A stretch of DNA of 64,000 nucleotides, taken from contig JAAYCL010000036.1 in assembly GCA_012729785.1 (NCBI GenBank), positions 1 to 64,000 on the forward strand. The letters run 5' to 3'. Positions 1 to 64,000 of this stretch are shown piece by piece. The first letter of the stretch is position 1; each line of letters begins with the position of its first letter. The notes under the pieces are model-generated. The model worked only from the letters and a program-made list of their open reading frames with translations, was not told the DNA's origin and searched no databases. The position numbers and the translations under genes were made by a program. Source of the stretch: Chlamydiota bacterium (lineage in GTDB: Bacteria; Auribacterota; Tritonobacteria; UBA1439).

Positions 1-131
1 AACGGCGCTGCGGATTGCCATCCGCCTGTTCTCGGGCGCTTCGCGCCCTCGAACAAGCGGCTGCAGCGGACGGCCGCTGCGGCGGGCAAGCCCGCCTCCG
101 CGTCCGCCGCTGATCCGCAGCGCCGTTAGAC
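1..131 (+). repeat. attC-like integron recombination site (left edge cut by window)
   Basis: Long imperfect palindrome. Bases 1-15 (AACGGCGCTGCGGAT) are the exact reverse complement of 113-127, and the site ends in GTTAGAC (125-131), which fits the integron right core GTTRRRY. Only AAC of the left core is inside the window. By eye it is about 92% identical to 1801-1932. It would belong to a cassette whose gene lies left of the window. A generic REP palindrome is the alternative; the core matching in the following units favours attC. Confidence 0.8.
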
Positions 132-142
132 CTAATATAATA

Positions 143-576
143 ATGAACGGTTATAAAAGAACATACTTGGTCAGTTGTTTGGCTATCTCAGTGCCGTGCG
201 TTTTCTTTATTCTTTTGGGCATTGATAAGATCAGCCTGTGGCAAGTGGCATTTTTGGGGATAGTCTTAGGCCTGTGGTGGATTTCTTTCATACTACTTCA
301 TAGAAATATGGCACGCTCATTCCTGATCTCCTGCTTGGTGGCAAATCTGTTCTGGTGGCCGCTGCTTATTCAAACTATCAGGCGCGTTCAGCATATAATA
401 TCGACTGGCAGTTTAGAAGGCCCGGGAGGGCAGGTTCCCCGGTTGCATTCCTTCTCAACATGACTATCGAGCAATGGTTTTTCATCCCAGCTTCTATCGT
501 GCTGGTACGAGGCATAATAGAACTAAAGAGGTCTAACAAGTCGCTCAATCCGATCCCGCTGCTGCGAGACGGGTGA
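143..576 (+). pseudogene. Small multi-pass membrane protein of a gene cassette, apparently frameshifted
   Basis: From ATG 143 the reading frame runs 106 codons to 463 with three hydrophobic segments (roughly residues 8-27, 31-52 and 58-77), then turns into an unhydrophobic tail (GGQVPRLHSFST). A +1-shifted frame from about 400 to 576 supplies a fourth hydrophobic segment (AFLLNMT..FFIPASIVLV) followed by a basic end. A single shift near the G-rich stretch 421-430 would give one protein of about 145 residues with four membrane spans. The last ~14 codons (SNKSLNPIPLLRDG) are read from the attC site, which is common in integron cassettes. I do not recognise the family. A sequencing error or two separate short ORFs are alternatives. 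Confidence 0.55.
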
Positions 577-590
577 GCTTCACGTTCGAA
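531..590 (+). repeat. attC site of cassette 1
   Basis: Left core GTCTAAC (531-537) is a perfect RYYYAAC match and is the exact reverse complement of GTTAGAC at 125-131, where this cassette starts. Inner arms GCTCA..CCCG (543-558) and CGGGTGAGC (570-578) pair around a short loop. The site ends at GTTCGAA (584-590). Its ~60 bp length and layout are typical of attC sites. Confidence 0.85.
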
Positions 591-740
591 ATCGATGAAT
601 GAAGGATCAGTGGAACTGACTGACTGAATGATGAGCATAGGATTCTGACTCCTGTAAACAAGACGAGACGCAGGATTCTGACTGAAAAAGAAAATGGTCG
701 TCGTGGGCAAAAGTAAAGTACAGGAAAGCAGCACAACATG
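591..740 (+). other. Gene-less cassette body
   Basis: About 150 bp between two attC sites with no credible + strand gene. It carries a 12-bp direct repeat AGGATTCTGACT at 639-650 and 672-683 and a tandem CTGA stretch near 615-628. Possible contents are a short regulatory RNA, a promoter, or nothing functional. The minus-strand ORFs that cross it also run through the attC sites and look spurious. Confidence 0.5.
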
Positions 741-809
741 TTCGAACCAGGCGCTGCTCGCGCACGCGAGCCCCGGGAGGGCTCGCGCCGGAGAGCGCTA
801 ACGTTAGGC
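741..809 (+). repeat. attC site of the gene-less cassette 2
   Basis: Left core TTCGAAC (741-747) is the exact reverse complement of GTTCGAA at 584-590, where this cassette starts. The site ends in GTTAGGC (803-809), a canonical GTTRRRY core. The interior forms a strong hairpin (CGCGAGCC against GGCTCGCG) within an outer GCGCT/AGCGC pair. Core matching marks 585-809 as one cassette. Confidence 0.8.
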
Positions 810-817
810 GGGGAGGA

Positions 818-1675
818 ATGAATCCAAAGGTAATGAGTAGGTGCTTTTGTATTGTTCTTCTGGTGGTGTGTATTGTCAGCGGATGCGCTATGCCTCATGT
901 GCCGAATCTGCAGAAAGACAATGACGGCAAACAAGATCTCTCGGGTGAAACGGCTTCAAAAAAGCATCCGATCAAAACAATAGGCATCATAGGCGGGATT
1001 AGTTGGGCGTCATCCATAGAATACTACCGCCTCATGAACGAAATCGTCCGTGATAGGTTGGGTGGTGTGAACTCCGCTCAGATCCTGATGTTCTCCATTG
1101 AGTTCGGTGAATTTTCCAAACAGGAACGAATGGCTGACAAAGGTGACTGGACATTGATGACCAAGACCATACTTGATGCTGCGCAACGACTGAAACGAGG
1201 TGACGCGGACTTCATTGTAATTGCTTCCAATACACTCAATTCACTTGCAGGCCTCATTGAACAAGAAGTGGGGCTTCCCGTTCTCCATATCGCCGATGCC
1301 ACAGGGAAAGCGGTCTTCCAAACAGGATTGCACACTGTCGCATTGCTGGGAACGAAATACACTATGGAGCAGCCTTTTTATCTGGAGCGTCTCAATAAAT
1401 ACGGGCTCAAGGTTGTCATACCCAACGAAAAAGAGCGGGATTACATTAATACTGTGATTTTCGATGAACTGTGCGCCAATAGGATAAGGAAGGAATCCAG
1501 AGATGCATTTAAGAAGATCATTGATCGTCTCCAAAAAGAGGAGGGTGCGGAAGGCGTTATTTTAGGCTGCACGGAGATTCCATTACTTATTAAGCAGGAG
1601 GATGTTTCTATTCCGGTCTTCGATACCACAGCACTACATTCAGCGGCCGCAGTTGAATATTCATTGAGTAGGTAA
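818..1675 (+). CDS. Aspartate/glutamate racemase-family lipoprotein lacking the first catalytic cysteine
   Basis: 285 residues. A lipoprotein signal with lipobox VSGC (Cys23) precedes an Asp/Glu racemase-fold domain (about 52-283) that starts with KTIGIIGGISW. Family members use two cysteines for two-base racemisation, in an xCxNT motif and in GCTE. Here the second is present (Cys251, GCTEI) but the first motif reads IASNT, with Ala136 at the cysteine position. Two-base racemisation is therefore unlikely. One-directional deprotonation, an amino-acid lyase-like activity or binding only remain possible. The lipid anchor puts it in the periplasm or on a membrane face, unusual for a family that is normally cytoplasmic. 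The start follows a GGGGAGG ribosome site (810-816 region). It is the cargo of cassette 3 and is visibly less GC-rich than the genome core. Confidence 0.8.
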   Translation: MNPKVMSRCFCIVLLVVCIVSGCAMPHVPNLQKDNDGKQDLSGETASKKHPIKTIGIIGGISWASSIEYYRLMNEIVRDRLGGVNSAQILMFSIEFGEFSKQERMADKGDWTLMTKTILDAAQRLKRGDADFIVIASNTLNSLAGLIEQEVGLPVLHIADATGKAVFQTGLHTVALLGTKYTMEQPFYLERLNKYGLKVVIPNEKERDYINTVIFDELCANRIRKESRDAFKKIIDRLQKEEGAEGVILGCTEIPLLIKQEDVSIPVFDTTALHSAAAVEYSLSR

Positions 1676-1724
1676 TAGCAGGTTTGTAGAATTAGATGGC
1701 GCTGAGAAAAAGAGCATAAACCTT

Positions 1725-1781
1725 GCCCAATAATTTGATCCAGCCGAATCGTTACACTCGCGGCTGATCATTGTGTTCGCG
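1725..1781 (+). repeat. attC site of the racemase cassette
   Basis: Left core GCCCAAT (1725-1731) is a 5/7 match to the GCCTAAC predicted from this cassette's start (GTTAGGC, 803-809). TGATC-CAGCCG and CGGCTGATCA form an ~11-bp stem around 1737-1771. The site ends at GTTCGCG (1775-1781). Length about 57 bp. Confidence 0.65.
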
Positions 1782-1932
1782 GGACGCTGCGCATCCCGCG
1801 AACGGCGCCGCGGAGTGCCATCCGCCTGTTCTCGGGCGCTTCGCCTCCTCGAACTAGCGGATGCAGCGGACGGTCCGCTGCGCCGGGCGAGCCCGCCTCC
1901 GCGTCCGCCGCTGATCCGCAGCGCCGTTATGC
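1775..1932 (+). repeat. Minimal cassette consisting almost only of a 136-bp attC
   Basis: Unit start GTTCGCG (1775-1781) is the reverse complement of left core CGCGAAC (1797-1803); these form the ends of a perfect 10-bp stem (1775-1784 with 1794-1803). The attC then runs to GTTATGC (1926-1932). Its body 1801-1932 is a near copy of 1-131 with about ten differences. Only ~15 bp separate cassette start and attC, so there is no room for a gene. Confidence 0.7.
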
Positions 1933-1975
1933 TGATTGCTGACAAACCTAGCATTAAGGGGGAGATATGGACATC

Positions 1976-2650
1976 ATGAACGCAAATCCTTTCGATCCTA
2001 AAACGCTTACCGAAGACGTTCTGAAGGAATGGCAAAACATGCTCAATGATACGGCTAAGATTATTGGTGTTCCTGCAGGGCTGATTACTCGTGTTGACGA
2101 TAAGGAAATAGAGATCATTCTTTCCAGCGAGACTGATGGCAATCCTTATCCCGCAGCATTCAGATCACACTACCCTGATTCCGGATGGTACTGCGAGCAT
2201 ACCCTGAAGAGCAAAGGGCTTAATCTTATTCCCAATGCATTACAGGATTCTCGGTGGAAGGATAACGCCGCTGCTGTCGACCTGCATATGCTCTCTTATC
2301 TTGGGATGCCCATAAACCTTCCCGATGGAAAACAATTCGGGACGGTATGCTTCATAGACAACAAGCAGAATGCGCATAATGACTTGCACATCAGACTGGT
2401 CGAGCAGATTAAGAGAATGATCGAATTGTCTCTTTGCATCATTTTAGCCCAAGGGGAGATAGACCGCCGGGACCGCTTGCTTGATGATTTGAGCAAGATT
2501 TATCCGATATGCAGCTATTGCAAGAAAATCAGGGAAGAAACAGGCAAGTGGGTCCCGGTGGAGCAGTATATCAATAGTCTCTCTGGCGCCATGCCTTCGC
2601 ATGGAATCTGCCCGGATTGCTACAAAAGGGAGATGGATAATTTGGCATAA
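1976..2650 (+). CDS. GAF-domain sensor protein with C-terminal Cys4 motif
   Basis: 224 residues from ATG 1976, chosen because GGGGAG (1959-1964) is 11 nt upstream; the earlier in-frame ATG at 1967 sits only 2 nt from it. Residues ~1-160 form a GAF domain (AKIIGVPAGLITRV.., GWYCEHTL.., YLGMPINLPDGKQFGTVCF), a small-molecule or chromophore-binding fold. After a helix comes the pattern CSYCKKIRE..WVPVEQYI..SHGICPDC, a CxxC...CxxC tail found at the end of many PAS/GAF signalling proteins and likely a zinc or redox site. There is no kinase, cyclase or DNA-binding output domain, so it is a stand-alone sensor whose partner is unknown. It is the cargo of a gene cassette and its stop codon lies inside the attC left core. 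Confidence 0.8.
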   Translation: MNANPFDPKTLTEDVLKEWQNMLNDTAKIIGVPAGLITRVDDKEIEIILSSETDGNPYPAAFRSHYPDSGWYCEHTLKSKGLNLIPNALQDSRWKDNAAAVDLHMLSYLGMPINLPDGKQFGTVCFIDNKQNAHNDLHIRLVEQIKRMIELSLCIILAQGEIDRRDRLLDDLSKIYPICSYCKKIREETGKWVPVEQYINSLSGAMPSHGICPDCYKREMDNLA

Positions 2651-2701
2651 CCAGTCACGTGTGCGGACGCCTCAATCGGCGCCGCGCAGTGCAAGTAATC
2701 G
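2645..2701 (+). repeat. attC site of the GAF cassette (degenerate right end)
   Basis: Left core GCATAAC (2645-2651) is the exact reverse complement of GTTATGC (1926-1932), the start of this cassette. GCGGACGCC and GGCGCCGCGC form the central arms around TCAATC. The right core is degenerate (GTAATCG, 2695-2701), so the junction with the next unit is approximate. Confidence 0.7.
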
Positions 2702-2779
2702 GGGGGCAAGCCTCTCGACTATTGACTTTAAGTTTCGTCGAACAGGGCGATCACGATCGAGAGGCATACAGGAGCGCCC

Positions 2780-3550
2780 ATGAACGAGCGCGATTCGCGT
2801 TTCCGGGAGATATTCCTTGAGCTGTTCGACGGCTTGCCCAGGCAGGGGCCGGGCAACCGTGATTGCGCCGCGAGAGCGCTCCGTCTCTGCGCGGGACTTC
2901 CCCGCACACCCATGATTGTCGATCTGGGATGCGGAGTGGGCGCACAAACGCTGCATCTCGCCGAACTGACAGCCGGTTCCATCGTGGCTGTCGATAGCCG
3001 TCTCCCCAGTATCGAGCGGCTGAAGAAGACACTCTCTGCGCGGGGTCTTTCGCAACGAGTCCATGCGCAGGTTGGCGACATAACACATCTGGAACTGCCG
3101 CCGGAAAGCTACGACCTGGTCTGGTCGGAAGGCGCGCTCTATAACATCGGAATCGGGAACGCCCTGCGCATCTGCCATGGGTTGCTGCGCCCCGGCGGCT
3201 TTCTTGCTTTCACCGACGCGGTCTGGCTGAAGGAGGATCCGCCACCGGAGGTGAAGGCGTGCTTCGAACAGGAATATCCGGCCATGGGCACGGCGGCCGA
3301 CGTGGTGACAGCCATCCGGCTTGGCGGCTTTGAGTTTCTCGGCGGCTTCACGCTGCCGTATGAGGCCTGGTGGGACGACTTTTACTCGCCCATGGAACAG
3401 CGAATCATGGAGTTGCGTCGCAAGTACGGCAACGATGCCGAGGCGCTTGCGATGCTCGATGAACTCGCGCGTGAGCCGGAAATGCACCGTAACCATTCGG
3501 ACTGCTACGGCTATGAGTTCTTTGTCGCGCGGCGGCCTGCCACAACGTGA
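2780..3550 (+). CDS. Class I SAM-dependent methyltransferase
   Basis: 256 residues. The Rossmann fold of a class I methyltransferase is visible: motif I IVDLGCGVG (about residues 46-54), an acidic end of beta-2 (VAVDSR), motif GDITHL for the adenine pocket, and post-motif LLRPGGFLAF. The C-terminal region (EEYPAMGTAADVVTAIRLGGFEFLGGF, WW..FYSPMEQRI) is helical and may bind substrate. No family-specific catalytic signature is recognised, so the methyl acceptor is unknown. AGGAGCGCCC precedes the start. A second methyltransferase follows 16 nt downstream, probably on the same transcript and perhaps within the same cassette. Confidence 0.8.
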   Translation: MNERDSRFREIFLELFDGLPRQGPGNRDCAARALRLCAGLPRTPMIVDLGCGVGAQTLHLAELTAGSIVAVDSRLPSIERLKKTLSARGLSQRVHAQVGDITHLELPPESYDLVWSEGALYNIGIGNALRICHGLLRPGGFLAFTDAVWLKEDPPPEVKACFEQEYPAMGTAADVVTAIRLGGFEFLGGFTLPYEAWWDDFYSPMEQRIMELRRKYGNDAEALAMLDELAREPEMHRNHSDCYGYEFFVARRPATT

Positions 3551-3566
3551 GGAGATCAAACAGGGA

Positions 3567-4316
3567 GTGGATGCTACCTGCCGCCTCTACACTGATTTGG
3601 CGTGGCTCTGGCCGATGTGGGGCGATGCCGCCACTGAATACGCGCACTACTGTCGGCACGTCACCGGCCTGATTCGTCAATATGCCATGCGCCCGGCAAC
3701 CACACTGCTGAACATAGGGTGCGGGGGAGGGAAGAACGCCCTGAACCTGAAGCGGGAGTACAACGTCACCGGCCTGGATGCAAGTTCCGCTATGCTCAAG
3801 CAGGCGCAAGCACTGAACCCGGACTGCACATTTGTCCAGGGCGACATACGGACGTTCAGACTCGGCCGGACCTTCGACGCCGTGCTGATGGACGACTCGA
3901 TCTCGCACATGAATTGCCGGGCCGACTTCGTGGCGGCGTTCCGGACCGCGTATGTTCACCTGAATCCCGGCGGCGTCATGGTCGCCACTCCGGACGTGAC
4001 GACCGAGACATTCCGGCAGAACAAGACGATCGTTACCCCCGCCGTACCCGGCGTAGCACCGGCCGGTATTGAACTCCTCTTTGTCGAGAATATGTATGAC
4101 CCCGATCCTGCGGACGAGCAGTATGAAACGACGATCCTGTACTTGATCCGCTACCACGGACGCCTTCGGATTGAGACGGACCATTGGAGGATGGGCCTCT
4201 TCTCTCTCGACACATGGCGCCGTGTCCTGCGCGATACGGGTTTCGAACTGCATGAGGGGCGGTACACCGCCGGCGAGGATGCGTACACGGTCTTCGCCTG
4301 CGTAAAAACCGGATGA
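3567..4316 (+). CDS. Class I SAM-dependent methyltransferase
   Basis: 249 residues from GTG 3567, which follows GAGGAG (3549-3554) by 12 nt. The frame stays open upstream to 3321 but there it lies inside the preceding methyltransferase gene, so that part is not coding. Motif I is LLNIGCGGGKNAL, followed by VTGLDASSAML, GDIRTFRL and LNPGGVMVAT, as in small-molecule methyltransferases of the Methyltransf_25/11 type. The C-terminal half (YETTILYLIRYHGRLRIETD.., SLDTWRRVLRDTGFE) matches common cytosolic methyltransferases of unassigned substrate. It is coupled to the preceding methyltransferase and followed by a degenerate attC. Confidence 0.75.
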   Translation: MDATCRLYTDLAWLWPMWGDAATEYAHYCRHVTGLIRQYAMRPATTLLNIGCGGGKNALNLKREYNVTGLDASSAMLKQAQALNPDCTFVQGDIRTFRLGRTFDAVLMDDSISHMNCRADFVAAFRTAYVHLNPGGVMVATPDVTTETFRQNKTIVTPAVPGVAPAGIELLFVENMYDPDPADEQYETTILYLIRYHGRLRIETDHWRMGLFSLDTWRRVLRDTGFELHEGRYTAGEDAYTVFACVKTG

Positions 4317-4359
4317 AGGCCGAACCTCCCGGACTCGGGGGCAGACCTTTATTCTTTAC

Positions 4360-4423
4360 TACGAACAGGGCGGCTGCAGCGGACGCCCGTTTCGTCAGCC
4401 GCTGAGCCGCAGCGCCGTGAGGC
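4360..4423 (+). repeat. Degenerate attC-like site
   Basis: TACGAAC (4360-4366) as left core and GTGAGGC (4417-4423, one base from GTTRRRY) as right core. The interior GGCTGCAGCGGACG...CCGCTGAGCCGCAGCGCCGT shares long stretches with the sites at 1-131 and 1801-1932 but lacks their central ~45 bp. It separates the two-methyltransferase unit from the next gene. Confidence 0.6.
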
Positions 4424-4464
4424 GGTGACTGAATCCATTCGCATCCGAAAGGAGACTTTCTGCA

Positions 4465-5229
4465 GTGGACATCCCACGGATCTTCAACATCACCGAAAGC
4501 GCTCATCGGATCCATAACCCGTTTACGCCCGAAAAGCTCGCCGCACTCGGCGCGGCGCTGCGCCTGAAAACGGGGATCCGGGTGCTTGACCTCGGCAGCG
4601 GTTCGGGGGAGATGCTGTGCACCTGGGCGCGCGACTATGGAATCATCGGCACCGGCATCGACATGAGCCGGTTGTTCACCGAGCACGCGAAACTCCGCGC
4701 TGAAGAACTCGGTGTCGCCGATCGAGTCACGTTCATCCATGGCGATGCCGCCGGCTATGTCTCGGACGAAAAGGTCGATCTGGCGGCCTGCGTGGGCGCT
4801 ACCTGGATCGGCGGGGGTGTCGCCGGGACGATTGAACTTCTGGCGAAGAGCCTCCGCCCCGGAGGGATCATCCTCATCGGCGAGCCCTACTGGCGGCAGA
4901 TGCCGCCGACGGAGGATGTTGCCAGGGGGTGTCTTGCCAAGGAAATCTCCGACTTTCTCCTGCTTCCAGAACTCCTTGCGTCTTTCGGCCGCCTCGGCTA
5001 CGACGTCGTGGAAATGGTCTTGGCGGACCAAGACAGCTGGGACAGGTACGAGGCGGCCAAGTGGCTCACCATGCGCCGATGGCTTGAAGCCAATCCCGAT
5101 GATGAGCTGGCCCAAGAGGTGCGATCCAAATTGGCCTCGGAACCCGCGCGCCACGCCGCGTACACGCGTGAATACCTGGGCTGGGGCGTGTTCGCGCTGA
5201 TGCCGCGGATCTGCCTCAAGCAGGCCTGA
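4465..5229 (+). CDS. Class I SAM-dependent methyltransferase
   Basis: 254 residues from GTG 4465, with AAAGGAG (4448-4454) 10 nt upstream. Motif I VLDLGSGSGEMLCTWA (about 42-57), acidic TGIDMSRL, FIHGDAAGYV and LRPGGIILIGEPYW identify a class I methyltransferase. The acidic post-motif GEPYW and the long C-terminal helical part (DQDSWDRYEAAKWLTMRRWLEANP..) are also seen in unassigned methyltransferases of soil bacteria. Substrate unknown. It appears to be the cargo of the last recognisable cassette; its stop codon overlaps the attC left core. Confidence 0.8.
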   Translation: MDIPRIFNITESAHRIHNPFTPEKLAALGAALRLKTGIRVLDLGSGSGEMLCTWARDYGIIGTGIDMSRLFTEHAKLRAEELGVADRVTFIHGDAAGYVSDEKVDLAACVGATWIGGGVAGTIELLAKSLRPGGIILIGEPYWRQMPPTEDVARGCLAKEISDFLLLPELLASFGRLGYDVVEMVLADQDSWDRYEAAKWLTMRRWLEANPDDELAQEVRSKLASEPARHAAYTREYLGWGVFALMPRICLKQA

Positions 5230-5275
5230 CAACTGATTCAAGCCGACGCCGCTTCGCAGTCATCAACTTTAGCAG
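5224..5275 (+). repeat. attC remnant after the third methyltransferase
   Basis: Starts GCCTGAC (5224-5230), one base from GCCTAAC/GCCTCAC (the latter is predicted from the cassette start GTGAGGC at 4417). It continues with TTCAAGCCGACGCCGCTTCGC (5237-5257), which I recognise as the left half of the attC attached to aadA-type resistance cassettes. The right half is replaced; no clear GTTRRRY core is left. It marks the end of the recognisable array. Confidence 0.65.
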
Positions 5276-5320
5276 CGGGGCCAGCCCTCGACTGTTGACA
5301 GAGAATAGGCCGGCCCCGCT
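5274..5320 (+). terminator. Stem-loop, possible terminator at the end of the cassette array
   Basis: AGCGGGGCC (5274-5282) pairs perfectly with GGCCCCGCT (5312-5320), followed by TCTCAT. There is no long T run, so termination is only a guess. The loop contains CCTCGACTGTTGAC, which recurs inverted at 5497-5510. The rest of the 350-bp gap before 5580 holds a tandem CCTTGTATTAT repeat (about 5362-5385) and no gene. Confidence 0.35.
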
Positions 5321-5579
5321 TCTCATATCGATAATCCCTTGCAATCCCTGTTTTACACAATCCTTGTATTATCCTTGTATTATCCTTTCTGCCCTCCCGG
5401 ATTTGATGTTAGCATTGCCCGCGGCACAAGGCCGAGAGCGATGGCGTTCCTGCGATGAAGCATAGCCACCCGCATCATCTTGTAAAGATCGAGTCAGTCA
5501 ACAGTCGAGGACGGACCCCGAACCTGCCCGAAGGAGGAGTTTCCCCAGGCTTGCAATCCTGTTGTGAAAGGAGAATCTC

Positions 5580-6839
5580 ATGTCTAAAAAGAGGACAGAC
5601 AAGGTGCTGATGTCACGGCGTTCGTTCCTCAAGGGAGCCGGGACACTGGCAATGACTCCGCTCTTGATGAACCTCGAGAGGAACTCGTCCTTGGCTGCCT
5701 CTCTCGTTCCGAAGAAGAGGCCAACCAAGAGGAACTATCGCACCAAGCTTGTCTTGTTGGGCACGACCGGCGGCATGACGTGGTGGCCCGGATCGAACCG
5801 CGCCAGCGCCTCGCAGGCATTGGTCGTCGGCGATGCGATGTACATCATCGACCTGGGATTCGGTTCCACCCAACGGCTCGCGGAAGCGTTCAACCATGCG
5901 GACTTCGTCACTATCGACGGCGAGAAGACACAGCTTGACCTATCCGCCTTTCTTAAGGGTGTCCGGGCGGTCTTTCTCACGCATCTGCATATGGACCATA
6001 TGGGGGACTATCCGACCTTCCTGATGATCGGCGCCAGGGCGGGTTTCGGCGTCCCGAATCGGCTGCAGATCATCGGCCCCGGGGATCGCGGACGGCTGGA
6101 AGTGAACAAGACCGGATACACCGGCACGATCATCAAAACGGAATGCGGCGGTCCCACGCCGGTCACCGCCACGCCGGGCACCAAACAGATGACGAATCTG
6201 TTGCTGCAGGCGTTCGCCCAGAATATCAACGATTGCACGTTGGACGCCGGATACCCCGATATCTCCAGCATCATCGACGTCAAGGAGATAGGCGATCCCC
6301 AAACAATACCCTGGCCGGCGGGTTTTACCCCTCCGGATCCGTCCATACCCTGGTCGAGGAAGGAGACCTGCCCGGCCATGAGTCCGTTCGAGATTTACAG
6401 GGACGAACTGGTCCGGGTCTCGACCATTCTGGTGGATCATCACCAGGTCTATCCGGCCTTCGCCTTCCGATTCGACACCGACGACGGATCGCTGGTTATT
6501 TCAGGCGACACGGGCCCGGATACCAGTGGAAACCTTCAAAAACTCGCCAGGGGCGCGGACGTCCTTGTCCACGAGGTCATTGACGATGTGTGGATCGACG
6601 CGGCCTTCAAAGGGGTGAAGGAGGGCGATCCCGCCTGGCCTCTCTACTACCATGCCATCACCGCCCACACGACCATCCGGGAAGTCGGGAAGGTTGCACA
6701 ACAGTGCCAGGTCAAGACGCTTGTGCTCAGCCACATCGGCCCGGGGAATGCCCCGCTCTCACGCCTGAAAAGGGCGCAGCGGAACTTTTCCGGGAAACTC
6801 ATCATCGGCGAGGACCTGATGGAGATCGGCCTGGGGTAG
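5580..6839 (+). CDS. Tat-exported metallo-beta-lactamase-fold hydrolase
   Basis: 419 residues. The N-terminus has a twin-arginine signal (SRRSFLKG, Arg13-Arg14, then a hydrophobic stretch), so the folded protein is exported. The metallo-hydrolase signature HLHMDH is at residues 135-140 (THLHMDHMGD), with further metal-ligand candidates in VDHH, SGDTGPD and a C-terminal LSHIGP. The spacing resembles the ribonuclease Z/arylsulfatase-like branch of the superfamily rather than class B beta-lactamases. Substrate is unknown; a periplasmic ester or phosphodiester is likely. AAAGGAG precedes the ATG. The flanks are gene-free, so it looks monocistronic. Confidence 0.8.
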   Translation: MSKKRTDKVLMSRRSFLKGAGTLAMTPLLMNLERNSSLAASLVPKKRPTKRNYRTKLVLLGTTGGMTWWPGSNRASASQALVVGDAMYIIDLGFGSTQRLAEAFNHADFVTIDGEKTQLDLSAFLKGVRAVFLTHLHMDHMGDYPTFLMIGARAGFGVPNRLQIIGPGDRGRLEVNKTGYTGTIIKTECGGPTPVTATPGTKQMTNLLLQAFAQNINDCTLDAGYPDISSIIDVKEIGDPQTIPWPAGFTPPDPSIPWSRKETCPAMSPFEIYRDELVRVSTILVDHHQVYPAFAFRFDTDDGSLVISGDTGPDTSGNLQKLARGADVLVHEVIDDVWIDAAFKGVKEGDPAWPLYYHAITAHTTIREVGKVAQQCQVKTLVLSHIGPGNAPLSRLKRAQRNFSGKLIIGEDLMEIGLG

Positions 6840-7378
6840 GGTCCAGGGGCGCTCTCACGAACGATCCTTCAGGCAACTTCCATGGGAGCCCGAAGACCTG
6901 CGTCCCGCAGCATACAACGCCCAAAGGGACGAACCGCACCACCATATCGACCAGGTGGAACACGCGTGTGCCCGCCGGCGTGGAAGTTATTGATATCGCC
7001 GCCGTGTACGTTCCCTCGCAAACGCGGTATCGTCGCGTCGCCCGGCTTCGCGGGACGCTGCGCGTCCCCGGGGCGGGAATAGAGCTGACTCCGGCGCGTT
7101 TGAAGAGGCGCGGAGAGATGACGACCGGGGAGGAAACCGCGCTTCGGTTGCGTATGGGGGGGAGGGCGCTCGGAGAGGTCGGCGGCGCCCGGGCGGCGTG
7201 GGCGGAGCCGCGCCGAGGAACAATCAGGTGCGGCTGCGACAGCAGGTGGGGTACAATCGGGGATTGGGAGAGCGGGCGGACAAGATCGGCCGCATCGCCT
7301 TCGGCGTATGGCGAAGACCCGATACGGCCATCTGCTGACCCCGGCGAGCCCGATGCGCCGTCCGGCAAGGAGGATTCA
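6840..7378. other. Gene-free stretch
   Basis: No convincing gene. A frame open through this stretch into the lactate dehydrogenase gene has proline/arginine-rich composition typical of non-coding GC-rich DNA. Bases 7047-7063 (TTCGCGGGACGCTGCGC) are identical to 1777-1793 in the cassette array and form part of a GC-rich hairpin. A smaller hairpin lies near 7298-7316 (TCGCCTTCGGCGTATGGCGA). Confidence 0.5.
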
Positions 7379-8338
7379 GTGACGCCCCGGAACCATAGGA
7401 AGATCGCCGTCGTCGGCGCGGGCACCGTGGGATCGACCTACGCCTACTCCCTCGCCCAGAGCGGGCTGCCCGACGAGATCGTGCTCATCGACAAGAACGA
7501 GGATCTCGCGCGCGGGCAGGCGCTGGATCTCGCCCACGGGCAGCCGTTTTTCCCCCCCGTGGCCATCCGCCATGGCGACGCCGCGGACTACCGGGACGCC
7601 CAACTGATCGTGATCACGGCGGGTGCGGCGCAGCGGCCCGGCGAGTCGCGCCTGCAGCTTTTTCAGAAGAACGCCGCCATCGTGCGGAGCGTGGTCGAGG
7701 AGATCGTCGGGCAGGGCTCGCAGGGGATGATGCTCGTCGTGACGAACCCGGTGGATCTGATGACCCATGTCGCCCTGCGGCATGCGGAGGGCGAACGAAA
7801 CCGGGTCTTCGGATCGGGCACGGTTCTGGACAGCGCGCGCCTCCGGCACCTGCTGAGCGCCTACTGCGAGGTCGACGTGCACAACGTCCATGCGTACGTT
7901 CTGGGCGAGCACGGCGATTCCGAATTCGTGGCCTGGTCCATGGCGCATGTCGCCGGCATGCCGGTCGACGAGTTCTGTTCGCACTGCGGACAGGGCGAAG
8001 ACTGGAAGACGCAACGCGACACGATCGAGCAGCAGGTCAGGGACTCCGCCTACCATATCATCGGCTACAAGGGGGCCACCTGCTTCGCGGTCGGTTTGGC
8101 GCTGGTCCGCATAACCGGAGCGATCCTGCGCGGGGAGAAAAGCGTGCTGACGGTATCGACGATGGTCGAGGGGGAGTTCGGCCTTCGGGATGTCTGCCTC
8201 AGCGTCCCGTGCATCGTGTCGCGGCGCGGCGTCGAGAGGATCATCGTGAGCACCCTGCCGGACCGCGAGATGGCGGCCCTCTCCGCCTCCGCCGGGGTCT
8301 TGAAGAAGGCCGTCGCACAGCTCGGAGTCGATGCGTGA
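7379..8338 (+). CDS. ldh: L-lactate dehydrogenase (NAD-dependent)
   Basis: 319 residues from GTG 7379, with AAGGAGGA (7368-7375) just upstream. It interconverts pyruvate and lactate in the cytoplasm. Visible family marks: dinucleotide fold VVGAGTVGS (11-19), Asp38 selecting NAD over NADP, mobile loop GAAQRPGESR where Gln85 favours pyruvate over oxaloacetate (malate dehydrogenases have Arg), VTNPVD, GSGTVLDSARLR with the substrate-binding arginine, and the catalytic His in GEHGDSE. Length is normal (310-320). An Arg/Gln check by eye supports LDH rather than malate dehydrogenase. It appears to stand alone; the next gene starts ~170 bp downstream. Confidence 0.92.
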   Translation: MTPRNHRKIAVVGAGTVGSTYAYSLAQSGLPDEIVLIDKNEDLARGQALDLAHGQPFFPPVAIRHGDAADYRDAQLIVITAGAAQRPGESRLQLFQKNAAIVRSVVEEIVGQGSQGMMLVVTNPVDLMTHVALRHAEGERNRVFGSGTVLDSARLRHLLSAYCEVDVHNVHAYVLGEHGDSEFVAWSMAHVAGMPVDEFCSHCGQGEDWKTQRDTIEQQVRDSAYHIIGYKGATCFAVGLALVRITGAILRGEKSVLTVSTMVEGEFGLRDVCLSVPCIVSRRGVERIIVSTLPDREMAALSASAGVLKKAVAQLGVDA

Positions 8339-8505
8339 AGAAACCGGCGATGCCGGCCCCTCGGCCGGGGCGTGATGACGGACACGCGGCGGGGAGACGC
8401 GGCGGCCGGGGCAAACCGCGAAACGCGGTCCAGGCCGAGATCGCGGACCGCGGGGGGCGTGCCGCGCGTCCGCATCGCCACCGGGGGAGGTCATCGGAGC
8501 GTCTC

Positions 8506-9042
8506 ATGGACAAGGGGGCTATCCTCGGTGCGCTGCGGATAGGGGAGGGGTGGAGGGTCCTCGATGCGGGCTGCGGGAACGGCTATATGTCGAAGGAGTT
8601 CTCGAAACGAGTCGGCAGCACGGGGATCGTCTACGCGTTCGACACCGACGAGCGCAGTATCGCCGCGCTCCGCGCCGAAACCTCGGGAACGAACATCGTG
8701 GCGATGGCAGGGGATATCACGGGCGACACCGGTCTCCCGGCAGGCGTATTTGACCTCATCTATCTGTCGGCCGTGCTCCATGGCTTCCCGCCGGAGCGGT
8801 TCTCGGGATTCCAGGCAGAGGTCGGACGTCTCCTTGCGCCCGGGGGCAGGCTGGCCGTCGTTGAGATCGTGAAACGCGAAACGCCCTTCGGCCCGCCGAT
8901 GGGGATACGCGTGTCGCCTGAGGAACTGAAGGCCGCCATCCGGATGACCGCCGGGGCGACCGTCGACGTCGGCGACTACTTCTACCTGCAGCTGTTCGAG
9001 AACAGACCCAACCGCCCGCACGACGCAGACGGGAATGGCTGA
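8506..9042 (+). CDS. Class I SAM-dependent methyltransferase (UbiE-like)
   Basis: 178 residues from ATG 8506 (GGAG at 8496-8499). Motif I VLDAGCGNGYMSKEF, acidic YAFDTDERS, GDITGDTGLP and LLAPGGRLAVVEIVKRE are those of small class I methyltransferases. The start lies close to motif I, so the usual N-terminal helix is short; the frame stays open upstream but with arginine-rich non-coding composition. The ending (GVSPEELKAAI..GATVDVGDYFYLQLF) is typical of UbiE-related proteins in anaerobes. Substrate unknown. Confidence 0.75.
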   Translation: MDKGAILGALRIGEGWRVLDAGCGNGYMSKEFSKRVGSTGIVYAFDTDERSIAALRAETSGTNIVAMAGDITGDTGLPAGVFDLIYLSAVLHGFPPERFSGFQAEVGRLLAPGGRLAVVEIVKRETPFGPPMGIRVSPEELKAAIRMTAGATVDVGDYFYLQLFENRPNRPHDADGNG

Positions 9043-9120
9043 GACGCGTTTTGCGCCGGGCGCGTCGTTTGCACCGCGGATTCCCGTGCGGGGCGGGACG
9101 GTCGCGGAGAGGATGCGGGG

Positions 9121-9483
9121 ATGACCACGGGAGCGATGTGGGGATGGATAGGCGGCATCGCCGGCGGCATGCTCGGCCTCGCGGGCGGCGTCGTGGGAAC
9201 CTACCTCAGCATCCGGAACACGAACGGGCCGCGCGAGCGTGCATTCATGATCAGGTCGGCCGCGGTCTGTTGGGCGGCTTTCCTGCTTTTCTTCGGACTG
9301 CTCATGGCATTGCCGGATCCGTATCGCTGGCTTCTCTGGATACCGTACGGCGTGCTGCTGCCCCTCGGCATCCTCCACGGCAATCGACGGCAGCAGGCCA
9401 TCCGGCGCGAGGAGTCGCGGGACCGGGCTCCGCACCCCGGTGCCGTCGCCGCGCCGCGGATGCAGCGTCCGCGTTCCGGGTAG
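9121..9483 (+). CDS. Small membrane protein of unknown function
   Basis: 120 residues with three hydrophobic stretches: a glycine-rich one (GWIGGIAGGMLGLAGGVVGTYLS, about 8-30), one at 46-63 (AAVCWAAFLLFFGLLMAL), and one at 69-85. The C-terminal 35 residues are charged and proline/arginine-rich, likely cytoplasmic. GGAGAGGATGCGGGG precedes the ATG. I do not recognise a family. The following nitroreductase gene is 78 bp away on the same strand. Confidence 0.65.
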   Translation: MTTGAMWGWIGGIAGGMLGLAGGVVGTYLSIRNTNGPRERAFMIRSAAVCWAAFLLFFGLLMALPDPYRWLLWIPYGVLLPLGILHGNRRQQAIRREESRDRAPHPGAVAAPRMQRPRSG

Positions 9484-9561
9484 GGGAGGGCGCCGGGCCG
9501 GCGTAGATCGGCACCTGCGCCCTGCCGTCCCTGTGCAGCGATACAAAGGAGGCACGAGACG

Positions 9562-10158
9562 ATGAAACGCACCGTCAGATTGCCGGCGCCGCAGAAGGAT
9601 CTCGACTATCGCCTGATGGAGGCGCTGGAGAAGAGGCGCTCCACAAGGAGCTGGAAGGATGCCCCCCTCGACGCGCAGGAGCTGTCGAATCTTCTCTGGG
9701 CGGCGTGCGGGATCAGCAAGAAGGCGTACGGCAATGTGAAGAGCAAAAGGACGGCCCCCTCCGCCTGCAATTCGCAGGAGATCAGGGTGTATCTGCTCAC
9801 GGCCGACGGCGCATTCCTGTACGACGAGGAGCGGCACTGCCTGGTCGAGATCCTCCGGAAGGATATTCGAACCCACATCGGCACCCAGAAAATGGTGAAA
9901 TCCGCGCCGATGGGACTTGTCTTCGTGGCCGATCTGTCGCGCATGAAGAGCCCGTTTGTGAGGAGCAAGGAGGCGCAGCGCTTCTGTGCGTGGGTCGACA
10001 CCGGGTATATCAGCCAGAACGTGTACCTGTATTGCGCCGCCGCGGGCCTGGGAACGGTGGTCTTGGCCATGGTGGACAGGGACACCCTGCACGCGCTGCT
10101 GGGGTTGCGGGAGCACGAGAAGGTGGTGTTGACGCAGGCGGTGGGGCGCCTGCCGTAG
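9562..10158 (+). CDS. Nitroreductase-family flavoprotein
   Basis: 198 residues, the usual length. FMN-binding N-terminal motif EKRRSTRSW (about 26-34), then LSNLLWAACGISK, the pattern of the nitroreductase fold, and a C-terminal GLGTVVLAMVD..LHALLGLREHEKVVLTQAVG that fits the NADH-flavin site. Such proteins are FMN-dependent oxidoreductases of nitro compounds, quinones or other small electron acceptors. Actual substrate cannot be read. AAAGGAGG precedes the ATG. No partner gene suggests a pathway. Confidence 0.85.
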   Translation: MKRTVRLPAPQKDLDYRLMEALEKRRSTRSWKDAPLDAQELSNLLWAACGISKKAYGNVKSKRTAPSACNSQEIRVYLLTADGAFLYDEERHCLVEILRKDIRTHIGTQKMVKSAPMGLVFVADLSRMKSPFVRSKEAQRFCAWVDTGYISQNVYLYCAAAGLGTVVLAMVDRDTLHALLGLREHEKVVLTQAVGRLP

Positions 10159-10348
10159 GTTGCCCCCGGCGCGCGGGCGCCGGCCTCGCCGAGGGGGGGA
10201 GGAAAGGGGACGGTATGCCGTGCCGGAGACGCAGCTGCGGCATGCGCGTCTCCAGGGGGGGGCGCATCGCGGCGGGGGGGAGGGCGTGGCGGCGGCAGGG
10301 TAACAATCCGAACGGGACATCGCGGACCGACCCGCGGAGGAGAGGCAT

Positions 10349-11353
10349 ATGGTCATCGTCGATTCGTATCCCGTGGCTGTGGCGATGTGCATCATCACGA
10401 TGCTCTGCTGGGGGTCCTGGGCCAATACCCAGAAACTGACCGGCAAGGAGTGGCGGTTTCAGTTGTTCTACTGGGACTATTCCCTTGGCGTCCTCCTGCT
10501 TGCGCTGGTTTTTGCCTTCACGATGGGAAGCATAGGAGCGGAAGGGAGGGGATTCATCGAGGATCTCGGGCAGGCCGGCCGGAGTATGCTCCTGGCGGCG
10601 TTTTTCGGGGGGGTCGTCTTCAACTTCGCGAACATCCTCCTGGTCGCGGCCATCGACATTGCCGGGATGGCGGTCGCTTTTCCGGTGGGGGTCGGCATCG
10701 CCTTGAGCCAGGGGGTGTTCATCAACTATATCGCCAAGCCGGAAGGCAATCCGGCGATACTCTTCATCGGGGTCGCGCTGGTCGTCGCCGCCATCGTCAT
10801 CGATGCTGTCGCGTACCGGCGGATGCAGTCCGGGGCTCGGCGGGGCACCGCCAAGGGGCTGGCGCTGTCCGTGATCGCCGGGATCTCGATGGGATTCTTC
10901 TATCGTTTCGTGGCCGATTCGATGGCGACCGATCCGGTCAACCCCGAGGCCGGATTCCTGACGCCGTATACGGCGATGGCGGTCTTCGCCGCGGGGCTGC
11001 TCTTGTCCAACATAGTCTTCATCACGGCGATCATGCTGAAGCCGATCAGCGGCGGGCCGGTGGCCCCCCGGGACTATCTCCTGAAAGGAACCCCGCGACT
11101 GCACCTGATCGGCATCCTCGGCGGCGCGATCTGGGGCTTGGGGATGCTGTTCAGCATCATCGCCGCGGGTGCGGCGGGCCCCGCCATCTCCTATGGGCTG
11201 GGGCAGGGGGCCACGATGGTCGCCGCCTTCTGGGGCGTGTGCATATGGAAGGAGTTCAAGGGCGCCCCCGCCGGGACGAACCGGCTCGTCGCCGCGATGT
11301 TCCTCTTCTTCATCCTTGGCCTGGGGTGTATCATCGCCGCGAGGGTGATCTAG
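10349..11353 (+). CDS. GRP-family sugar permease (RbsU/GlcU-like)
   Basis: 334 residues with about ten hydrophobic segments. The opening MCIITMLCWGSWANTQKL and the internal ANILLVAAIDIAGMAVAFPVG match the glucose/ribose porter branch of the drug/metabolite transporter superfamily. It would import a sugar or ureide by proton symport through the inner membrane. The ribokinase gene begins 43 bp downstream, which argues for ribose or a related pentose; related plant proteins move ureides such as allantoin, also plausible given the nucleobase island at 16-38 kb. GGAGGAGAGG precedes the ATG. Confidence 0.75.
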   Translation: MVIVDSYPVAVAMCIITMLCWGSWANTQKLTGKEWRFQLFYWDYSLGVLLLALVFAFTMGSIGAEGRGFIEDLGQAGRSMLLAAFFGGVVFNFANILLVAAIDIAGMAVAFPVGVGIALSQGVFINYIAKPEGNPAILFIGVALVVAAIVIDAVAYRRMQSGARRGTAKGLALSVIAGISMGFFYRFVADSMATDPVNPEAGFLTPYTAMAVFAAGLLLSNIVFITAIMLKPISGGPVAPRDYLLKGTPRLHLIGILGGAIWGLGMLFSIIAAGAAGPAISYGLGQGATMVAAFWGVCIWKEFKGAPAGTNRLVAAMFLFFILGLGCIIAARVI

Positions 11354-11396
11354 CCGGCGCTGAGGGGCATGCGCCAAGACCGATGGCGGGGTGATG

Positions 11397-12314
11397 ATGA
11401 AGATCGTCGTCGTGGGAAGCTCCAACACGGATATGATCGTCGCGGTGCCCCGGATCCCCAAACCGGGCGAAACGATACTCGGGGGGAGATTCTCCACCGC
11501 GGCGGGCGGGAAGGGGGCAAACCAGGCCGTTGCCGCCGCGCGCGCGGGCGGCGAGGTCGCGCTGATCGCCCGCGTGGGCAACGATCTCTTCGGCGCGCAG
11601 GCGCTCTCGGGGTTCAAGGCGGACGGCATCGATGCAACCCATGTGACGACCGACCCGGATCAGCCCTCCGGCGTGGCGTTGATCCTCCTGGCCCGAGGCG
11701 GCGAGAACAGCATCGCCGTGGCGCCGGGGGCGAACGCCGCGCTCTCCCCACGGGACGTGGAGAAAGCCGAAGCGCTCATACGGTCCGCGGATATACTGCT
11801 GATGCAGCTGGAGACGCCCGTTGAAACGATTGTCCGGGCCGCGGGGATCGCCGCGGAGGCGGGGGGCACGGTCATACTGAACCCGGCGCCGGCCTGCCCG
11901 TTGGATGACGCGGTGTTGGGCGCCGTGACCATCCTCACCCCCAATGAATCCGAGGCGGAACTGCTGACGGGTATTCCCGTTCGGGACGCATCGGGCGCGG
12001 GACGGGCGGTACGCGCCCTCCGGGGGAGGGGGGTGAAGACCGTCATTGTCACCATGGGGAGCAAGGGGGCGCTCCTGGAGACAGGGGAGGCGTCAGAGGT
12101 CCTTCCCGCCTTCTCCGTGGACGCCGTCGACGCCACCGCCGCGGGCGACGTTTTCAACGGCGCGCTCGCCGTGGCCGTCGCGGAGGGGAAGCCGCTACGG
12201 GAGGCGGTGCGGTTCGCCAACGCCGCTGCGGCGCTGTCGGTGACCCGGCTGGGCGCGCAGCCGTCGATACCCGCGCGCGACGAGATCGATCGCATGCTGC
12301 TTCGGGGCGATTGA
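11397..12314 (+). CDS. rbsK: Ribokinase
   Basis: 305 residues (PfkB superfamily). It phosphorylates ribose to ribose 5-phosphate with ATP in the cytoplasm. Signatures: N-terminal GGRFSTAAGGKGANQAVAAARAG with the GGKGANQA substrate motif, LNPAPA, TPNESEAELLTG, and the C-terminal DATAAGDVFNGAL carrying the catalytic Asp and anion hole. Three start codons lie in a row (GTG 11391, ATG 11394, ATG 11397); the last gives the usual MKIVVVGSSN start and the best distance from GGCGGGG. It probably forms an operon with the preceding permease for ribose salvage, for example from nucleosides. Confidence 0.9.
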   Translation: MKIVVVGSSNTDMIVAVPRIPKPGETILGGRFSTAAGGKGANQAVAAARAGGEVALIARVGNDLFGAQALSGFKADGIDATHVTTDPDQPSGVALILLARGGENSIAVAPGANAALSPRDVEKAEALIRSADILLMQLETPVETIVRAAGIAAEAGGTVILNPAPACPLDDAVLGAVTILTPNESEAELLTGIPVRDASGAGRAVRALRGRGVKTVIVTMGSKGALLETGEASEVLPAFSVDAVDATAAGDVFNGALAVAVAEGKPLREAVRFANAAAALSVTRLGAQPSIPARDEIDRMLLRGD

Positions 12315-12396
12315 CCGCGCGGCTGACCGAACCGCCCGCACGCGCCTCCGGCGGCGCGATGATGAGCGGGGGGCACTCAACGAGGGGATGAGTCCA

Positions 12397-13185
12397 ATGG
12401 TTTCACTGTCGGGAATGAAAAGCGCATTGCAGCGATACGGCGTTCAGGGCGCTCTTGCCGGCGCACTGCGCCGTGCGGCGGATCTCCTAACCCGAAATCA
12501 GATGGAGAACAGTCCGGAGACGCAGCGCCCCAATGACTTTCTTGCGTGGGTCCGCTTCGCCGTTCCAGGGATGCTCCGGCCGGGCAATATCGACGCAATG
12601 GACTACGCGATTGCGCATATGCCGCCCGGCGGGCCGATAGTCGAGATCGGCTCATTCTGCGGGCTTTCCACCGTCGTCTTGTCGTACCTTCTCGAGAAGC
12701 ACTCGAGAACAACCCCGATCTTCTCCTGCGACAAATGGGAGTTCGAGGGGCAGCAGCTTGGGGCGCCCCTTGGGGACTCGACGTCCGTCACGCACGACGT
12801 GTATCAGGTGTACGTGAAGGAGACGTTTCTTCGCACCATGCACACCTTTGCGTCGAGCAGACTGCCGTATACCATCAACTGTTTTTCGGATGAGTTCTTC
12901 CTGCGCTGGTTTGCACGCGAAATGGTTGTCGATGTATTCGGTCGTTCCGTCACACTCGGGGGGGAGATCAGCTTCAGCTACATCGATGGGAACCATACCT
13001 ACGCATTCGCTAAAAGGGATTTCGAGAATACGGATCGGGTACTGGTTTCCGGCGGCTTTATCCTGTTCGATGACTCCTCCGACGACAGCACATGGGAGGT
13101 GAATCGATTGACCCGTGAAATCGCCGCGGGGCAACGGTACGAACTGATCTCGAAGACCCCCAACTATCTGTTCCGGAAGAGGTGA
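12397..13185 (+). CDS. Class I SAM methyltransferase-like protein (Methyltransf_24 type)
   Basis: 262 residues from ATG 12397 (GAGGGG 10 nt upstream; ATG 12388 is too close to it). Motif I reads IVEIGSFCGLSTVVLSYLLE, followed by IFSCDKWEFEG and, after an insert of ~80 residues, FSYIDGNHTYAFAKRDF and GGFILFDDSSDD. This IDGNHTY...LFDD pattern belongs to the Methyltransf_24/cephalosporin-hydroxylase-like group that often modifies sugars in cell-surface polysaccharides. No glycan genes are adjacent, so the role stays open. Confidence 0.75.
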   Translation: MVSLSGMKSALQRYGVQGALAGALRRAADLLTRNQMENSPETQRPNDFLAWVRFAVPGMLRPGNIDAMDYAIAHMPPGGPIVEIGSFCGLSTVVLSYLLEKHSRTTPIFSCDKWEFEGQQLGAPLGDSTSVTHDVYQVYVKETFLRTMHTFASSRLPYTINCFSDEFFLRWFAREMVVDVFGRSVTLGGEISFSYIDGNHTYAFAKRDFENTDRVLVSGGFILFDDSSDDSTWEVNRLTREIAAGQRYELISKTPNYLFRKR

Positions 13186-13335
13186 CGCAGGAATCGACGG
13201 CGTAGCACGCGTGCGTTACCGGGGGGGCGTTTTCGTTCCGTGTCGCTTTCGACGGATCCCCTGTCCCCGCCGTCGATCGATTCCGGGTGCGGCGTGGAGG
13301 GCGCCCCGGGTGCGCCCCTTTCGAGAGAGGAGAAA

Positions 13336-13372
13336 CAAAATGCCGGCGGGAGGAACATCGCCTCCGCCGGCA
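13336..13372 (-). terminator. Intrinsic terminator for the rplC transcript
   Basis: On the minus strand TGCCGGCGGAGG pairs with CCTCCCGCCGGCA (13341-13372) around CGATGTT, followed by TTTTGTTT (13340 downwards). Strong stem plus U-rich tail, 30 bp after the small lysine-rich ORF. Confidence 0.8.
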
Positions 13373-13401
13373 TCGATTCGGTGCAGCGAGAACAGGCGCG
13401 C

Positions 13402-13503
13402 TCAGTAGACGCGCTTCTTCTCCTTCTTCTCGCGGCGCTTCTCCTTGAGGGACTTCTGAGCCTTCTTCTTCTCTTCGTGTTTCGTCTTGTCCATCGAGCC
13501 CAT
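13402..13503 (-). CDS. 33-residue lysine/glutamate-rich protein downstream of rplC
   Basis: A short gene: MGSMDKTKHEEKK, then KSLKEKRREKKEKKRVY, 33 codons plus TGA. An excellent Shine-Dalgarno AAGGAGG (13516-13510) lies 6 nt before the ATG. The product is a highly charged helix with a strong net positive charge, resembling ribosome- or RNA-associated small basic proteins in general character. It is 53 bp downstream of rplC and directly ahead of a strong terminator, so it shares the rplC transcript. I do not recognise a family. The perfect ribosome site and the operon position are the arguments that it is translated. Confidence 0.7.
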   Translation of the reverse strand: MGSMDKTKHEEKKKAQKSLKEKRREKKEKKRVY

Positions 13504-13556
13504 CGTCGACCTCCTTGTGCGTGAGCCCCGCACGCCGCCCGCGGCCGGTCCGGCCG

Positions 13557-14225
13557 CTACTTCTTCGCCGCCGCCTTCGGCTTCTTCTTGACCGCCTTCC
13601 TGATCACGATGTAGCCGCCGTTCGCCCCGGGTACCGCGCCGCCGATGAGGAGCAGGTTCTTGTCCTCGAGGACCTTGACCACCTTCAGATTCTGGACGGT
13701 GGCGCGCGCATTGCCGAGCTGGCCGGCCATCTTCAGCCCCTTGAAGACCCTGCCGGGGAACGAGTGCTGGCCGATCGACCCGCTGTGCCTGAAATATTCG
13801 TGCGTGCCGTGCGAGGCGGGGGAGCCGCCGAAATGGTGGCGCTTGATGACGCCTGCGTATCCTTTACCCTTCGAGACGCCGCAGACGTCCACGAATTCCC
13901 CTTCCTGGAAGACGGAGGCGCCGAGGACCTGGCCGGCGGCGTAGTTCTTCGCCTCGTCTCCCGAAAGGCGCACCTCCCTGAGAAACTTGAACGGCGGGGT
14001 GCCGGCCTTCGCGAAGTGTCCCTGGAGCGGCTTGGTGAAGGATTTCGCCTTCCCCTCGTCGAAACCGAGCTGCAGCGCCTGATACGAGCCGGCGCCGTTT
14101 TTGATCTGGACGACCGTGCAGGGGCCCGCCTGCACGACGGTGACCTGCACCGCCTTCCCGTCGTCGGTGAATATCTGGGTCATCCCAAGCTTCTTGCCCA
14201 GGAGCCCCATGGTGAAATTTTTCAT
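13557..14225 (-). CDS. rplC: 50S ribosomal protein L3, isolated from the S10 operon
   Basis: 222 residues. L3 binds 23S rRNA near the peptidyl-transferase centre and starts large-subunit assembly. Recognised by GLLGKKLGMTQIF, the GVSKGKGYAGVIKRHHFGG loop, SHGTHEYFRHSGSIG and GRVFKGLKMAGQLGN, whose Gln corresponds to the residue methylated by PrmB in E. coli. The central tip reads IGQHSFPGRV where most bacteria have a more conserved G..TPGRV. Length and the Lys/Ala-rich tail are normal. Neighbours are not ribosomal: rpsJ, rplD and rplW are absent on both sides. It has its own promoter (14253-14280) and AAGGAAGGG ribosome site. Either the S10 operon is broken up here or this is a second L3. Confidence 0.93.
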   Translation of the reverse strand: MKNFTMGLLGKKLGMTQIFTDDGKAVQVTVVQAGPCTVVQIKNGAGSYQALQLGFDEGKAKSFTKPLQGHFAKAGTPPFKFLREVRLSGDEAKNYAAGQVLGASVFQEGEFVDVCGVSKGKGYAGVIKRHHFGGSPASHGTHEYFRHSGSIGQHSFPGRVFKGLKMAGQLGNARATVQNLKVVKVLEDKNLLLIGGAVPGANGGYIVIRKAVKKKPKAAAKK

Positions 14226-14252
14226 CGTCCCTTCCTTGTAACGAGGAGCGCC

Positions 14253-14280
14253 ATTATATACGAACGCAGGGCCGCTGCAA
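14253..14280 (-). promoter_or_regulatory. Sigma-70-type promoter of rplC
   Basis: TTGCAG (14280-14275), 16-nt spacer, TATAAT (14258-14253). Transcription would begin near 14246, giving a ~20-nt leader with AAGGAAGGG. The -35 element touches the stop codon of the upstream gene. Confidence 0.75.
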
Positions 14281-14781
14281 CTACAATTTTGCCGCCGGCG
14301 CGGCTGCCGCCGCGGGGGCGGGCGAAGGAGAGGCGGGCGGGGTATCGAGCGTTTTCAGGGAGCCGGCGCCCGCGGCGTCGAGGAACGCCTCCATCGCGTT
14401 GGACTTGTCGGGGTGCTGGAGGATCACCCTTGCCTTGTCGTCTCCGAAATGGTTCCGCATCTTCTGGAGGAGGGCAAGGAGCGTGTCCTCGAACCCCTGG
14501 CGCGACGAGCCGAACGCCGTGTCGCCGTCGGGGGAGAGGATGAGGATGAGGTAACGGTCCGAGGCCTGGTCTTCCCTGTCGGTGACGACGAACGACTTCG
14601 CGTAGTGCCGATCCTGCCGCCGGTCGACGAGGAAACGGGCCGCGGACTCGGCCAGCTCCATCCCCGCCGCGGAATCCGAGAAGCAGACGATTTCTCCGAC
14701 GGCGGACCCCTTGTCGGGAACCGCGCCCGCTCCCGGGACGGCGAGCGCCGCGCACAGCATCACGCCCTTCAGGATACGCAT
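14281..14781 (-). CDS. Secreted protein of unknown function
   Basis: 166 residues. Signal peptide of about 20 residues (MRILKGVMLCAALAVPGAGAVP), then an alpha/beta-looking domain (EIVCFSDSAAGMELAESAARFLVDRRQ, YAKSFVVTDREDQASDRYLILILSPDGDTAFGSSRQGFEDTL) and an Ala/Pro tail of ~28 residues (PPASPSPAPAAAAAPAAKL). I do not recognise a family. It diverges from the TPR lipoprotein gene at 14868 across ~86 bp; a TTGACT/TACCAT pair (14844-14839 and 14822-14817, 16-nt spacer) could be its promoter. Confidence 0.65.
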   Translation of the reverse strand: MRILKGVMLCAALAVPGAGAVPDKGSAVGEIVCFSDSAAGMELAESAARFLVDRRQDRHYAKSFVVTDREDQASDRYLILILSPDGDTAFGSSRQGFEDTLLALLQKMRNHFGDDKARVILQHPDKSNAMEAFLDAAGAGSLKTLDTPPASPSPAPAAAAAPAAKL

Positions 14782-14867
14782 TGCAGGAACGCCCGTGCAC
14801 TTCCACGAGCGAATCTATGGTACCATACCATGCACCGGAGTCAAGCGGGGAACCTCCTTCCTCGACC

Positions 14868-15767
14868 ATGCACGCGCCCATTGCTGTCGCGATCCTCACG
14901 GTGGCCTGCTCCGCTCCCGGCGCACCGCCGGGGCAGGAACGGAACGGCCCGCCCGCCGGGCTCCCAGGGGCGGCGTCCTCCCTTGCGGAGGAGGCCGAGA
15001 CGCTCGCCGCCGCCGAGGCGCTTGCCAGGGAGGAGGCGGCCACCCGAAGCAGGGAAGAGGCGGGGAACGGGGGGGAGCCGTCGGGCTGGTTTTCGTTGCG
15101 CCGCCTCTTCGGGGCGCGGCCGCACCCCGGCCTGAAAACGGAACCGCTGCGTCCCGCGCCCGTTCCGGTGTCGATACGCGAAACCGTATCCGTTCCGCGC
15201 GCCGCCCCGCTGCCCCTCCCCGCGTCCGCCGAGCCCGGCGCGGATGAGCGGCAAGAGGGAGTCACGGGGATGCTTCTCGGCGACGCGCGGGCGCTCGCCG
15301 AGCACGGGGACGGCGACGGGGCGATCGCGGTGCTCACCGCCCTCCTGAAACGCGCCCCCGAATCCTTCGAGGCGTGGCGCCTGCGCGGGGGGCTGCTGCT
15401 CGCGAAGGGGGACTATCGGCGGGCGGTCGGCGATTACCGCAGGGCCATTGCGGCCGGGGGCGGGGACATCGATTCCCGGTATGGCCTCGGGACGGCGCTG
15501 GAGAAATGGGCCGAGACGCTCGATGCGGAGGGGGCGGGGGAGGCGGCGGCGGAACGGTACCGCGCCGCGGCCGCCGAGTACAAGGCGGTGCTCTGGAAGC
15601 GTCCCGACTACCTCCCCGCATGCTACAGTCTCGGCTGCGTCTGCGCGCGGTTGCACAACAGGGACGACGCGGCCCATTACTTCAGGAAGACGCTGGAACA
15701 GGCGGAGGACGATTCGGAACTCGCGCGGCGCGCCCGGTACAACATGAAGCTGTTGGGGGAGTACTGA
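14868..15767 (+). CDS. TPR-repeat lipoprotein
   Basis: 299 residues from ATG 14868; the frame stays open upstream but this start puts a lipoprotein signal (MHAPIAVAILTVACSAPG, lipobox TVAC) exactly at the N-terminus. Residues ~30-125 are low-complexity Ala/Glu/Arg/Pro. Residues ~140-295 hold TPR helices (GDARALAEHGDGDGAIAVLTALLKRAPESFEAWRLRGGLLLAKGDYRRAVGDYRRAIAAGG; RPDYLPACYSLGCVCARLHNRDDAAHYFRKTL), a protein-protein scaffold. It is probably an outer-membrane-anchored periplasmic protein. The partner is unknown. Confidence 0.75.
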   Translation: MHAPIAVAILTVACSAPGAPPGQERNGPPAGLPGAASSLAEEAETLAAAEALAREEAATRSREEAGNGGEPSGWFSLRRLFGARPHPGLKTEPLRPAPVPVSIRETVSVPRAAPLPLPASAEPGADERQEGVTGMLLGDARALAEHGDGDGAIAVLTALLKRAPESFEAWRLRGGLLLAKGDYRRAVGDYRRAIAAGGGDIDSRYGLGTALEKWAETLDAEGAGEAAAERYRAAAAEYKAVLWKRPDYLPACYSLGCVCARLHNRDDAAHYFRKTLEQAEDDSELARRARYNMKLLGEY

Positions 15768-15857
15768 CGGCGCACCCGGCCGAGAAAGGTTCCCGGCGCC
15801 GGGGGGCCCGCGCGCCCCGCCCGGCATGCAGGCGCGCCCGGGGACGCTCCCGCGGGA

Positions 15858-17171
15858 TCAGCCCTCCTTCTCGATGATTCCCAGCCCCTCGTCGAGGGTG
15901 CGGATGATGAACTCCGCATCCCCCTTGTCGATGCACATCGGCGGCTTGATGCGCACGACGTTCCCCGCCATCGCCCCCTTGCCGATGAGAAGCCCACGGT
16001 CCTTGCACAGATCCATCAGGCGGAGCGTCTCCTTCGCGGCGGGTTCCTTGGTCGCGCGGTCGCGCACGAGCTCGATCCCGAGCATCAGCCCCATCCCGCG
16101 CACCTCGCCGATGAGGCGATGCTTCTCCTGGAGGCCTTTGAACCCGTCGAGGAGCAGATCCCCCATCGCCTTGGCGTTGCGGGGGTAACGGTGCTTTTCG
16201 ATGGCCTCGAGCACCGCGAACCCCTGCGTCATCGACACCGGGTTCCCGCCGTAGGTGTTGAAGTGCACCTTCCCCCGCATCGACTCGGCGATCGGGCGCG
16301 TCGTGGTCACGGCGCCGAGCGGCACGCCGTTCCCGATCCCCTTCGCCATCGTGATGATGTCGGGCACGCAGCCCCACTGCTCGATCCCCCAGAACCTGTC
16401 GCCGGTGCGCCCGAAGCCGGTCTGGACCTCGTCGGAGATGCAGAGGCCCCCGTAGTTCCGGACGATCCGGTAGGCGATCTCGAAATACTCCTTCGGGGGG
16501 CATACCACGCCGCCGAACCCCTGTATCGGTTCGGCGATGAACGCCGCGATGCGGCCCGAGGTGGAGTATTTGACGATCTCCTCGATCTGCCGCGCGCAGG
16601 CGAGATCGCAGGCCGGATAGGAGAGGGAGTAGGGGCACCGGTAGCAGTAGCCGGCGGGGGCGTGAGAGACGCCGAAGACGTAGGGGAGGCTGTGGCGCCA
16701 CGCCGACTGGCCGGTGAGGCTCATCGCCATCAGGGTGCGGCCGTGGAACGAGTGGCGCAGGGCGATGAACTCCTGCTGCTTCGTGAAGTTCTTCGCCAAA
16801 AGCGCCGAGAGCTCGGTCGCCTCGCACCCGCTGTTGGTGAAGAAGCTCACCTTCAGCTCCCCCGGCATCGTCTCCGCGAGCTTCTTCGCGTAGACGGCGA
16901 TTGCGGGGTGGTAGTAGAGTGTGGTCATGTGCTGGAGCGTCCGCACCTGCTCCACCACCGTGGGGATGACGTCCGGGTGGCAGTGCCCGACGCTGATGGT
17001 GACGACGGCCCCGAATCCGTCCAGGTACCGCCGCCCCGCGGCGTCGTAGACGTACTGCATCTCGCCCCGGACGATCTCGAGCGGGGTGCTGAAGTAGCTC
17101 ATCGTGCTCGGGAGGAGGTACTCCTCCCGCATCTTCTTGATCTCCTCGACCGTGTAGTTCCGGCTCTGCAT
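15858..17171 (-). CDS. Class III aminotransferase (AGXT2/beta-alanine-pyruvate type)
   Basis: 437 residues from ATG 17171, with GGGAGAG upstream; an in-frame extension to 17258 has non-coding composition. PLP enzyme: Asp in SDEVQTGFGRTG, catalytic Lys in MAKGIGNGVPLGAV, TYGGNPVS near the phosphate site. A Cys-rich stretch YCYRCPYSLSYPACDLAC is shared with the alanine-glyoxylate/beta-alanine aminotransferase branch. Given the neighbouring pyrimidine-degradation enzymes, the expected reaction is beta-alanine + pyruvate or 2-oxoglutarate giving malonate semialdehyde, the last step of the reductive pathway. It is the downstream end of the minus-strand run that begins with PreT. Confidence 0.85.
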   Translation of the reverse strand: MQSRNYTVEEIKKMREEYLLPSTMSYFSTPLEIVRGEMQYVYDAAGRRYLDGFGAVVTISVGHCHPDVIPTVVEQVRTLQHMTTLYYHPAIAVYAKKLAETMPGELKVSFFTNSGCEATELSALLAKNFTKQQEFIALRHSFHGRTLMAMSLTGQSAWRHSLPYVFGVSHAPAGYCYRCPYSLSYPACDLACARQIEEIVKYSTSGRIAAFIAEPIQGFGGVVCPPKEYFEIAYRIVRNYGGLCISDEVQTGFGRTGDRFWGIEQWGCVPDIITMAKGIGNGVPLGAVTTTRPIAESMRGKVHFNTYGGNPVSMTQGFAVLEAIEKHRYPRNAKAMGDLLLDGFKGLQEKHRLIGEVRGMGLMLGIELVRDRATKEPAAKETLRLMDLCKDRGLLIGKGAMAGNVVRIKPPMCIDKGDAEFIIRTLDEGLGIIEKEG

Positions 17172-17315
17172 CGTGCTCTCCCTTTCGGTATCGTCGCCGC
17201 CGCGTTGCCCGGCGCACGGGTGCGCAGTCGATCTCCCTACCGGGGGGAAGCGTACCATAGTCGGGGCGGCCGGGGCAATCAGGCGTGTGACATCAGACGT
17301 GTGGCTGTGCGGGCG

Positions 17316-18716
17316 CTAGCGTTTCACCGTCCCCTCGACCCCCCCCCAGGGAAGGCGTTTGACGAAACGCCCCCATCCCTTCTCGCCCGTGAACCTGCCG
17401 TGGCGGGCGACGAGCCGACCGCGGCTGAAGGTCATCGCCGGGTACCCGGTGAGGGTCCAACCGTTGAACGGGGACCAGTCGCAGTTGGACTGCAGCCGGC
17501 GCGGCGCGATGGTGAACCTCTTCTTCGGGTCGAAGATCACCACGTCCGCGTCGGCGCCGATGGCGAGCGTCCCCTTGCGGGGGTAGAGCCCGTGGATGCG
17601 GGCGGGGTTGGCGCTCACCAGCTGCACGAGGCGGTTCAGGGAGAATCGCCCCTTCGCCGCACCGAACGCGTGCATCAGCGGGAGCATCGTCTCCACGCCC
17701 GGCATCCCGAAGGGGATCTTGGCGAAGTCGCCGCCCCAGGCCGCCTTCTGCCGTTTCGTGAAGGTGCAGGTGTCGGACGCGATGAGCGAGATCTCCCCGT
17801 TGGCGAGGCCCCGCCAGAGGCGCTCCGAATCGGCGGCGGTCTTGACCTGGGGGCAGGTGGCGAACAGGTGTCCGTCCTTCCGGCTGAAGACCGACTCGTC
17901 GAGGAGGAGGTAGTGCGGGCAGGTCTCCGCGTAGATCTGGACGCCGCGCTCCTGGGCGGACTTGACGATGTCGACGGAGGCGCCGGCCGAGACGTGGACG
18001 ATGTAGACGCGCCCCTTCGCGGCCTCCGCCCACGTGGCGGCCCGCTGGACCGCCTCGCTCTCGACGAACGCCGGACGGGAGAGGGCGTGCCCGCGCGCGC
18101 CCAGTCTCCTGCGCGCCGCGCGATACCGGCGCACGAGGCCGTCGAGGACGAAGACGCTCTCGGCGTGGAGCTCGATCATCGCGCCGATCCGCGCGGTCTT
18201 CTCGAGGGCGCTGTAGAGCGTGTAGTCGTCGGCCATCCAGCCCTGGTCCTTGTAGATCATGAACATCTTCACGGTGGGGATCCCGGCGTCCACGAGGCGG
18301 GCGAGGTCCCTGCCGGACCCGTCCTTCCAGTCGGTGATGCCGGCGTGGAGGGAGTAGTCCACGCAGACGTTTCCGTCCGCCTCCCGGCGGCGGTTCGCGA
18401 CCGCCTCCATCACGGGGTGGCCCTTCGTCTGGATCGCGTAGTCGATGACGGTGGTGACGCCCCCGCAGGCGGCGGCCTTCGTGCCGTTCTCGAAGTCGTC
18501 GGAAGAGACCGTGCCGCAGAACGGGAGCTGGAAGTGGACGTGCGCGTCGATCGCCCCGGGCATGACGTAGGCGCCGCGGGCGTCCACCACCTCGGCCTTC
18601 TTGCGGGGGGTGAGGCGGTCGCCGACCGCGACGATCCTTCCCCGTTCCATCACGAGGTCCGCCTCAACGCGGTCGGATTCGGTGACCAGCGTCCCGCCCT
18701 TGATGATGGTGCACAT
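17316..18716 (-). CDS. hydA: Dihydropyrimidinase / hydantoinase
   Basis: 466 residues, amidohydrolase superfamily. It hydrolyses dihydrouracil or dihydrothymine to N-carbamoyl-beta-amino acids. Binuclear metal site: His59 and His61 (DAHVH), Lys150 in TVKMFM (the carboxylated lysine), His184 (ELHAE), a histidine in VHVSAG and the aspartate in IASDTC. The N-terminal beta domain (IIKGGTLVTESDRVEADLVMERGRIVAVG) and the C-terminal DADVVIFDPKK return are typical of D-hydantoinases and dihydropyrimidinases. It lies between the aminotransferase and PreA in one orientation, which decides for dihydropyrimidinase over an allantoinase. Confidence 0.9.
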   Translation of the reverse strand: MCTIIKGGTLVTESDRVEADLVMERGRIVAVGDRLTPRKKAEVVDARGAYVMPGAIDAHVHFQLPFCGTVSSDDFENGTKAAACGGVTTVIDYAIQTKGHPVMEAVANRRREADGNVCVDYSLHAGITDWKDGSGRDLARLVDAGIPTVKMFMIYKDQGWMADDYTLYSALEKTARIGAMIELHAESVFVLDGLVRRYRAARRRLGARGHALSRPAFVESEAVQRAATWAEAAKGRVYIVHVSAGASVDIVKSAQERGVQIYAETCPHYLLLDESVFSRKDGHLFATCPQVKTAADSERLWRGLANGEISLIASDTCTFTKRQKAAWGGDFAKIPFGMPGVETMLPLMHAFGAAKGRFSLNRLVQLVSANPARIHGLYPRKGTLAIGADADVVIFDPKKRFTIAPRRLQSNCDWSPFNGWTLTGYPAMTFSRGRLVARHGRFTGEKGWGRFVKRLPWGGVEGTVKR

Positions 18717-18780
18717 AGGAGCCCCTCCAGCTGTGCGCGCTACGCTGCAAGAGGATCGAGACGAGTCGACCGCGTAGCGC

Positions 18781-20019
18781 TCAGTGCTTCTTCAGCGGCA
18801 CCGTCGACCGCTTCATCGTGATGCAGTCGTCGACGGGGCAGACGTGCGCGCAGAGGCTGCAACCGGTGCAGCGCTCCTCGTGTACCGTCGGCTGGCGCTT
18901 CTTCGCGTCCCAGTCGATCGCCTGGTACGCCGAGTCGCGGCAGGCGACGTGGCAGAGCCCGCAGCCGATGCACGACTCGTCGTCGATGCTCGACACCACG
19001 CGGTGGTCGCGGCTCAACGCCTCGTGCATCGTGATCTTCTGCGCGGCCAGCCCGACCATCTTCTCGATCGAGGAGAAGCGCCGGTCCTCCATGTAGTTGG
19101 CGAGCCCCTCGCAGAGGTCGTCGATGATCCGGTACCCCCAGTGCATCACCGCGGTGCAGACCTGGACGGTGGTGGCGCCGAGGAGGATGAACTCCGCCGC
19201 GTCGCGCCAGGTCCCGACCCCGCCGATCCCCGAGACGGGGCAGCTGGTGGACTTGAAGATCTCGCAGACCGCCCGCAGGGCGATCGGCTTCATCCCCGGC
19301 CCCGAGCAGCCGCCGTAGGTGCTGCGCCCGTTGACCGAGGGGAGCGGGTCGAGCGTGTCGAGATCGACGCCGAGCAGCCCCGCGACGGTGTTGATCGCGG
19401 AGATCGCGTCCGCGCCGCCCGCCTGCGCGGCCTTCGCCGTCATCTTGATGTCGGTGATGTTCGGGGTGAGCTTGATGATGACGGGGATCCGGGAGATGTC
19501 CTTGACCCACTGGGTGATGTGCTTGGTGATCTCCGGGTCCTGGCTGCAGATGCTTCCCATCCCGCGCTCGGGCATCCCGTGCGGGCAGCCGAGGTTGCAC
19601 TCGATCATGTCGGCGCCGCTGCCCTGCACGCGACGGGTGAGCTCCTGCCAGTCCTTCTTGGCGGGGCCCGCGGCCATGATGCTGGCGATGACGACACGGT
19701 CGGGGTAGCGCTTCTTCATCTGGCCGATCTCCTTCAGCCAGATCTTGATGCCGCGGTCGCTCACGAGCTCGATGTTCTGGACGACCGCCATCCGGTTCCT
19801 GCCGTAGTTGAGCGAGGCGAGCCGCGGGGCGACGTTCAGCACCGGTTCCCCCTCGGGGACCAGCGTCTTGATGATGGCGCCCCCCCACCCGGCGTCGAAG
19901 GCGCGCATGATCATCTCGCCGGTGGTGGTGGGCGGCGCGGAGGCGAGTATGAACGGGTTCTTGAACTTCACGCCGCAGAAGTCGACCTTGAGAAGCGAAT
20001 GCTCCGTTTCGGTTGCCAT
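18781..20019 (-). CDS. preA: NAD-dependent dihydropyrimidine dehydrogenase, catalytic subunit
   Basis: 412 residues. FMN- and Fe-S-containing subunit that interconverts uracil/thymine and the 5,6-dihydro forms. Residues ~1-330 form a dihydroorotate-dehydrogenase-like TIM barrel (KVDFCGVKFKNPFILASAPPT, IECNLGCPHG, SCPVSGIGGVGTW). The tail has two 4Fe-4S ferredoxin motifs, CIGCGLCHVAC (about 351-361) and CTGCSLCAHVCP (about 384-395). Electrons pass to or from PreT, whose gene lies 84 bp upstream. In E. coli PreTA works mainly in uracil reduction; the downstream hydantoinase and aminotransferase support a catabolic role here. Confidence 0.93.
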   Translation of the reverse strand: MATETEHSLLKVDFCGVKFKNPFILASAPPTTTGEMIMRAFDAGWGGAIIKTLVPEGEPVLNVAPRLASLNYGRNRMAVVQNIELVSDRGIKIWLKEIGQMKKRYPDRVVIASIMAAGPAKKDWQELTRRVQGSGADMIECNLGCPHGMPERGMGSICSQDPEITKHITQWVKDISRIPVIIKLTPNITDIKMTAKAAQAGGADAISAINTVAGLLGVDLDTLDPLPSVNGRSTYGGCSGPGMKPIALRAVCEIFKSTSCPVSGIGGVGTWRDAAEFILLGATTVQVCTAVMHWGYRIIDDLCEGLANYMEDRRFSSIEKMVGLAAQKITMHEALSRDHRVVSSIDDESCIGCGLCHVACRDSAYQAIDWDAKKRQPTVHEERCTGCSLCAHVCPVDDCITMKRSTVPLKKH

Positions 20020-20103
20020 CTAATTCCTCCCTATCTCCGGCGCCGGTCGCCGAACGATCCATCGGCGCCGTCTGCGTGGCGCCCGATCGTTGCGCCGTCC
20101 CGC

Positions 20104-21438
20104 CTAGCGTTTCCTCAGGTACCGGTCGATCGCCTCCGCGGCCGCCTTGCCGGCGGCCACGGCCTCGACGGCGGTGGCGCCTCCGTTCACCGCGTCGCCC
20201 CCGGCGAAGACGCCGGGGATGCTGGTGAGGCCGTTCGCCTTCGTCTTGATGCGGCCGCGCGCGTCGGTCTTGAGGCCGAACGCCTTATGGAGCGCCGCGT
20301 CCGGGTCCTGGCCGAGCGCCTGGACGACGGTGTCCGCCTTCACGATGAACTCGGAACCGGGGATCGGGACGGGGCGCGGGCGCCCGGACTCGTCTTTGGG
20401 GCCCAGCTTCATCTTGATGCACTCCACCGCCTCGACCCGCTTCTTCCCGAGGACCTTCTTCGGGGCGGTCAGGAACATGAACTCGGTCCCCTCGCGGAAG
20501 GTCATCGCGACCTCGGCCTCCCATGCGGGCATCTCCGCCATCCCGCGGCGGTAGATGACGAGGACGCGCGCGGCGCCGAGACGGAGCGCGGAGCCGGCGC
20601 AATCCATCGCGGTGTTGCCCGCGCCGAAGATGGCGACCGTCTCGCCGACCCGCGGCTTCTTCGGGCCGAACTTGGCGGCGGCGATGAAGTCGAGGGCGTC
20701 CCAGACGCCGTCCAGCTTCGTCTGCTCGAGGTTCTGCCAGCGGGATTTCCAAGCCCCGGTGCCGATGAAGACCGCGGCGAAGCCCGACGCCTTCAAGGCG
20801 GCGAGGCCGGCGATCTTCTTCCCGGTGACGATGTTGACACCCGACTTCCGGATCGCCTCGATCTCCGCGTCGACGATCCGCTGGTCGAGCCGGTACGAGG
20901 GGATGCCGTAGGTGAGCATCCCCCCCGCCTTGCGGTTCTGCTCGAAGACGGTGACGTGGTGGCCGCGCTTGGCGCACTCGATGGCGCAGGTGAGCCCGGC
21001 CGGTCCGGCGCCGACGCAGGCGACCTTCTTCGCCCCCTTGCGGGGCTCGACCGCGAACGGGCGTATGCCGCCCACGAGATCGAGATCCGCGACGTAGCGC
21101 TGCAGCGTGGCGATGTCGAGGGGGGAGGTGGCGAACTGGTTGCGGCAGGCGCCGATGCAGAACTCGTCGGCGGGGCAGATGCGCCCGCAGACGCTGGCGA
21201 ACGGGTTCGCCTCCCTGATGATGCGGATGGCGCTCTTGAGGTCGCCCACGTGGATCCGCCGGATGAATGCGCTCACGTCCACGCCGCTCGGGCAGCCGCT
21301 GCTGCACGGCGCCTCGAGGCAGTAGTTGCAGCGGACGGCCTCCTTGCGGGCGAGGTTGTGCGGGACCGGTTTGAGGATCTCCTGAAAATCCCGGGTGCGT
21401 TCCTTGACGGGCCGCTCAGTCGAACGCGTCACGCTCAT
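20104..21438 (-). CDS. preT: NAD-dependent dihydropyrimidine dehydrogenase, FAD/Fe-S subunit
   Basis: 444 residues. Flavoprotein partner of PreA that exchanges electrons with NAD(H). The N-terminus holds the two-cluster Fe-S domain of the GltD family: CNYCLEAPCSSGCP (Cys37-Cys49 region) and CGRICPADEFCIGACR (about 83-99). The FAD site is GAGPAGLTCA and the NAD site GAGNTAMD, followed by AADTVVQALGQDPD-like and VFAGGDAVNGGATAVEAVAAGK. First gene of the minus-strand PreT-PreA-HydA-aminotransferase run. An extended -10 TATACT lies 37 bp upstream (21480-21475) without a good -35. Confidence 0.92.
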   Translation of the reverse strand: MSVTRSTERPVKERTRDFQEILKPVPHNLARKEAVRCNYCLEAPCSSGCPSGVDVSAFIRRIHVGDLKSAIRIIREANPFASVCGRICPADEFCIGACRNQFATSPLDIATLQRYVADLDLVGGIRPFAVEPRKGAKKVACVGAGPAGLTCAIECAKRGHHVTVFEQNRKAGGMLTYGIPSYRLDQRIVDAEIEAIRKSGVNIVTGKKIAGLAALKASGFAAVFIGTGAWKSRWQNLEQTKLDGVWDALDFIAAAKFGPKKPRVGETVAIFGAGNTAMDCAGSALRLGAARVLVIYRRGMAEMPAWEAEVAMTFREGTEFMFLTAPKKVLGKKRVEAVECIKMKLGPKDESGRPRPVPIPGSEFIVKADTVVQALGQDPDAALHKAFGLKTDARGRIKTKANGLTSIPGVFAGGDAVNGGATAVEAVAAGKAAAEAIDRYLRKR

Positions 21439-21508
21439 GGCTGCCTCCTCGATGAGGGGGGTTGAAGAGACGACAGTATAGCATCATGCGGCGGGGAGGC
21501 GCCAGAGC

Positions 21509-21553
21509 TTTATGGGTTGTCGTCGTTTATGGGTTGTCGTTTATGGGTTGTCG
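21509..21553 (+). repeat. Three direct copies of a 14-bp repeat
   Basis: TTTATGGGTTGTCG at 21509-21522, 21526-21539 and 21540-21553, in the gap between preT and the SGNH hydrolase gene. Too few and too short for CRISPR. It may be slippage debris or a binding-site array in front of preT. Confidence 0.7.
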
Positions 21554-21590
21554 GGGTGCTTTCGGGGGTGCGTTATGGAGTGGCGGGTAA

Positions 21591-21616
21591 GGGAGCACTT
21601 CTTAAGGAGTGCTCCC
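21591..21616 (-). terminator. Stem-loop after the SGNH hydrolase gene
   Basis: GGGAGCACT (21591-21599) pairs perfectly with AGTGCTCCC (21608-21616) around TCTTAAGG. It lies 4 bp past the stop of the minus-strand gene. The tail (TTACCC on the minus strand) is poor in T, so it is a possible weak terminator or RNA-stabilising hairpin. Confidence 0.4.
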
Positions 21617-21619
21617 TCA

Positions 21620-22720
21620 TTATTCCCCTTCCCCCTTGAGGGGGAGCCTGCCTGCCGGAAGGCAGGGGGTGGGGGGATAACAAAGCACCCCATAAGTGTC
21701 CCTTACGGTGGCGGCGGGCGGACGTCTTACCAGGTATCCGTTCTTGAGGATCGCCTCTGCCAGCACCTCGCCGCAGATGCGGTGCCCCGCCTCGTTGTAG
21801 TGCGCCCCATCGGGCAGCTTCAGCACGGTGCCCCTGCGCTCCTCCTCCCGTATCCGCAGGGGCACCTCGTCGATGAAGGGGATCTTCTCGCGACCGAATA
21901 TTCGGCTGAACTGTTCGAAGCACGGGGGGTGAAGGTCCACGGGGAAGGCGATGACGTGCGTCGCCCCGGCCCGCCTCTTGATCTTCCCGATCAGCTCCTC
22001 GGTGACGGAGACGGAGCGCGCGAAATCGGGATACTCCATCCCCCGTGCCATCGGCCCTTCGACGCTGTGCAGGATCCCGTTCTGTGCAAGCAGGGCGCGC
22101 GCTTTTTCCAATCGGGTGATCAGCACGGAGCAGAGCCTCGAATGCGAAGCCAGGAACACCCGTACCCCCCCCGCTCGCCGTGGGAAGCGGTACTCGATCC
22201 TCCCGTGCACCCAGTAGGGGCGTATCAGGAGGTTGTTGTTGAAGTAGCTTGCGCGTTCGAGGTCCCACGAGTTGTTGATGAAGTCGTTATAACACACCTG
22301 CAGTATGATTAGGTCGGGCTTCACCCGATCGAGGTACCGGTCGAGCGCGAGGTATTCCTGGAGGGTCCCGTAGCCGCTTGCGCTGTAGGCGGAAATTCCG
22401 GCGCCGAGGGCGCGCCCGAGGACGGTGTAGTACAGCTTCTCCTCTGGGACGCCGACGCCCTGGGTGAAAGAGTCGCCGAGGACGAATATCCGCGGCGCGC
22501 GAGGGGAGGCCCCCTCTGATACCAGCTTCCCCCGCCAGCCGAGCACCGGATCGCACCGGGAATATTCCGAGAAGGAGAACGGAATGCCGTAGCGGTGGTA
22601 GTGACATGCCCGCAGCAGCACCTCCGCGGCGGCAAGGGTGACGACCGTGGAGATGGCCAGTGCATAGATCTTCGCGCGCGCGCAATGTTGCATTGGGTTA
22701 CCGGCCGTGAACGCATTCAT
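21620..22720 (-). CDS. Membrane-anchored SGNH/GDSL-family hydrolase
   Basis: 366 residues. One N-terminal membrane span (about 15-37: KIYALAISTVVTLAAAEVLLRA) and an SGNH fold: block I GDSFTQG (nucleophile Ser), block II ASGYGT, block III CYNDF (Asn), block V DGAHYNEAGH with Asp and His of the triad. These enzymes are esterases or acyl-modifying enzymes of surface glycans. The last ~18 residues (PPTPCLPAGRLPLKGEGE) are translated from a palindromic repeat at about 21628-21675 and are unlikely to belong to the fold; the native end may be near VRDTYGVL. Start is uncertain (ATG 22720 or 22693). It interrupts the pyrimidine genes and has no obvious pathway link. Confidence 0.78.
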   Translation of the reverse strand: MNAFTAGNPMQHCARAKIYALAISTVVTLAAAEVLLRACHYHRYGIPFSFSEYSRCDPVLGWRGKLVSEGASPRAPRIFVLGDSFTQGVGVPEEKLYYTVLGRALGAGISAYSASGYGTLQEYLALDRYLDRVKPDLIILQVCYNDFINNSWDLERASYFNNNLLIRPYWVHGRIEYRFPRRAGGVRVFLASHSRLCSVLITRLEKARALLAQNGILHSVEGPMARGMEYPDFARSVSVTEELIGKIKRRAGATHVIAFPVDLHPPCFEQFSRIFGREKIPFIDEVPLRIREEERRGTVLKLPDGAHYNEAGHRICGEVLAEAILKNGYLVRRPPAATVRDTYGVLCYPPTPCLPAGRLPLKGEGE

Positions 22721-22761
22721 GGCGAGATGTGCACTCCCCGGCCCCGCTGCCCGGGGCGATC

Positions 22762-22788
22762 CCCCGCGCGCAAGGCTCGCGCGCGGGG
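22762..22788 (-). terminator. GC-rich stem-loop between two minus-strand genes
   Basis: CCCCGCGCGC (22762-22771) and GCGCGCGGGG (22779-22788) form a perfect 10-bp stem. A wider TGTGCA/TGCACA pair (about 22730-22799) encloses it. It lies ~50 bp past the nitrilase stop. No T tract, so a rho-type or structural role is as likely. Confidence 0.4.
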
Positions 22789-22838
22789 CGGCGGTGCACA
22801 GGGACGCGGCGACGGGTCCCCCCCCCGCTGCTGCCGTG

Positions 22839-23741
22839 CTACGGCAGCTGCTTCACCAGGTCGCCGTAGGTGTCGGGACGGCGGTCGCGGAAGAACTGCC
22901 ATTCGTCCCGGACCTCCCTGAGCAGGTCGAGGTCCATGTCCGCCACGACGATCTCGTCGCGGTCCTCTCCCCCCTGTGCGATGATCTTGCCGCGCGGGTC
23001 GCAGAAGTAGGAGGCGCCGTAGAACTTGCCGAAGTTCCACGGGGCCTCGACGCCGACGCGGTTGACGGCGCCGACGTAGATCCCGTTCGCCACGGCGTGC
23101 GCGGGCTGCTCGAGCTCCCAGAGGTGTCTGGAAAGGCCGCGGACGGTCGCGGAGGGGTTGAGGATGAGCCAGGCCCCGTGCAGGGCGAGGATGCGCGCCC
23201 CCTCGGGGAAGTGCCGGTCGTAGCAGATGTAGACGCCGATCGTCCCCACGGCGGTCTCGAATACCGGGTAGCCGAGATTGCCGGGCTTGAAATAAAATTT
23301 CTCTAAGAAACCGGGTTCGACGTTGGGGATATGGTTCTTGCGGTAGATCCCGACGAGCTTCCCGTCGGCGTCGATCACCGCGGCGGTGTTGTAGTAGACG
23401 CCGGTGATCGTGACCTCGTAGAGGGGGACGACCAGAACCATCCCGTGCTTCTTCGCCGCGGCCTGCATGCGCTTGACGGTGGGGCCGGGGATCGGCTCGG
23501 CGGTGCGGTACCAGCGCTTGTCGTGCTTGCTGCAGAAGTAGGGGCCGAAGAAGATCTCCTGGAGGCAGCAGACCTGCACGCCGCGTTTGGCGGCCTCGCC
23601 GATACGGGCGAGGTGCTTGCGCACCATCGCCTCCTTGATCGCGGCTAGCTCCCTGGAGACGTCGGCGGGCTTCATCTTCGAGATGTCCGCCGTGGGGGCC
23701 TTGACGTTCGATGCCTGGATGAGTCCACCCCGTACGATCAT
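22839..23741 (-). CDS. Nitrilase-superfamily amidohydrolase, probable beta-ureidopropionase
   Basis: 300 residues from ATG 23741 (GGGGAGG 9 nt upstream). Catalytic Glu in CLQEIFFGPYF, Lys in GIYRKNHIP and Cys in VYICYDRHFPEG define the Glu-Lys-Cys triad. The EIFFGPYFCS and YRKNHIPNVEPGFLEKFYF contexts match beta-ureidopropionase and N-carbamoylputrescine amidase rather than nitrilases. With PreT/PreA and dihydropyrimidinase next door, hydrolysis of N-carbamoyl-beta-alanine to beta-alanine, CO2 and ammonia is the best guess. Cytoplasmic. Same strand as the PreT run but separated from it by the SGNH gene. Confidence 0.85.
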   Translation of the reverse strand: MIVRGGLIQASNVKAPTADISKMKPADVSRELAAIKEAMVRKHLARIGEAAKRGVQVCCLQEIFFGPYFCSKHDKRWYRTAEPIPGPTVKRMQAAAKKHGMVLVVPLYEVTITGVYYNTAAVIDADGKLVGIYRKNHIPNVEPGFLEKFYFKPGNLGYPVFETAVGTIGVYICYDRHFPEGARILALHGAWLILNPSATVRGLSRHLWELEQPAHAVANGIYVGAVNRVGVEAPWNFGKFYGASYFCDPRGKIIAQGGEDRDEIVVADMDLDLLREVRDEWQFFRDRRPDTYGDLVKQLP

Positions 23742-23846
23742 CGCATGAATCCTCCCCTGTCCGGTGTGCGTGTGCAACCGCGCCGCGGACGGCGCGCCGG
23801 GCCTGAACGTCGGATGCGCCGGCGTGTCACGCCGCGGCATGCGGCG

Positions 23847-24170
23847 TTACTCCTTGACGAAGAGGCCCTTGAAGAAGGCGCCTGTCTTTTTGCCGCCGTT
23901 GCCGAAGAAGGAACCGGTTTTCTTGGCGGCGTCCGTGAAGAACTCCCCGGTCCTGGAGCCGAGCTCCTTCGTGCCGTCCCATATCTTGGCCACCGGCGCC
24001 CTGTCCCCGGACGCGGCGGGGGGAGCGGGGACGACGGCCTCAGCGGATTCGGCGGCCGGAGGCGGGGAGGCGAGCTCCTGCGCGGGGGCGTCCGGGAGCG
24101 GCTGCGCAACGCCCGCGGACGGCAGCGCGAAGAGCGCCAGGGCGACGACGAAGAGGGAAACGGCTTTCAT
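23847..24170 (-). CDS. Small secreted protein with KKTGxFF repeats
   Basis: 107 residues from ATG 24170 (GGAGG 5 nt upstream). Signal peptide of ~22 residues (MKAVSLFVVALALFALPSAGVAQ), an Ala/Pro-rich stretch, then a short repeat domain: TGEFFTDAAKKTGSFFGNGGKKTGAFFKGLF. Three TGxFF units suggest an amphipathic surface-binding segment. Unknown family. It has its own promoter (24208-24235) and a leader hairpin (GCGGGG/CCCCGC, 24184-24202). Confidence 0.65.
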   Translation of the reverse strand: MKAVSLFVVALALFALPSAGVAQPLPDAPAQELASPPPAAESAEAVVPAPPAASGDRAPVAKIWDGTKELGSRTGEFFTDAAKKTGSFFGNGGKKTGAFFKGLFVKE

Positions 24171-24207
24171 AACGGCCTCCTTGCGGGGAGGCGAGCCCCG
24201 CATATGT

Positions 24208-24235
24208 ACGATAGCAGGTTGACCGTTCATGTCAA
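24208..24235 (-). promoter_or_regulatory. Promoter of the small secreted protein gene
   Basis: TTGACA (24235-24230), 16-nt spacer, TATCGT (24213-24208). A palindrome GTTGAC-N7-GTCAAC (24219-24237) overlaps the -35 and spacer and could be an operator. Confidence 0.55.
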
Positions 24236-24300
24236 CAGGGTTGTGGTCCCGACGCCTCCGGCCGTGGCGGAATCCGGGGCGGTGAGGTACCATAGCCGCC

Positions 24301-25224
24301 GTGAGAGCGATTCAGGCGGCGTCGATCGATCGCGAACTTGCAGGTGCGCTCCGCCGCGGGGGGCGTCGCGGCGAGGTTCTCTCCACGCACCGGAAGGCGG
24401 CGTATCTGGCGGCGCAGGACGGGCGGCTGGTTGTCCTTGCGGGAGAGGAGGCCGGCAACGGCCCCGGGTTTGTCGTCGTGCCGGGCGTCTCCTCGTTTGC
24501 CGCGGGGCCGGGTGCGGTGGTCCCGGGCGAGCCGTGGGAGGCGGCAGGGTCGCTCCTGGTCGTCGGCGGGGGGCGGCTGGGGATCGAAACGGAGGGGGCC
24601 ACGGCGTGGGATGCCGAATTGCGAATCCTCCCGTTACGAAATGGTGCCCGGGAGCGGGCGGATGCGGCGCTCGAAATCGCGCAGGCGGGGCGTCCCGCGG
24701 GGGCGCTCGGCGCGCTCATCGGCGATCTCGCCGCGATCGCCGCGGGGGGGACGCCGCGCGGGTGCGGCACGGTCGAGCGGAGGGTCCGCCTGCTCGCGGA
24801 CGCCCTCGCGGCGGGGAGCGGGGTCGCGGCCGCCGCGTCCGCCCTCGTCGGCCTCGGGGACGGGCTCACCCCCTCCTGCGACGATCTGCTCGCCGGTCTC
24901 GCCGGGACGCTTCGACTCTTCTCCGGGGACCGGCGCCACGGGGCGTGGGCGCGCGGCGCGCTCGCGGCGGTCGCCGTGTCGGTCGAGGAGGCGGGAAGCC
25001 GTACCACCCCCGTCTCCCGGCATTTCCTGCGGGCGGCGGCGCGCGGGCGCTTCGCGGAGCGGCCGAAAAATCTTCTCGAGGCGGTGCGCGGCGGCGGCGA
25101 GAAAACGGTGGCGGAGGCGGCGGTTCGGATGCTACACTGTGGAGCCACGTCGGGCGCGGACCTGGTCTTCGGCGTCGCGCTGGGGTTTCTCGTCCTGTCC
25201 CGCCGCGAAAAGGAGGGGTTATGA
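24301..25224 (+). CDS. allH: DUF2877 protein, AllH (YlbF)-like carbamoyltransferase subunit
   Basis: 307 residues from GTG 24301. The C-terminal half carries the DUF2877 signatures LVGLGDGLTPSCDDLLAG and GATSGADLVFGVALGF. In E. coli the DUF2877 protein YlbF (AllH) is, with FdrA (AllF) and YlbE (AllG), one of three proteins required for oxamate carbamoyltransferase. Homologues of the other two are at 30500-33494 in this window. No ribosome site precedes the GTG; a -10-like TACCAT (24288-24293) is so close that the mRNA could be leaderless. The stop overlaps the next ATG (ATGA), coupling it to the cyclase gene. The substrate here is probably a ureido compound, but that is inference. Confidence 0.8.
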   Translation: MRAIQAASIDRELAGALRRGGRRGEVLSTHRKAAYLAAQDGRLVVLAGEEAGNGPGFVVVPGVSSFAAGPGAVVPGEPWEAAGSLLVVGGGRLGIETEGATAWDAELRILPLRNGARERADAALEIAQAGRPAGALGALIGDLAAIAAGGTPRGCGTVERRVRLLADALAAGSGVAAAASALVGLGDGLTPSCDDLLAGLAGTLRLFSGDRRHGAWARGALAAVAVSVEEAGSRTTPVSRHFLRAAARGRFAERPKNLLEAVRGGGEKTVAEAAVRMLHCGATSGADLVFGVALGFLVLSRREKEGL

Positions 25225-25991
25225 AACTGAAGATGTACGATCTGACGCAGCCGCTGAGCGACCTCACCCCCGCCTGGCCGACCTACGAGCCGCTGCAGGT
25301 GAAGTTCTTCAAGCGCCTCGCTCCCAACGGCGCCAACGGACAGCTCGTGACGCACTCCAACCACGTGGGCACCCACCTCGACGGCTCCCTGCACTTCTGC
25401 ACGCACGGCCGCGACATCGCTTCGATCCCGCTCGAGGAGCTCGTGAGCGACGGCGTGATCGTGGACCTGAGCGACATCGCCGAGGACTACGGCATCTACA
25501 CCTCCAAGCAGATCACCGACCGGGTCGAGGTGCGGAAGGGCGATATCCTGATCATCAACACCGGGTACCATCGGTACGCGTGGGACCAGCCTGCGGCCGA
25601 CGAGGTCCGCTACATGGTGAAGCACCCGGGCCCGCAGCGGGAGTTCTCGCGCTGGTGCCAGCAGATGAAGTTCAAGTGGATCGGGGTCGACTGCGGCTCG
25701 GCGGACCACCCGATGAACACGAAGATACGCGAGTGGATGCCGAAGCAGGCCGCCGAGTGCGAGGCGTACTTCCAGAAGAGGTACGGCAAGTCCATCGACG
25801 ACCTGTTCCCGCCAGACCATTACCAGCTGATGCACATCGACCTCTTCCCGCAGGACATCATCCACGCCGAGAATCTCGGCGGGGAGATCGACAAGGTGCT
25901 GAACCGCCGGATGGTCATCGGCTGCTTCCCCTGGCGCTGGGTCGGCGGGGAGTCGTCGATCTGCCGCATCGTGGCGTTCGACATGAAGTAG
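25221..25991 (+). CDS. Cyclase-family (PF04199) metal-dependent hydrolase
   Basis: 256 residues. The family signature HxGTHxDxxxHF appears as HVGTHLDGSLHF (about 48-59), the metal site of kynurenine formamidase, isatin hydrolase and related enzymes that open cyclic amides or cleave formyl amides. IGVDCGSADHP and HYQLMHIDLFPQDIIHAENL give the rest of the fold. It is translated with DUF2877 (4-bp overlap) and followed by uridine phosphorylase, so a role in opening or deacylating a pyrimidine- or purine-derived ring is likely. AGGAGG lies 8 nt before the ATG. Confidence 0.82.
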   Translation: MKLKMYDLTQPLSDLTPAWPTYEPLQVKFFKRLAPNGANGQLVTHSNHVGTHLDGSLHFCTHGRDIASIPLEELVSDGVIVDLSDIAEDYGIYTSKQITDRVEVRKGDILIINTGYHRYAWDQPAADEVRYMVKHPGPQREFSRWCQQMKFKWIGVDCGSADHPMNTKIREWMPKQAAECEAYFQKRYGKSIDDLFPPDHYQLMHIDLFPQDIIHAENLGGEIDKVLNRRMVIGCFPWRWVGGESSICRIVAFDMK

Positions 25992-26074
25992 CGGGCCCCC
26001 TGATCCGTTCCACTCCTTCCCCGAGCGGGGGGACATGGCGCGGACGGAGGCGTGCGAGAGAAGGAGGATCCACG

Positions 26075-26824
26075 ATGAGCAAGAAGCAGCACCATATCGA
26101 CTGCGGCCCCGGCGACGTCGGACGGTATGTCCTGCTCCCCGGCGATCCCGGGCGCGTGCCGGTGATCGCGGCGCATCTGAAGAACGCGGCCATGGTGGCG
26201 CAGAACAGGGAGTACACCACCTATACCGGCGAGGTGGACGGGGTGCGGGTCTCCGTGACCTCCACGGGGATCGGCTGCCCCTCGGCGGCGATCGCGGTCG
26301 AGGAGCTCGCCCGCATCGGCGCCGACACCTTCATCAGGGTCGGGACCGCGGGGGCGCTCCAGATGAACGTGGCCCTCGGCGATCTGGTGATCTCCACCGC
26401 GACGGTGCGCGACGACGGGACCTCGCGGCAGTACCTGCCGCGCTCCGTGCCCGCGGTGTCGGATTTCCACCTCACGATGGCCCTCTGGGAGGCGGCGCGC
26501 AAGCTCGGCCACCGCGCCCATCTCGGCGTGACGCAGACGAAGGACGCCTTTTACACCGAGGAGGACGACCCGACGCTGCCGCGCTACGAGGAGATCCAGC
26601 GCGAGTGGAAGGCGTACCAGAAGGCCAACGTGCTCGCCTCCTCGATGGAATCGTCCGCGATCTTCAGCGTCGCGATGATCCGAAAACTCCGCGCCGCGGA
26701 GATCCTCGCGGTCATCGGCTCCACCTACTCTGGCGAGATGATCGTCAAGAAGGTCGGGATCGATGAGATGATCGCCACGGCAATCGAGGCGATCCGCATC
26801 ATCGCCGCGCGGGATTCGAAATGA
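26075..26824 (+). CDS. udp: Uridine phosphorylase
   Basis: 249 residues from ATG 26075 (AAGGAGG at 26061-26067). It splits uridine with phosphate into uracil and ribose 1-phosphate. Family marks: YVLLPGDPGRVPVIAAHL with the phosphate-binding GDPGR, STGIGCPSAAIAVEELARIGADTFIRVGTAGAL, and the ribose-binding MESSAIFSVA. The canonical GGIG motif is TGIG here. It supplies uracil to PreT/PreA and ribose phosphate to central metabolism. Its stop overlaps the following nitrilase ATG. Confidence 0.88.
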   Translation: MSKKQHHIDCGPGDVGRYVLLPGDPGRVPVIAAHLKNAAMVAQNREYTTYTGEVDGVRVSVTSTGIGCPSAAIAVEELARIGADTFIRVGTAGALQMNVALGDLVISTATVRDDGTSRQYLPRSVPAVSDFHLTMALWEAARKLGHRAHLGVTQTKDAFYTEEDDPTLPRYEEIQREWKAYQKANVLASSMESSAIFSVAMIRKLRAAEILAVIGSTYSGEMIVKKVGIDEMIATAIEAIRIIAARDSK

Positions 26825-27705
26825 AGCGCATCGTCGCCGCGGGCGTGCAGATCGCCGTGCACCCCAACGACCCCGCCGCCAACATCGCGAAGGCGGCGGC
26901 GTGGCTCCGCCGGGCGTGCGCGGAGGCGCGACCGGACCTCGTGGTCTTCCCCGAATCGGTGACGACCGGCTTCGCCCCGGCCCTTTCCCCGCGCGAGCTG
27001 CATCGCCTCGTGGACCGCATCCCCGGCCGCCTGACGGCGGAGATGCAGCGGCTCGCCCGCCGGCACCGCGTCCACATCGTCTGGCCCACCTACGAGCGGG
27101 GGGAGAAGCCGGGGATCGTCTACAACAGCGCCGCCCTCATCGGCCCCGACGGGAAGATCATCGGGGTCTACCGGAAGACGCACCCGTTTCCCACCGAGCG
27201 GCTCGCGGGCGGCGGGTGGACGACCCCGGGCGTCTCCGCGGAGGTCTACGAGACAAAGATCGGCGCGGTCGGGATGGTCATATGCTACGACGGGGATTTC
27301 CCGGAGCTCGTCCGCCTGCTTGCCGTGAAGGGGGCGGAGATCGTCGTCCGGCCGTCGGCGTTCATGCGGAGCTTCGACATCTGGGAGATCACCAACTGCG
27401 CCCGCGCCTACGACAACCACGTCTACTGGGTCGCGGTGAACGCCGTCGGCTTCGACGCGGCCGGCAACCACTACTCCGGCGGCAGCATGATCGTGAGCCC
27501 GATCGCCAGGAAGCTGGCGCAGGCGAGGGGAGGGGAGGAGATCATCTTCGCGGAGCTCGACCCGGACCCGATCCGGCACCTGACCTACGGGAGCACGGCG
27601 CCGATGTGCTTCGACCACCTCGAGGACCGCAATCTCGCCGCCTACGACGGCGTTCTTGCCCCCGCCCGGAGCCGCTTCAAGCCCGCCCGGCGCATTAAAT
27701 ACTGA
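26821..27705 (+). CDS. Nitrilase-superfamily amidohydrolase (second copy type)
   Basis: 294 residues. Triad Glu in VVFPESVTTGF, Lys in GVYRKTHPF, Cys in MVICYDGDFPE. It is clearly different from the enzyme at 22839-23741 (closer to general carbon-nitrogen hydrolases and amidases than to beta-ureidopropionases). It is translationally coupled to uridine phosphorylase (4-bp overlap), the last gene of the DUF2877-cyclase-udp-nitrilase operon. It could hydrolyse a carbamoyl or amide product of the cyclase step. Direct substrate unknown. Confidence 0.8.
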   Translation: MKRIVAAGVQIAVHPNDPAANIAKAAAWLRRACAEARPDLVVFPESVTTGFAPALSPRELHRLVDRIPGRLTAEMQRLARRHRVHIVWPTYERGEKPGIVYNSAALIGPDGKIIGVYRKTHPFPTERLAGGGWTTPGVSAEVYETKIGAVGMVICYDGDFPELVRLLAVKGAEIVVRPSAFMRSFDIWEITNCARAYDNHVYWVAVNAVGFDAAGNHYSGGSMIVSPIARKLAQARGGEEIIFAELDPDPIRHLTYGSTAPMCFDHLEDRNLAAYDGVLAPARSRFKPARRIKY

Positions 27706-27719
27706 AGTATCGGGGCATC

Positions 27720-28672
27720 GGGGTCGGACCACGTTATCTTATTGGCGTCGCATGAGTTAGGTTGAATCAAAAGCTTAAAAAAGGCCTTAGACGCGTTTTT
27801 TGCCCCTGTTTTCAGCGTATAAGCACTCGCTCTAGAGGGGGTGCGCTATGCCACGCGCGAGCAGGTATATCCTGCCAGGGCATCTGTATCATATCACGCA
27901 TCGATGTCACAACCGCTCCTTCCTTCTGAAGTTTTCCGTGGATCGCAACTATTACAGAGCATGCCTGCGCGAAGCGGCCCATCGGTATAAAGTATCCATA
28001 CTCGGCTACTGCATTACGCGCAACCATATCCACTTGATAGTGTGCTGCCTCCGCCCTCATTCGATCAGCCGTTTCATGCAGTTCGTGGAAGGGCGGAGCG
28101 CCCAGCAATACAATACGAGGAAAAAACGGAAGGGCGCATTCTGGGAGGACCGATATTTCTGCACAATGATTCAGAATGGCAGATCTCTTTGGAATTGCCT
28201 GCGTTACATAGACTTAAACATGATGCGTGCCGGGGTCGTTCTACACCCCAGCGAATGGGTATGGTGCGGCTACAGCGAGTTCATGGGGCTTCGGGTAAGA
28301 TACCGGATCCTGGATATACCCACGCTCCTTGTAATGCTCGGCTTTTCTGACGTCGAGAACGCAAGAAAATTTTACAGGGAAGATATAGCGCTGCATAGTG
28401 CCGCGGGAGATATGAAACGCCGGCCTGTGTGGACTGAAAGTCTTGCGGTTGGAGACAGGGCTTTTGTGGCCGCCATGAAGAAACGCATCCCCCGCATGAG
28501 AACCTATTCCACGAAAGACGAGACATTTGCGGGAGCGGATATTTGGAGTATCAAGGAGAAGAAGCGCCCTTACACTTGATTTTTAGGGGTCAAAATCGCT
28601 TCTAAGGCCCTTTTTAGGGCCTAAAAATGCTGTAACACGTTCTTGTCGTGATAGATATCGTGGTCCGACCCC
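27720..28672 (+). mobile_element. RAYT-like transposon with ~95-bp inverted ends
   Basis: Left end GGGGTCGGACCACGTTATCT (27720-27739) and right end ATATCGTGGTCCGACCCC (28655-28672) are inverted repeats. The similarity continues inward for ~95 bp through GGCCTTAG...GCG.TTTT blocks on each side. A single transposase gene lies between them. The same ends bound a 244-bp element at 34685-34928. Confidence 0.82.
27848..28579 (+). CDS. REP-associated tyrosine transposase (Y1/HUH family)
   Basis: 243 residues. Y1-transposase fold as in IS200/RAYT proteins: YHITHRCHNRSF near the N-terminus, the HUH metal motif in ITRNHIHLIV (His-Ile-His), the catalytic Tyr in QQYNTRKKRKG and GAFWEDRYF after it. It cuts single-stranded DNA and forms a 5'-phosphotyrosine. 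The C-terminal ~100 residues (from about 145) are specific to the RAYT branch. Base composition is visibly lower in GC than the flanks. It appears intact. IS200-type elements lack long inverted repeats, so the ~95-bp ends are notable. Confidence 0.85.
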   Translation: MPRASRYILPGHLYHITHRCHNRSFLLKFSVDRNYYRACLREAAHRYKVSILGYCITRNHIHLIVCCLRPHSISRFMQFVEGRSAQQYNTRKKRKGAFWEDRYFCTMIQNGRSLWNCLRYIDLNMMRAGVVLHPSEWVWCGYSEFMGLRVRYRILDIPTLLVMLGFSDVENARKFYREDIALHSAAGDMKRRPVWTESLAVGDRAFVAAMKKRIPRMRTYSTKDETFAGADIWSIKEKKRPYT

Positions 28673-28810
28673 AAACCATAGTGGAGGAGCCGCTCCGGAG
28701 TCCCCTGCTGTTGCTCTTCAATTCAGTGCGGGGAATCTATCCGGCGTCCGTTGCTTCCGGCGGCGTTTAGATCCTTATCATATTTCGGCAGAGAGAGTTG
28801 TATACAACGT

Positions 28811-30472
28811 CTACAGGAAGCAGGCGGGGGGTTTGTAGAGGCCCCCGGAGGCCTTCACGAGGTCGTCGATCGTCTCGGCGGCGAGAAGGTCGTGCCGTGC
28901 GTCTGCAGGTTTGAGGCCGATGTCCTCGGGGTAGAGGACGATCTTTTCGGCCCGCAAACGCTCTGTCTCCGCTTTCTTCTCCTTCCTGCCCAGCGGGGTG
29001 TCCCCGGCGACGGAGCGGATGGCGGCCCGGCGGACGGATATGTCCGGGCAGCGGTGGAGCACGGCGATCCCCTTCTCCGTGACGATGTGCGTGATCTCGT
29101 CGCCGTAGAGCATCACGGGGGGGAGGGGGAAGAGCCCCTGCGTGTGGAGCTTCTCGGCGTCGAGGTGCTCGATGAACACCGGAATCCCCTTCTTCTCGCT
29201 CACGGTGGGGGTGAGCTGAACCACGAGCTTCCGGCCGCGCGCGAGCCCCCCGGCGCTGCGGATCGACCCCTCGTCCTCGGCTCCCGCCTTCAGCCAGGAG
29301 TCGCTCACGTGCCGCCTCCCCCGCGCGTTGCTCCCGAGGTTGGGGGCGCCTCCGAAGCCCGCGATGCGGCTCATCGTGGCGGTCGAGCTGTTCCCGTTTT
29401 CGTCGATCTGGAGCGTCATCCCGACGAACATGTCGCTGGCGTAGATCCCGGCCACCTGCGAGAGCAGGCGGTTGGAGCGCAGGCTGCCGTCGCGGCCGTT
29501 GAAGAAGATGTCGCTGCGCTCGCGGATGTACCCCTCCATCCCCGGCTCGCTCCCGAACGAGTGGACGCTCTTGACGAATCCCGCCTCGATCGCCGGGATG
29601 AGGGTGGGGTGGGGATTGAGGATCCAGTGCGTACACGCCTTCCCCTTGAGGCCGAGCGTTTCGCCGTAGGTGGGGAGCAGGAGCTCGATCCCGCAGGTCG
29701 TGTAGCCGATCCCGTGGTTCAGGCTCCCGACCATGTACGGGGCGTAGATCCCCTTCATGGCGAGCATCCCGATGAGGATCTGGAGCTGGGTGATCTTGGC
29801 CGGGTCGCGCGTGAAGAGCGGCTCGATGTAGGGCGAACTGCCGCAGGGGATGACGTAGTCGACCCGGTCCCCCGGGATATCCACGCGCGGGAGCCGCGAA
29901 ACGATCTCCCGCACCTGCGCGATGACGATCCCCTGCCGGAACGCCGCGGCCTCCACGATCGTCGGCGTCTCCTCGGTGTTGTAGCCGGTGTAGAGGTTCC
30001 CGTCGGCGTCGGCGAGTTCCGCCGCCACGAGCGCGACGCGCGGGGTGAGGTCCACGAAGTAGCGGCCGTACAGCTCGAGGTAGGTGTGGATGGCGCCGAT
30101 CTTCACCTTCTTCTCGTTTGCGATCCGGGCGATCTCCTTGGCCTGGGGCCCCGAGAAGGCGAAGTCGAGCTTCTCGGCGATACCGCGGTCGAAGACCGCG
30201 ACATGTTCCGGCAGGACGATCGACGACTGGACCATGTGGAGGCGGTTGATCCTGGCCGGGTCGAGGCCCGCGAGCGTCGCGGCCAGGAACGCCGCCTGCT
30301 TCTGGTTGTCGCCCTCGATAGTCACCCGGTCGCCGGGGCGCAGCACCGCGTAGAGCAGCCCCGCGGCGTTGGCGGGGGGGACGATCTTGGCGCCTCCCGC
30401 GAGGAGCGGGCGGGCGGCGGCGAGGCGTTGTTCACGGTCGCGGGCGAGCGTGCGGTAGTCTTTCGGGGTCAT
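28811..30472 (-). CDS. mdcA: Malonate decarboxylase alpha subunit-like CoA/ACP transferase (MdcA), stand-alone
   Basis: 553 residues, the MdcA length. Matches MdcA along its whole course: RLAAARPLLAGG, GDRVTIEGDNQKQAAFLA, FAFSGPQAKEIARI, IGAIHTYLELYGRYFVDLTP, VDIPGDRVDYVIPCGSSPYIEPLFTRDP, LNHGIGYTTCGIELLLPTYGE, FNGRDGSLRSNR, SRIAGFGGAPN. MdcA exchanges acetyl for malonyl on the ACP subunit of malonate decarboxylase. The other subunits (mdcB, C, D, E, G, H) are absent here, so it probably works as a CoA transferase on malonate or another acid. It is the third gene of a minus-strand operon after FdrA and DUF1116 (27 bp gap). In context it could activate malonate-level products of beta-alanine. 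Confidence 0.88.
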   Translation of the reverse strand: MTPKDYRTLARDREQRLAAARPLLAGGAKIVPPANAAGLLYAVLRPGDRVTIEGDNQKQAAFLAATLAGLDPARINRLHMVQSSIVLPEHVAVFDRGIAEKLDFAFSGPQAKEIARIANEKKVKIGAIHTYLELYGRYFVDLTPRVALVAAELADADGNLYTGYNTEETPTIVEAAAFRQGIVIAQVREIVSRLPRVDIPGDRVDYVIPCGSSPYIEPLFTRDPAKITQLQILIGMLAMKGIYAPYMVGSLNHGIGYTTCGIELLLPTYGETLGLKGKACTHWILNPHPTLIPAIEAGFVKSVHSFGSEPGMEGYIRERSDIFFNGRDGSLRSNRLLSQVAGIYASDMFVGMTLQIDENGNSSTATMSRIAGFGGAPNLGSNARGRRHVSDSWLKAGAEDEGSIRSAGGLARGRKLVVQLTPTVSEKKGIPVFIEHLDAEKLHTQGLFPLPPVMLYGDEITHIVTEKGIAVLHRCPDISVRRAAIRSVAGDTPLGRKEKKAETERLRAEKIVLYPEDIGLKPADARHDLLAAETIDDLVKASGGLYKPPACFL

Positions 30473-30499
30473 CTCCTGCAGGATCTCCTTGGACGGCGC

Positions 30500-31924
30500 T
30501 CAGGGGGCGTATCGCTCGGCGAACGCCGCGAGGGCCCGGCGAAAGAGGTCCGGATCGGCCCGGAGCAGCCCCGCGCCGATCTGGCCGATCCCCGGCTTCC
30601 GGTGGGCGACGCCGGTGTTGATGACCGGGGTGATGCCGGTCTCGACCACCTTGCGGATATCCACCCCCGCCGGGGTGCCGCGGAAGTCGAGCGTGGGGAG
30701 CAGAAAGTCGCGGTGTTCCGCCCAGGTGATCTCGTACATCTCGCGGGTGTAGCGGACCGCGTCGGCGGGGGACCCGCCGACGAACTTCACGATCGCCGGC
30801 GCCGCCGCCATCGCCATCGCCCCGACCGCGCCCGTCTCCGTGATGGTGCTGTCGCCGAGGTCCCGGCAGCCGTCGGCGGCGGTGAAGCCCGGGAAGTAGA
30901 GCCCCTTCGGCTCCCCGGCGGGGGCGGTGAACCACCGGTCCCCGAGCCCCGCGACGCGGATCCCGATCTCGACGCCGTTGCGCGCCATCGCGCAGACGAT
31001 CGTCGATCCCTCGAGCCCCTTCACCGCGTCCGCGGTCGCCTTCGAGGCGGGCATCGTCAGGTTGAGGAAGAAATGGTCGTTGCCGGTGATGAAGGAGAAG
31101 ATCTCCGCCGCCGTCTTCTTGTCGATGCCGGTCGCCAACAGGTGCGGGGTGATGAGGCGCAGGAAGAGGCTCGTCCCGGCGACGTTCCGGTTGTGGCACT
31201 CGTCGCCCATCATCAGCGCCTGCGCCATGAGGGACTTGAGGTTGATCCCCCCCGCGCGCCGCACCGCCTCCGCGAGCGCCGGCGCGAGGACGGTCTCCAT
31301 CCACTTCAGGCGCGCGAGCACCTCCGGATCGTTGGCGCCGAAACGGAGCACCTTGCCGAGCCCCTCGTTGAGCGTCGTGTAGGCGGTGTTCCCCGCGGTC
31401 TCATTCCGGACGCAGAAGACCCACATCGAGGGGGAGACGACCCCCGCCATCGGGCCGACGGCGGAGTGGTGATGGCAGGGGGAGAAGTCGATCTTGCCGC
31501 TCCCGGCGAGCCGTTCGGCCTCCGCGATGTCGCGCGCCTTCCCCTCGTAGACGAGGGCGCCGGCGACGGCCCCGCGCATCGGCCCGCACATCGCCTCCCA
31601 CGCGATCGGGGGGCCGGCGTGCAGGATGGTGCGGTCGGTCATCCCCGGGATCACCTCGCGCGCGGGCCGGATGTCCACAAGGACCGGCTGGGCGCCGAGC
31701 ATGATCTCGACGGCCCGGTCGTTGGACTTTTTGATGGCCTCGGCGATCGGGGCCAGGGAGTCGAGGAAGGCCAGGGATTCGGGGTCGCCGCCCGCGGGCG
31801 GCTTCCAGTCCACGTGGATCGCGCGCGCCCCCTGTTGGAGGATCGCCGCGGTGAACGACTCGAGCCCCATGCCGATGACGGCGGGCTTCCCTTCGAGGAG
31901 GTTGCCGGCGGTCTGTCTGTTCAT
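30500..31924 (-). CDS. allG: DUF1116 protein, AllG (YlbE)-like carbamoyltransferase subunit
   Basis: 474 residues. DUF1116 proteins are found next to FdrA. Visible: HVDWKPPAGGDP near the N-terminus, a long segment with CGPMRGAVAGALVYEG, FSPCHHHSAVGPMAGVVSPSMWVF, NEGLGKVLRFGA, LMMGDECHNRNVAGTSLFLR and FVGGSPADAVRYTREMYEIT. The His- and Cys-rich motifs (PCHHHSA, GDECHNRN) look like active-site elements. In E. coli the homologue YlbE (AllG) is required with FdrA and YlbF for oxamate carbamoyltransferase. It is 34 bp downstream of FdrA and 27 bp upstream of the MdcA-like gene. Confidence 0.87.
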   Translation of the reverse strand: MNRQTAGNLLEGKPAVIGMGLESFTAAILQQGARAIHVDWKPPAGGDPESLAFLDSLAPIAEAIKKSNDRAVEIMLGAQPVLVDIRPAREVIPGMTDRTILHAGPPIAWEAMCGPMRGAVAGALVYEGKARDIAEAERLAGSGKIDFSPCHHHSAVGPMAGVVSPSMWVFCVRNETAGNTAYTTLNEGLGKVLRFGANDPEVLARLKWMETVLAPALAEAVRRAGGINLKSLMAQALMMGDECHNRNVAGTSLFLRLITPHLLATGIDKKTAAEIFSFITGNDHFFLNLTMPASKATADAVKGLEGSTIVCAMARNGVEIGIRVAGLGDRWFTAPAGEPKGLYFPGFTAADGCRDLGDSTITETGAVGAMAMAAAPAIVKFVGGSPADAVRYTREMYEITWAEHRDFLLPTLDFRGTPAGVDIRKVVETGITPVINTGVAHRKPGIGQIGAGLLRADPDLFRRALAAFAERYAP

Positions 31925-31958
31925 CCGTGTTCCATCCTATGGGCGCCGTGCGCCCGGG

Positions 31959-33494
31959 TCAGCGGGAGACGATGAGGCCCGCGAGACGCGCCGCCTCCGC
32001 ATTGGTCTCCGTTACGATGACGCCCGCCTGTTCGAGCGCGGCGCGCTGGCGGGAGCGACACTGCGGGTCGGCGTCGGTGCCGGTGACGGAGGCGACGAAC
32101 GCGATCCGCCTCTTCCCCGCGCGGGCCTGCGCCGCCTCGATCGCCGGGACGAGCGCCCCCGCGGGGTCGGGGTGCGCGCCGTATCCGAGCACGACGTCGA
32201 AGAGGATCAGCGCGGTTTCCGGATCTCCCGCCTCCCGTACGATCCGCTCGCATCGCAGTGTGAAATCGATCATCGGGTGCGGCCGCCCCCGGGTGAATTC
32301 GTCGTCGCCGAGATCGACGAGGCAGTGCCCCACGCTCACGGCGGCGTCCGCGAGCTTCATCTCCGGGACGAGCGGCGTGTTCGACCGGCAACGGCCCACC
32401 GACTCGTTCAGCACGAGGAGCGCCTCGTCGGTGAGCGTGCCGCCGGAGAAGAGGCCTCGGATGTACCGCTGCCCGGGATCGAGCATCCGGCGCGTCTTCT
32501 CCGCCCGCCGCGCGAAGGCGTCAGAAATACCTGCGCGGGGAGGCGCCTTCCCGCCCGCTGCCTCGACCGCGGCGAGCGCCGCCGACTCGAGCGTGGGGCA
32601 GAAGCGGAGGCCGCGCGCCTCCACCTCGGCCGGGTCGCCATTCATGAAACAGACGATCGCCGGCGTGGCACATTTCGCCGCATGGTCGAGGACCCTGGCC
32701 GCGACCGACCGGTCGGGGGGCTTGGAGACGAGGACGATCAGCTTCGTGGCGGGGTCCGCGTCGAGGAGGTCGATGCCCCTGCACATGCTGATGCCGCCCA
32801 CCTCCTTCCCCAGGTCGCGCCCGCCGAGCCCGATGGCGTGGCTGATCCCGAGGCCGCGGTTCGAAACGATGCAGCTCACCTCCTGGATCCCGGTGCCGGC
32901 CGCCCCGACGATGCCGACGGGGCCGCGGTTCACGACGTTGGCGAAGCCGAGCGCGACGCCGCCGATGATCGCCGTGCCGCAGTCGGGCCCCATCACGATG
33001 AGGCCGAGCCGGTCGGCTTTCCGTTTCAGGGCGACCTCGTCCTCGATCGGCACATTGTCGCTGAAGATCATCACGTGCATCCCGCGGTCGAGCGCCGCCT
33101 CGGCCTCGCGGCGCGCGTAGGGGCCGGGAACGGAGATGAAGACGAGGTTCGCCTCGGGCAGCGCCCTGGCGGCCGCGGCGAGGGAGGGCGGGGCCGCCTG
33201 CGCGTCGCCGGGCGCGGCCTGGGGGCGGGAGAGGAGGAACTCCTGTACCGCGGCCGCGGCGCTCTCCGCGCGGGCCTCATCCTCGGCGCGGACGGCGATG
33301 ATCAGATCCATCGGCCCGGCGGCGGCCCCGGCGTCGTCGAGGACGCCGGAGGCGGCGAGGAGCTCCTTGTTGGCGTCGGTCCCCATCATCGCCGAAACCT
33401 CGCCGGCGCCCGACGCCTCCTTCGCGCGGGCCGCGATGGACATCAGCATCACCGAGTCCACGTAGCGGTTGGGTATCACGATGTTCCGGAGCAT
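31959..33494 (-). CDS. fdrA: FdrA/AllF-family protein, succinyl-CoA-synthetase-like carbamoyltransferase subunit
   Basis: 511 residues from ATG 33494 (GGGGAGG 7 nt upstream). FdrA has a duplicated CoA-ligase-like architecture: the N-terminal ~140 residues (MLRNIVIPNRYVDSVMLMSIA) are FdrA-specific; then comes VGIVGAAGTGIQEVSCIVSNRGLGISHAIGLGGRDL, where succinyl-CoA synthetase alpha has its CoA and phosphohistidine region; a ligase-like C-terminal domain follows (FSGGTLTDEALLVL, ALILFDVVLGYGAHPDP). In E. coli FdrA (AllF) is one of three proteins of oxamate carbamoyltransferase. First gene of the FdrA-DUF1116-MdcA operon, diverging from the nucleoside-importer operon. Confidence 0.9.
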   Translation of the reverse strand: MLRNIVIPNRYVDSVMLMSIAARAKEASGAGEVSAMMGTDANKELLAASGVLDDAGAAAGPMDLIIAVRAEDEARAESAAAAVQEFLLSRPQAAPGDAQAAPPSLAAAARALPEANLVFISVPGPYARREAEAALDRGMHVMIFSDNVPIEDEVALKRKADRLGLIVMGPDCGTAIIGGVALGFANVVNRGPVGIVGAAGTGIQEVSCIVSNRGLGISHAIGLGGRDLGKEVGGISMCRGIDLLDADPATKLIVLVSKPPDRSVAARVLDHAAKCATPAIVCFMNGDPAEVEARGLRFCPTLESAALAAVEAAGGKAPPRAGISDAFARRAEKTRRMLDPGQRYIRGLFSGGTLTDEALLVLNESVGRCRSNTPLVPEMKLADAAVSVGHCLVDLGDDEFTRGRPHPMIDFTLRCERIVREAGDPETALILFDVVLGYGAHPDPAGALVPAIEAAQARAGKRRIAFVASVTGTDADPQCRSRQRAALEQAGVIVTETNAEAARLAGLIVSR

Positions 33495-33523
33495 CCCTGC
33501 CTCCCCTCTGAAAGGACGGCCGG

Positions 33524-33553
33524 AGTATAGGAAAAACGGTGGAATTTGCGCAA
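33524..33553 (-). promoter_or_regulatory. Candidate promoter of the fdrA operon
   Basis: TATACT (33529-33524) with TTGCGC 18 nt upstream (33553-33548). Good -10, weak -35. The palindrome TTGCGCAA (33547-33554) overlaps the -35 and could be a regulator site shared with the divergent promoter at 33570-33599. Confidence 0.45.
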
Positions 33554-33569
33554 GCGTAAACTGGCTTCG

Positions 33570-33599
33570 TGACCTAGCCGCGGCGGCCTGTGTTATACT
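33570..33599 (+). promoter_or_regulatory. Candidate promoter of the nucleoside-importer operon
   Basis: TGACCT (33570-33575), 18-nt spacer, TATACT (33594-33599). Leader of ~80 nt before the lipoprotein start. Convincing -10 only. Confidence 0.4.
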
Positions 33600-33686
33600 A
33601 CGCGCACACGCCGTCGCCGGAGGGGAGGCGCAGCGCCCGCCGTCCCCCCCGGGGGGGCGGTGCGGCCTTTCGGGGGAGGTGCGACG

Positions 33687-34676
33687 ATGAGGTGCGGGGC
33701 GGGTTCGATCGTTGCCGTCCTCGCCGCGGCGCTCGCCGGCTGCGGGGGGGAGGCGCCGAGCGATGCGGGGAAGACGAGGGTCGCCGCGGTCTTCGCGACG
33801 CCGATCGAGGAGCCGTGGGACGGGTGCATCCACCAGGCGCTGCTGCGCGCGAAGAGGGAACTCGGGGTGCACTACGAGTGGGCCGAGTCGGTCGCGAACC
33901 CCGATTTCGAGCGGGTGGTGCGGGAGTTCGCAGGGCGCGGCTTCGACCTGGTCATGGGCGACGCGTTCGGGTCCGAGGAGGCGGTGCGCCGCGCGGCGAA
34001 GGATTCTCCCAAGACCGCCTTTCTGTTCGGATCCGGCCTCAAGCCCCAGGCCCCCAACTTCTCCGTCTTCGACAACTGGATCCACGAGCCCGCCTACCTC
34101 TCGGGGATGATCGCCGGGAGACTCACGAAGACGAACTGCATCGGCGCGGTGGGGGGCTACTCGGTCCCGGAGGTGAACCGGCTGCTGAACGCATTCTTCT
34201 CCGGCGCCCGTTCGGTGAATCCCCAGATCAGGCGGAAGGTCGTCTTCATCAACTCCTGGTTCGACCCGCCGAAAGCCAAGGAGGCGGTCTTCGCGCAGGC
34301 CGCGCTCGGCGCGGACGTTTTCTTCGGGGAGCGCTACGGCGTGATCGAGGCGTGCCGCGAGAAGGGCCTCCTCGCCTTCAGCAACATGCAGCCGCAGGCG
34401 GCGCTCGCCCCCGACACCGTCGTGACCGGGCCGGTCTGGGACATGTGGCCCACCGTGCGCGAGGCGATCGGCCGGGTCAGGGGCGGGAGGTGGATCGCGC
34501 AGGACTTCGCAGAATGGACGATGATGCGGAAGGGCGGCGCCTCGCTCGCCCCGTACCACGACTTCGAGAAGAAGCTCTCCTCCGAGATCCTCCAGATGGT
34601 CGCGGAGAAACAGCGCGAGATCCTGGAGGGCCGCTTCACCGTCCCGGTCGATGAGCAGATCCCCGTGTCGGATTGA
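33687..34676 (+). CDS. BMP-family nucleoside-binding lipoprotein of an ABC importer
   Basis: 329 residues from ATG 33687 (GGGGGAGG upstream). Lipoprotein signal with lipobox LAGC (residues ~17-20 of the start MRCGAGSIVAVLAAALAGCGG). The mature part is a BMP/PnrA domain: VAAVFATPIEEPWDGCIHQALLRAK, FDLVMGDAFGSEEAVRRAAKD, FDNWIHEPAYLSGMIAGRLTK, GYSVPEVNRLLNAFFSGAR. Known members bind purine or pyrimidine nucleosides. The operon context with uridine phosphorylase and PreT/PreA suggests uridine or a nucleobase as ligand. First gene of the importer operon. Confidence 0.85.
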   Translation: MRCGAGSIVAVLAAALAGCGGEAPSDAGKTRVAAVFATPIEEPWDGCIHQALLRAKRELGVHYEWAESVANPDFERVVREFAGRGFDLVMGDAFGSEEAVRRAAKDSPKTAFLFGSGLKPQAPNFSVFDNWIHEPAYLSGMIAGRLTKTNCIGAVGGYSVPEVNRLLNAFFSGARSVNPQIRRKVVFINSWFDPPKAKEAVFAQAALGADVFFGERYGVIEACREKGLLAFSNMQPQAALAPDTVVTGPVWDMWPTVREAIGRVRGGRWIAQDFAEWTMMRKGGASLAPYHDFEKKLSSEILQMVAEKQREILEGRFTVPVDEQIPVSD

Positions 34677-34684
34677 CAACTGTT

Positions 34685-34928
34685 GGGGGCGGACCACGGT
34701 ATCTGATTGCAGCTGTATATGTTAGGACTAATCCAGGCCTTACAAACGGCCTTAGAAGCGATTTTTAACCCTGAAAATGCATTCTAAGGGGAATATACAC
34801 CGATGCGCATAAGCCGATAGATCCCTTAGAGGCTGAAAACAGGCCCCAAAATCGCTTCTAAGGCCCTTTTTAGCGCATGAAATATACCTAACATGTTGCA
34901 GAACAATAAGATATCGTGGTCCGACCCC
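34685..34928. mobile_element. 244-bp non-autonomous element (MITE) related to the RAYT-like transposon
   Basis: Ends GGGGGCGGACCACGGTATCT (34685-34704) and ATATCGTGGTCCGACCCC (34911-34928) match those of the 27720-28672 element and each other as inverted repeats. Both halves keep the GTTAGG and GGCCTTAGAAGCGATTTT blocks, so the element is nearly a complete ~95-bp inverted repeat with a short unique middle and no gene. It lies in the junction between the binding-protein and ATPase genes. Confidence 0.85.
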
Positions 34929-36446
34929 GAATATCTTGTGGAGATGCGGGGGATTGTCAAGCGGTTCTACGGCAGGGCGGTCAACGATCGCGTCGATCTC
35001 ACCCTGCGCAAAGGGGAGGTGCTCGCCCTCCTCGGCGAGAATGGGGCGGGGAAATCCACGCTCGTCAAGATCCTCTACGGACTCTACACGCCCGACGCGG
35101 GGCGACTGGCAGTCAGGGGGCGCCCCGCCTGCATCAGATCCCCGAGGCACGCCATCTCTCTCGGGATCGGCATGGTGCACCAGCATTTCACCCTCGTCTC
35201 CGAGCTCACAGTCGCCGAGAACATCGCCCTCTGCGCCCCGCCCGCCCGCCGCGGCGTCCTCCTAGACCTGGCGGGAGTGGAGCGGCGCGTCCGGGATATC
35301 TCCGACCGGTACGGCATCCGGGTCGACCCGACGGGGAGGGTGGGGGAACTCTCCGTCGGGGAGCGCCAGCGGGTCGAGATCCTCAAGGCCCTCGCGGGCG
35401 GGGCGGAGATCCTCGTCCTCGACGAGCCGACCGCGGTCCTCACGCCGGGCGAGGCGGCGGAGCTGTTCGGCGTCATCGAATCGCTGAAACGCGGTGGGGC
35501 GGGGATCGTCCTCATCAGCCACAAGCTCGAGGAGGTGATGGCGGTCTCCGATCGCGTGACGGTGCTGCGCGGGGGGCGGGTCGTCCTCGACACCGACACC
35601 CGGCGCACAGACGTCCGGGCGCTCGCGGCGGCCATGATGGGGCGGGAGACGCCGGCGCCGTCGCGGCGCGCCGCGCGGAAGCCGGGGCGGCCGGTCCTCG
35701 ATGTCAGGGGGCTGCGGGCGCGCGGCGCGCAGGGGCACGAGGCCCTCAGGGGCGTTTCGTTCACCGTCCGGGAGGGGGAGATCGTCGGCCTCGCCGGGGT
35801 CTCCGGGAACGGCCAGCGCGAGCTGGCGGAGATCCTCTCGGGCCTGCGCCCCGCCTCGGGGGGCGAATTCCTCCTGCGCGGCGTCGGGATGCGCGGGGCG
35901 ACGCCGCGCCGGCTCGCGATGCGCGGGGTCGGGAGGATCCCGGAGGACCGGATGGAGACCGGGGCGATACTCGACCTGTCCCTGAAGCAGAACCTGATCC
36001 TGGAGCGGTACCACCTCGCCCCGTTCTCGAAACGGTACCGACAGGTGCCGGGGGAGATCGACGCGTGCGCCGAGCGCCTTGTCGCGGAGTACCGTATCGC
36101 GGCGCACTCGATTGAGATCGAACTGCGCACCCTCTCCGGGGGGAACATCCAGAAGGCGATCCTCGCGCGGGCGCTGGATCCCCGCCCGTCGCTCATCCTC
36201 GCCGCCCAGCCGGTGCGGGGGCTCGATGTGGGGGCCGCGGCGTTTGTCCATCGGAGGCTTCTCGATGAGAGGGACCGCGGCGCGGCGGTGCTGCTCATCT
36301 CCGAGGACCTCGACGAGATACTCCTGCTCGCCGACACGATCGGGGTGATCTACCGGGGGGAGCTCCTGCGCGTCTGCCCGAGGGGGGAGATCGACCGCGA
36401 TCGCATCGGCATGCTGATGGCGGGCGTGCGGGAGGGGACGCGATGA
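34893..36446 (+). CDS. ABC importer ATPase with two nucleotide-binding domains (YufO/PnrC-like)
   Basis: 517 residues from ATG 34893, but that start and the first 12 codons lie inside the 244-bp mobile element; GTG 34938 and ATG 34944 are in-frame alternatives just after it. No good ribosome site is seen for any. The first domain has Walker A GENGAGKST, signature LSVGERQR and Walker B ILVLDEPTAVL; the second has a degenerate Walker A region GVSGNGQRE and signature LSGGNIQKAI, the usual layout in BMP-type and RbsA-like importers. It energises nucleoside uptake with the two permeases. The stop overlaps the next ATG. Confidence 0.87.
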   Translation: MLQNNKISWSDPEYLVEMRGIVKRFYGRAVNDRVDLTLRKGEVLALLGENGAGKSTLVKILYGLYTPDAGRLAVRGRPACIRSPRHAISLGIGMVHQHFTLVSELTVAENIALCAPPARRGVLLDLAGVERRVRDISDRYGIRVDPTGRVGELSVGERQRVEILKALAGGAEILVLDEPTAVLTPGEAAELFGVIESLKRGGAGIVLISHKLEEVMAVSDRVTVLRGGRVVLDTDTRRTDVRALAAAMMGRETPAPSRRAARKPGRPVLDVRGLRARGAQGHEALRGVSFTVREGEIVGLAGVSGNGQRELAEILSGLRPASGGEFLLRGVGMRGATPRRLAMRGVGRIPEDRMETGAILDLSLKQNLILERYHLAPFSKRYRQVPGEIDACAERLVAEYRIAAHSIEIELRTLSGGNIQKAILARALDPRPSLILAAQPVRGLDVGAAAFVHRRLLDERDRGAAVLLISEDLDEILLLADTIGVIYRGELLRVCPRGEIDRDRIGMLMAGVREGTR

Positions 36447-37552
36447 GACTGCGTCTCGAGAAGCGGCAACCCCTCCCGTTCGGGGCGCGGCTGGCCCTTC
36501 CGTTCGTCGCGGTGGCGATCTCCTTCGCCCTCTCCTTCGTCTTGATCCTCCTCGCGCAGGCAAACCCGTTCACCGTCTTCTACTACATCCTCCAGGGGGC
36601 GCTCGGGTCCCGGACCGGGTTGGCCGAGACCGCGGTGAAGGCCACCCCGCTCGTGCTCACCGGCCTCGCGGCCGCCGTGGCGTTCAAGGCCCGGTTCTAC
36701 AATCTGGGGGGCGAGGGCCAGCTCTACCTGGGCGCCCTCTGCGCCGCGGTGCTCGGCCTCCGCCTCGCGATCCCGCGCCCGCTCGCCGTGCCGGCGATCA
36801 TGGCCGCCGGCTGCGCCGCCGGCGCCGCCTGGGCGCTCTGCGCCGGCGTCCTGAAGGCGCGCTGCAGGGTGGACGAGGCGGTGGTCACCCTCCTCTCGAA
36901 CTACATCGTCATCTGCGTCGTCTCCGCCCTCCTGGACGGCCCGCTGAAGGATCCGCGCACCATGTGGCCGAACTCGCCCCCGATTCTCGACTGCGCCCGC
37001 TACCCGATCCTGCTGGCGGGGACGCGGCTGCACGCGGGGGCGCTCGCGGCGCTCGCCGCGGCCGCGGCGGTCCGGTGGATGATGAAGCGGTCGGTGCTCG
37101 GGTTCGAGATCGCGGCGGTCGGGGCGAACCCGGCGGCGGCCGCGTACGCGGGTATCCCGGTCCGTCGCACCGTGGTGCTCGTCTCCCTCGTGAGCGGGGG
37201 GCTCGCCGGGCTGGCCGGGACCGGGGAGGTGCTCGGCCTCCACTACGACCTCGTCGAGAAGCTCTCGCCCAACTACGGCTACGCGGGCATCGTGATCGCC
37301 ATGCTGGGGGGGCTCGACGCCTTCGGGGTCGTCTGCGCCGCGATCCTGTTCGGGGTGCTCATCACCGGCGCGGAGCTGATGAGCCGCTACACCGGCGTCC
37401 CGGTCTTCCTCGCGGACGTGATCCAGGGGATCGTGCTGCTCGTGATGTGCGCGGTCTTCGTCCTCACGAACTACCGGGTCAGGGTGACGCGCTGTGGGGA
37501 GAAGTCCCCGGTGTGCAACGCGCGGGGCGCGGCGGAAGGGGGCGCGCGATGA
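36443..37552 (+). CDS. ABC nucleoside importer, permease subunit 1 (YufP-like)
   Basis: 369 residues with about ten membrane spans. The BPD_transp_2 family opening FVAVAISFALSFVLILLAQANPFTVFYYILQGALG and the segment KATPLVLTGLAAAVAFKARFYNLGGEGQLYLGAL are diagnostic. The EAA-type cytoplasmic loop is in YAGIPVRRTVVLVSLVSGGLAGLAG. It forms a heterodimer with the next gene. Coupled at both ends by ATGA overlaps. Confidence 0.88.
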   Translation: MRLRLEKRQPLPFGARLALPFVAVAISFALSFVLILLAQANPFTVFYYILQGALGSRTGLAETAVKATPLVLTGLAAAVAFKARFYNLGGEGQLYLGALCAAVLGLRLAIPRPLAVPAIMAAGCAAGAAWALCAGVLKARCRVDEAVVTLLSNYIVICVVSALLDGPLKDPRTMWPNSPPILDCARYPILLAGTRLHAGALAALAAAAAVRWMMKRSVLGFEIAAVGANPAAAAYAGIPVRRTVVLVSLVSGGLAGLAGTGEVLGLHYDLVEKLSPNYGYAGIVIAMLGGLDAFGVVCAAILFGVLITGAELMSRYTGVPVFLADVIQGIVLLVMCAVFVLTNYRVRVTRCGEKSPVCNARGAAEGGAR

Positions 37553-38484
37553 CGGAGATGCTCACGGCGGCGTTCCTCTCCGGCCTCCTCGCGGCGATGC
37601 TGCGGATGGCGACGCCGATCCTCTACGCGGCGCTGGGAGAGTGCCTCTCGGAGCGGTCGGGGGTGCTGAACCTCGGGATCGAGGGGATCATGTTCTTCGG
37701 CGCCCTCGCCGCCTTCCTGACGGCCCGCCAGACCGGCGACCTTTCGCTGGCCGTCGCCGCCGCCTTCTCCAGCGGCGCCCTCCTGGCCCTCGTGCACGCG
37801 GCGCTCACGGTCTCCCTCGGCGTCTCCCAGCACGTGAGCGGCCTCGGGCTGACCATCTTCAGCTCCGGTCTCGCCCTGTTCGTCTACCGTCTGGCCGTCG
37901 GGACCCCCGCGACGCCGCCGCAGGTCGAGCCGTTCGAAATCGCGCGGGTGCCGTTGTTCGCCTCGATCCCGTTCGTCGGGCCGGTCCTGTTCCAGCACTA
38001 TCTCCTCACGTACCTCGCCGTCCTCCTCGTGCCGATTCTGATGCTGGTGATCGGGCGGACGCACTGGGGGCTTGCGCTCCGGGCGACCGGGGAGAACCCG
38101 GAGGCGGCGGACGCGATGGGCGTGGACGTCTTTCGCGTCCGGTACGTCAGCGTCGTCCTCGGCGGGGGGCTGATGGCGGTCGGCGGCGCCTTTCTCTCGA
38201 TCGCCCAGTTCAACATGTTTCTGCCGGGGATCGTCGCGGGGCGCGGTTGGATCGCGCTCGCGCTCGTGGTCTTCGGGAAATGGCGGCCGGGAAGGATCCT
38301 CTTCGGGGCGCTGCTCTTCGGCCTGATCGACGCGCTCCAGCTGCGCCTCCAGGCGGCCGGCGCCGCCCTGCCGTACCAGTACCTCCTGCTCCTCCCGTAC
38401 CTCGTGACGATCCTGCTCCTGGCCGCCTTCGCGCGCGACCCGGCGTACCCCGGGGCGCTGCTGCGGGCGTACCGGCGGGAGTAG
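37549..38484 (+). CDS. ABC nucleoside importer, permease subunit 2 (YufQ-like)
   Basis: 311 residues from ATG 37549, which overlaps the preceding stop. Membrane protein with MLRMATPILYAALGECLSERSGVLNLGIEGIMFFGA, the characteristic N-terminus of the second BMP-type permease, and WGLALRATGENPEAADAMGVDVFRVRYVSV as the ATPase-contact loop. Last gene of the four-gene importer. Confidence 0.88.
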   Translation: MTEMLTAAFLSGLLAAMLRMATPILYAALGECLSERSGVLNLGIEGIMFFGALAAFLTARQTGDLSLAVAAAFSSGALLALVHAALTVSLGVSQHVSGLGLTIFSSGLALFVYRLAVGTPATPPQVEPFEIARVPLFASIPFVGPVLFQHYLLTYLAVLLVPILMLVIGRTHWGLALRATGENPEAADAMGVDVFRVRYVSVVLGGGLMAVGGAFLSIAQFNMFLPGIVAGRGWIALALVVFGKWRPGRILFGALLFGLIDALQLRLQAAGAALPYQYLLLLPYLVTILLLAAFARDPAYPGALLRAYRRE

Positions 38485-38512
38485 GGGGGGCGCCCGCGTC
38501 TGGCGCGGCGGG

Positions 38513-39616
38513 TCAGCGGGCGAGGAAATAACTCCGCCATGCGGAGATCTTCGCGGCCGTTCCGGGGGAAACCGGCTCCTCGCGGAGGGAGGCGGGCTTC
38601 AGGCAGCGCGCGATGAAGCCGCCGAGGCCGTCGGTGAGGATATGGACATTCCGGTAGCCGATCCGGGAAAGGGCGTCGCGGGCCTGGGCGGGGTGCGTCA
38701 TCCCGTTGGAGTAGAGGACGATCGTCCCCCGGTTTTTCCAGGGGGCGAGGATGGCCGGGAGGCGCTGCAGCTCGATATTCTCCGCGCCGCGGATCCGGAA
38801 CAGGCGGTACTCGTCGGCGGGGCGCAGATCCGCGAGGAAGAGCTCCGCCTCCCCCGCGAGCAGCCGGTCGGCGAGCTCCTCGGGCTCGATATGGTCTTCC
38901 CCCTCCTCGATCGCCGCCAGCAGCGACGCCTCCGTGCCCGCCGTCGGCGGGAGGGCGAGGGAGAACGCCCACGCGACGAGGAGGAGGCAGAGGCTGAAGA
39001 TCGTCAGGAACGGCGAGAAGAGGTAGCGCCCCCGCCCCGCGACGCGTCGTTCGAGGTACTCGGCGGTCCAGAAGCTGAGCACCGCGACGGTCGTGAAGGC
39101 GAAGATGAAGATCGACTTGGGGACGCCCAGCGAGTCGTAGACGAATCGGACGCCGCGGTCCCCCGTCGACAGGAGCGGCGCGACCGTTTCGTAGGTCTCG
39201 TTGAACAACATCGAGCCCGCGAGGGCGCCCGCCAGGAAGACGAGGGCGTCGAGTTTCCCTGAGACGCACCCCGCGGCGGCGGTGCCGGGGCACCAGCCGC
39301 CCAGCACGAACCCGACGCCGAAGACGAGTCCCCCGACCACCTGCGCCCCGTAGACGGTGGGCAGCAGGTGCAGCCCCTCCGTCCGCACCCAGCCGAACGC
39401 CTCGAGGTAGGCCAGGCCCAGCATCGCGGTGATGAGGGCGGTGAAGATGACCTTGATGACGGCCATGTCGCGGAAATAGAAGATCCCGGAGAGCCGGCGC
39501 GAGCTGCCGAAGCCGGCCGCCTCGAGGAAGAAGCCGAAGAAGACGCCGATCAGGGCGGCGAGGGCGAAGGCGCGCGTCGAGTCGAGCAGGCCGGCCTCGA
39601 AGCAGGTCTCAATCAT
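38513..39616 (-). CDS. YeeE/YedE-family transporter half fused to an inactive rhodanese domain
   Basis: 367 residues. Residues ~1-230 are a YeeE/YedE (TsuA-like) membrane domain with GFFLEAAGFGSSR and GGWCPGTAAAGCVSGK, the conserved cysteines that relay thiosulfate or related sulfur species through the membrane. Residues ~250-345 form a rhodanese domain (EPEELADRLLAGEAELFLADLRPADEYRLFRIRGAENIEL). Where active rhodaneses have a catalytic cysteine loop this one reads LYSNGMTH, without Cys, so it should bind or sense rather than transfer sulfur. It overlaps the end of the companion half by 8 bp. Confidence 0.83.
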   Translation of the reverse strand: MIETCFEAGLLDSTRAFALAALIGVFFGFFLEAAGFGSSRRLSGIFYFRDMAVIKVIFTALITAMLGLAYLEAFGWVRTEGLHLLPTVYGAQVVGGLVFGVGFVLGGWCPGTAAAGCVSGKLDALVFLAGALAGSMLFNETYETVAPLLSTGDRGVRFVYDSLGVPKSIFIFAFTTVAVLSFWTAEYLERRVAGRGRYLFSPFLTIFSLCLLLVAWAFSLALPPTAGTEASLLAAIEEGEDHIEPEELADRLLAGEAELFLADLRPADEYRLFRIRGAENIELQRLPAILAPWKNRGTIVLYSNGMTHPAQARDALSRIGYRNVHILTDGLGGFIARCLKPASLREEPVSPGTAAKISAWRSYFLAR

Positions 39617-40133
39617 CCCACTGCCCCCTCGCGATGCGGGCGGCGGCGTAGCCGCCCGCGAAGACGCAGACCATGAAGACCATGCTCCCCGTCAGGAGGA
39701 GCGCCCCGCCGGTGAGCGCCTGCCCGGAGGTGCAGCCCGAGGCGAGGCGGCTCGCCCAGCCGGCGAGCACGCCGCCGGCGAAGGCCGACAGGACCCTCCG
39801 GGAAACCGAACAGGCGCGGCCGCGTTCGAGGCGAAGGGAGAAACGGCGCGCGGTGAAGGCGGAGAGCGCCCCGCCCAGAAAGACGCCCCCGAGCATGAAG
39901 ACGAGGTAGTAGCGCAGCGGCCGCGGGCCCCAGGCGCCGAAGTAGGCGCTCGCCTCCACGCGCGCGGGGTCGGCGAGGCGCTCGAGGTAGGCCGCGGCCC
40001 TGGCGATCCCGCCGGAGGCGCCCAGGCCCGCCCCGAGCGTGAGGAACGACCCAAGGAGCGTGACCCCGAGCATGATCCCGGCGACGTACGGGTTCATGTA
40101 CGCACCGCGACGGGGCCTCTGCGTTCGTTCCAT
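39609..40133 (-). CDS. YeeE/YedE-family transporter, N-terminal half
   Basis: 174 residues from ATG 40133 (GGGAG 8 nt upstream; ATG 40097 has no ribosome site). Four or five membrane spans and the motif ASGCTSGQALTGGALL, the counterpart of GWCPGTAAAGC in the neighbouring protein. In E. coli and Spirochaeta both halves are one TsuA protein; here they are two genes overlapping by 8 bp. Together they should import thiosulfate or a similar sulfur compound. Confidence 0.8.
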   Translation of the reverse strand: MERTQRPRRGAYMNPYVAGIMLGVTLLGSFLTLGAGLGASGGIARAAAYLERLADPARVEASAYFGAWGPRPLRYYLVFMLGGVFLGGALSAFTARRFSLRLERGRACSVSRRVLSAFAGGVLAGWASRLASGCTSGQALTGGALLLTGSMVFMVCVFAGGYAAARIARGQWDD

Positions 40134-40202
40134 CCGTCGTCTCCCGTTGTTCCGCCCCCGCCGCGGCGCAGACGTCCGTTCAATCGGCCTGCGGGGCGGA
40201 CC

Positions 40203-42188
40203 CTAGCAGCCGGCGCTCCTCTTCTTCGTCTTCGGCGCCGGCGTCGGAACGCCGGCCGGCGAGGCGGCGGGGGGAGGGGCCGCCCCCGGGGCCGCGTTCC
40301 AGCTCCCCGCCATCGAATCGTCCCAGTAGCGGGAGAGGCCGCCGTGGAGCACCTTGATCGGGCGCTTGGTCTTCTGCGACAGGATCCCCCCCGCCGCCAT
40401 CGCGAGCGTTCCGTCCCTGTCCACGACGACGAGCGGAACCGTCCCCGCGAGGAACGCCGGGTCGGCGATCAGGTCGGCGATGTCGACGTTTTTCGACCCG
40501 GGGAGGTGGTAGTCGGAGAACTGCGCGACGGGCCTGATGTCCACGAGCTCGAAGGTCCCGGGAAGGTCGGCGATCATCCGGTGCAGATCGAGGGGGGAGA
40601 TCCGCTCGGGCAGGCGCACGGCCCTGACCGGCCCCGGGGCGGCCCCGCCGCCGGCGCGCTCGGCCCCGATCGTCGGGAGGCCGGCCTCGACCCACGCCTC
40701 GGAGCCGCCCGTCATGCTGGAGACTTTGGTGAAGCCGTTCCGCGCAAGCACGCCGGCCGCCATGCTCGACCGGTAGGCCGAGTTGCAGACCGCCACGACC
40801 GGCTGCGACGGGTCGAGCTTCGCGGAGAGCTCGGCCAGGTGCGTGAGGGGGAGGTTGATCACGTTGCCGATTCTGGACGCCATCCACTCGTTCGGGAGGC
40901 GGACATCGACGACGATCGGCGCGGTGCCCGCTCGCATCGCCGCGTGCAGCTCGGCGGGGGAAATGAGGGCGCTCGCGGCCACGGGGAGCCCGGCCGCCTT
41001 CCACGACTCCATCGTGACGATGCCGGCGCGGTAGCCGACGCGGTGGAGGCGGCGGAGCGCCTCCGCCAGTTCGCCGCGGCTGCCGCAGAGGATCAGCCGC
41101 CCCTTCTCCATCGTCTCCCACGGCACCATGGTCCCCGTCCAGGTCTCGAACCGGCCGCGAAGGGCGATATTCAGGGAGTTGGGGATGTGCGCGCGGGCGT
41201 GGTCGGCGGCATCGCGGAGATCCACCACGAAGAACTCCGACGGGTCCGCGAGGGCGGGGCCGGGCGGCGTCTCGGGGGGCAGCGGGGCGTCCCATTCGAC
41301 GAGCGGGGGGCCGGTCCGGTTGAGGCGGGCGTTGTGGGCGAAGTACCGCGGCGCCTCGGGGAGCCCCTCGAGGACGGCGGCGATGAAGTCGCTCCTGAAG
41401 GCGTGGCGCAGGTACGGGTTCGACTGTTTCTCGGCCCCGATCGTCGAGCTCGGGTCGTCGCTCAGGTGCGCGCCACAGAGCGAGCCGGCGCCGTGCGCGG
41501 GGAGGACGCGCGCGGCGTCCCCCGCCTTCGAGAGCTTCTGCGTCCACGAGTCGTACAGCATCGAGGCGAGCGCCGCCGCCGACATCGTCCCCTCGAGGAG
41601 GTCCGGCCTCCCGACGCTCCCGACGAAGAGCGTGTCGCCGGTGAAGATCGCCTCCGGCTGCGCGCCGCTCTCGGGGCCGAAGACGTAGCCGCACATTCCG
41701 TCGGGGGTGTGCCCCGGCGTCGTGACCGCCTGGACCCGGGCCGCGCCGACCCGTATCTCGGAGCCGTCCGAGAGCGGCTGGAACGGGTAGCCGGCGCCGC
41801 TCTCCTTGTTCGCGTAGACCGGGCAGTTCGCGCGCGCGGCGAGCTCGAGGTGCCCGGCGACGAAGTCGGCGTGCGAGTGCGTGAGGAACACCCCCGCGAT
41901 CTCCGCCTCCGCCGCCCGCGCCGCCTCGAGGTGCGCGTCGACGTCGCGCCCCGGGTCCACGACGAGCGCCTTCCCGCCGCTGACGAGCAGGTAGGAGTAG
42001 TGCGAGAGGACGCCGAGCTTGAACTGGAGGATCTCGAAACCCGGGTGCCGGTACGTCTCGATGAGCTCGTAGCGCGCCGACGCGTCGTCGTGGGCGAGGG
42101 CCTCGGCGTCCTTCTCCGCCAGGCGCGCGTGCGCGGGCGCCGCGGAGGAGACGGCCATGAGCAGGAGCGCACAGATCGTGTTCTTCAT
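40203..42188 (-). CDS. Secreted metallo-beta-lactamase/persulfide-dioxygenase-like protein with three rhodanese domains
   Basis: 661 residues from ATG 42188 (GGAGG 5 nt upstream). Signal peptide MKNTICALLLMAVSSAAPAHA. Residues ~25-265: metallo-beta-lactamase domain with THSHADFVAGH, TPGHTPDG and FTGDTLFVGSVGRPDL, as in ETHE1/persulfide dioxygenases. Then three rhodanese-like domains: about 335-420 (FFVVDLRDAADHARAHIPNSL, loop LCGSRGE), 435-525 (VVDVRLPNEWMASRIGN, loop CNSAYRS with catalytic Cys) and 560-640 (LVDIRPVAQFSDYHLPGS, loop DRDGT without Cys). It likely handles persulfides in the periplasm. First gene of the sulfur operon with the two YeeE/YedE halves. Confidence 0.83.
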   Translation of the reverse strand: MKNTICALLLMAVSSAAPAHARLAEKDAEALAHDDASARYELIETYRHPGFEILQFKLGVLSHYSYLLVSGGKALVVDPGRDVDAHLEAARAAEAEIAGVFLTHSHADFVAGHLELAARANCPVYANKESGAGYPFQPLSDGSEIRVGAARVQAVTTPGHTPDGMCGYVFGPESGAQPEAIFTGDTLFVGSVGRPDLLEGTMSAAALASMLYDSWTQKLSKAGDAARVLPAHGAGSLCGAHLSDDPSSTIGAEKQSNPYLRHAFRSDFIAAVLEGLPEAPRYFAHNARLNRTGPPLVEWDAPLPPETPPGPALADPSEFFVVDLRDAADHARAHIPNSLNIALRGRFETWTGTMVPWETMEKGRLILCGSRGELAEALRRLHRVGYRAGIVTMESWKAAGLPVAASALISPAELHAAMRAGTAPIVVDVRLPNEWMASRIGNVINLPLTHLAELSAKLDPSQPVVAVCNSAYRSSMAAGVLARNGFTKVSSMTGGSEAWVEAGLPTIGAERAGGGAAPGPVRAVRLPERISPLDLHRMIADLPGTFELVDIRPVAQFSDYHLPGSKNVDIADLIADPAFLAGTVPLVVVDRDGTLAMAAGGILSQKTKRPIKVLHGGLSRYWDDSMAGSWNAAPGAAPPPAASPAGVPTPAPKTKKRSAGC

Positions 42189-42493
42189 CGTCACCTCCGT
42201 ATACCATCAGTATGCCACGCGTGGGCGCCTCTGTCCCCGGAGGGTTCGAAGCGCTCCGCGGGTTCGCGGCCGGCGTGCCGAGCGGGAAAGGACCCCGCCG
42301 CCCCGACACAATCGGCGGAAAACGCGCCGCCGAGCCGGCGGACCCTCCGCCGCCCGCTCCGGCCGCCGGAGGGGGATGCCGCGTGCGCTCCGTTGATCGG
42401 GCGCAACGCCGGCGCCGGGTGCGCGGCGTCGGGGTCGCGTACCTATCGCGCGGCATGGTGCCTCGAGTCCGAGGCGCCGGGCCTTCCGAGGCG
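42189..42493. other. Gene-free stretch of ~305 bp
   Basis: Very GC-rich. No gene with a ribosome site on either strand. A TATACG/TATACC area near 42205-42210 could be part of the sulfur-operon promoter on the minus strand. Nothing else supportable. Confidence 0.4.
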
Positions 42494-42898
42494 TCATGTG
42501 AGCGGCTGGCAGATCTCGATCAGAACCCGTCCGGCGGAGGAGGGGTGGATGAACGCGACCTCGTACTCCCCCGCGCGCGGCGTCGGGGTTTCGTTGACGA
42601 GCACCAGGCCGGCGGCCTTCAGGGCGGCGAGCGCGGCGCGGATATCGTTCGTCGAGAGGGCGATATGGTGGATCCCCTCGCCGCGCTTCTCGATGAATCG
42701 GGCGATCGGGCTGTTGTCGCCGAGCGCCTCGAGGAGCTCGATCTTCGTCCCCCCGACGCGGATCATCGCCACGCGCACCTTCTGCTCGGGCACCTCCGCG
42801 ATTTCGATCTCCCGGAGGTGGAGAATGTCCCGGTAGAGCGGCAGCGAGGCCTCGATGCTCCGCACCGCGATCCCGATATGGTCGACCGATTCGATCAT
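42494..42898 (-). CDS. mce: Methylmalonyl-CoA epimerase
   Basis: 134 residues, VOC fold. It interconverts (2R)- and (2S)-methylmalonyl-CoA. Starts MIESVDHIGIAVRS with the first metal His, has KIELLEALGDNSPIARFIEKRGEGIHHIALS with Glu and His of the metal site, and ends AFIHPSSAGRVLIEICQ. Its ATG overlaps the stop of the MeaB gene by 4 nt, so it is translated with it. Last gene of the methylmalonyl-CoA operon. Confidence 0.93.
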   Translation of the reverse strand: MIESVDHIGIAVRSIEASLPLYRDILHLREIEIAEVPEQKVRVAMIRVGGTKIELLEALGDNSPIARFIEKRGEGIHHIALSTNDIRAALAALKAAGLVLVNETPTPRAGEYEVAFIHPSSAGRVLIEICQPLT

Positions 42899-43833
42899 CG
42901 CGCCGCATCCTCCCCGGCGATCCGCTCCGCGAGCGTGTACGGGTCCGTTTCGCCCGCGAGCATCCGCGCCGCGAGCGCATCGAGGGCCTCCTCGTCCGGG
43001 ACACGCGCGGCGACACGCCGCATGAGCCGTTCCCGGACGAGTTCGAGGAGCCGCTCCTTGAACTGCGCGCGGCGTTTCGCGGCCGCGATTCCGCGCCCCT
43101 CCGCGAAACGGCGGTGGGCGTCGAGCGCCGCGTCGAGCGCCTCCAGGCCGCGCCCCTCCAGGGCGACGGTCTGCACGAGCGGGACGGTCCAGTCCTCGCC
43201 CGGGCGGAGCGAGAGCATCATCTCGAGGGCGGAGGCGGCATGGGCGGCTTCGGGGCGGTCGCCCTTGTTGAGCACGACGATGTCGGCGATCTCCGTGACC
43301 CCCGCCTTGATCGCCTGGATCCTGTCGCCCGCGCCGGGGGCGCAGACGAGGATCGTGGTGCAGGCGAGCCGCGACACCTCGATCTCGCTCTGCCCGACGC
43401 CGACGGTCTCGACGAAGACGATTTCGCAGCCCCACGCCTCGAGGACCCGCACCGCCTCCGCCGCGCCGCGGCTCAGCCCCCCCGTTCGGCCGCGGTTCGC
43501 CATGCTCCGGATGAACACCCCGGGATCGGCCGCGTGCCGCTGCATCCGCACGCGGTCGCCGAGGACCGCCCCGCCGCTGAACGGGCTCGAAGGGTCCACG
43601 GCCAAAACCCCCACGACGGCGCCGCGCCCGCGTCGGAGCGCCACGAGACGGTCGACGAGCGTGCTCTTCCCCGCGCCGGGGGGGCCGGTGACGCCGACGA
43701 CATAGGCGGCCTTCGCCCGGCGGTAGAGCGTCTTCATCTCGGCCGCGGCGCGCGGGTCGCCGTCCTCGATCCAGGAGAGGAGGCGGCTCGCGGCGCGGGG
43801 GTTTCGATCGAGCACCTGTGCGGCGACATCCAT
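42895..43833 (-). CDS. meaB: MeaB/ArgK-family GTPase, methylmalonyl-CoA mutase chaperone
   Basis: 312 residues from ATG 43833. GTPase that gates cobalamin loading and protects the mutase. Walker A GPPGAGKST, VLAVDPSSPFSGGAVLGDRVRM, switch region MANRGRTGGLSRGAAEAVRVLEAWG, FVETVGVGQSE and the NKGD base-recognition motif. It lies 4 nt downstream of the small mutase subunit. The extension to ATG 43872 overlaps that gene and is not used. Confidence 0.92.
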   Translation of the reverse strand: MDVAAQVLDRNPRAASRLLSWIEDGDPRAAAEMKTLYRRAKAAYVVGVTGPPGAGKSTLVDRLVALRRGRGAVVGVLAVDPSSPFSGGAVLGDRVRMQRHAADPGVFIRSMANRGRTGGLSRGAAEAVRVLEAWGCEIVFVETVGVGQSEIEVSRLACTTILVCAPGAGDRIQAIKAGVTEIADIVVLNKGDRPEAAHAASALEMMLSLRPGEDWTVPLVQTVALEGRGLEALDAALDAHRRFAEGRGIAAAKRRAQFKERLLELVRERLMRRVAARVPDEEALDALAARMLAGETDPYTLAERIAGEDAAR

Positions 43834-43837
43834 CGGA

Positions 43838-44248
43838 TCAGTCCGCGGCTGAAGGCGCGCCGAGGCGCGCACGGATGAACCCCACGATCGCGCCGGTCGT
43901 CGTCCCCGGCCCGAAGATCTCCGCGATGCCGGCCTTCTTGAGCGCCGGGATATCCTCCGCGGGGATGATGCCGCCGCCGAAGACGAGGATATCCGGGGCG
44001 CCCTTCTCCCGGAGAAGCTCGATCACGCGGGGGAAGAGGCGCAGGTGGGCGCCGGAGAGGCAGCTCAGGCCCACCGCCCGCACGTCCTCCTGCACCGCCG
44101 CGGCCGCGATCTGCTCGGGGGTCTGGCGTATCCCCGTGTAGATGACCTCCATCCCCGCCTCGCGCAGGGCGTGCGCCACGACGATCGCGCCGCGGTCGTG
44201 GCCGTCGAGGCCCGGCTTGGCGATGAGAACCCTGATCGTTTTCCCCAT
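43838..44248 (-). CDS. Methylmalonyl-CoA mutase, B12-binding small subunit
   Basis: 136 residues from ATG 44248 (AAGGGA upstream). Cobalamin-binding domain: [11 protein letters not shown] (Asp15-x-His17, the His displacing dimethylbenzimidazole), [11 protein letters not shown] and [27 protein letters not shown]. The B12 domain is a separate protein, as in archaea and many anaerobes, rather than fused to the catalytic chain. 24 nt after the large subunit. Confidence 0.93.
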
Positions 44249-44271
44249 CGGTTGTCCCTTCTTCCCCGGCG

Positions 44272-45939
44272 TCACAGCGCGGACGCGGGCCGGTGCTCCC
44301 CGAAGACCCGGCGGAGGCGCCCGCAGATCTCCCCGAGGGTGGCGCGGGCCTTGACCGCCTCGATGATCGGGGGGAGGAGGTTGTCCGTGCCGCGCGCCGC
44401 CGTCTCCACCGCGTCGAGCGCCCGCATCGCCAGGCGGGAATCTCTCCCGGCGCGCAGCGCCGCGAGGCGCCGCCGCTGGGCCGCCTCCGCCGACGGGGCC
44501 ACGCGGAGAAGGGGGCAGGCCCCCCCTCCGCCCTCGTCGAGGTGGGAGTTCACCCCGACGACGATCCGCTCCCCCGACTCGACGCCTTTCTGGTGGGCGT
44601 AGGCGCTGGCCTGGATCTCACGCTGGACCCAGCCCGATTCGATGGCCGCGAGCATCCCGCCCATCCGGTCGATCGCGGCGATGATGCCGCCCGCCGTCTC
44701 CTCGATCTGGTCGGTGAGGCGCTCGAGGAAGTAGGAGCCGCCCATCGGGTCGGCGGTGTCCGCGACGCCGCTCTCTCCGAGGATGATCTGCTGCGTCCGC
44801 AGCGCGATCCGCACCGACTCCTCGGTGGGCAGGCAGAGCGCCTCGTCGCGGGAGTTGGTGTGCAAACTCTGCGCGCCGCCAAGCACCGCCGCGAGCGCCT
44901 GGATCGTCACCCGGACGACGTTGTTGTCGGGCTGCTGCGCGGTGAGGGCGCAGCCCGCCGTCTGGGCGTGGAACCGGAGGGCGAGCGACCGGGGGTCTTT
45001 GGCTTCGAACCGCTCCCGCATGATCCGGACCCAGATCCGCCGGGCGGCGCGGAACTTCGCCACCTCCTCGAAGAGGGCGTTGTGGGCGTTGAAGAAGAAT
45101 GAGATGCGGGGCGCGAACGAGTCCACCGCGAGCCCCGCGGCGAGGGCCGCCTCGACGTAGGCGATGCCGTCGGCGAGGGTGAAGGCGAGCTCCTGGACCG
45201 CCGTCGCCCCGGCCTCCCGGATATGGTAGCCGCTCACGCTGATCGTGTTCCAGCGGGGCGTCTCGCGGTTGCAGAACGCGACGATATCGGTGACGAGGCG
45301 GAGCGAGGGGCGCGGGGGGAAGATGTAGGTGCCGCGGGCGACGTACTCCTTCAGCACGTCGTTCTGGATCGTCCCGCGGAGCAGGCGCCGGCTCGTGCCG
45401 CGCCGGTCGGCGACGGCGAGGTACATCGCGATCAGCACCGCCGCGGTCGCGTTGATCGTCATCGAGGTGCTGATCCGGTCGAGGGGGAGATCCCGGAGGA
45501 GGAGCTCCATCTCCTCGATTGAATCCACCGCGACGCCGACCCTCCCGACCTCGCCCTCGGCGAGCGGGTCGTCGCTGTCGTAGCCGATCTGCGTCGGGAG
45601 GTCGAAGGCGATCGAGAGGCCGGTCTGCCCCTGCGAGAGGAGGTAGCGGAAGCGCCGGTTCGACTCCTCCGCCGTGCCGAAGCCGGCGTACTGGCGCATC
45701 GTCCAGGGCCTGCTCCGGTACATCGTCGCCTGGACGCCGCGCGTGTACGGGTAGTCGCCCGGATAGCCGAGCCGGTCGGGGTAGGAGAATCGCCCGAGGT
45801 CGGACGGGTCGTAGAGGAGGTCGACGGGGATGCCGGAGGAGGTCGCCGCCGCGGGACGCCGGTCGGGGTGCGCGGCGAGCGCCCGCGTCAGCACGGTTTC
45901 GCGCCACCGCTGTTTCGCGTCGCCGGTCTCCTCGCGCAT
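44272..45939 (-). CDS. Methylmalonyl-CoA mutase, catalytic large subunit
   Basis: 555 residues from ATG 45939. TIM-barrel subunit converting (2R)-methylmalonyl-CoA and succinyl-CoA. Recognised by [95 protein letters not shown] and [20 protein letters not shown]. The Tyr in [19 protein letters not shown] and the TIQND segment contact substrate; isobutyryl-CoA mutases differ there, so methylmalonyl-CoA is favoured. Length fits split-type mutases. Confidence 0.93.
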
Positions 45940-45964
45940 CGCAGGACCCTCGCCGGGGGGGGCG

Positions 45965-47149
45965 CTAGACCGTCCCCGAGGCACGCATCGTTTCGATCTC
46001 GTCGCCCGTGAAGCCGAGCGAGGAGAGGATTTCCGCGGTGTGCTCGCCGAGGCGCGGGGGCGGGGTCTCGACGGCGCCGGGGGTCTCGGACAGTTTCACC
46101 GGTATCCCCGTCTGCGCGAGGGGGCCGAGGGACGGGTGGGAAACCGTCGCCACCATTTCGCGCGCCGCCGCCTGCGGCTGCGCGAGCGATTCCCGCACGG
46201 AGAGGATCGGGCCGGAGGGGATGCCGTGCCGCTCGAACAGGGCGAGCCAGTGCGCGCTGTCGCGTTCCCGGATCACCTCCTGGATGATCGGGAAGAGGCT
46301 GTCCCGGTTCTTGACGCGATCGGGGTTGGTGGCGTAGTCCGGGTGCGTGCAGATCTCCGCGAGGTCGAGGAGCTCGCAGAAGGTGCGCCAGAGCCGGTCG
46401 TTGCCGACGGCGACGGTGATCCAGCGGTCGCTCGCCCTGAACGTCTCGTACGGGCAGATGGTGGGGTGGCGGTTGCCGATCCGCGCGGGCGAAACGCCGG
46501 TCATGAAGAAGATCCCCGCCTGGAAGGTGAGGAGTGAGAGCTGCGCGTCGAACATCGCCACGTCCACGAGCTGTCCGCGTCCCGTCCGCTCGCGCGCGTA
46601 GAGGGCGAGGAGGATCCCCTGCACGGCGTAGAGACCCGCGACGAGGTCCGCCTGCGAGACGCCGGTCTTGCACGGCGGCCCGTCGGGGTCCCCGGTGAGG
46701 CTCATGATCCCGCCGAGCCCCTGCACGGCGAGGTCGTAGCCGGGGCGCGAGGCCCAGGGGCCGGTCTGGCCGAACCCCGAGACGGAGGCGTAGACGAGGC
46801 GCGGATTGATCTTCGAGACGGCGTCGTAACCGAAGCCGAGCTTCTCCAGCGTGCCGGGGCGGAAGTTCTCCACCAGCACGTCGGAGCGGGCGATCAGGCG
46901 GCGGACGACCTCGCGTCCGGCGGCCGACTTCAGGTCGAGCGTGACGCTCTTCTTGCCGCGGTTGACGCTCAAGAAGTAGGCGCTCTCCCCCCGGTCGAAC
47001 GGCGGCCCGAAGGCGCGGGTGTCGTCCCCCTTGCCCGGTTGCTCGATCTTGACCACCTCCGCGCCCATATCGCCGAGGATCATCGTGCAGAAGGGGCCCG
47101 CGAGGACGCGGGTGAAGTCGAGGACCCTGATCCGCTCGAGCGGTTTCAT
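45965..47149 (-). CDS. CaiB/BaiF-type (family III) CoA transferase
   Basis: 394 residues. It moves CoA between acids through an enzyme-bound aspartyl anhydride. [36 protein letters not shown] is the family N-terminus; the catalytic Asp is in [57 protein letters not shown] precedes it. It is first in the methylmalonyl-CoA operon, so the likely use is exchange between succinyl-CoA or propionyl-CoA and a free acid, feeding or draining the pathway. Promoter at 47206-47233. Confidence 0.88.
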
Positions 47150-47205
47150 CTGGCGCGTCCCTCCGGGGGCCGGCCGCCACGGCGGCGCGGGGCTTTCACG
47201 AGCCC

Positions 47206-47233
47206 ATTATAGAACGGGGAGGGGCGATGTCAA
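47206..47233 (-). promoter_or_regulatory. Strong sigma-70-type promoter of the methylmalonyl-CoA operon
   Basis: TTGACA (47233-47228), 16-nt spacer, TATAAT (47211-47206): both boxes perfect. Leader of about 50 nt to the CaiB start. No B12-riboswitch-like structure fits in this short leader. Confidence 0.85.
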
Positions 47234-47291
47234 GAACCCCGGCGCCCTGTTTTCGTTCGACGCCACCCGGGGGGGATGCTATACTTCCGCC

Positions 47292-47810
47292 ATGCCGAAC
47301 GCAGGACGGGAGCGGGTCGTGCACCGAGGGCGGCTCGTCGAGTTTCGCCTCGCCTCGCGGAGGCTCCCGAACGGCCGTGTCGCGGCTCTCGAGATCGTGC
47401 GGCACCCGGGCGCGGTGCTCGTCGTGCCGTTCGCCGATCGCGGCCGCCTCGTCCTCATCAGGCAGTACCGGCCGGTGGTCGGAAGGTATCTGTGGGAGTT
47501 CCCGGCGGGGACGTTGAAACCCGGGGAACGGCCGCTGCGCTGCGCCCGGCGCGAGCTCGAGGAGGAGATCGGGTGCGTCGCGGCGGAGTGGAACAGGCTC
47601 GGCGTGCTCTATCCGGGGCCGGGCTACACCACCGAGCTGATACACCTCTTTGCGGCGCGGGGGCTCGTGAAGACGGCGTGCCGGCGCGAGGAGGACGAGG
47701 TGATGACGGCGCGCGTCTTCACCCGCGCCGAGGTCGCGACGATGGCGCGAAACGGAAAGATCGTCGACGCGAAGACCCTCGCCGCCCTCGTGCGGGCGAA
47801 GGTCGTCTGA
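47292..47810 (+). CDS. Nudix hydrolase, probable ADP-ribose pyrophosphatase
   Basis: 172 residues from ATG 47292. Complete Nudix box at residues 73-95 (G x5 E x7 RELEEEIGC). Upstream VRHPGAVLVVPFADRGRLVLIRQYRPVVGRYLWEFPAG and downstream LGVLYPGPGYTTELIHLFAARGL match the ADP-ribose pyrophosphatase subgroup. No ribosome site; a -10 TATACT (47280-47285) sits 6 nt before the ATG, so the mRNA is probably leaderless. It is followed by the cohesin-like gene 14 bp later. Confidence 0.87.
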   Translation: MPNAGRERVVHRGRLVEFRLASRRLPNGRVAALEIVRHPGAVLVVPFADRGRLVLIRQYRPVVGRYLWEFPAGTLKPGERPLRCARRELEEEIGCVAAEWNRLGVLYPGPGYTTELIHLFAARGLVKTACRREEDEVMTARVFTRAEVATMARNGKIVDAKTLAALVRAKVV

Positions 47811-47824
47811 AAGGAGCGCAGGCT

Positions 47825-48745
47825 ATGCGGCGGAGAGCCGTGGCGGGAACGATCGCGGCCGCGTGCGTCGTGCTGACCGCGGCGGCGGGGCGGGCCGCCA
47901 CGATGAGCGTCGGAAACGACACCGGCGCGCCCGGCGAGCGGGTGAGCTTTTCGCTCAGCATCAGCCCCCGCGAGCGGGTGACAGACTTTCGTTGCGAGCT
48001 CAGGTACGACCCGGCGCTGCTCACGCTCGACGAGATCGAGATCAGCGACCAGGCGTGGGACAACGGGATCTGGAGGCTCCTATATTGGGAGACATCCCCC
48101 GGGAGGGTCGAGATCGAAACGGAATCGGACTGCTACTACGACGCCGAGAAGATCAGCCGCCTCGCCATCCTCCGATTCAGGATCTCCGCAAACGCCCGCT
48201 CGACGACGACGCGCGTCGAGTTCATGGGCACGCCGCTCTGGGAAGACGACTGCTCGGAGGAGTGGGAGGACGCCACGCCGCAGTACGGCTCGGTCACCAT
48301 CGTCGGCGGCGGCCCGGCGCCGACGCCGAAGCCGAGCGGCAAACCCCCGGAGGTGAACCTCCAAATGGAATCCACCGCGGTGTACCTGCGCGGCGAGGAG
48401 CCGGTCGTCCGCTGCGCGGTCAGGGCGCACGACTGGGCGGGGGACCGGGAGGACGCCTACCTCGCGGTCGCCGTCCCCGGGGCGGGGCTCCTGTACCGGG
48501 ATCCGAGGGGGAACCTCACGGAGAAGCCGACCCCGGTCGCGGCCGGGATCAGGATAGAGAACCTGTCCATCCCGGTCGGTTTCGGCGCCATCCCCGCGCC
48601 CGCGCCCGCCGGCCTGTACACGATCTACGGAACGCTGTGCCGCCGGGGGAGGAATCCGGCCAGGGAGTCGAACCGCGTCTCGAATCTCGCCTCCGCGCAG
48701 TTCCAGGTCGTGGCGCAGCCGTCGGCGTCCGCTTCCGCCCCGTGA
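47825..48745 (+). CDS. Secreted protein with cohesin-like domain
   Basis: 306 residues. Signal peptide (MRRRAVAGTIAAACVVLTAAAGRA), then residues ~25-160 with the cohesin/CBM pattern MSVGNDTGAPGERVSFSLSISPRERVTDFRCELRYDPALLTLDEIE...ISRLAILRFRISANA. A Pro linker (PAPTPKPSGKP) leads to a second beta domain (~170-290). Cohesin-like modules bind dockerins or calcium or act in surface assembly. No dockerin is visible in the window. AAAGGAG precedes the ATG. Confidence 0.75.
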   Translation: MRRRAVAGTIAAACVVLTAAAGRAATMSVGNDTGAPGERVSFSLSISPRERVTDFRCELRYDPALLTLDEIEISDQAWDNGIWRLLYWETSPGRVEIETESDCYYDAEKISRLAILRFRISANARSTTTRVEFMGTPLWEDDCSEEWEDATPQYGSVTIVGGGPAPTPKPSGKPPEVNLQMESTAVYLRGEEPVVRCAVRAHDWAGDREDAYLAVAVPGAGLLYRDPRGNLTEKPTPVAAGIRIENLSIPVGFGAIPAPAPAGLYTIYGTLCRRGRNPARESNRVSNLASAQFQVVAQPSASASAP

Positions 48746-48771
48746 GGCGGCGTCCAGGGCGAGGAGGAGAG

Positions 48772-49239
48772 ATGAAACGGGCGTTGTTCGCGGCCGCGGC
48801 ATGGTGCCTCCTGCTCGCCGCCTCACAGGCGGAGCAGTTCGATCCGCAGCGGTACTTCGAGGAGCGGGCCAGACAGGCGCTCCAGAAGAAGGCGGCCCAG
48901 CCCGCGCAGTCCGCCAAGCCGCTGAGCGGCGGCAGCGCGGCGATCGACGCCTCCCGCGTCAGCGTCTGGCTCGCGGTCGGCGCGGGGGTCGTCGTCGCGA
49001 CGCTCGGGGTGGTGTTCTGGCTGAAGGCCCCCTCGCTCACCCTCGAGCCGCGCGTCGACGACCAGATCGACCGGGAGTTCCGGGCGATGCTCAATGAGAC
49101 GGGCGAGGAGCCGGAGGCGCCGGGAGACGCCCCTTTCCGGGCCCGCCGCGGCGGGCTGAGGGAGGAGGACGTCATCGAGGATCTCACCGGCGAGGCGGAC
49201 GGCGAGGGCGACGGGCCCGCCGGCGGGAAGGCGACGTGA
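48772..49239 (+). CDS. Small membrane protein with signal peptide
   Basis: 155 residues from ATG 48772 (GAGGAGGAGAG upstream). Signal peptide (MKRALFAAAAWCLLLAASQA), a charged stretch EQFDPQRYFEERARQALQKK, one membrane span at ~65-85 (VSVWLAVGAGVVVATLGVVFWL), then an acidic cytoplasmic tail with EEDVIEDLTGEADGEGD. Unknown family. It overlaps the RNase D start by 4 nt and follows the cohesin-like gene, so all are probably one transcript. Confidence 0.65.
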   Translation: MKRALFAAAAWCLLLAASQAEQFDPQRYFEERARQALQKKAAQPAQSAKPLSGGSAAIDASRVSVWLAVGAGVVVATLGVVFWLKAPSLTLEPRVDDQIDREFRAMLNETGEEPEAPGDAPFRARRGGLREEDVIEDLTGEADGEGDGPAGGKAT

Positions 49240-50417
49240 ACGGTCCCGCCGTCGCGCCGCCGTCCGCGGGCCCGGCCCGCTGCATCGCCTCCGCCGGGCC
49301 GCTCGCGGATCTCGTCGCGCGCCTGGGCGAGGCACCCCGGGTCGCGCTCGACACGGAGGCGGACAGTCTCTACCACTACCGCGAGAAGCTCTGCGTCTTC
49401 CAGCTCTCCTTCTCCGGCCTCGACTACATCGTCGACCCGCTCGCGGGCCTCGACCTCTCGGGGCTCGCCCGGGTCTTGGCGACGAAGCCGCTGGTCATCC
49501 ACGGCGCGGACTACGACCTGCGCCTGATGCGCGCCTCGCTCGGCTTCCGGCCGGCCGCTGGGGTCTTCGACACGATGCTCGCCGCCCAGCTCCTCGGCTA
49601 CCGGCAGTTCGGTCTTGCCGCGCTCGTCGAGCGCTTTTTCGGCGTCGCCCTCTCCAAGCACGGCCAGAAGTCTGACTGGTCGCGCCGCCCCCTCTCCCCC
49701 CGGCAGCTCGACTACCTCGTCCTGGACACGCGCTACCTGCTGGAGATCGCCGCGCGCCTCGAGGAGGAGCTCCGGGCGCGCGGGCGCGAGGGGTGGCACC
49801 GCGAGTCCTGCGCGCGGGTGGTCGCGGCCACCGCGGAGGATTCCCCGCGGAACGGGGACGCGGCGTGGCGGCTGAAGGGGACGGGGCGTTTCGACCGGCG
49901 GCAGCTCTGCTACCTTCGCGAACTGTGGCGGTGGCGGGACGCGGAGGCGCGGGAGGCCGACCAGCCGCCGTTCAAGGTTTTGGTGAACGAGGGGCTCTGC
50001 GCCCTTGCGCTCGACGCGGCCGCGCAGGGGGAGCGGTTCAGCCTTGCGGCCGTGCGGCTCCCCAGAAACTGCGTCGGGCGCCGGCGCGCGGCGCTCGAGG
50101 CGGCGCTCAGGCGGGCGGGGGGAACGCCCGAGGAGGAGTGGCCCCCCCCGTTGACGCGCAGTCGGGGGGAACGGTACCCGGTCGGTCTGCTGGAGAAGCT
50201 GCGCGGGGAGTGCACGCGCCTGGCGGAGGAGCTCGGTCTCGAGGCGTCGGTCATCGCCAGCCGCGCGGCGCTGGTCGCGGTGTCGCGCCGCCGGCCGCGG
50301 GACGCGGAGGAACTCGCGGCGTGCGGGCCGCTGATGCGGTGGCAGGCGGAACTCCTCGATCCCCGCTTCCGGCCGCTTCTCGGCGAAACAGAGGGCCGGG
50401 GGTCCTACTCCCCGTAA
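49236..50417 (+). CDS. rnd: Ribonuclease D
   Basis: 393 residues from GTG 49236. 3'-5' exoribonuclease that trims tRNA ends. DEDDy site: DTEAD (Asp, Glu), HGADYDLRLM (Asp) and LDYLVLDTRYLL (Tyr and Asp). An HRDC domain follows (about 215-290: DRRQLCYLRELWRWRDAEAREADQPPFKVLVNEGLCALA), and a second HRDC-like region ends the protein. Length is normal. Its 3' end overlaps the convergent binding-protein gene by 13 bp. Confidence 0.9.
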   Translation: MNGPAVAPPSAGPARCIASAGPLADLVARLGEAPRVALDTEADSLYHYREKLCVFQLSFSGLDYIVDPLAGLDLSGLARVLATKPLVIHGADYDLRLMRASLGFRPAAGVFDTMLAAQLLGYRQFGLAALVERFFGVALSKHGQKSDWSRRPLSPRQLDYLVLDTRYLLEIAARLEEELRARGREGWHRESCARVVAATAEDSPRNGDAAWRLKGTGRFDRRQLCYLRELWRWRDAEAREADQPPFKVLVNEGLCALALDAAAQGERFSLAAVRLPRNCVGRRRAALEAALRRAGGTPEEEWPPPLTRSRGERYPVGLLEKLRGECTRLAEELGLEASVIASRAALVAVSRRRPRDAEELAACGPLMRWQAELLDPRFRPLLGETEGRGSYSP

Positions 50418-51247
50418 TCCTCGAAGAAGTCGAGCCCCTGCGCCTTATCGATCCATTTCTCGCGCAGGCGGCGCCCCTCCCCGCTCTTGTCGAGCCGGCC
50501 GATCGCCTCGTTCAACGACTCCAGCAGCGCGATGTTCCCCTTCTTCACCGCGATGCCGTACCGCTCCCGGGAGATGCGGCTCTCGACGACCTGGTAGTGG
50601 TAGCTGTAGTTGGAGAGCGCCCAGCGGAGCGGCACCTCGTCGTACAGGATGCAGGTCCCGCCCCGCTTCTCCTCGGGCAGGGGGGAGTTCTTGAGGACCT
50701 GGACCATCCTGTCGAGCGACGAGTAGGTCTGCACCTTCCCGAGGAGGTTCTCCCGGGCCCACCGCTCCGCGGTGGTGCCCCGCACCACGCAGATCTTCCA
50801 GTGCTTGAGGCCGTTGGTGAACCAGTGGCGCCGCCAGTCGACCGTGCTCTTCACCGCCAGGGCCAGCCCCATCCGCGCGTACGGCTTGGTGAAGGAGAGG
50901 GATTTGCGCCGCGCGTCCGTGATGCTGATGCAGGCGATCGCCGCGTCGGCCTTCCCCATCTCAAGGGCGGATGCGTAGGCGGAGGCGCTGAAGTTCATCG
51001 GGACCCACTCGATCTCCCGCCCCATCTGCCTCCCGAGCGCCTCGGCGATGTCCACCTCGATGCCGACCCTGCGCATCCCCTCGCGGTAGGAGAAGGGGGG
51101 GGATTTGAAGTCCGAGATGAACCGGAGCGTCTTGGCGGAACCGGCGGTAGTCACCTCCGGCGGATTCTCGGCCCGGGCTGCGGAGTGGCGGGCGGAGACG
51201 CCGAGGGCCAGCAGGACGGCAAAGGCGGTGCGCAGTGCGCGGTGCAT
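50405..51247 (-). CDS. Extracellular solute-binding protein, family 3
   Basis: 280 residues. Signal peptide (MHRALRTAFAVLLALGVSARHSAARA), then a type II periplasmic binding domain: LRFISDFKSPPFSYREGMRRVGIEVDIAEALGRQMGREIEWVPM, ADAAIACISITDARRKSLSFTKPYARMGLALAV, CVVRGTTAERWARENL. Family 3 proteins bind polar amino acids or similar. No ABC permease or ATPase is adjacent, so it is an orphan binding protein or sensory input. Convergent with rnd. Confidence 0.82.
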   Translation of the reverse strand: MHRALRTAFAVLLALGVSARHSAARAENPPEVTTAGSAKTLRFISDFKSPPFSYREGMRRVGIEVDIAEALGRQMGREIEWVPMNFSASAYASALEMGKADAAIACISITDARRKSLSFTKPYARMGLALAVKSTVDWRRHWFTNGLKHWKICVVRGTTAERWARENLLGKVQTYSSLDRMVQVLKNSPLPEEKRGGTCILYDEVPLRWALSNYSYHYQVVESRISRERYGIAVKKGNIALLESLNEAIGRLDKSGEGRRLREKWIDKAQGLDFFEDYGE

Positions 51248-51618
51248 GAGTTCCTCCCGTATGACGGCCGACGTGCAGCATCACCATACCACACCGGCGC
51301 CGCGGAGGCATCCGGAAAATCGCGCGCGCCCGCGACGCGGGAAGACGTCCGCGCGGTTGCGGCTTTGAACAACGCCGGCCGCGTGCTACTATACCGCATT
51401 CGGAAGAGACGCGCGGCGGGGGGAACTTTCGGGGGCTCGGGGACGTCAAAGAGGGAAAGAGGGGATCGCCGTCCCCGCCGACCCCCCCGGGACGCCGGGC
51501 AGCCTCGTTCCGGCGGCCGCTGCATCGGATCCACGAGGCGCGCCGCCGCCGTCGGTGGAGGCGCCGCGGCCCTTCGCGCCCCCCGCTTCGGGAATACACA
51601 GGGGGCGCCGCAAGCGGG
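51248..51618. other. ~370-bp gene-free region with the exporter promoter
   Basis: Divergent spacer between the binding protein and the exporter operon. GC-rich, no gene. TTGAAC (51365-51370), 16-nt spacer, TACTAT (51387-51392) is the best promoter candidate for the + strand operon. The leader then would be ~225 nt long. Nothing else is recognised in it. Confidence 0.45.
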
Positions 51619-52908
51619 ATGGGAAACGCGATGACGTGCACAGCGCTTCTGATCGTGCTCATGGCCGCGCAGGCGGCTTCCTCCGGCCCCGCCGCGGGGA
51701 CGGATCCCGGGGAGACGATCGCCTGGAAGGAGTGCGTCCGGGAGGCGTGGCAGGGGAACCCCGATCTCGCCGCCGCCCTGGCGAGACTCGGGCAGTCGAA
51801 GGCGGAGCGGCGCATCGCCGCGAGCCCCCTCTTCCCCGAGGTGACGGCCTCGGGGCGCGCGGGGGAGTCCAAGGGCACGGACGGGACCCGCGGCGAGTCC
51901 CACGCGTGGGGCCTCGACGCCCGGCAGCTCCTCTTCGACGGCTTCCGGACGCCGTTTGAGATGGGGAGGGCGGGGGAGGGGGTCACGGCCTCGCAGTGGG
52001 CCTACGCGGTGACCTCCTCCGACGTGCGCCTCTCCCTCCGCAAGGCCTACGTCGACCTACTCAGGGCGCAGGACCTCGTGACGATTGCGCGGGAGATCGC
52101 GGACCGGAGGAAGCAGAACACGGACCTCGTCCAGCTCCGCTACGAGGCGGGGCGCGAGCACAAGGGCTCGCTGATGCTCTCGCAGGCCGACCTCGCGCAG
52201 GCCGAGTACGACATCGCCGCGGCGCTCCGGGCGGTCGAGCTCGGGCGCCGGCGCCTGACGAGGGTCATGGGGAGGCCGCACACCGCGCCGCTCGGGACCT
52301 CCGGGGACTTCGTCCTCGACCCGCCGGGGCCCGCGCGGCCCGACTTCGAGGGGCTCTGCGACACGGTCCCGCTCCTGAAACGGCTGGCGGCCGTGAAGGA
52401 GGCGGCGCGCTGGGGGGTGAAGTCGGCCCAGGCGGAGTTCCTCCCGGCCGTGTACGGCACCCTCGGCGTGAACAAGGCCGGCGACGGCTGGCCGCCCCGC
52501 GGCGACGAGAGGGAGATCGGCGTCAGCGTCGACTGGCCCCTCTTCCAGGGGGGGGAGCGCGTCGCGGGGGTGGCGAAGTCGCGGCAGTACCTCCTCCAGA
52601 CGGAGGCCGACGAGCGGAGCGGGCGCCTCGGGGTCGTGCTGACACTCACGGAGACGTGGACGGAGTTCCGCAACGCCCTCGAGACGGTGGAGGTAGAGCG
52701 CAAGGTCCTCGCCGCCGCCGAGGAGCGGTCCAAGATCTCCAAGGCGCAGTACGCGATCGGCATCATCGACTTCGACGCGTGGACCATCATCGAGGACGCC
52801 CTGGTCCGGGCGAAGAAGTCGCACCTCAACGCCCTCTGGGCGGAGGGGACGGCCGAGGCGGCGTGGGTCCAGGCGCGGGGGGGGACGCTCGAGGACGAGC
52901 TGCGGTGA
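51619..52908 (+). CDS. TolC-like outer membrane efflux protein
   Basis: 429 residues. Signal peptide (MGNAMTCTALLIVLMAAQAASS), then the OEP pattern: TIAWKECVREAWQGNPDLAAALARLGQSKAERRIAAS, a second such region after ~200 residues, and long helices LRKAYVDLLRAQDLVTIAREIADRRKQNTDLVQLRYEAG and LTLTETWTEFRNALETVEVERKVLAAAEERSKISKAQY. It forms the outer-membrane duct of a tripartite pump with the two following genes. Confidence 0.85.
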   Translation: MGNAMTCTALLIVLMAAQAASSGPAAGTDPGETIAWKECVREAWQGNPDLAAALARLGQSKAERRIAASPLFPEVTASGRAGESKGTDGTRGESHAWGLDARQLLFDGFRTPFEMGRAGEGVTASQWAYAVTSSDVRLSLRKAYVDLLRAQDLVTIAREIADRRKQNTDLVQLRYEAGREHKGSLMLSQADLAQAEYDIAAALRAVELGRRRLTRVMGRPHTAPLGTSGDFVLDPPGPARPDFEGLCDTVPLLKRLAAVKEAARWGVKSAQAEFLPAVYGTLGVNKAGDGWPPRGDEREIGVSVDWPLFQGGERVAGVAKSRQYLLQTEADERSGRLGVVLTLTETWTEFRNALETVEVERKVLAAAEERSKISKAQYAIGIIDFDAWTIIEDALVRAKKSHLNALWAEGTAEAAWVQARGGTLEDELR

Positions 52909-52937
52909 CGGGCACGGCCACAAAGGGGGCTCAGCGG

Positions 52938-53893
52938 ATGACGAAGAACCGGAAGATCGCGATCGGGGGGCTCGCCGCCCTCGTTCTCGTCGCGGCCGCG
53001 GTGCGCGGCTGCCGCCCGAACAGCGGCGCGGCCGCGTTCGAGGAGATCCGCCCCGAAATCGGCGACATCAGGGAGATTGTCTCCACGACCGGCACGGTCG
53101 AGCCGCAGAATCGGCTCCAGATCAAACCGCCGATCGGCGGGCGGATCGAGGAGATCCTCGTCAGGGAGGGGGACACGGTGAAGGCGGGGCAGACGCTCGC
53201 CTGGATGTCCTCGACCGAGCGGGCCGCGCTCCTCGACGCGGCGCTCACCCGCGGCCCCGAGCAGGTCGCCTACTGGAAGGACGCCTACAAGGCCACGCCG
53301 CTGATCGCCCCCATCGACGCGGAGGTCATCGTCCGCGCCTTCGAGCCGGGACAGACCGTGACCGCCGCCGACGCGGTCCTCGTCCTCTCCGACCGCCTTA
53401 TCGTCAGTGCGCAGGTGGACGAGACCGACATCGGGAGCGTGGAGGTCGGCCAGGATGCTGTCGTCAGCCTGGACGCCTACCCGGATGTCAAGGTCGCCTC
53501 GAAGGTCTCGCACATCTCCTACGAATCGACGGTCGTGAACAACGTCACGATCTACAAGGTGGACATCCTCCCCGGGACGATCCCCTCCGTCTTCCGTTCC
53601 GGGATGAGCGCCGTGGTCGAGATCGTCACGCGGCACAGGGACAACGTCCTGCGCCTGCCGGTCAGCGCGGTGACGCGGGGCAGGAGGAGGGCGACGGTGA
53701 CGGTGCTCGAGGGGGGGCGGCAGGTCGTCCGGAAGATCGAGACCGGCGTCTCAAACGAGCGGCACGTCGAGATCGTCTCGGGGCTCGGGAAAGACGAGAC
53801 GGTCGTCGTGCGGAAGGAGCCGGCAACGGCCCCGAGGAGCGCCGCCTCCCAGGGGACCAACCCGTTCATGCCGCGGCGGATGGGGAGCCGGCG

Positions 53894-53897
<4 letters not shown>
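52938..53897 (+). CDS. MacA-like periplasmic adaptor with a very short hairpin
   Basis: 319 residues from ATG 52938. Membrane anchor at ~6-24 (RKIAIGGLAALVLVAAAVRG), a biotinyl-lipoyl half (IVSTTGTVEPQNRLQIKPPIGGRIEEILVREGDTVKAGQTLAWM), then only about 30 residues before the second lipoyl half (TPLIAPIDAEVIVRAFEPGQTV), and a beta-barrel (VSAQVDETDIGSVEVGQDAVVSLDAYPD) plus membrane-proximal domain. Typical MacA has an alpha-helical hairpin of >100 residues there. Overlaps macB by 4 nt. Confidence 0.87.
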
Positions 53898-55843
<1,946 letters not shown>

Positions 55844-55908
55844 ACGGCGCCTCGCCGCGCCCCCATCCTTTCGCGGGAACCATCCAGCGCTTTTTCCATC
55901 GTTAGCGC

Positions 55909-55965
55909 TTGACGCGTCCGGCCGCCGGGGGGATAATGTCTTCTATCTTGGTCGACATTATCGAC
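55909..55965 (+). promoter_or_regulatory. Promoter and operator of the Rrf2-pst operon
   Basis: TTGACG (55909-55914), 17-nt spacer, GATAAT (55932-55937). A perfect 9-bp inverted repeat GATAATGTC (55932-55940) / GACATTATC (55954-55962) starts in the -10, and a second GTCGA-N5-TCGAC (55951-55965) overlaps it. The position is that of an autorepression operator for the Rrf2 protein. Confidence 0.75.
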
Positions 55966-55978
55966 TATAGGGGGCGGG

Positions 55979-56440
55979 GTGAAGATATCCAGGAAGGGCG
56001 AGTACGCGCTCCGCGCGATGACGATGCTCTCCCTCCACCACGGAAGGGGCCTGCTCAGGGCGCGCGAGATCGCCGCGCGGCAGGCGATCCCGGAGAGGTT
56101 CCTCGAGCGGATCCTCCTCGACCTGAAGAAGGCGGGGATCCTCCTGAGCGTGCGCGGGAGAAACGGGGGGTACGCCCTGGCGCGGCCGCCGCGCCTGATC
56201 ACGCTCGCGCGGGTGATCCGGATCATCGACGGGCCGCTGGCGCCGATCGGCTGCGCGAGCGACTGGGCGCGCCTGGAATGCCCCGCCCAGGCGGGGTGCG
56301 GTCTCTACCGGGTGATGCGGAGGGTGCGGAACGCCATCGCGGGGATACTGGAGAAGACGACGTTCGCCGACATCCGCGCCACGGCGCGGCGCCCCTCCGC
56401 GGGGAGGGGCGGAACGGTTGGAAGGGGGTGCGCGGGATGA
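55979..56440 (+). CDS. Rrf2-family transcriptional regulator
   Basis: 153 residues from GTG 55979. Winged-helix DNA-binding domain MKISRKGEYALRAMTMLSLHH..LLRAREIAARQAIPERFLERILLDLKKAGILLSVRGRNGGYALARPP, then cysteines in GCASDWARLECPAQAGC (C-x8-C-x5-C), as in Rrf2 proteins that ligate a [2Fe-2S] cluster or sense thiols. It should bind the operator at 55932-55965 and control itself and the downstream transporter. Its stop overlaps the next ATG. Confidence 0.87.
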   Translation: MKISRKGEYALRAMTMLSLHHGRGLLRAREIAARQAIPERFLERILLDLKKAGILLSVRGRNGGYALARPPRLITLARVIRIIDGPLAPIGCASDWARLECPAQAGCGLYRVMRRVRNAIAGILEKTTFADIRATARRPSAGRGGTVGRGCAG

Positions 56441-57408
56441 GACGGATCGCTGTAGCCGCCGCGCTGTGCCTGGTTGCGGGCGGCGGCACCGCGTGTGCGG
56501 CGGAGGGGGCCGGGACGGTCACGATCTCGGGGGCGTGGGCGCTCTACCCGATGGCGGTGCGGTGGGCGGAGGAGTACCGGAAACTGCATCCGTCCGTCTC
56601 CATCGACATCGCCGCCGGCGGCGCGGGGAAGGGGATGGCCGACGCGCTGGCGGGGGCCGCCGACATCGGGATGGTATCGCGGGCGATCGCCCCCGCGGAG
56701 TTCGCCAAGGGCGCCTGGGCGGTCGCGGTCACCAGGGACGCGGTGGTGCCCACCGTCAACGCGGGGAACCCGGCGCTGCGGGAGCTGCTCCGACGCGGGG
56801 TGACGCGGGAGCGGTTCGCGGCGCTCTGGATTGCCGGGAGACCGGCGACCTGGGGCGAGCTCTCCGGGACCGCGCGGCCCGACCCGGTCCGCGTCTACAC
56901 CCGTTCCGACGCCTGCGGCGCGGCCCAAACATGGGCCGGCTACCTCGGGGGGACGCAGGAGGCGCTGAAGGGGGTGGGCGTCTACGGCGATCCCGGCCTG
57001 GCCGAGGCGGTCCGCAAGGATCCTCGCGGGATCGGCTACAACAACGTCAACTTCGCCTACGACGCCGCGACCCGGAAACCGCTCGCGGGCCTCCGCGTCC
57101 TCCCGATCGACCTCGACGGCGACGGGACGATCGGGGAGCGGGAACGGTTCTACGACGACCGGGACCGGCTTGTGGCGGCGATCGGGGACGGCCGCTACCC
57201 GTCCCCGCCCGCGCGGGAGCTCTACTTCGTCTGCGGCGGCAGGCCCGCGCGGGAGACGGTGCGCGCATTCATCCGGTGGGTGCTCACCGACGGGCAGGCG
57301 TACGTGCCCGAGGCGGGATATATCCGGCTCGCCGCGGAGACGCTGCGGGGGGAGCTGAACAAGCTGGACGGCGCGGAGACGAGTAGCGGCGAAAGGAGAG
57401 GCGGATGA
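56437..57408 (+). CDS. PstS-like periplasmic substrate-binding protein
   Basis: 323 residues from ATG 56437. Signal peptide MRRIAVAAALCLVAGGGTACAAEG. PBP-like domain with VTISGAWALYPMAVRWAEEYRKLHPSVSIDIAAGGAGKGMADALAGAADIGMVSRAI, the phosphate-binding pattern of PstS. Near residue 225 a sequence DLDGDGTIGERE fits an EF-hand calcium loop, a feature of some PstS-like proteins. Ligand is probably phosphate or a similar oxyanion. Overlaps both neighbours by 4 nt. Confidence 0.85.
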   Translation: MRRIAVAAALCLVAGGGTACAAEGAGTVTISGAWALYPMAVRWAEEYRKLHPSVSIDIAAGGAGKGMADALAGAADIGMVSRAIAPAEFAKGAWAVAVTRDAVVPTVNAGNPALRELLRRGVTRERFAALWIAGRPATWGELSGTARPDPVRVYTRSDACGAAQTWAGYLGGTQEALKGVGVYGDPGLAEAVRKDPRGIGYNNVNFAYDAATRKPLAGLRVLPIDLDGDGTIGERERFYDDRDRLVAAIGDGRYPSPPARELYFVCGGRPARETVRAFIRWVLTDGQAYVPEAGYIRLAAETLRGELNKLDGAETSSGERRGG

Positions 57409-58106
57409 AACGGGGCATCGTCATCGCCGGGGCGGCGGCGATCCTCGCGGTCCGGGCAACGGTCTGTGCGGGCGACGACTGGAAGATGTGGAACAAGTAC
57501 GCGTTCAAGCTCCCGCTGGTCAAAAAGAAGGCGGACTTGAACGCGAGCTTCGAGACGCGCTTCCGGGAGGATATCGACGAGTTCTACCGCTACCAGTTCT
57601 ACATGGGGCCGGATTACCATCTGTACCCCTGGCTCACCCTGGGGTGGCAGTACGGCAACATCCAGGAGGGGGAGCCGGGGGAGTTCCGGACCGAGCACCG
57701 CTTCATGCATTTCGTGACCCCGCGATTCAAGCTGCGGGACCTCGGGATCGAGAGGCACGGCCTGGGGGATTTGGCGTGCACGCTCGAGAACCGGCTCGAC
57801 TGGCGCATCCGGCCGCACAAGGCCCACCGCAACAGCTGGCAGTACCGCATCTATCCGAAGATCTCCTACCCGATCGTGAAGCGGGAGCGGTTCCAGATCT
57901 CGCCGTTCGTCGCCGACGCGTTCTACTTCGATCTCGCCGACGGCATCGCGTACCGGCAGAACCGGATCTACGGCGGCCTCTCATTCAAGCTCCTCGCGCA
58001 CCTGAATCTGGACGTCTACTATATGCGGCTGGCGGAGCGCGCGGGGCGCGGCGGCGACTGGGACGGCGGCCACGTGATCGGCACGGGGGTCTCGTACGCA
58101 TTCTAG
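57405..58106 (+). CDS. DUF2490-like outer-membrane protein
   Basis: 233 residues. Signal peptide (to ~22), then amphipathic beta strands: KMWNKYAFKLPLVKKKADLNASFETRFREDIDEFYRYQFYMGPDYHLYPWLTLGWQYG, EHRFMHFVTPRFKL, SWQYRIYPKISYPI, ending VIGTGVSYAF with the terminal Phe of outer-membrane barrels. Likely a porin-like barrel for the transporter's substrate. It is inserted between pstS and pstC, which is unusual. Confidence 0.78.
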   Translation: MKRGIVIAGAAAILAVRATVCAGDDWKMWNKYAFKLPLVKKKADLNASFETRFREDIDEFYRYQFYMGPDYHLYPWLTLGWQYGNIQEGEPGEFRTEHRFMHFVTPRFKLRDLGIERHGLGDLACTLENRLDWRIRPHKAHRNSWQYRIYPKISYPIVKRERFQISPFVADAFYFDLADGIAYRQNRIYGGLSFKLLAHLNLDVYYMRLAERAGRGGDWDGGHVIGTGVSYAF

Positions 58107-58113
58107 GGGCGGC

Positions 58114-59010
58114 ATGCACCGGCGGGTGAGGGTTCGGACAGATCGGATCGCGGCGTCCGCGATGCGGCTCTGCGCGGCGGGCACCGTGCTGCTCGTCGTC
58201 GTCATCGTGTGCGCCCTCCTCCTGAAATCGGCCCCGGTCCTGGCCCGTCATTCGATCTGGACGCTGCTCGGGTCGAGCTCCTGGCAGCCGCTCCGGGGGG
58301 AGTTCGGCTTTTTTCCGTTTCTGCTCGGGACGCTCTGGGTCACCGGCACCGCCGTGCTCCTCGCGGTCCCGCTCTCCCTCTTCACCGCCATCTACCTCTC
58401 CGAGTACGCGCCCGCCGCCGTGCGGCGGCTGGCCGCCCCGCTGGTGGACCTCCTCGCCGGCATCCCCTCGGTCATCTACGGGATATGGGGGGTGCTGGCG
58501 GTCGTCCCGTTGGTGCGGGACCGCGTCGCCCCGCTGTTCGGCGTCTCGTCGAGCGGCTACTGCGTCCTGGCGGGCGGCGTCGTGCTCGCGATCATGATCC
58601 TCCCGGTGATCATCCACGTGGCCGCGGAGGTCTTCGGGGCCGTGCCCCGGGGGATGCGGGAGGCGTCGCTCGCCCTCGGCGCCACGCAATGGCAGACGGT
58701 CACCCGTGTCGTGCTGCGCAAGGCGATGCCGGGCGTCATCGCGGCGGTCGTGTTGGGGGTCTCGCGGGCGTTCGGGGAGACGATGGCGGTGTTGATGGTC
58801 GCGGGGAACGTCGCCGTGTCGCCGCGTTCGATCTTCGATCCGGCGTACCCGCTTCCGGCCCTGATCGCCAACAACTACGGGGAGATGCTCTCGGTGCCGC
58901 TCTACGACGCCGCCATGATGCTCGCGGCGCTCCTCCTCCTGGCCGTCGTGGTCGCGTTCAACGCGGTCTCGCGCTGCGTGCTGGCGCGGATCGAACGGGG
59001 GATGCGGTAG
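58114..59010 (+). CDS. pstC: Phosphate ABC transporter permease PstC
   Basis: 298 residues, about six membrane spans. WQPLRGEFGFFPFLLGTLWVTGTAVLLAVPLSLFTAIYLSEYAP and LVDLLAGIPSVIYGIWGV are the PstC pattern; the EAA loop is REASLALGATQWQTVTRVVLRKAMPG. 7 nt after the outer-membrane protein gene. Confidence 0.9.
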   Translation: MHRRVRVRTDRIAASAMRLCAAGTVLLVVVIVCALLLKSAPVLARHSIWTLLGSSSWQPLRGEFGFFPFLLGTLWVTGTAVLLAVPLSLFTAIYLSEYAPAAVRRLAAPLVDLLAGIPSVIYGIWGVLAVVPLVRDRVAPLFGVSSSGYCVLAGGVVLAIMILPVIIHVAAEVFGAVPRGMREASLALGATQWQTVTRVVLRKAMPGVIAAVVLGVSRAFGETMAVLMVAGNVAVSPRSIFDPAYPLPALIANNYGEMLSVPLYDAAMMLAALLLLAVVVAFNAVSRCVLARIERGMR

Positions 59011-59862
59011 ATGAACCGGAGACGGGTTGCGGAGGGGATTGCCCGGGCGCTGATGGCGGCGTCGGTCGCCACGGTCCTCGCCGTGCTGCTGCTCATCATC
59101 GGGACGGTGATCGTGCGGGGCGTCCCCGCGATGAGCTGGGCGATGATCAGCCAACCCCCCCGCGGGGGGTTCTACCTCGGGAAGGAGGGGGGGATCTTGA
59201 ACGCCATCCTGGGGTCGCTCGCCATTACCGCCGGGGCGACCGCGCTCGCCCTGTCCTGGAGCCTCCCGGTGGTCCTCTGCCTCAACGCCTACCTCCCGCC
59301 CCGGTCGCCGCTCGCCTCGGCCGCCCGTTTCGCCCTCGACGTCCTCTGGGGGATCCCCTCCATCGTCTACGGCGCCTTCGGATTCGTCGTGATGCTCTGG
59401 TTCGGCATCGGCGCCTCGCTGCTCGGCGGAATCATCGCGGTCGCCCTCCTCATCTTCCCCATCATGGCGCGCGCGATGGACGAGGTGGTCCGGACCGTGC
59501 CGCAGGAGCTCACGGACGCCTCCTACGCGATGGGGGCGACGCGCCTGGAGACGTCGCTGAAGGTCGTCGTGCGCCAAACCCTCCCCGGCCTCGTCACCGC
59601 CGTGTTGATTGCGATGGGGAGGGGGATCGGCGACGCGGCGTCGGTGCTCTTCACCGCCGGCTTCACCGACTCGATCCCCGTCTCGCTGTTCCGGCCGGCG
59701 GCGACGCTGCCGCTTGCGATCTTCTTCCAGCTCGGGACGCCGTTCCCGGAGGTGCAGGCCAGGGCGTACGCCTCCGCCCTGGTGCTGACCGCGCTCATCC
59801 TCGCGATCAGCGCGGCCGCGCGTCTGTTCGGCCACCGGTATTCGAGGCACGTGGTGCGATAG
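59011..59862 (+). CDS. pstA: Phosphate ABC transporter permease PstA
   Basis: 283 residues. ALDVLWGIPSIVYGAFGFVVML and LTDASYAMGATRLETSLKVVVRQTLPGLVTAVLIAMGRGIGDAASVLFTAGF are PstA hallmarks. The ATG directly abuts the pstC stop codon. Forms the membrane dimer with PstC. Confidence 0.9.
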   Translation: MNRRRVAEGIARALMAASVATVLAVLLLIIGTVIVRGVPAMSWAMISQPPRGGFYLGKEGGILNAILGSLAITAGATALALSWSLPVVLCLNAYLPPRSPLASAARFALDVLWGIPSIVYGAFGFVVMLWFGIGASLLGGIIAVALLIFPIMARAMDEVVRTVPQELTDASYAMGATRLETSLKVVVRQTLPGLVTAVLIAMGRGIGDAASVLFTAGFTDSIPVSLFRPAATLPLAIFFQLGTPFPEVQARAYASALVLTALILAISAAARLFGHRYSRHVVR

Positions 59863-59871
59863 GAGCATACG

Positions 59872-60633
59872 ATGCACGCGGAAGCCCACATACGGGTGCA
59901 GGGGCTGCACGTCTTCTACGGCCCCGAGCAGGCCCTCAAGAACGTCAGCGTGGATATCCCGCGGCGCCGGATCACGGCCATCATCGGCCCCTCCGGCTGC
60001 GGCAAGAGCACCCTTCTGCGCTCGTTCAACCGGCTCATCGATCTCTCCGACGGGGCCCGCGTCACGGGACGGGTGATCGTCGAGGGGCGCGACGTCTACG
60101 CCCCCGGGGTGGATGTGACGGAGATCAGGAGGCATATGGGGCTCCTGTCGCAGAGGCCCCACCCCCTCCCGATGTCGATATTCGACAACGTCGCCTACGG
60201 GCCGCGCCTGCACGGGGTGCGCGACCGGCGGGAGCTCGCCGCGATCGTGGAACGGCACCTGCGCATCGCCGGCCTCTGGGACGAGGTGCGGGAGCGGCTC
60301 CATCTCCCCGCCTCCCGGCTTTCGCTCGGGCAGCAGCAGCGGCTCTGCCTGGCCCGCGGGCTCGCCGTCGGGCCGGAGATCATCCTCGGGGACGAGCCCA
60401 CCTCGGCGCTCGACCCGATCTCGAGCCGCCGGATCGAGGGGATCTTCCTCGAGTTGAAGAGGGACTACACGCTCGTGCTGGTCACCCACATCCTCAGGCA
60501 GGCGAGGAGGCTTGCGGACTATGTCGTCTTCCTGTACATGGGGGAGCTGATCGAGCACGGTCCCGCGGAGGAGTTCTTCGCATCCCCGCGGGAGGAGCTG
60601 ACGAGGGAGTACGTGCAGGGGACGATCAGTTGA
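59872..60633 (+). CDS. pstB: Phosphate ABC transporter ATPase PstB
   Basis: 253 residues. Walker A GPSGCGKST, Q-loop GLLSQRPHPLPMSIFDNVAYGPRLHG, signature LSLGQQQR, Walker B IILGDEPTSALDP. The usual PstB signature is LSGGQQQR; here Gly is Leu. No phoU follows; the operon ends at a large inverted repeat and the convergent flavoprotein gene. Confidence 0.91.
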   Translation: MHAEAHIRVQGLHVFYGPEQALKNVSVDIPRRRITAIIGPSGCGKSTLLRSFNRLIDLSDGARVTGRVIVEGRDVYAPGVDVTEIRRHMGLLSQRPHPLPMSIFDNVAYGPRLHGVRDRRELAAIVERHLRIAGLWDEVRERLHLPASRLSLGQQQRLCLARGLAVGPEIILGDEPTSALDPISSRRIEGIFLELKRDYTLVLVTHILRQARRLADYVVFLYMGELIEHGPAEEFFASPREELTREYVQGTIS

Positions 60634-60706
60634 CGGCGGCCCCCCGCATGGCCGGCGAAGAGGACGGAGACGCCGTTGCCGGCGCCGTTTCCCGTTGGGG
60701 CCGCCG
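60634..60706. terminator. Inverted repeat between convergent genes
   Basis: CGGCGGCCCC (60634-60643) and GGGGCCGCCG (60697-60706) are perfect reverse complements, enclosing a smaller GGCGCC-centred hairpin. It lies between the stops of pstB and the convergent thioredoxin-reductase-like gene. Without T tracts; a shared structural end for both transcripts is plausible. Confidence 0.45.
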
Positions 60707-60708
60707 GG

Positions 60709-61623
60709 TCAGAAGGCGTTCTTCAGGCCGGCGAGGTAGCGGGACGCCTTGAGGAGCGCCATGCATCCCTGCCCCGCGGCGATCACGTACTGGTACTCCT
60801 GTCCGGAGGCGCAGTCCCCCGCCGCGAAGACGCCCGTGACCGAGGACCGGGTCCAGCAGTCGATCACGACGTGCCCCTGGCTGTTGCGGTCGAGGAATCC
60901 TTCGAGGAATTCGGTGTTCGGCACCCTCCCGATCTCGACGATCACGCCGCGCACCGGGAGCGTGTGTCGAACGCCGTCCTTCTCGTAGACGAGCCCGCTG
61001 ACGGACGTTTCCCCCGCGATCTCGATCGTCCTGGCCCCGTGGATCGTCTCGACGTTGGGGTAGTGGGCGATGTTCTCGACCAGGTACTCGTGGGCGGTGA
61101 ACGAAGGCCCGAGGTTCACGAGCGTGATTGTGCGCGCCAGATCCTTGGTGAAGTTCGCACCCTCGAGCGCGGAGTTGCCCCCACCCACGATGGCGATATC
61201 CATCCCGGAGAAGAGGGGCCCGTCGCAGATGGAGCAGTAGGTGACCCCCTTCCGGGCGAGCCGCTCCTCCCCGGGGACGCCGAGTTTGCGCGCCCGGGCG
61301 CCGGTGGCGACGATGACGGCGTGCGCCTCGTGGACGCCGCGGTCGGAGACGACCCTGAAGCCGTTCGAAATCTTCTCGATGCGCTGCACGGTCTCGCCGT
61401 CCCGCGGCGTGATCCCGTTGAAGTGGAGCTGCTTCTCCATCCGCTCGCTGAACGCCGCGCCGGTCGTCTTGACGATGCCGGGGTAGTTCAAGACCTCGCC
61501 GGACTCGAGGAACTGCCCCCCCATCTCCCTGGCGACGAGGAGGAAGTCCATCCGCTTGCGGGCGGCATAGATGGCGGCCGTCTGCCCGGTGATGCCGCCG
61601 CCGATGATGACCAGGTCGTGCAT
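60709..61623 (-). CDS. trxB: Thioredoxin reductase-like flavoprotein
   Basis: 304 residues from ATG 61623 (GGAGGG 8 nt upstream). FAD site VIIGGGITGQTAAIYAARK, redox motif YCSICDGPLF (CSIC in place of the usual CATC), NADPH site VGGGNSALEGA, and VFAAGDCASGQEYQYVIAAGQGCMA closing the FAD site. A ferredoxin- or NADH-dependent variant is possible since the second nucleotide motif lacks the classical HRR; no thioredoxin gene is adjacent. Confidence 0.87.
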   Translation of the reverse strand: MHDLVIIGGGITGQTAAIYAARKRMDFLLVAREMGGQFLESGEVLNYPGIVKTTGAAFSERMEKQLHFNGITPRDGETVQRIEKISNGFRVVSDRGVHEAHAVIVATGARARKLGVPGEERLARKGVTYCSICDGPLFSGMDIAIVGGGNSALEGANFTKDLARTITLVNLGPSFTAHEYLVENIAHYPNVETIHGARTIEIAGETSVSGLVYEKDGVRHTLPVRGVIVEIGRVPNTEFLEGFLDRNSQGHVVIDCWTRSSVTGVFAAGDCASGQEYQYVIAAGQGCMALLKASRYLAGLKNAF

Positions 61624-61667
61624 GGCAGGAACCCTCCGTAACCGGGGGGAGGCCCCCCGCTGCGCAC

Positions 61668-61696
61668 AGTATATGCGCTCCGGGGCGGATCGTCCA
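61668..61696 (-). promoter_or_regulatory. Promoter of the thioredoxin reductase-like gene
   Basis: TGGACG (61696-61691), 17-nt spacer, TATACT (61673-61668), with a 45-nt leader. Confidence 0.6.
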
Positions 61697-61788
61697 TATC
61701 CGCCCCCCCCGCGCCGGACGCACGGCTCTGGACCGCGGGGGGGCGGAACGGCTAGAATGGCGGCGGTACGATGCGGAGGGCCTGGACT

Positions 61789-63411
61789 ATGAAGAGATCG
61801 GCGGGCGTGACGCTGCTCTGGGCGGTGCCGGCCCTTGCCGTCCTCTCCTTCGCCGGGCAGCGGCACGGGCTGTGGGGAGGCGACGAGCCCCGGGAGGCCG
61901 CGATCGCGCGCGAGATGCACGCCTCGCGCGACTGGGTCGTCCCGCGCCTGAACGGGGAGCCGTTCTTGGAGAAGCCGCCGCTGGCGCACCTCGGGGCGGT
62001 GATCGTCTTCGACCTCGCGGGCGGGCCCGACGCCCGGCTGTGCCGCCTCCCCTCCGCGGCGTGGGGGTTCGCGGGGCTCCTCGCGACCGCCTGGCTCGGG
62101 GCGATGCTCCTGGGGCCCGGCGCGGGGCTCCTGGCCGCGTTCATCCTGGCCACGAGCGTGGAGTGGCTGTACATCACCCGCCATCTCCTCGTCGACGTTC
62201 CGCTGGCCGCCTCCGTCGTCGTTTCGTTCGCCCTGTTCCAGGCGGGGTACCGGCGCCGGGGCGCGCCGAAGGCCCTCGGCTATCTCGGCTTCGCCTTCGC
62301 CGCGGGGGCGGCGTTCCTCTCCAAGGGGACGGTGGGGGTGGCGCTCCCGCTCTCCGCCGTTTCGGCCTATCTCCTCCTCCGCCGCGAGTACCGGGAATTC
62401 GCCCTCCTCGCCCTCGTCTCCGCCGCGGGGCTCCTCGTCGTCGCCGCGCCGTGGGTGCTGCTCCTCGCCGCCCGCGGCGGGCGGGAAGCGCTCAGGGTCT
62501 TCCTCTGGGACAACCAGGTCCTCCGGTTCGTTTCGCCGGGCGCCGACCACGCGAAGGCCCCGTGGTTCTACCTGCCGGCGATCTTCGAAATCTTCCTCCC
62601 GTGGGCGCTTCTTCTCCCCCCGGCCTTCCTCGGGCTCCGGCGCCGCCCGGGCGAGTCGGAAGGGGATCGCCGGTCGCGGCAGTTCGTTCTCGCCGTCCTC
62701 GCGGTGCCGTTCGCGATCCTCTCCGTCGCGAGCGGGAAGCGCCACCTGTACCTCCTGCCGCTGCTCCCCGGCTTCGCGATCGCGGTCGCCCGCTGGGCCG
62801 CGTCGGCGGATGCGGCCCCGCCGGCCCGGTGGGAAGGGCGGTGGGCGCGCGCGGCCCTCGTCGTCTTCGCCGCGGCGGCGGCCGCCGCCTGGTGCGCGGC
62901 GCTCGGCGTCGCGGTCTACGCGCGCCACGGGGCGGTCGCGGCGGCCGCAGGGGCCGCGGCGGGCCTGGCGGCCTCCGCGGCGGTGCTTCGGCGTGAGCTC
63001 CGAAAGCCCCCGGATCGCATTCCCGCCTGGTCGATGGTCGCACTGGCGATCATCGGCTGGGCGGCGCCCCTCACGCCCGCCGTCTGGGAGATGCTCGAGA
63101 GGGAGAAGGGATACGCGCCGCTCGCCGCGATGCTGGAGGCCAACGTCCGGCAGGGGGAGACGCTCTTCATGTACAGGCCGGGCGAGCGCGAACTGGGCGT
63201 CGTGGGCTTCCACCGGCGGGCCGTCCTGCCGGTGCTCGAGACGCCGGCCGAGCTCGATGCGGCGCTTCAGGCGTCGGGGGGGAACGTGGTCCTCGTCAGG
63301 GAGAAGGTCTACGACAGCCTGGTCGGGGAGGGGACGCTGCCCGCCTCCGCATCCGTGCAGGCCAGGTGCCTGCTGCCGCACAGGAACCAGCTGCTGCTCC
63401 GGGGGAGATGA
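61789..63411 (+). CDS. ArnT/PMT-like membrane glycosyltransferase
   Basis: 540 residues from ATG 61789 (CGGAGGG 8 nt upstream; ATG 61771 has no ribosome site). About eleven membrane spans. The N-terminal periplasmic loop has GLWGGDEPREAAIAREMHASRDWVVPRLNGEPFLEKPPLAH, the Asp-Glu and LEKPP signatures of the ArnT/PMT family that move sugars from lipid carriers to lipid A or proteins. The C-terminal ~90 residues are soluble (REKGYAPLAAMLEANVRQGETLFMYRPG..). Convergent with the next gene, 1 bp apart. Confidence 0.85.
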   Translation: MKRSAGVTLLWAVPALAVLSFAGQRHGLWGGDEPREAAIAREMHASRDWVVPRLNGEPFLEKPPLAHLGAVIVFDLAGGPDARLCRLPSAAWGFAGLLATAWLGAMLLGPGAGLLAAFILATSVEWLYITRHLLVDVPLAASVVVSFALFQAGYRRRGAPKALGYLGFAFAAGAAFLSKGTVGVALPLSAVSAYLLLRREYREFALLALVSAAGLLVVAAPWVLLLAARGGREALRVFLWDNQVLRFVSPGADHAKAPWFYLPAIFEIFLPWALLLPPAFLGLRRRPGESEGDRRSRQFVLAVLAVPFAILSVASGKRHLYLLPLLPGFAIAVARWAASADAAPPARWEGRWARAALVVFAAAAAAAWCAALGVAVYARHGAVAAAAGAAAGLAASAAVLRRELRKPPDRIPAWSMVALAIIGWAAPLTPAVWEMLEREKGYAPLAAMLEANVRQGETLFMYRPGERELGVVGFHRRAVLPVLETPAELDAALQASGGNVVLVREKVYDSLVGEGTLPASASVQARCLLPHRNQLLLRGR

Positions 63412-63412
63412 G

Positions 63413-63742
63413 CTACCGGGCGACCGAGCTGTCGAGAGCCCGGGCGACCGGGCGTTCGAGCGGAGGGATCACGGCGGCGGCGAACCGGGGACCGCCGGAG
63501 GGAGGAGGTTCGGTCTTCGGCGCGCGCGCATAGAGCTTGTTGAGGGCGGCCGAGTTTCCATTCCCGTTCCGGCGCCTGGCGGCGGCGCCGTTCTTGTAGC
63601 GGATATGGTCCCCGGACGATGTCTCCTGCATCCGGCGGATGGTTCCTCGCACATGCAGGTACTTCAGGATAAGAAACACCTGCGTGCAGGCGATGGCGAC
63701 GATCATGAGTATGATGCTCAACTGGGCAATGAACGAGAACAC
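63413..63742 (-). CDS. Single-span membrane protein of unknown function
   Basis: 109 residues from GTG 63742 (GGAGGGG 5 nt upstream; the longer start at 63796 has no ribosome site). One hydrophobic span at ~2-26 (FSFIAQLSIILMIVAIACTQVFLIL), then a basic, Asn/Gly/Pro-rich cytoplasmic or periplasmic tail. No family recognised. Promoter at 63805-63833. Confidence 0.6.
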   Translation of the reverse strand: MFSFIAQLSIILMIVAIACTQVFLILKYLHVRGTIRRMQETSSGDHIRYKNGAAARRRNGNGNSAALNKLYARAPKTEPPPSGGPRFAAAVIPPLERPVARALDSSVAR

Positions 63743-63804
63743 CTCAACCCCTCCAGAGTTCGCTTCCCCGCGATCTTCGAGCTGCCCTTCACCCAATTTC
63801 GTTT

Positions 63805-63833
63805 AAAGATACACCTATCCAGAGCTCTTGTCA
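63805..63833 (-). promoter_or_regulatory. Promoter of the single-span membrane protein gene
   Basis: TTGACA (63833-63828), 17-nt spacer, TATCTT (63810-63805). The surrounding ~90 bp are AT-rich compared with the genome. Confidence 0.7.
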
Positions 63834-63956
63834 AGGGAAGTAACGCGAATAATAACGATATGCAAAGAGTTTACAAAATGAGGCGAAAGTGTTGCATGGC
63901 GGGGGTCGGCGAGGCGCTGCCTTGAATCGGCGGGACGGTTCGCCTTCTTCGTTTCC

Positions 63957-63985
63957 TTGCGCTGCGGGAACTCCCCCTCTATACT
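63957..63985 (+). promoter_or_regulatory. Promoter reading out of the window
   Basis: TTGCGC (63957-63962), 17-nt spacer, TATACT (63980-63985). It would drive a + strand gene beyond the right edge. Between 63834 and 63956 nothing else is recognised. Confidence 0.55.
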
Positions 63986-64000
63986 ATGCCGCGCGGTTGA

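Follow-up and report, generated by a model that had tools for sequence, protein, structure and literature searches.

The AllFGH proteins of Escherichia coli (oxamic transcarbamylase), which are accompanied by AllK, use the acylurea oxalurate (PMC11326118). Clusters of comammox bacteria and ammonia-oxidizing archaea combine allFGHK with bmpA-nupABC, biuH and gatA-like genes and were read as a means of using oxalurate (PMC12625717); AllFGH sets that lack allantoin genes and adjoin BMP-type importers have therefore been reported before. Pyrimidines are degraded by the reductive pathway (PreTA, dihydropyrimidinase and beta-ureidopropionase), and by the oxidative pathway, in which barbiturase and ureidomalonase convert barbiturate via ureidomalonate to malonate and urea, as outlined in PMC3758960 from the work of Soong et al.

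We analyzed a stretch of 64,000 nucleotides, hereafter the window. An earlier note had proposed a complete AllFGH-like set among genes of pyrimidine degradation. Pfam and NCBIfam profile matches confirmed the AllF, AllG and AllH families where it had placed them, as well as the PreT/PreA, dihydropyrimidinase, uridine phosphorylase and BMP-type importer genes around them, and no allantoin or ureidoglycolate genes were seen in the annotated island; for allantoin genes it had said the same. The features are the following:

15858-23840, minus strand: reductive pyrimidine operon (Pfam and NCBIfam)
15858-17258, minus strand: class-III aminotransferase (Pfam/NCBIfam)
17316-18716, minus strand: dihydropyrimidinase (TIGR02033 over cut-off; the allantoinase model under its own cut-off)
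18781-20019, minus strand: PreA (over the model cut-off)
20104-21438, minus strand: PreT, a PreT-type flavoprotein (Pfam/NCBIfam)
21620-22720, minus strand: GDSL protein (Pfam/NCBIfam)
22839-23840, minus strand: CN-hydrolase 1, beta-ureidopropionase-like (beta-ureidopropionases of the PDB, E 1e-48)
24301-25224, plus strand: allH-like gene (AllH/DUF2877; PF11392, E 4e-23)
25221-25991, plus strand: PF04199 "putative cyclase" (Cyc; Pfam E 1e-33)
26075-26824, plus strand: uridine phosphorylase-type PNP_UDP_1 enzyme (UdP; PF01048 E 1e-39; PDB 3qpb E 6e-66)
26821-27705, plus strand: CN-hydrolase 2, omega-amidase/aliphatic-amidase-like (PF00795 E 1e-46)
28811-30472, minus strand: MdcA, malonate decarboxylase alpha subunit (malonate CoA/ACP transferase; PF16957 E 1e-245)
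30500-31924, minus strand: allG-like gene (AllG/DUF1116; PF06545, E 4e-97)
31959-33494, minus strand: allF/fdrA-like gene (AllF/FdrA; NCBIfam NF004760, 506 bits against a cut-off of 433)
33660-34676, plus strand: BMP-type lipoprotein (Pfam)
34893-36446, plus strand: ABC ATPase of the importer (Pfam)
36443-37552 and 37549-38484, plus strand: two importer permeases (Pfam)
C36:126474-127415: carbamate kinase (397 bits against a cut-off of 358), 93 kb downstream

The earlier note mentioned neither CN-hydrolase, nor the class-III aminotransferase, nor MdcA behind allFG, nor the PF04199 cyclase, whose gene separates allH from that of the phosphorylase.

AllG occurs as a single copy in the whole genome (2.59 Mb, 45 contigs), and the genes of the AllFGH subunits are split over two operons. 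Identity to the E. coli proteins is 47% for AllG, 40% for AllF and 31% for AllH. The window shares with the E. coli AllFGH-AllK system (PMC11326118) the three families, a carbamate kinase in the genome and the expected conversion of an acylurea and Pi to an amide and carbamoyl phosphate; it differs in the absence of allantoin genes nearby, the two-operon arrangement, the distance of 93 kb to the carbamate kinase, and the partners, which are here a cyclase, an amidase, MdcA and a uridine phosphorylase. With the comammox and archaeal clusters (PMC12625717) it has in common AllFGH without upstream allantoin genes and beside a BMP-type nucleoside importer (33660-38484, plus strand), whereas those clusters lack PreTA, the cyclase and MdcA and contain biuH and gatA-like genes. 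The earlier note had looked to a carbamate kinase elsewhere in the genome, and this gene was found; among the 145 relatives compared, it was present in 23 of 26 with AllG and in 28 of 119 without. It lies outside the AllFGH operon and adjoins OTC-fold and PLP-dependent genes, the first OTC-fold protein being presumably YgeW-like, as judged by eye. By inference, the data support an AllFGH set that is linked to pyrimidines and not to allantoin, in a genome that also encodes a carbamate kinase. The earlier interpretation is partly supported: the general idea that carbamoyl phosphate is saved in pyrimidine catabolism survives, while the substrate and the partner genes change.

The key gene of the island is the PF04199 cyclase, which had been overlooked. 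Its start overlaps the allH stop (ATGA), and the protein carries the motif HxGTHxDxxxH, with H48, H52, D54 and H58 invariant across 61 homologues. At a threshold of E <= 1e-50, a homologue was detected in 23/26 AllG-positive relatives and in 1/119 AllG-negative ones (Fisher 2e-22). Scanning 84,980 species genomes yielded 80 named AllG loci; 98 loci were studied overall, relatives included, and a well-covered set comprised 52 loci whose contigs extend 5 kb or more beyond allG in both directions. Many loci end at contig edges and the partner counts are lower bounds: 59 of the 80 named loci (about 18 phyla) had Cyc no more than 10 kb from allG, 40 had a molybdenum hydroxylase and one had PreA; the 98 loci contained AllF in 84 cases and Cyc in 74; and the well-covered set contained Cyc in 44, a molybdenum hydroxylase in 40, an NCS2 permease in 23 and PreA in none. 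Also, where both genes occur (71 loci), Cyc stands directly 3' of allG and on its strand in 54 cases. Among the known partners of AllG, Cyc shows the strongest association. To our knowledge, none of the characterized PF04199 enzymes is a barbiturase; the ring-opening candidate here is a PF04199 hydrolase strongly linked to AllG, with barbiturate hydrolysis as its putative activity. On two Klebsiella plasmids, FdrA-DUF1116-carbamate kinase is accompanied by an amidohydrolase annotated as ring-opening (AtzD/barbiturase family), an arrangement which would fit a general rule that AllFGH acts after a ring has been opened.

The substrate put forward earlier was N-carbamoyl-beta-alanine, made by PreTA and dihydropyrimidinase, which AllFGH would phosphorolyze to beta-alanine and carbamoyl phosphate. 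The physical clustering in the window, the occurrence of cyc/allH and PreTA on one contig in genome G003 and the carbamate kinase agree with this reading, as does the enrichment of PreA in AllG-positive genomes (10/26 against 7/119), which makes a link to the reductive route possible. We nevertheless consider it unlikely. The operon already contains a hydrolytic beta-ureidopropionase-like enzyme, CN-hydrolase 1, which keeps the Glu-Lys-Cys triad and has its best matches among N-carbamoylputrescine amidases and the beta-ureidopropionases of animals (E 1e-54 to 1e-48); a homologue also stands beside PreT-PreA-HydA in G002, G003 and G006. Conservation of AllFGH with PreTA and dihydropyrimidinase, which had been expected, was not found, as PreA occurs near AllG in 0/52 and dihydropyrimidinase in 2/52 well-covered loci, and the operons are separate in most relatives, with PreTA and allFG on different contigs in G002, G003, G004, G006 and G136. 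In G003, allH-cyc-UdP and MdcA lie on the contig of the PreTA operon; no exact overlap joining contigs C16 and C20 was found, so that continuity of the island is not established there. The reading also leaves Cyc, the amidase and MdcA with no role. Moreover, thermodynamics disfavors the phosphorolysis of alkyl ureas such as citrulline, and that of an acylurea to a lesser degree, which counts against this substrate. Judged from its genes, the reductive operon is a separate neighboring module, complete without AllFGH and predicted to end at malonate semialdehyde; the reductive pathway in the window appears to make no use of AllFGH.

An XDH-type molybdenum hydroxylase is linked to AllG in 40 of the 52 well-covered loci, and of the 46 linked hydroxylases, 43 fall into a single clade that excludes E. 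coli XdhA/XdhD. It was found in 0/4 loci with uridine phosphorylase against 40/48 without, and none is linked within the AllG clade of the window (FastTree tree, 16 rows, local support values). Three XDH-type enzymes are present in this genome, the nearest of which (C14) branches as the sister of the linked clade; given its long branch and unrelated gene context, we rejected it as the linked hydroxylase. Genome G136 gave no molybdenum hydroxylase match and has a tungsten AOR-family gene between allG and an amidohydrolase-cyclase-phosphorylase run; a tungsten AOR was rejected as the oxidant of the present genome, from which AOR is absent. The XDH-type hydroxylase, the NCS2 permease and the PucR-like regulator of many loci, as well as genes of loci L128 and L156 that resemble molybdenum-cofactor accessory genes by eye, would suit a purine version, in which the hydroxylase would form xanthine, Cyc would open it to 4-ureido-5-imidazolecarboxylate and AllFGH would capture the carbamoyl moiety in the form of carbamoyl phosphate. 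Purine catabolism has PucR-type regulators and purine/uracil permeases just as typically, which weighs against the pyrimidine route favored below. The purine version nevertheless seems improbable to us: it has no place for the amidases or for the malonate/malonyl-CoA genes, on account of which the xanthine route is disfavored, the phosphorylase here is of the uridine type, and the linked hydroxylases stand apart from XdhA/XdhD.

Apart from a molybdenum hydroxylase and a nucleobase permease, AllG clusters often encode an amidase or a GNAT protein, as well as a CoA-transferase or a malonate or Na+-pumping decarboxylase. Within the well-covered set, an omega-amidase-like CN-hydrolase or PF01425 amidase occurs in 16/52 loci and the c13 family in 20/52, the two never together (Fisher 1e-4), and CoA-transferase III exclusively accompanies the amidases. 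The predicted fold of c13 is that of a GNAT (pLDDT 93; PDB GNATs, E 3e-7). These patterns suggest an amide-removing step, as an acylurea-to-amide-to-acyl-CoA route would require. In the window, CN-hydrolase 2 begins in an ATGA overlap with UdP, has the E-K-C triad and is nearest in the PDB to 1f89 (yeast YLR351C), Nit2 and aliphatic amidases, which makes it a candidate malonamate amidase. MdcA, with a single genomic copy, lies directly behind allG, and the same order was seen in G001, G002, G004 and G005. In locus L160, allHFG-cyc is followed by OAD_beta (Na+ pump), MdcA, an MdcD-like carboxyltransferase-domain protein and MdcE, and in L157 OAD_beta and MdcA likewise stand behind the allG cluster. 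L116 contains, on one strand, carboxyltransferase, OAD_gamma, biotin carrier, AllH, OAD_beta, c13, AllF, AllG, Cyc, carbamate kinase and molybdenum hydroxylase (Pfam was run on the carboxyltransferase, OAD_gamma, the biotin carrier and AllH); by similarity labels, L119 and L124 have the same gene order, L124 without carbamate kinase. The downstream genes vary, yet they point to malonate or malonyl-CoA. This bears on the reading of the set as a true oxamate carbamoyltransferase, whose acylurea would be oxalurate, with an imported ureide or a cyclic one (parabanate, for example) as its source. Homology to E. coli AllFGH (31-47% identity) speaks for it, and an amidase with CoA-transferase III would also suit the sequence oxamate, oxalate, oxalyl-CoA; but MdcA, MdcE and the Na+-pumping decarboxylase genes indicate malonate, the allantoin-linked AllG proteins form a clade separate from that of the window, and the annotated island showed no allantoin genes nearby. 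We therefore give oxalurate little chance.

Our best explanation, for which we see an even chance, is that AllFGH, Cyc, CN-hydrolase 2 and MdcA form an oxidative pyrimidine route that would save the carbamoyl group as ATP. We go no further because the AllG clade of the window is without a linked molybdenum hydroxylase and the upstream oxidation is hypothetical here. The island would then hold two uracil modules, supplied by the nucleoside importer and uridine phosphorylase: the ordinary reductive route, in which PreTA and dihydropyrimidinase are followed by a hydrolytic beta-ureidopropionase and a beta-alanine aminotransferase, and a second module of AllFGH, Cyc, the omega-amidase-like CN-hydrolase and MdcA. 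In most other phyla, barbiturate would come from the linked molybdenum hydroxylase. Cyc would open a cyclic ureide, which would be barbiturate or, where thymine is the source, 5-methylbarbiturate; the acylurea formed would be ureidomalonate, an oxidized ring-opened pyrimidine and probably the substrate of AllFGH. E. coli AllFGH phosphorolyzes oxalurate to a primary amide and carbamoyl phosphate. Since ureidomalonate is the one-carbon homologue of oxalurate, this chemistry would yield malonamate and carbamoyl phosphate from ureidomalonate and Pi. The amidase would release malonate and ammonia from malonamate, MdcA would activate malonate, and carbamate kinase would convert carbamoyl phosphate to ATP. 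We infer all these substrates and reactions, the cyclic ureide above all, from gene families, gene order and the co-occurrence and mutual exclusion of partners, which are observed. Compared with the oxidative pathway as PMC3758960 outlines it, the proposed intermediates barbiturate, ureidomalonate and malonate are in common, whereas ring opening would be carried out by the PF04199 protein and not by an AtzD-type barbiturase, ureidomalonate would undergo phosphorolysis with gain of ATP and not hydrolysis to urea, and a molybdenum hydroxylase accompanies the proposed module in most relatives.

A limited literature search, covering few subscription journals, found no paper on a cyclase-AllFGH-molybdenum-hydroxylase cluster, none joining FdrA with a cyclase family protein, and nothing relevant that links barbiturate and uracil to xanthine dehydrogenase or a molybdenum hydroxylase, or reductive pyrimidine degradation to carbamate kinase. 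With somewhat less than an even chance of being right, we tentatively propose a widespread, hitherto undescribed anaerobic oxidative fermentation of pyrimidines in many bacterial phyla, combining a Mo/W enzyme that would make barbiturate, a PF04199 ureide hydrolase, AllFGH and decarboxylation of malonate or malonyl-CoA, which in some lineages would pump Na+ as a second energy gain. The named isolates Fuchsiella alkaliacetigena Z-7100 and Oceanirhabdus sp. W0125-5 carry the cluster and are directly testable. The matching of an activity to AllFGH dates from 2024 and concerned allantoin only; if our proposal is true, the commoner role of AllFGH would lie in a pathway other than allantoin degradation, the PF04199 cyclases, an uncharacterized GNAT family and a molybdenum-hydroxylase clade would gain a testable function, and pyrimidine rings may be an energy source without oxygen.

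Within the window, four stretches outside the core set of genes were annotated:

10349-12314: ureide-permease-family transporter, adjoining a PfkB-type sugar kinase
27848-28579: IS200-like transposase (Y1_Tnp), separating the two arms of the island
38513-42194: sulphur-transport protein-rhodanese fusion, second sulphur-transport half and metallo-beta-lactamase protein, the last with three rhodanese stretches
42895-47149: methylmalonyl-CoA mutase subunits, MeaB and CoA-transferase III, about 10-14 kb from allF

A copy of the transposase was found in the same position in the related genome G001 (78% identity to that of the window). Three further features were located at the other loci studied:

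L006 8557-13307 (at 125 kb on contig C36): consecutive genes, with carbamate kinase and then a PLP enzyme flanked by two OTC-fold proteins
L053 10977-12872 (related genome G136): AOR-family (tungsten-type) oxidoreductase, with allG on one side and amidohydrolase-cyclase-uridine phosphorylase on the other
L172 12327-13001, plus 24 further loci: c13, an uncharacterised GNAT-fold family

The c13 family had no match in Pfam, and its neighbours at most loci were a thiolase and a zf-ChsH2 protein; c13 and an amidase were never found together among the 52 well-covered loci (at least 5 kb on each side of allG).

The related genome G003 has a comparable OTC-fold/carbamate kinase run, with an XDH-type set and ORFs resembling HydA and PreA in its vicinity. 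Mutase genes are likewise upstream of allF in G003 and G004 (loci L037 and L038).

The AOR-family oxidoreductase of G136 is a possible stand-in for the molybdenum hydroxylase. The methylmalonyl-CoA mutase genes near allF, in the window as in G003 and G004, would suit methylmalonate derived from thymine.
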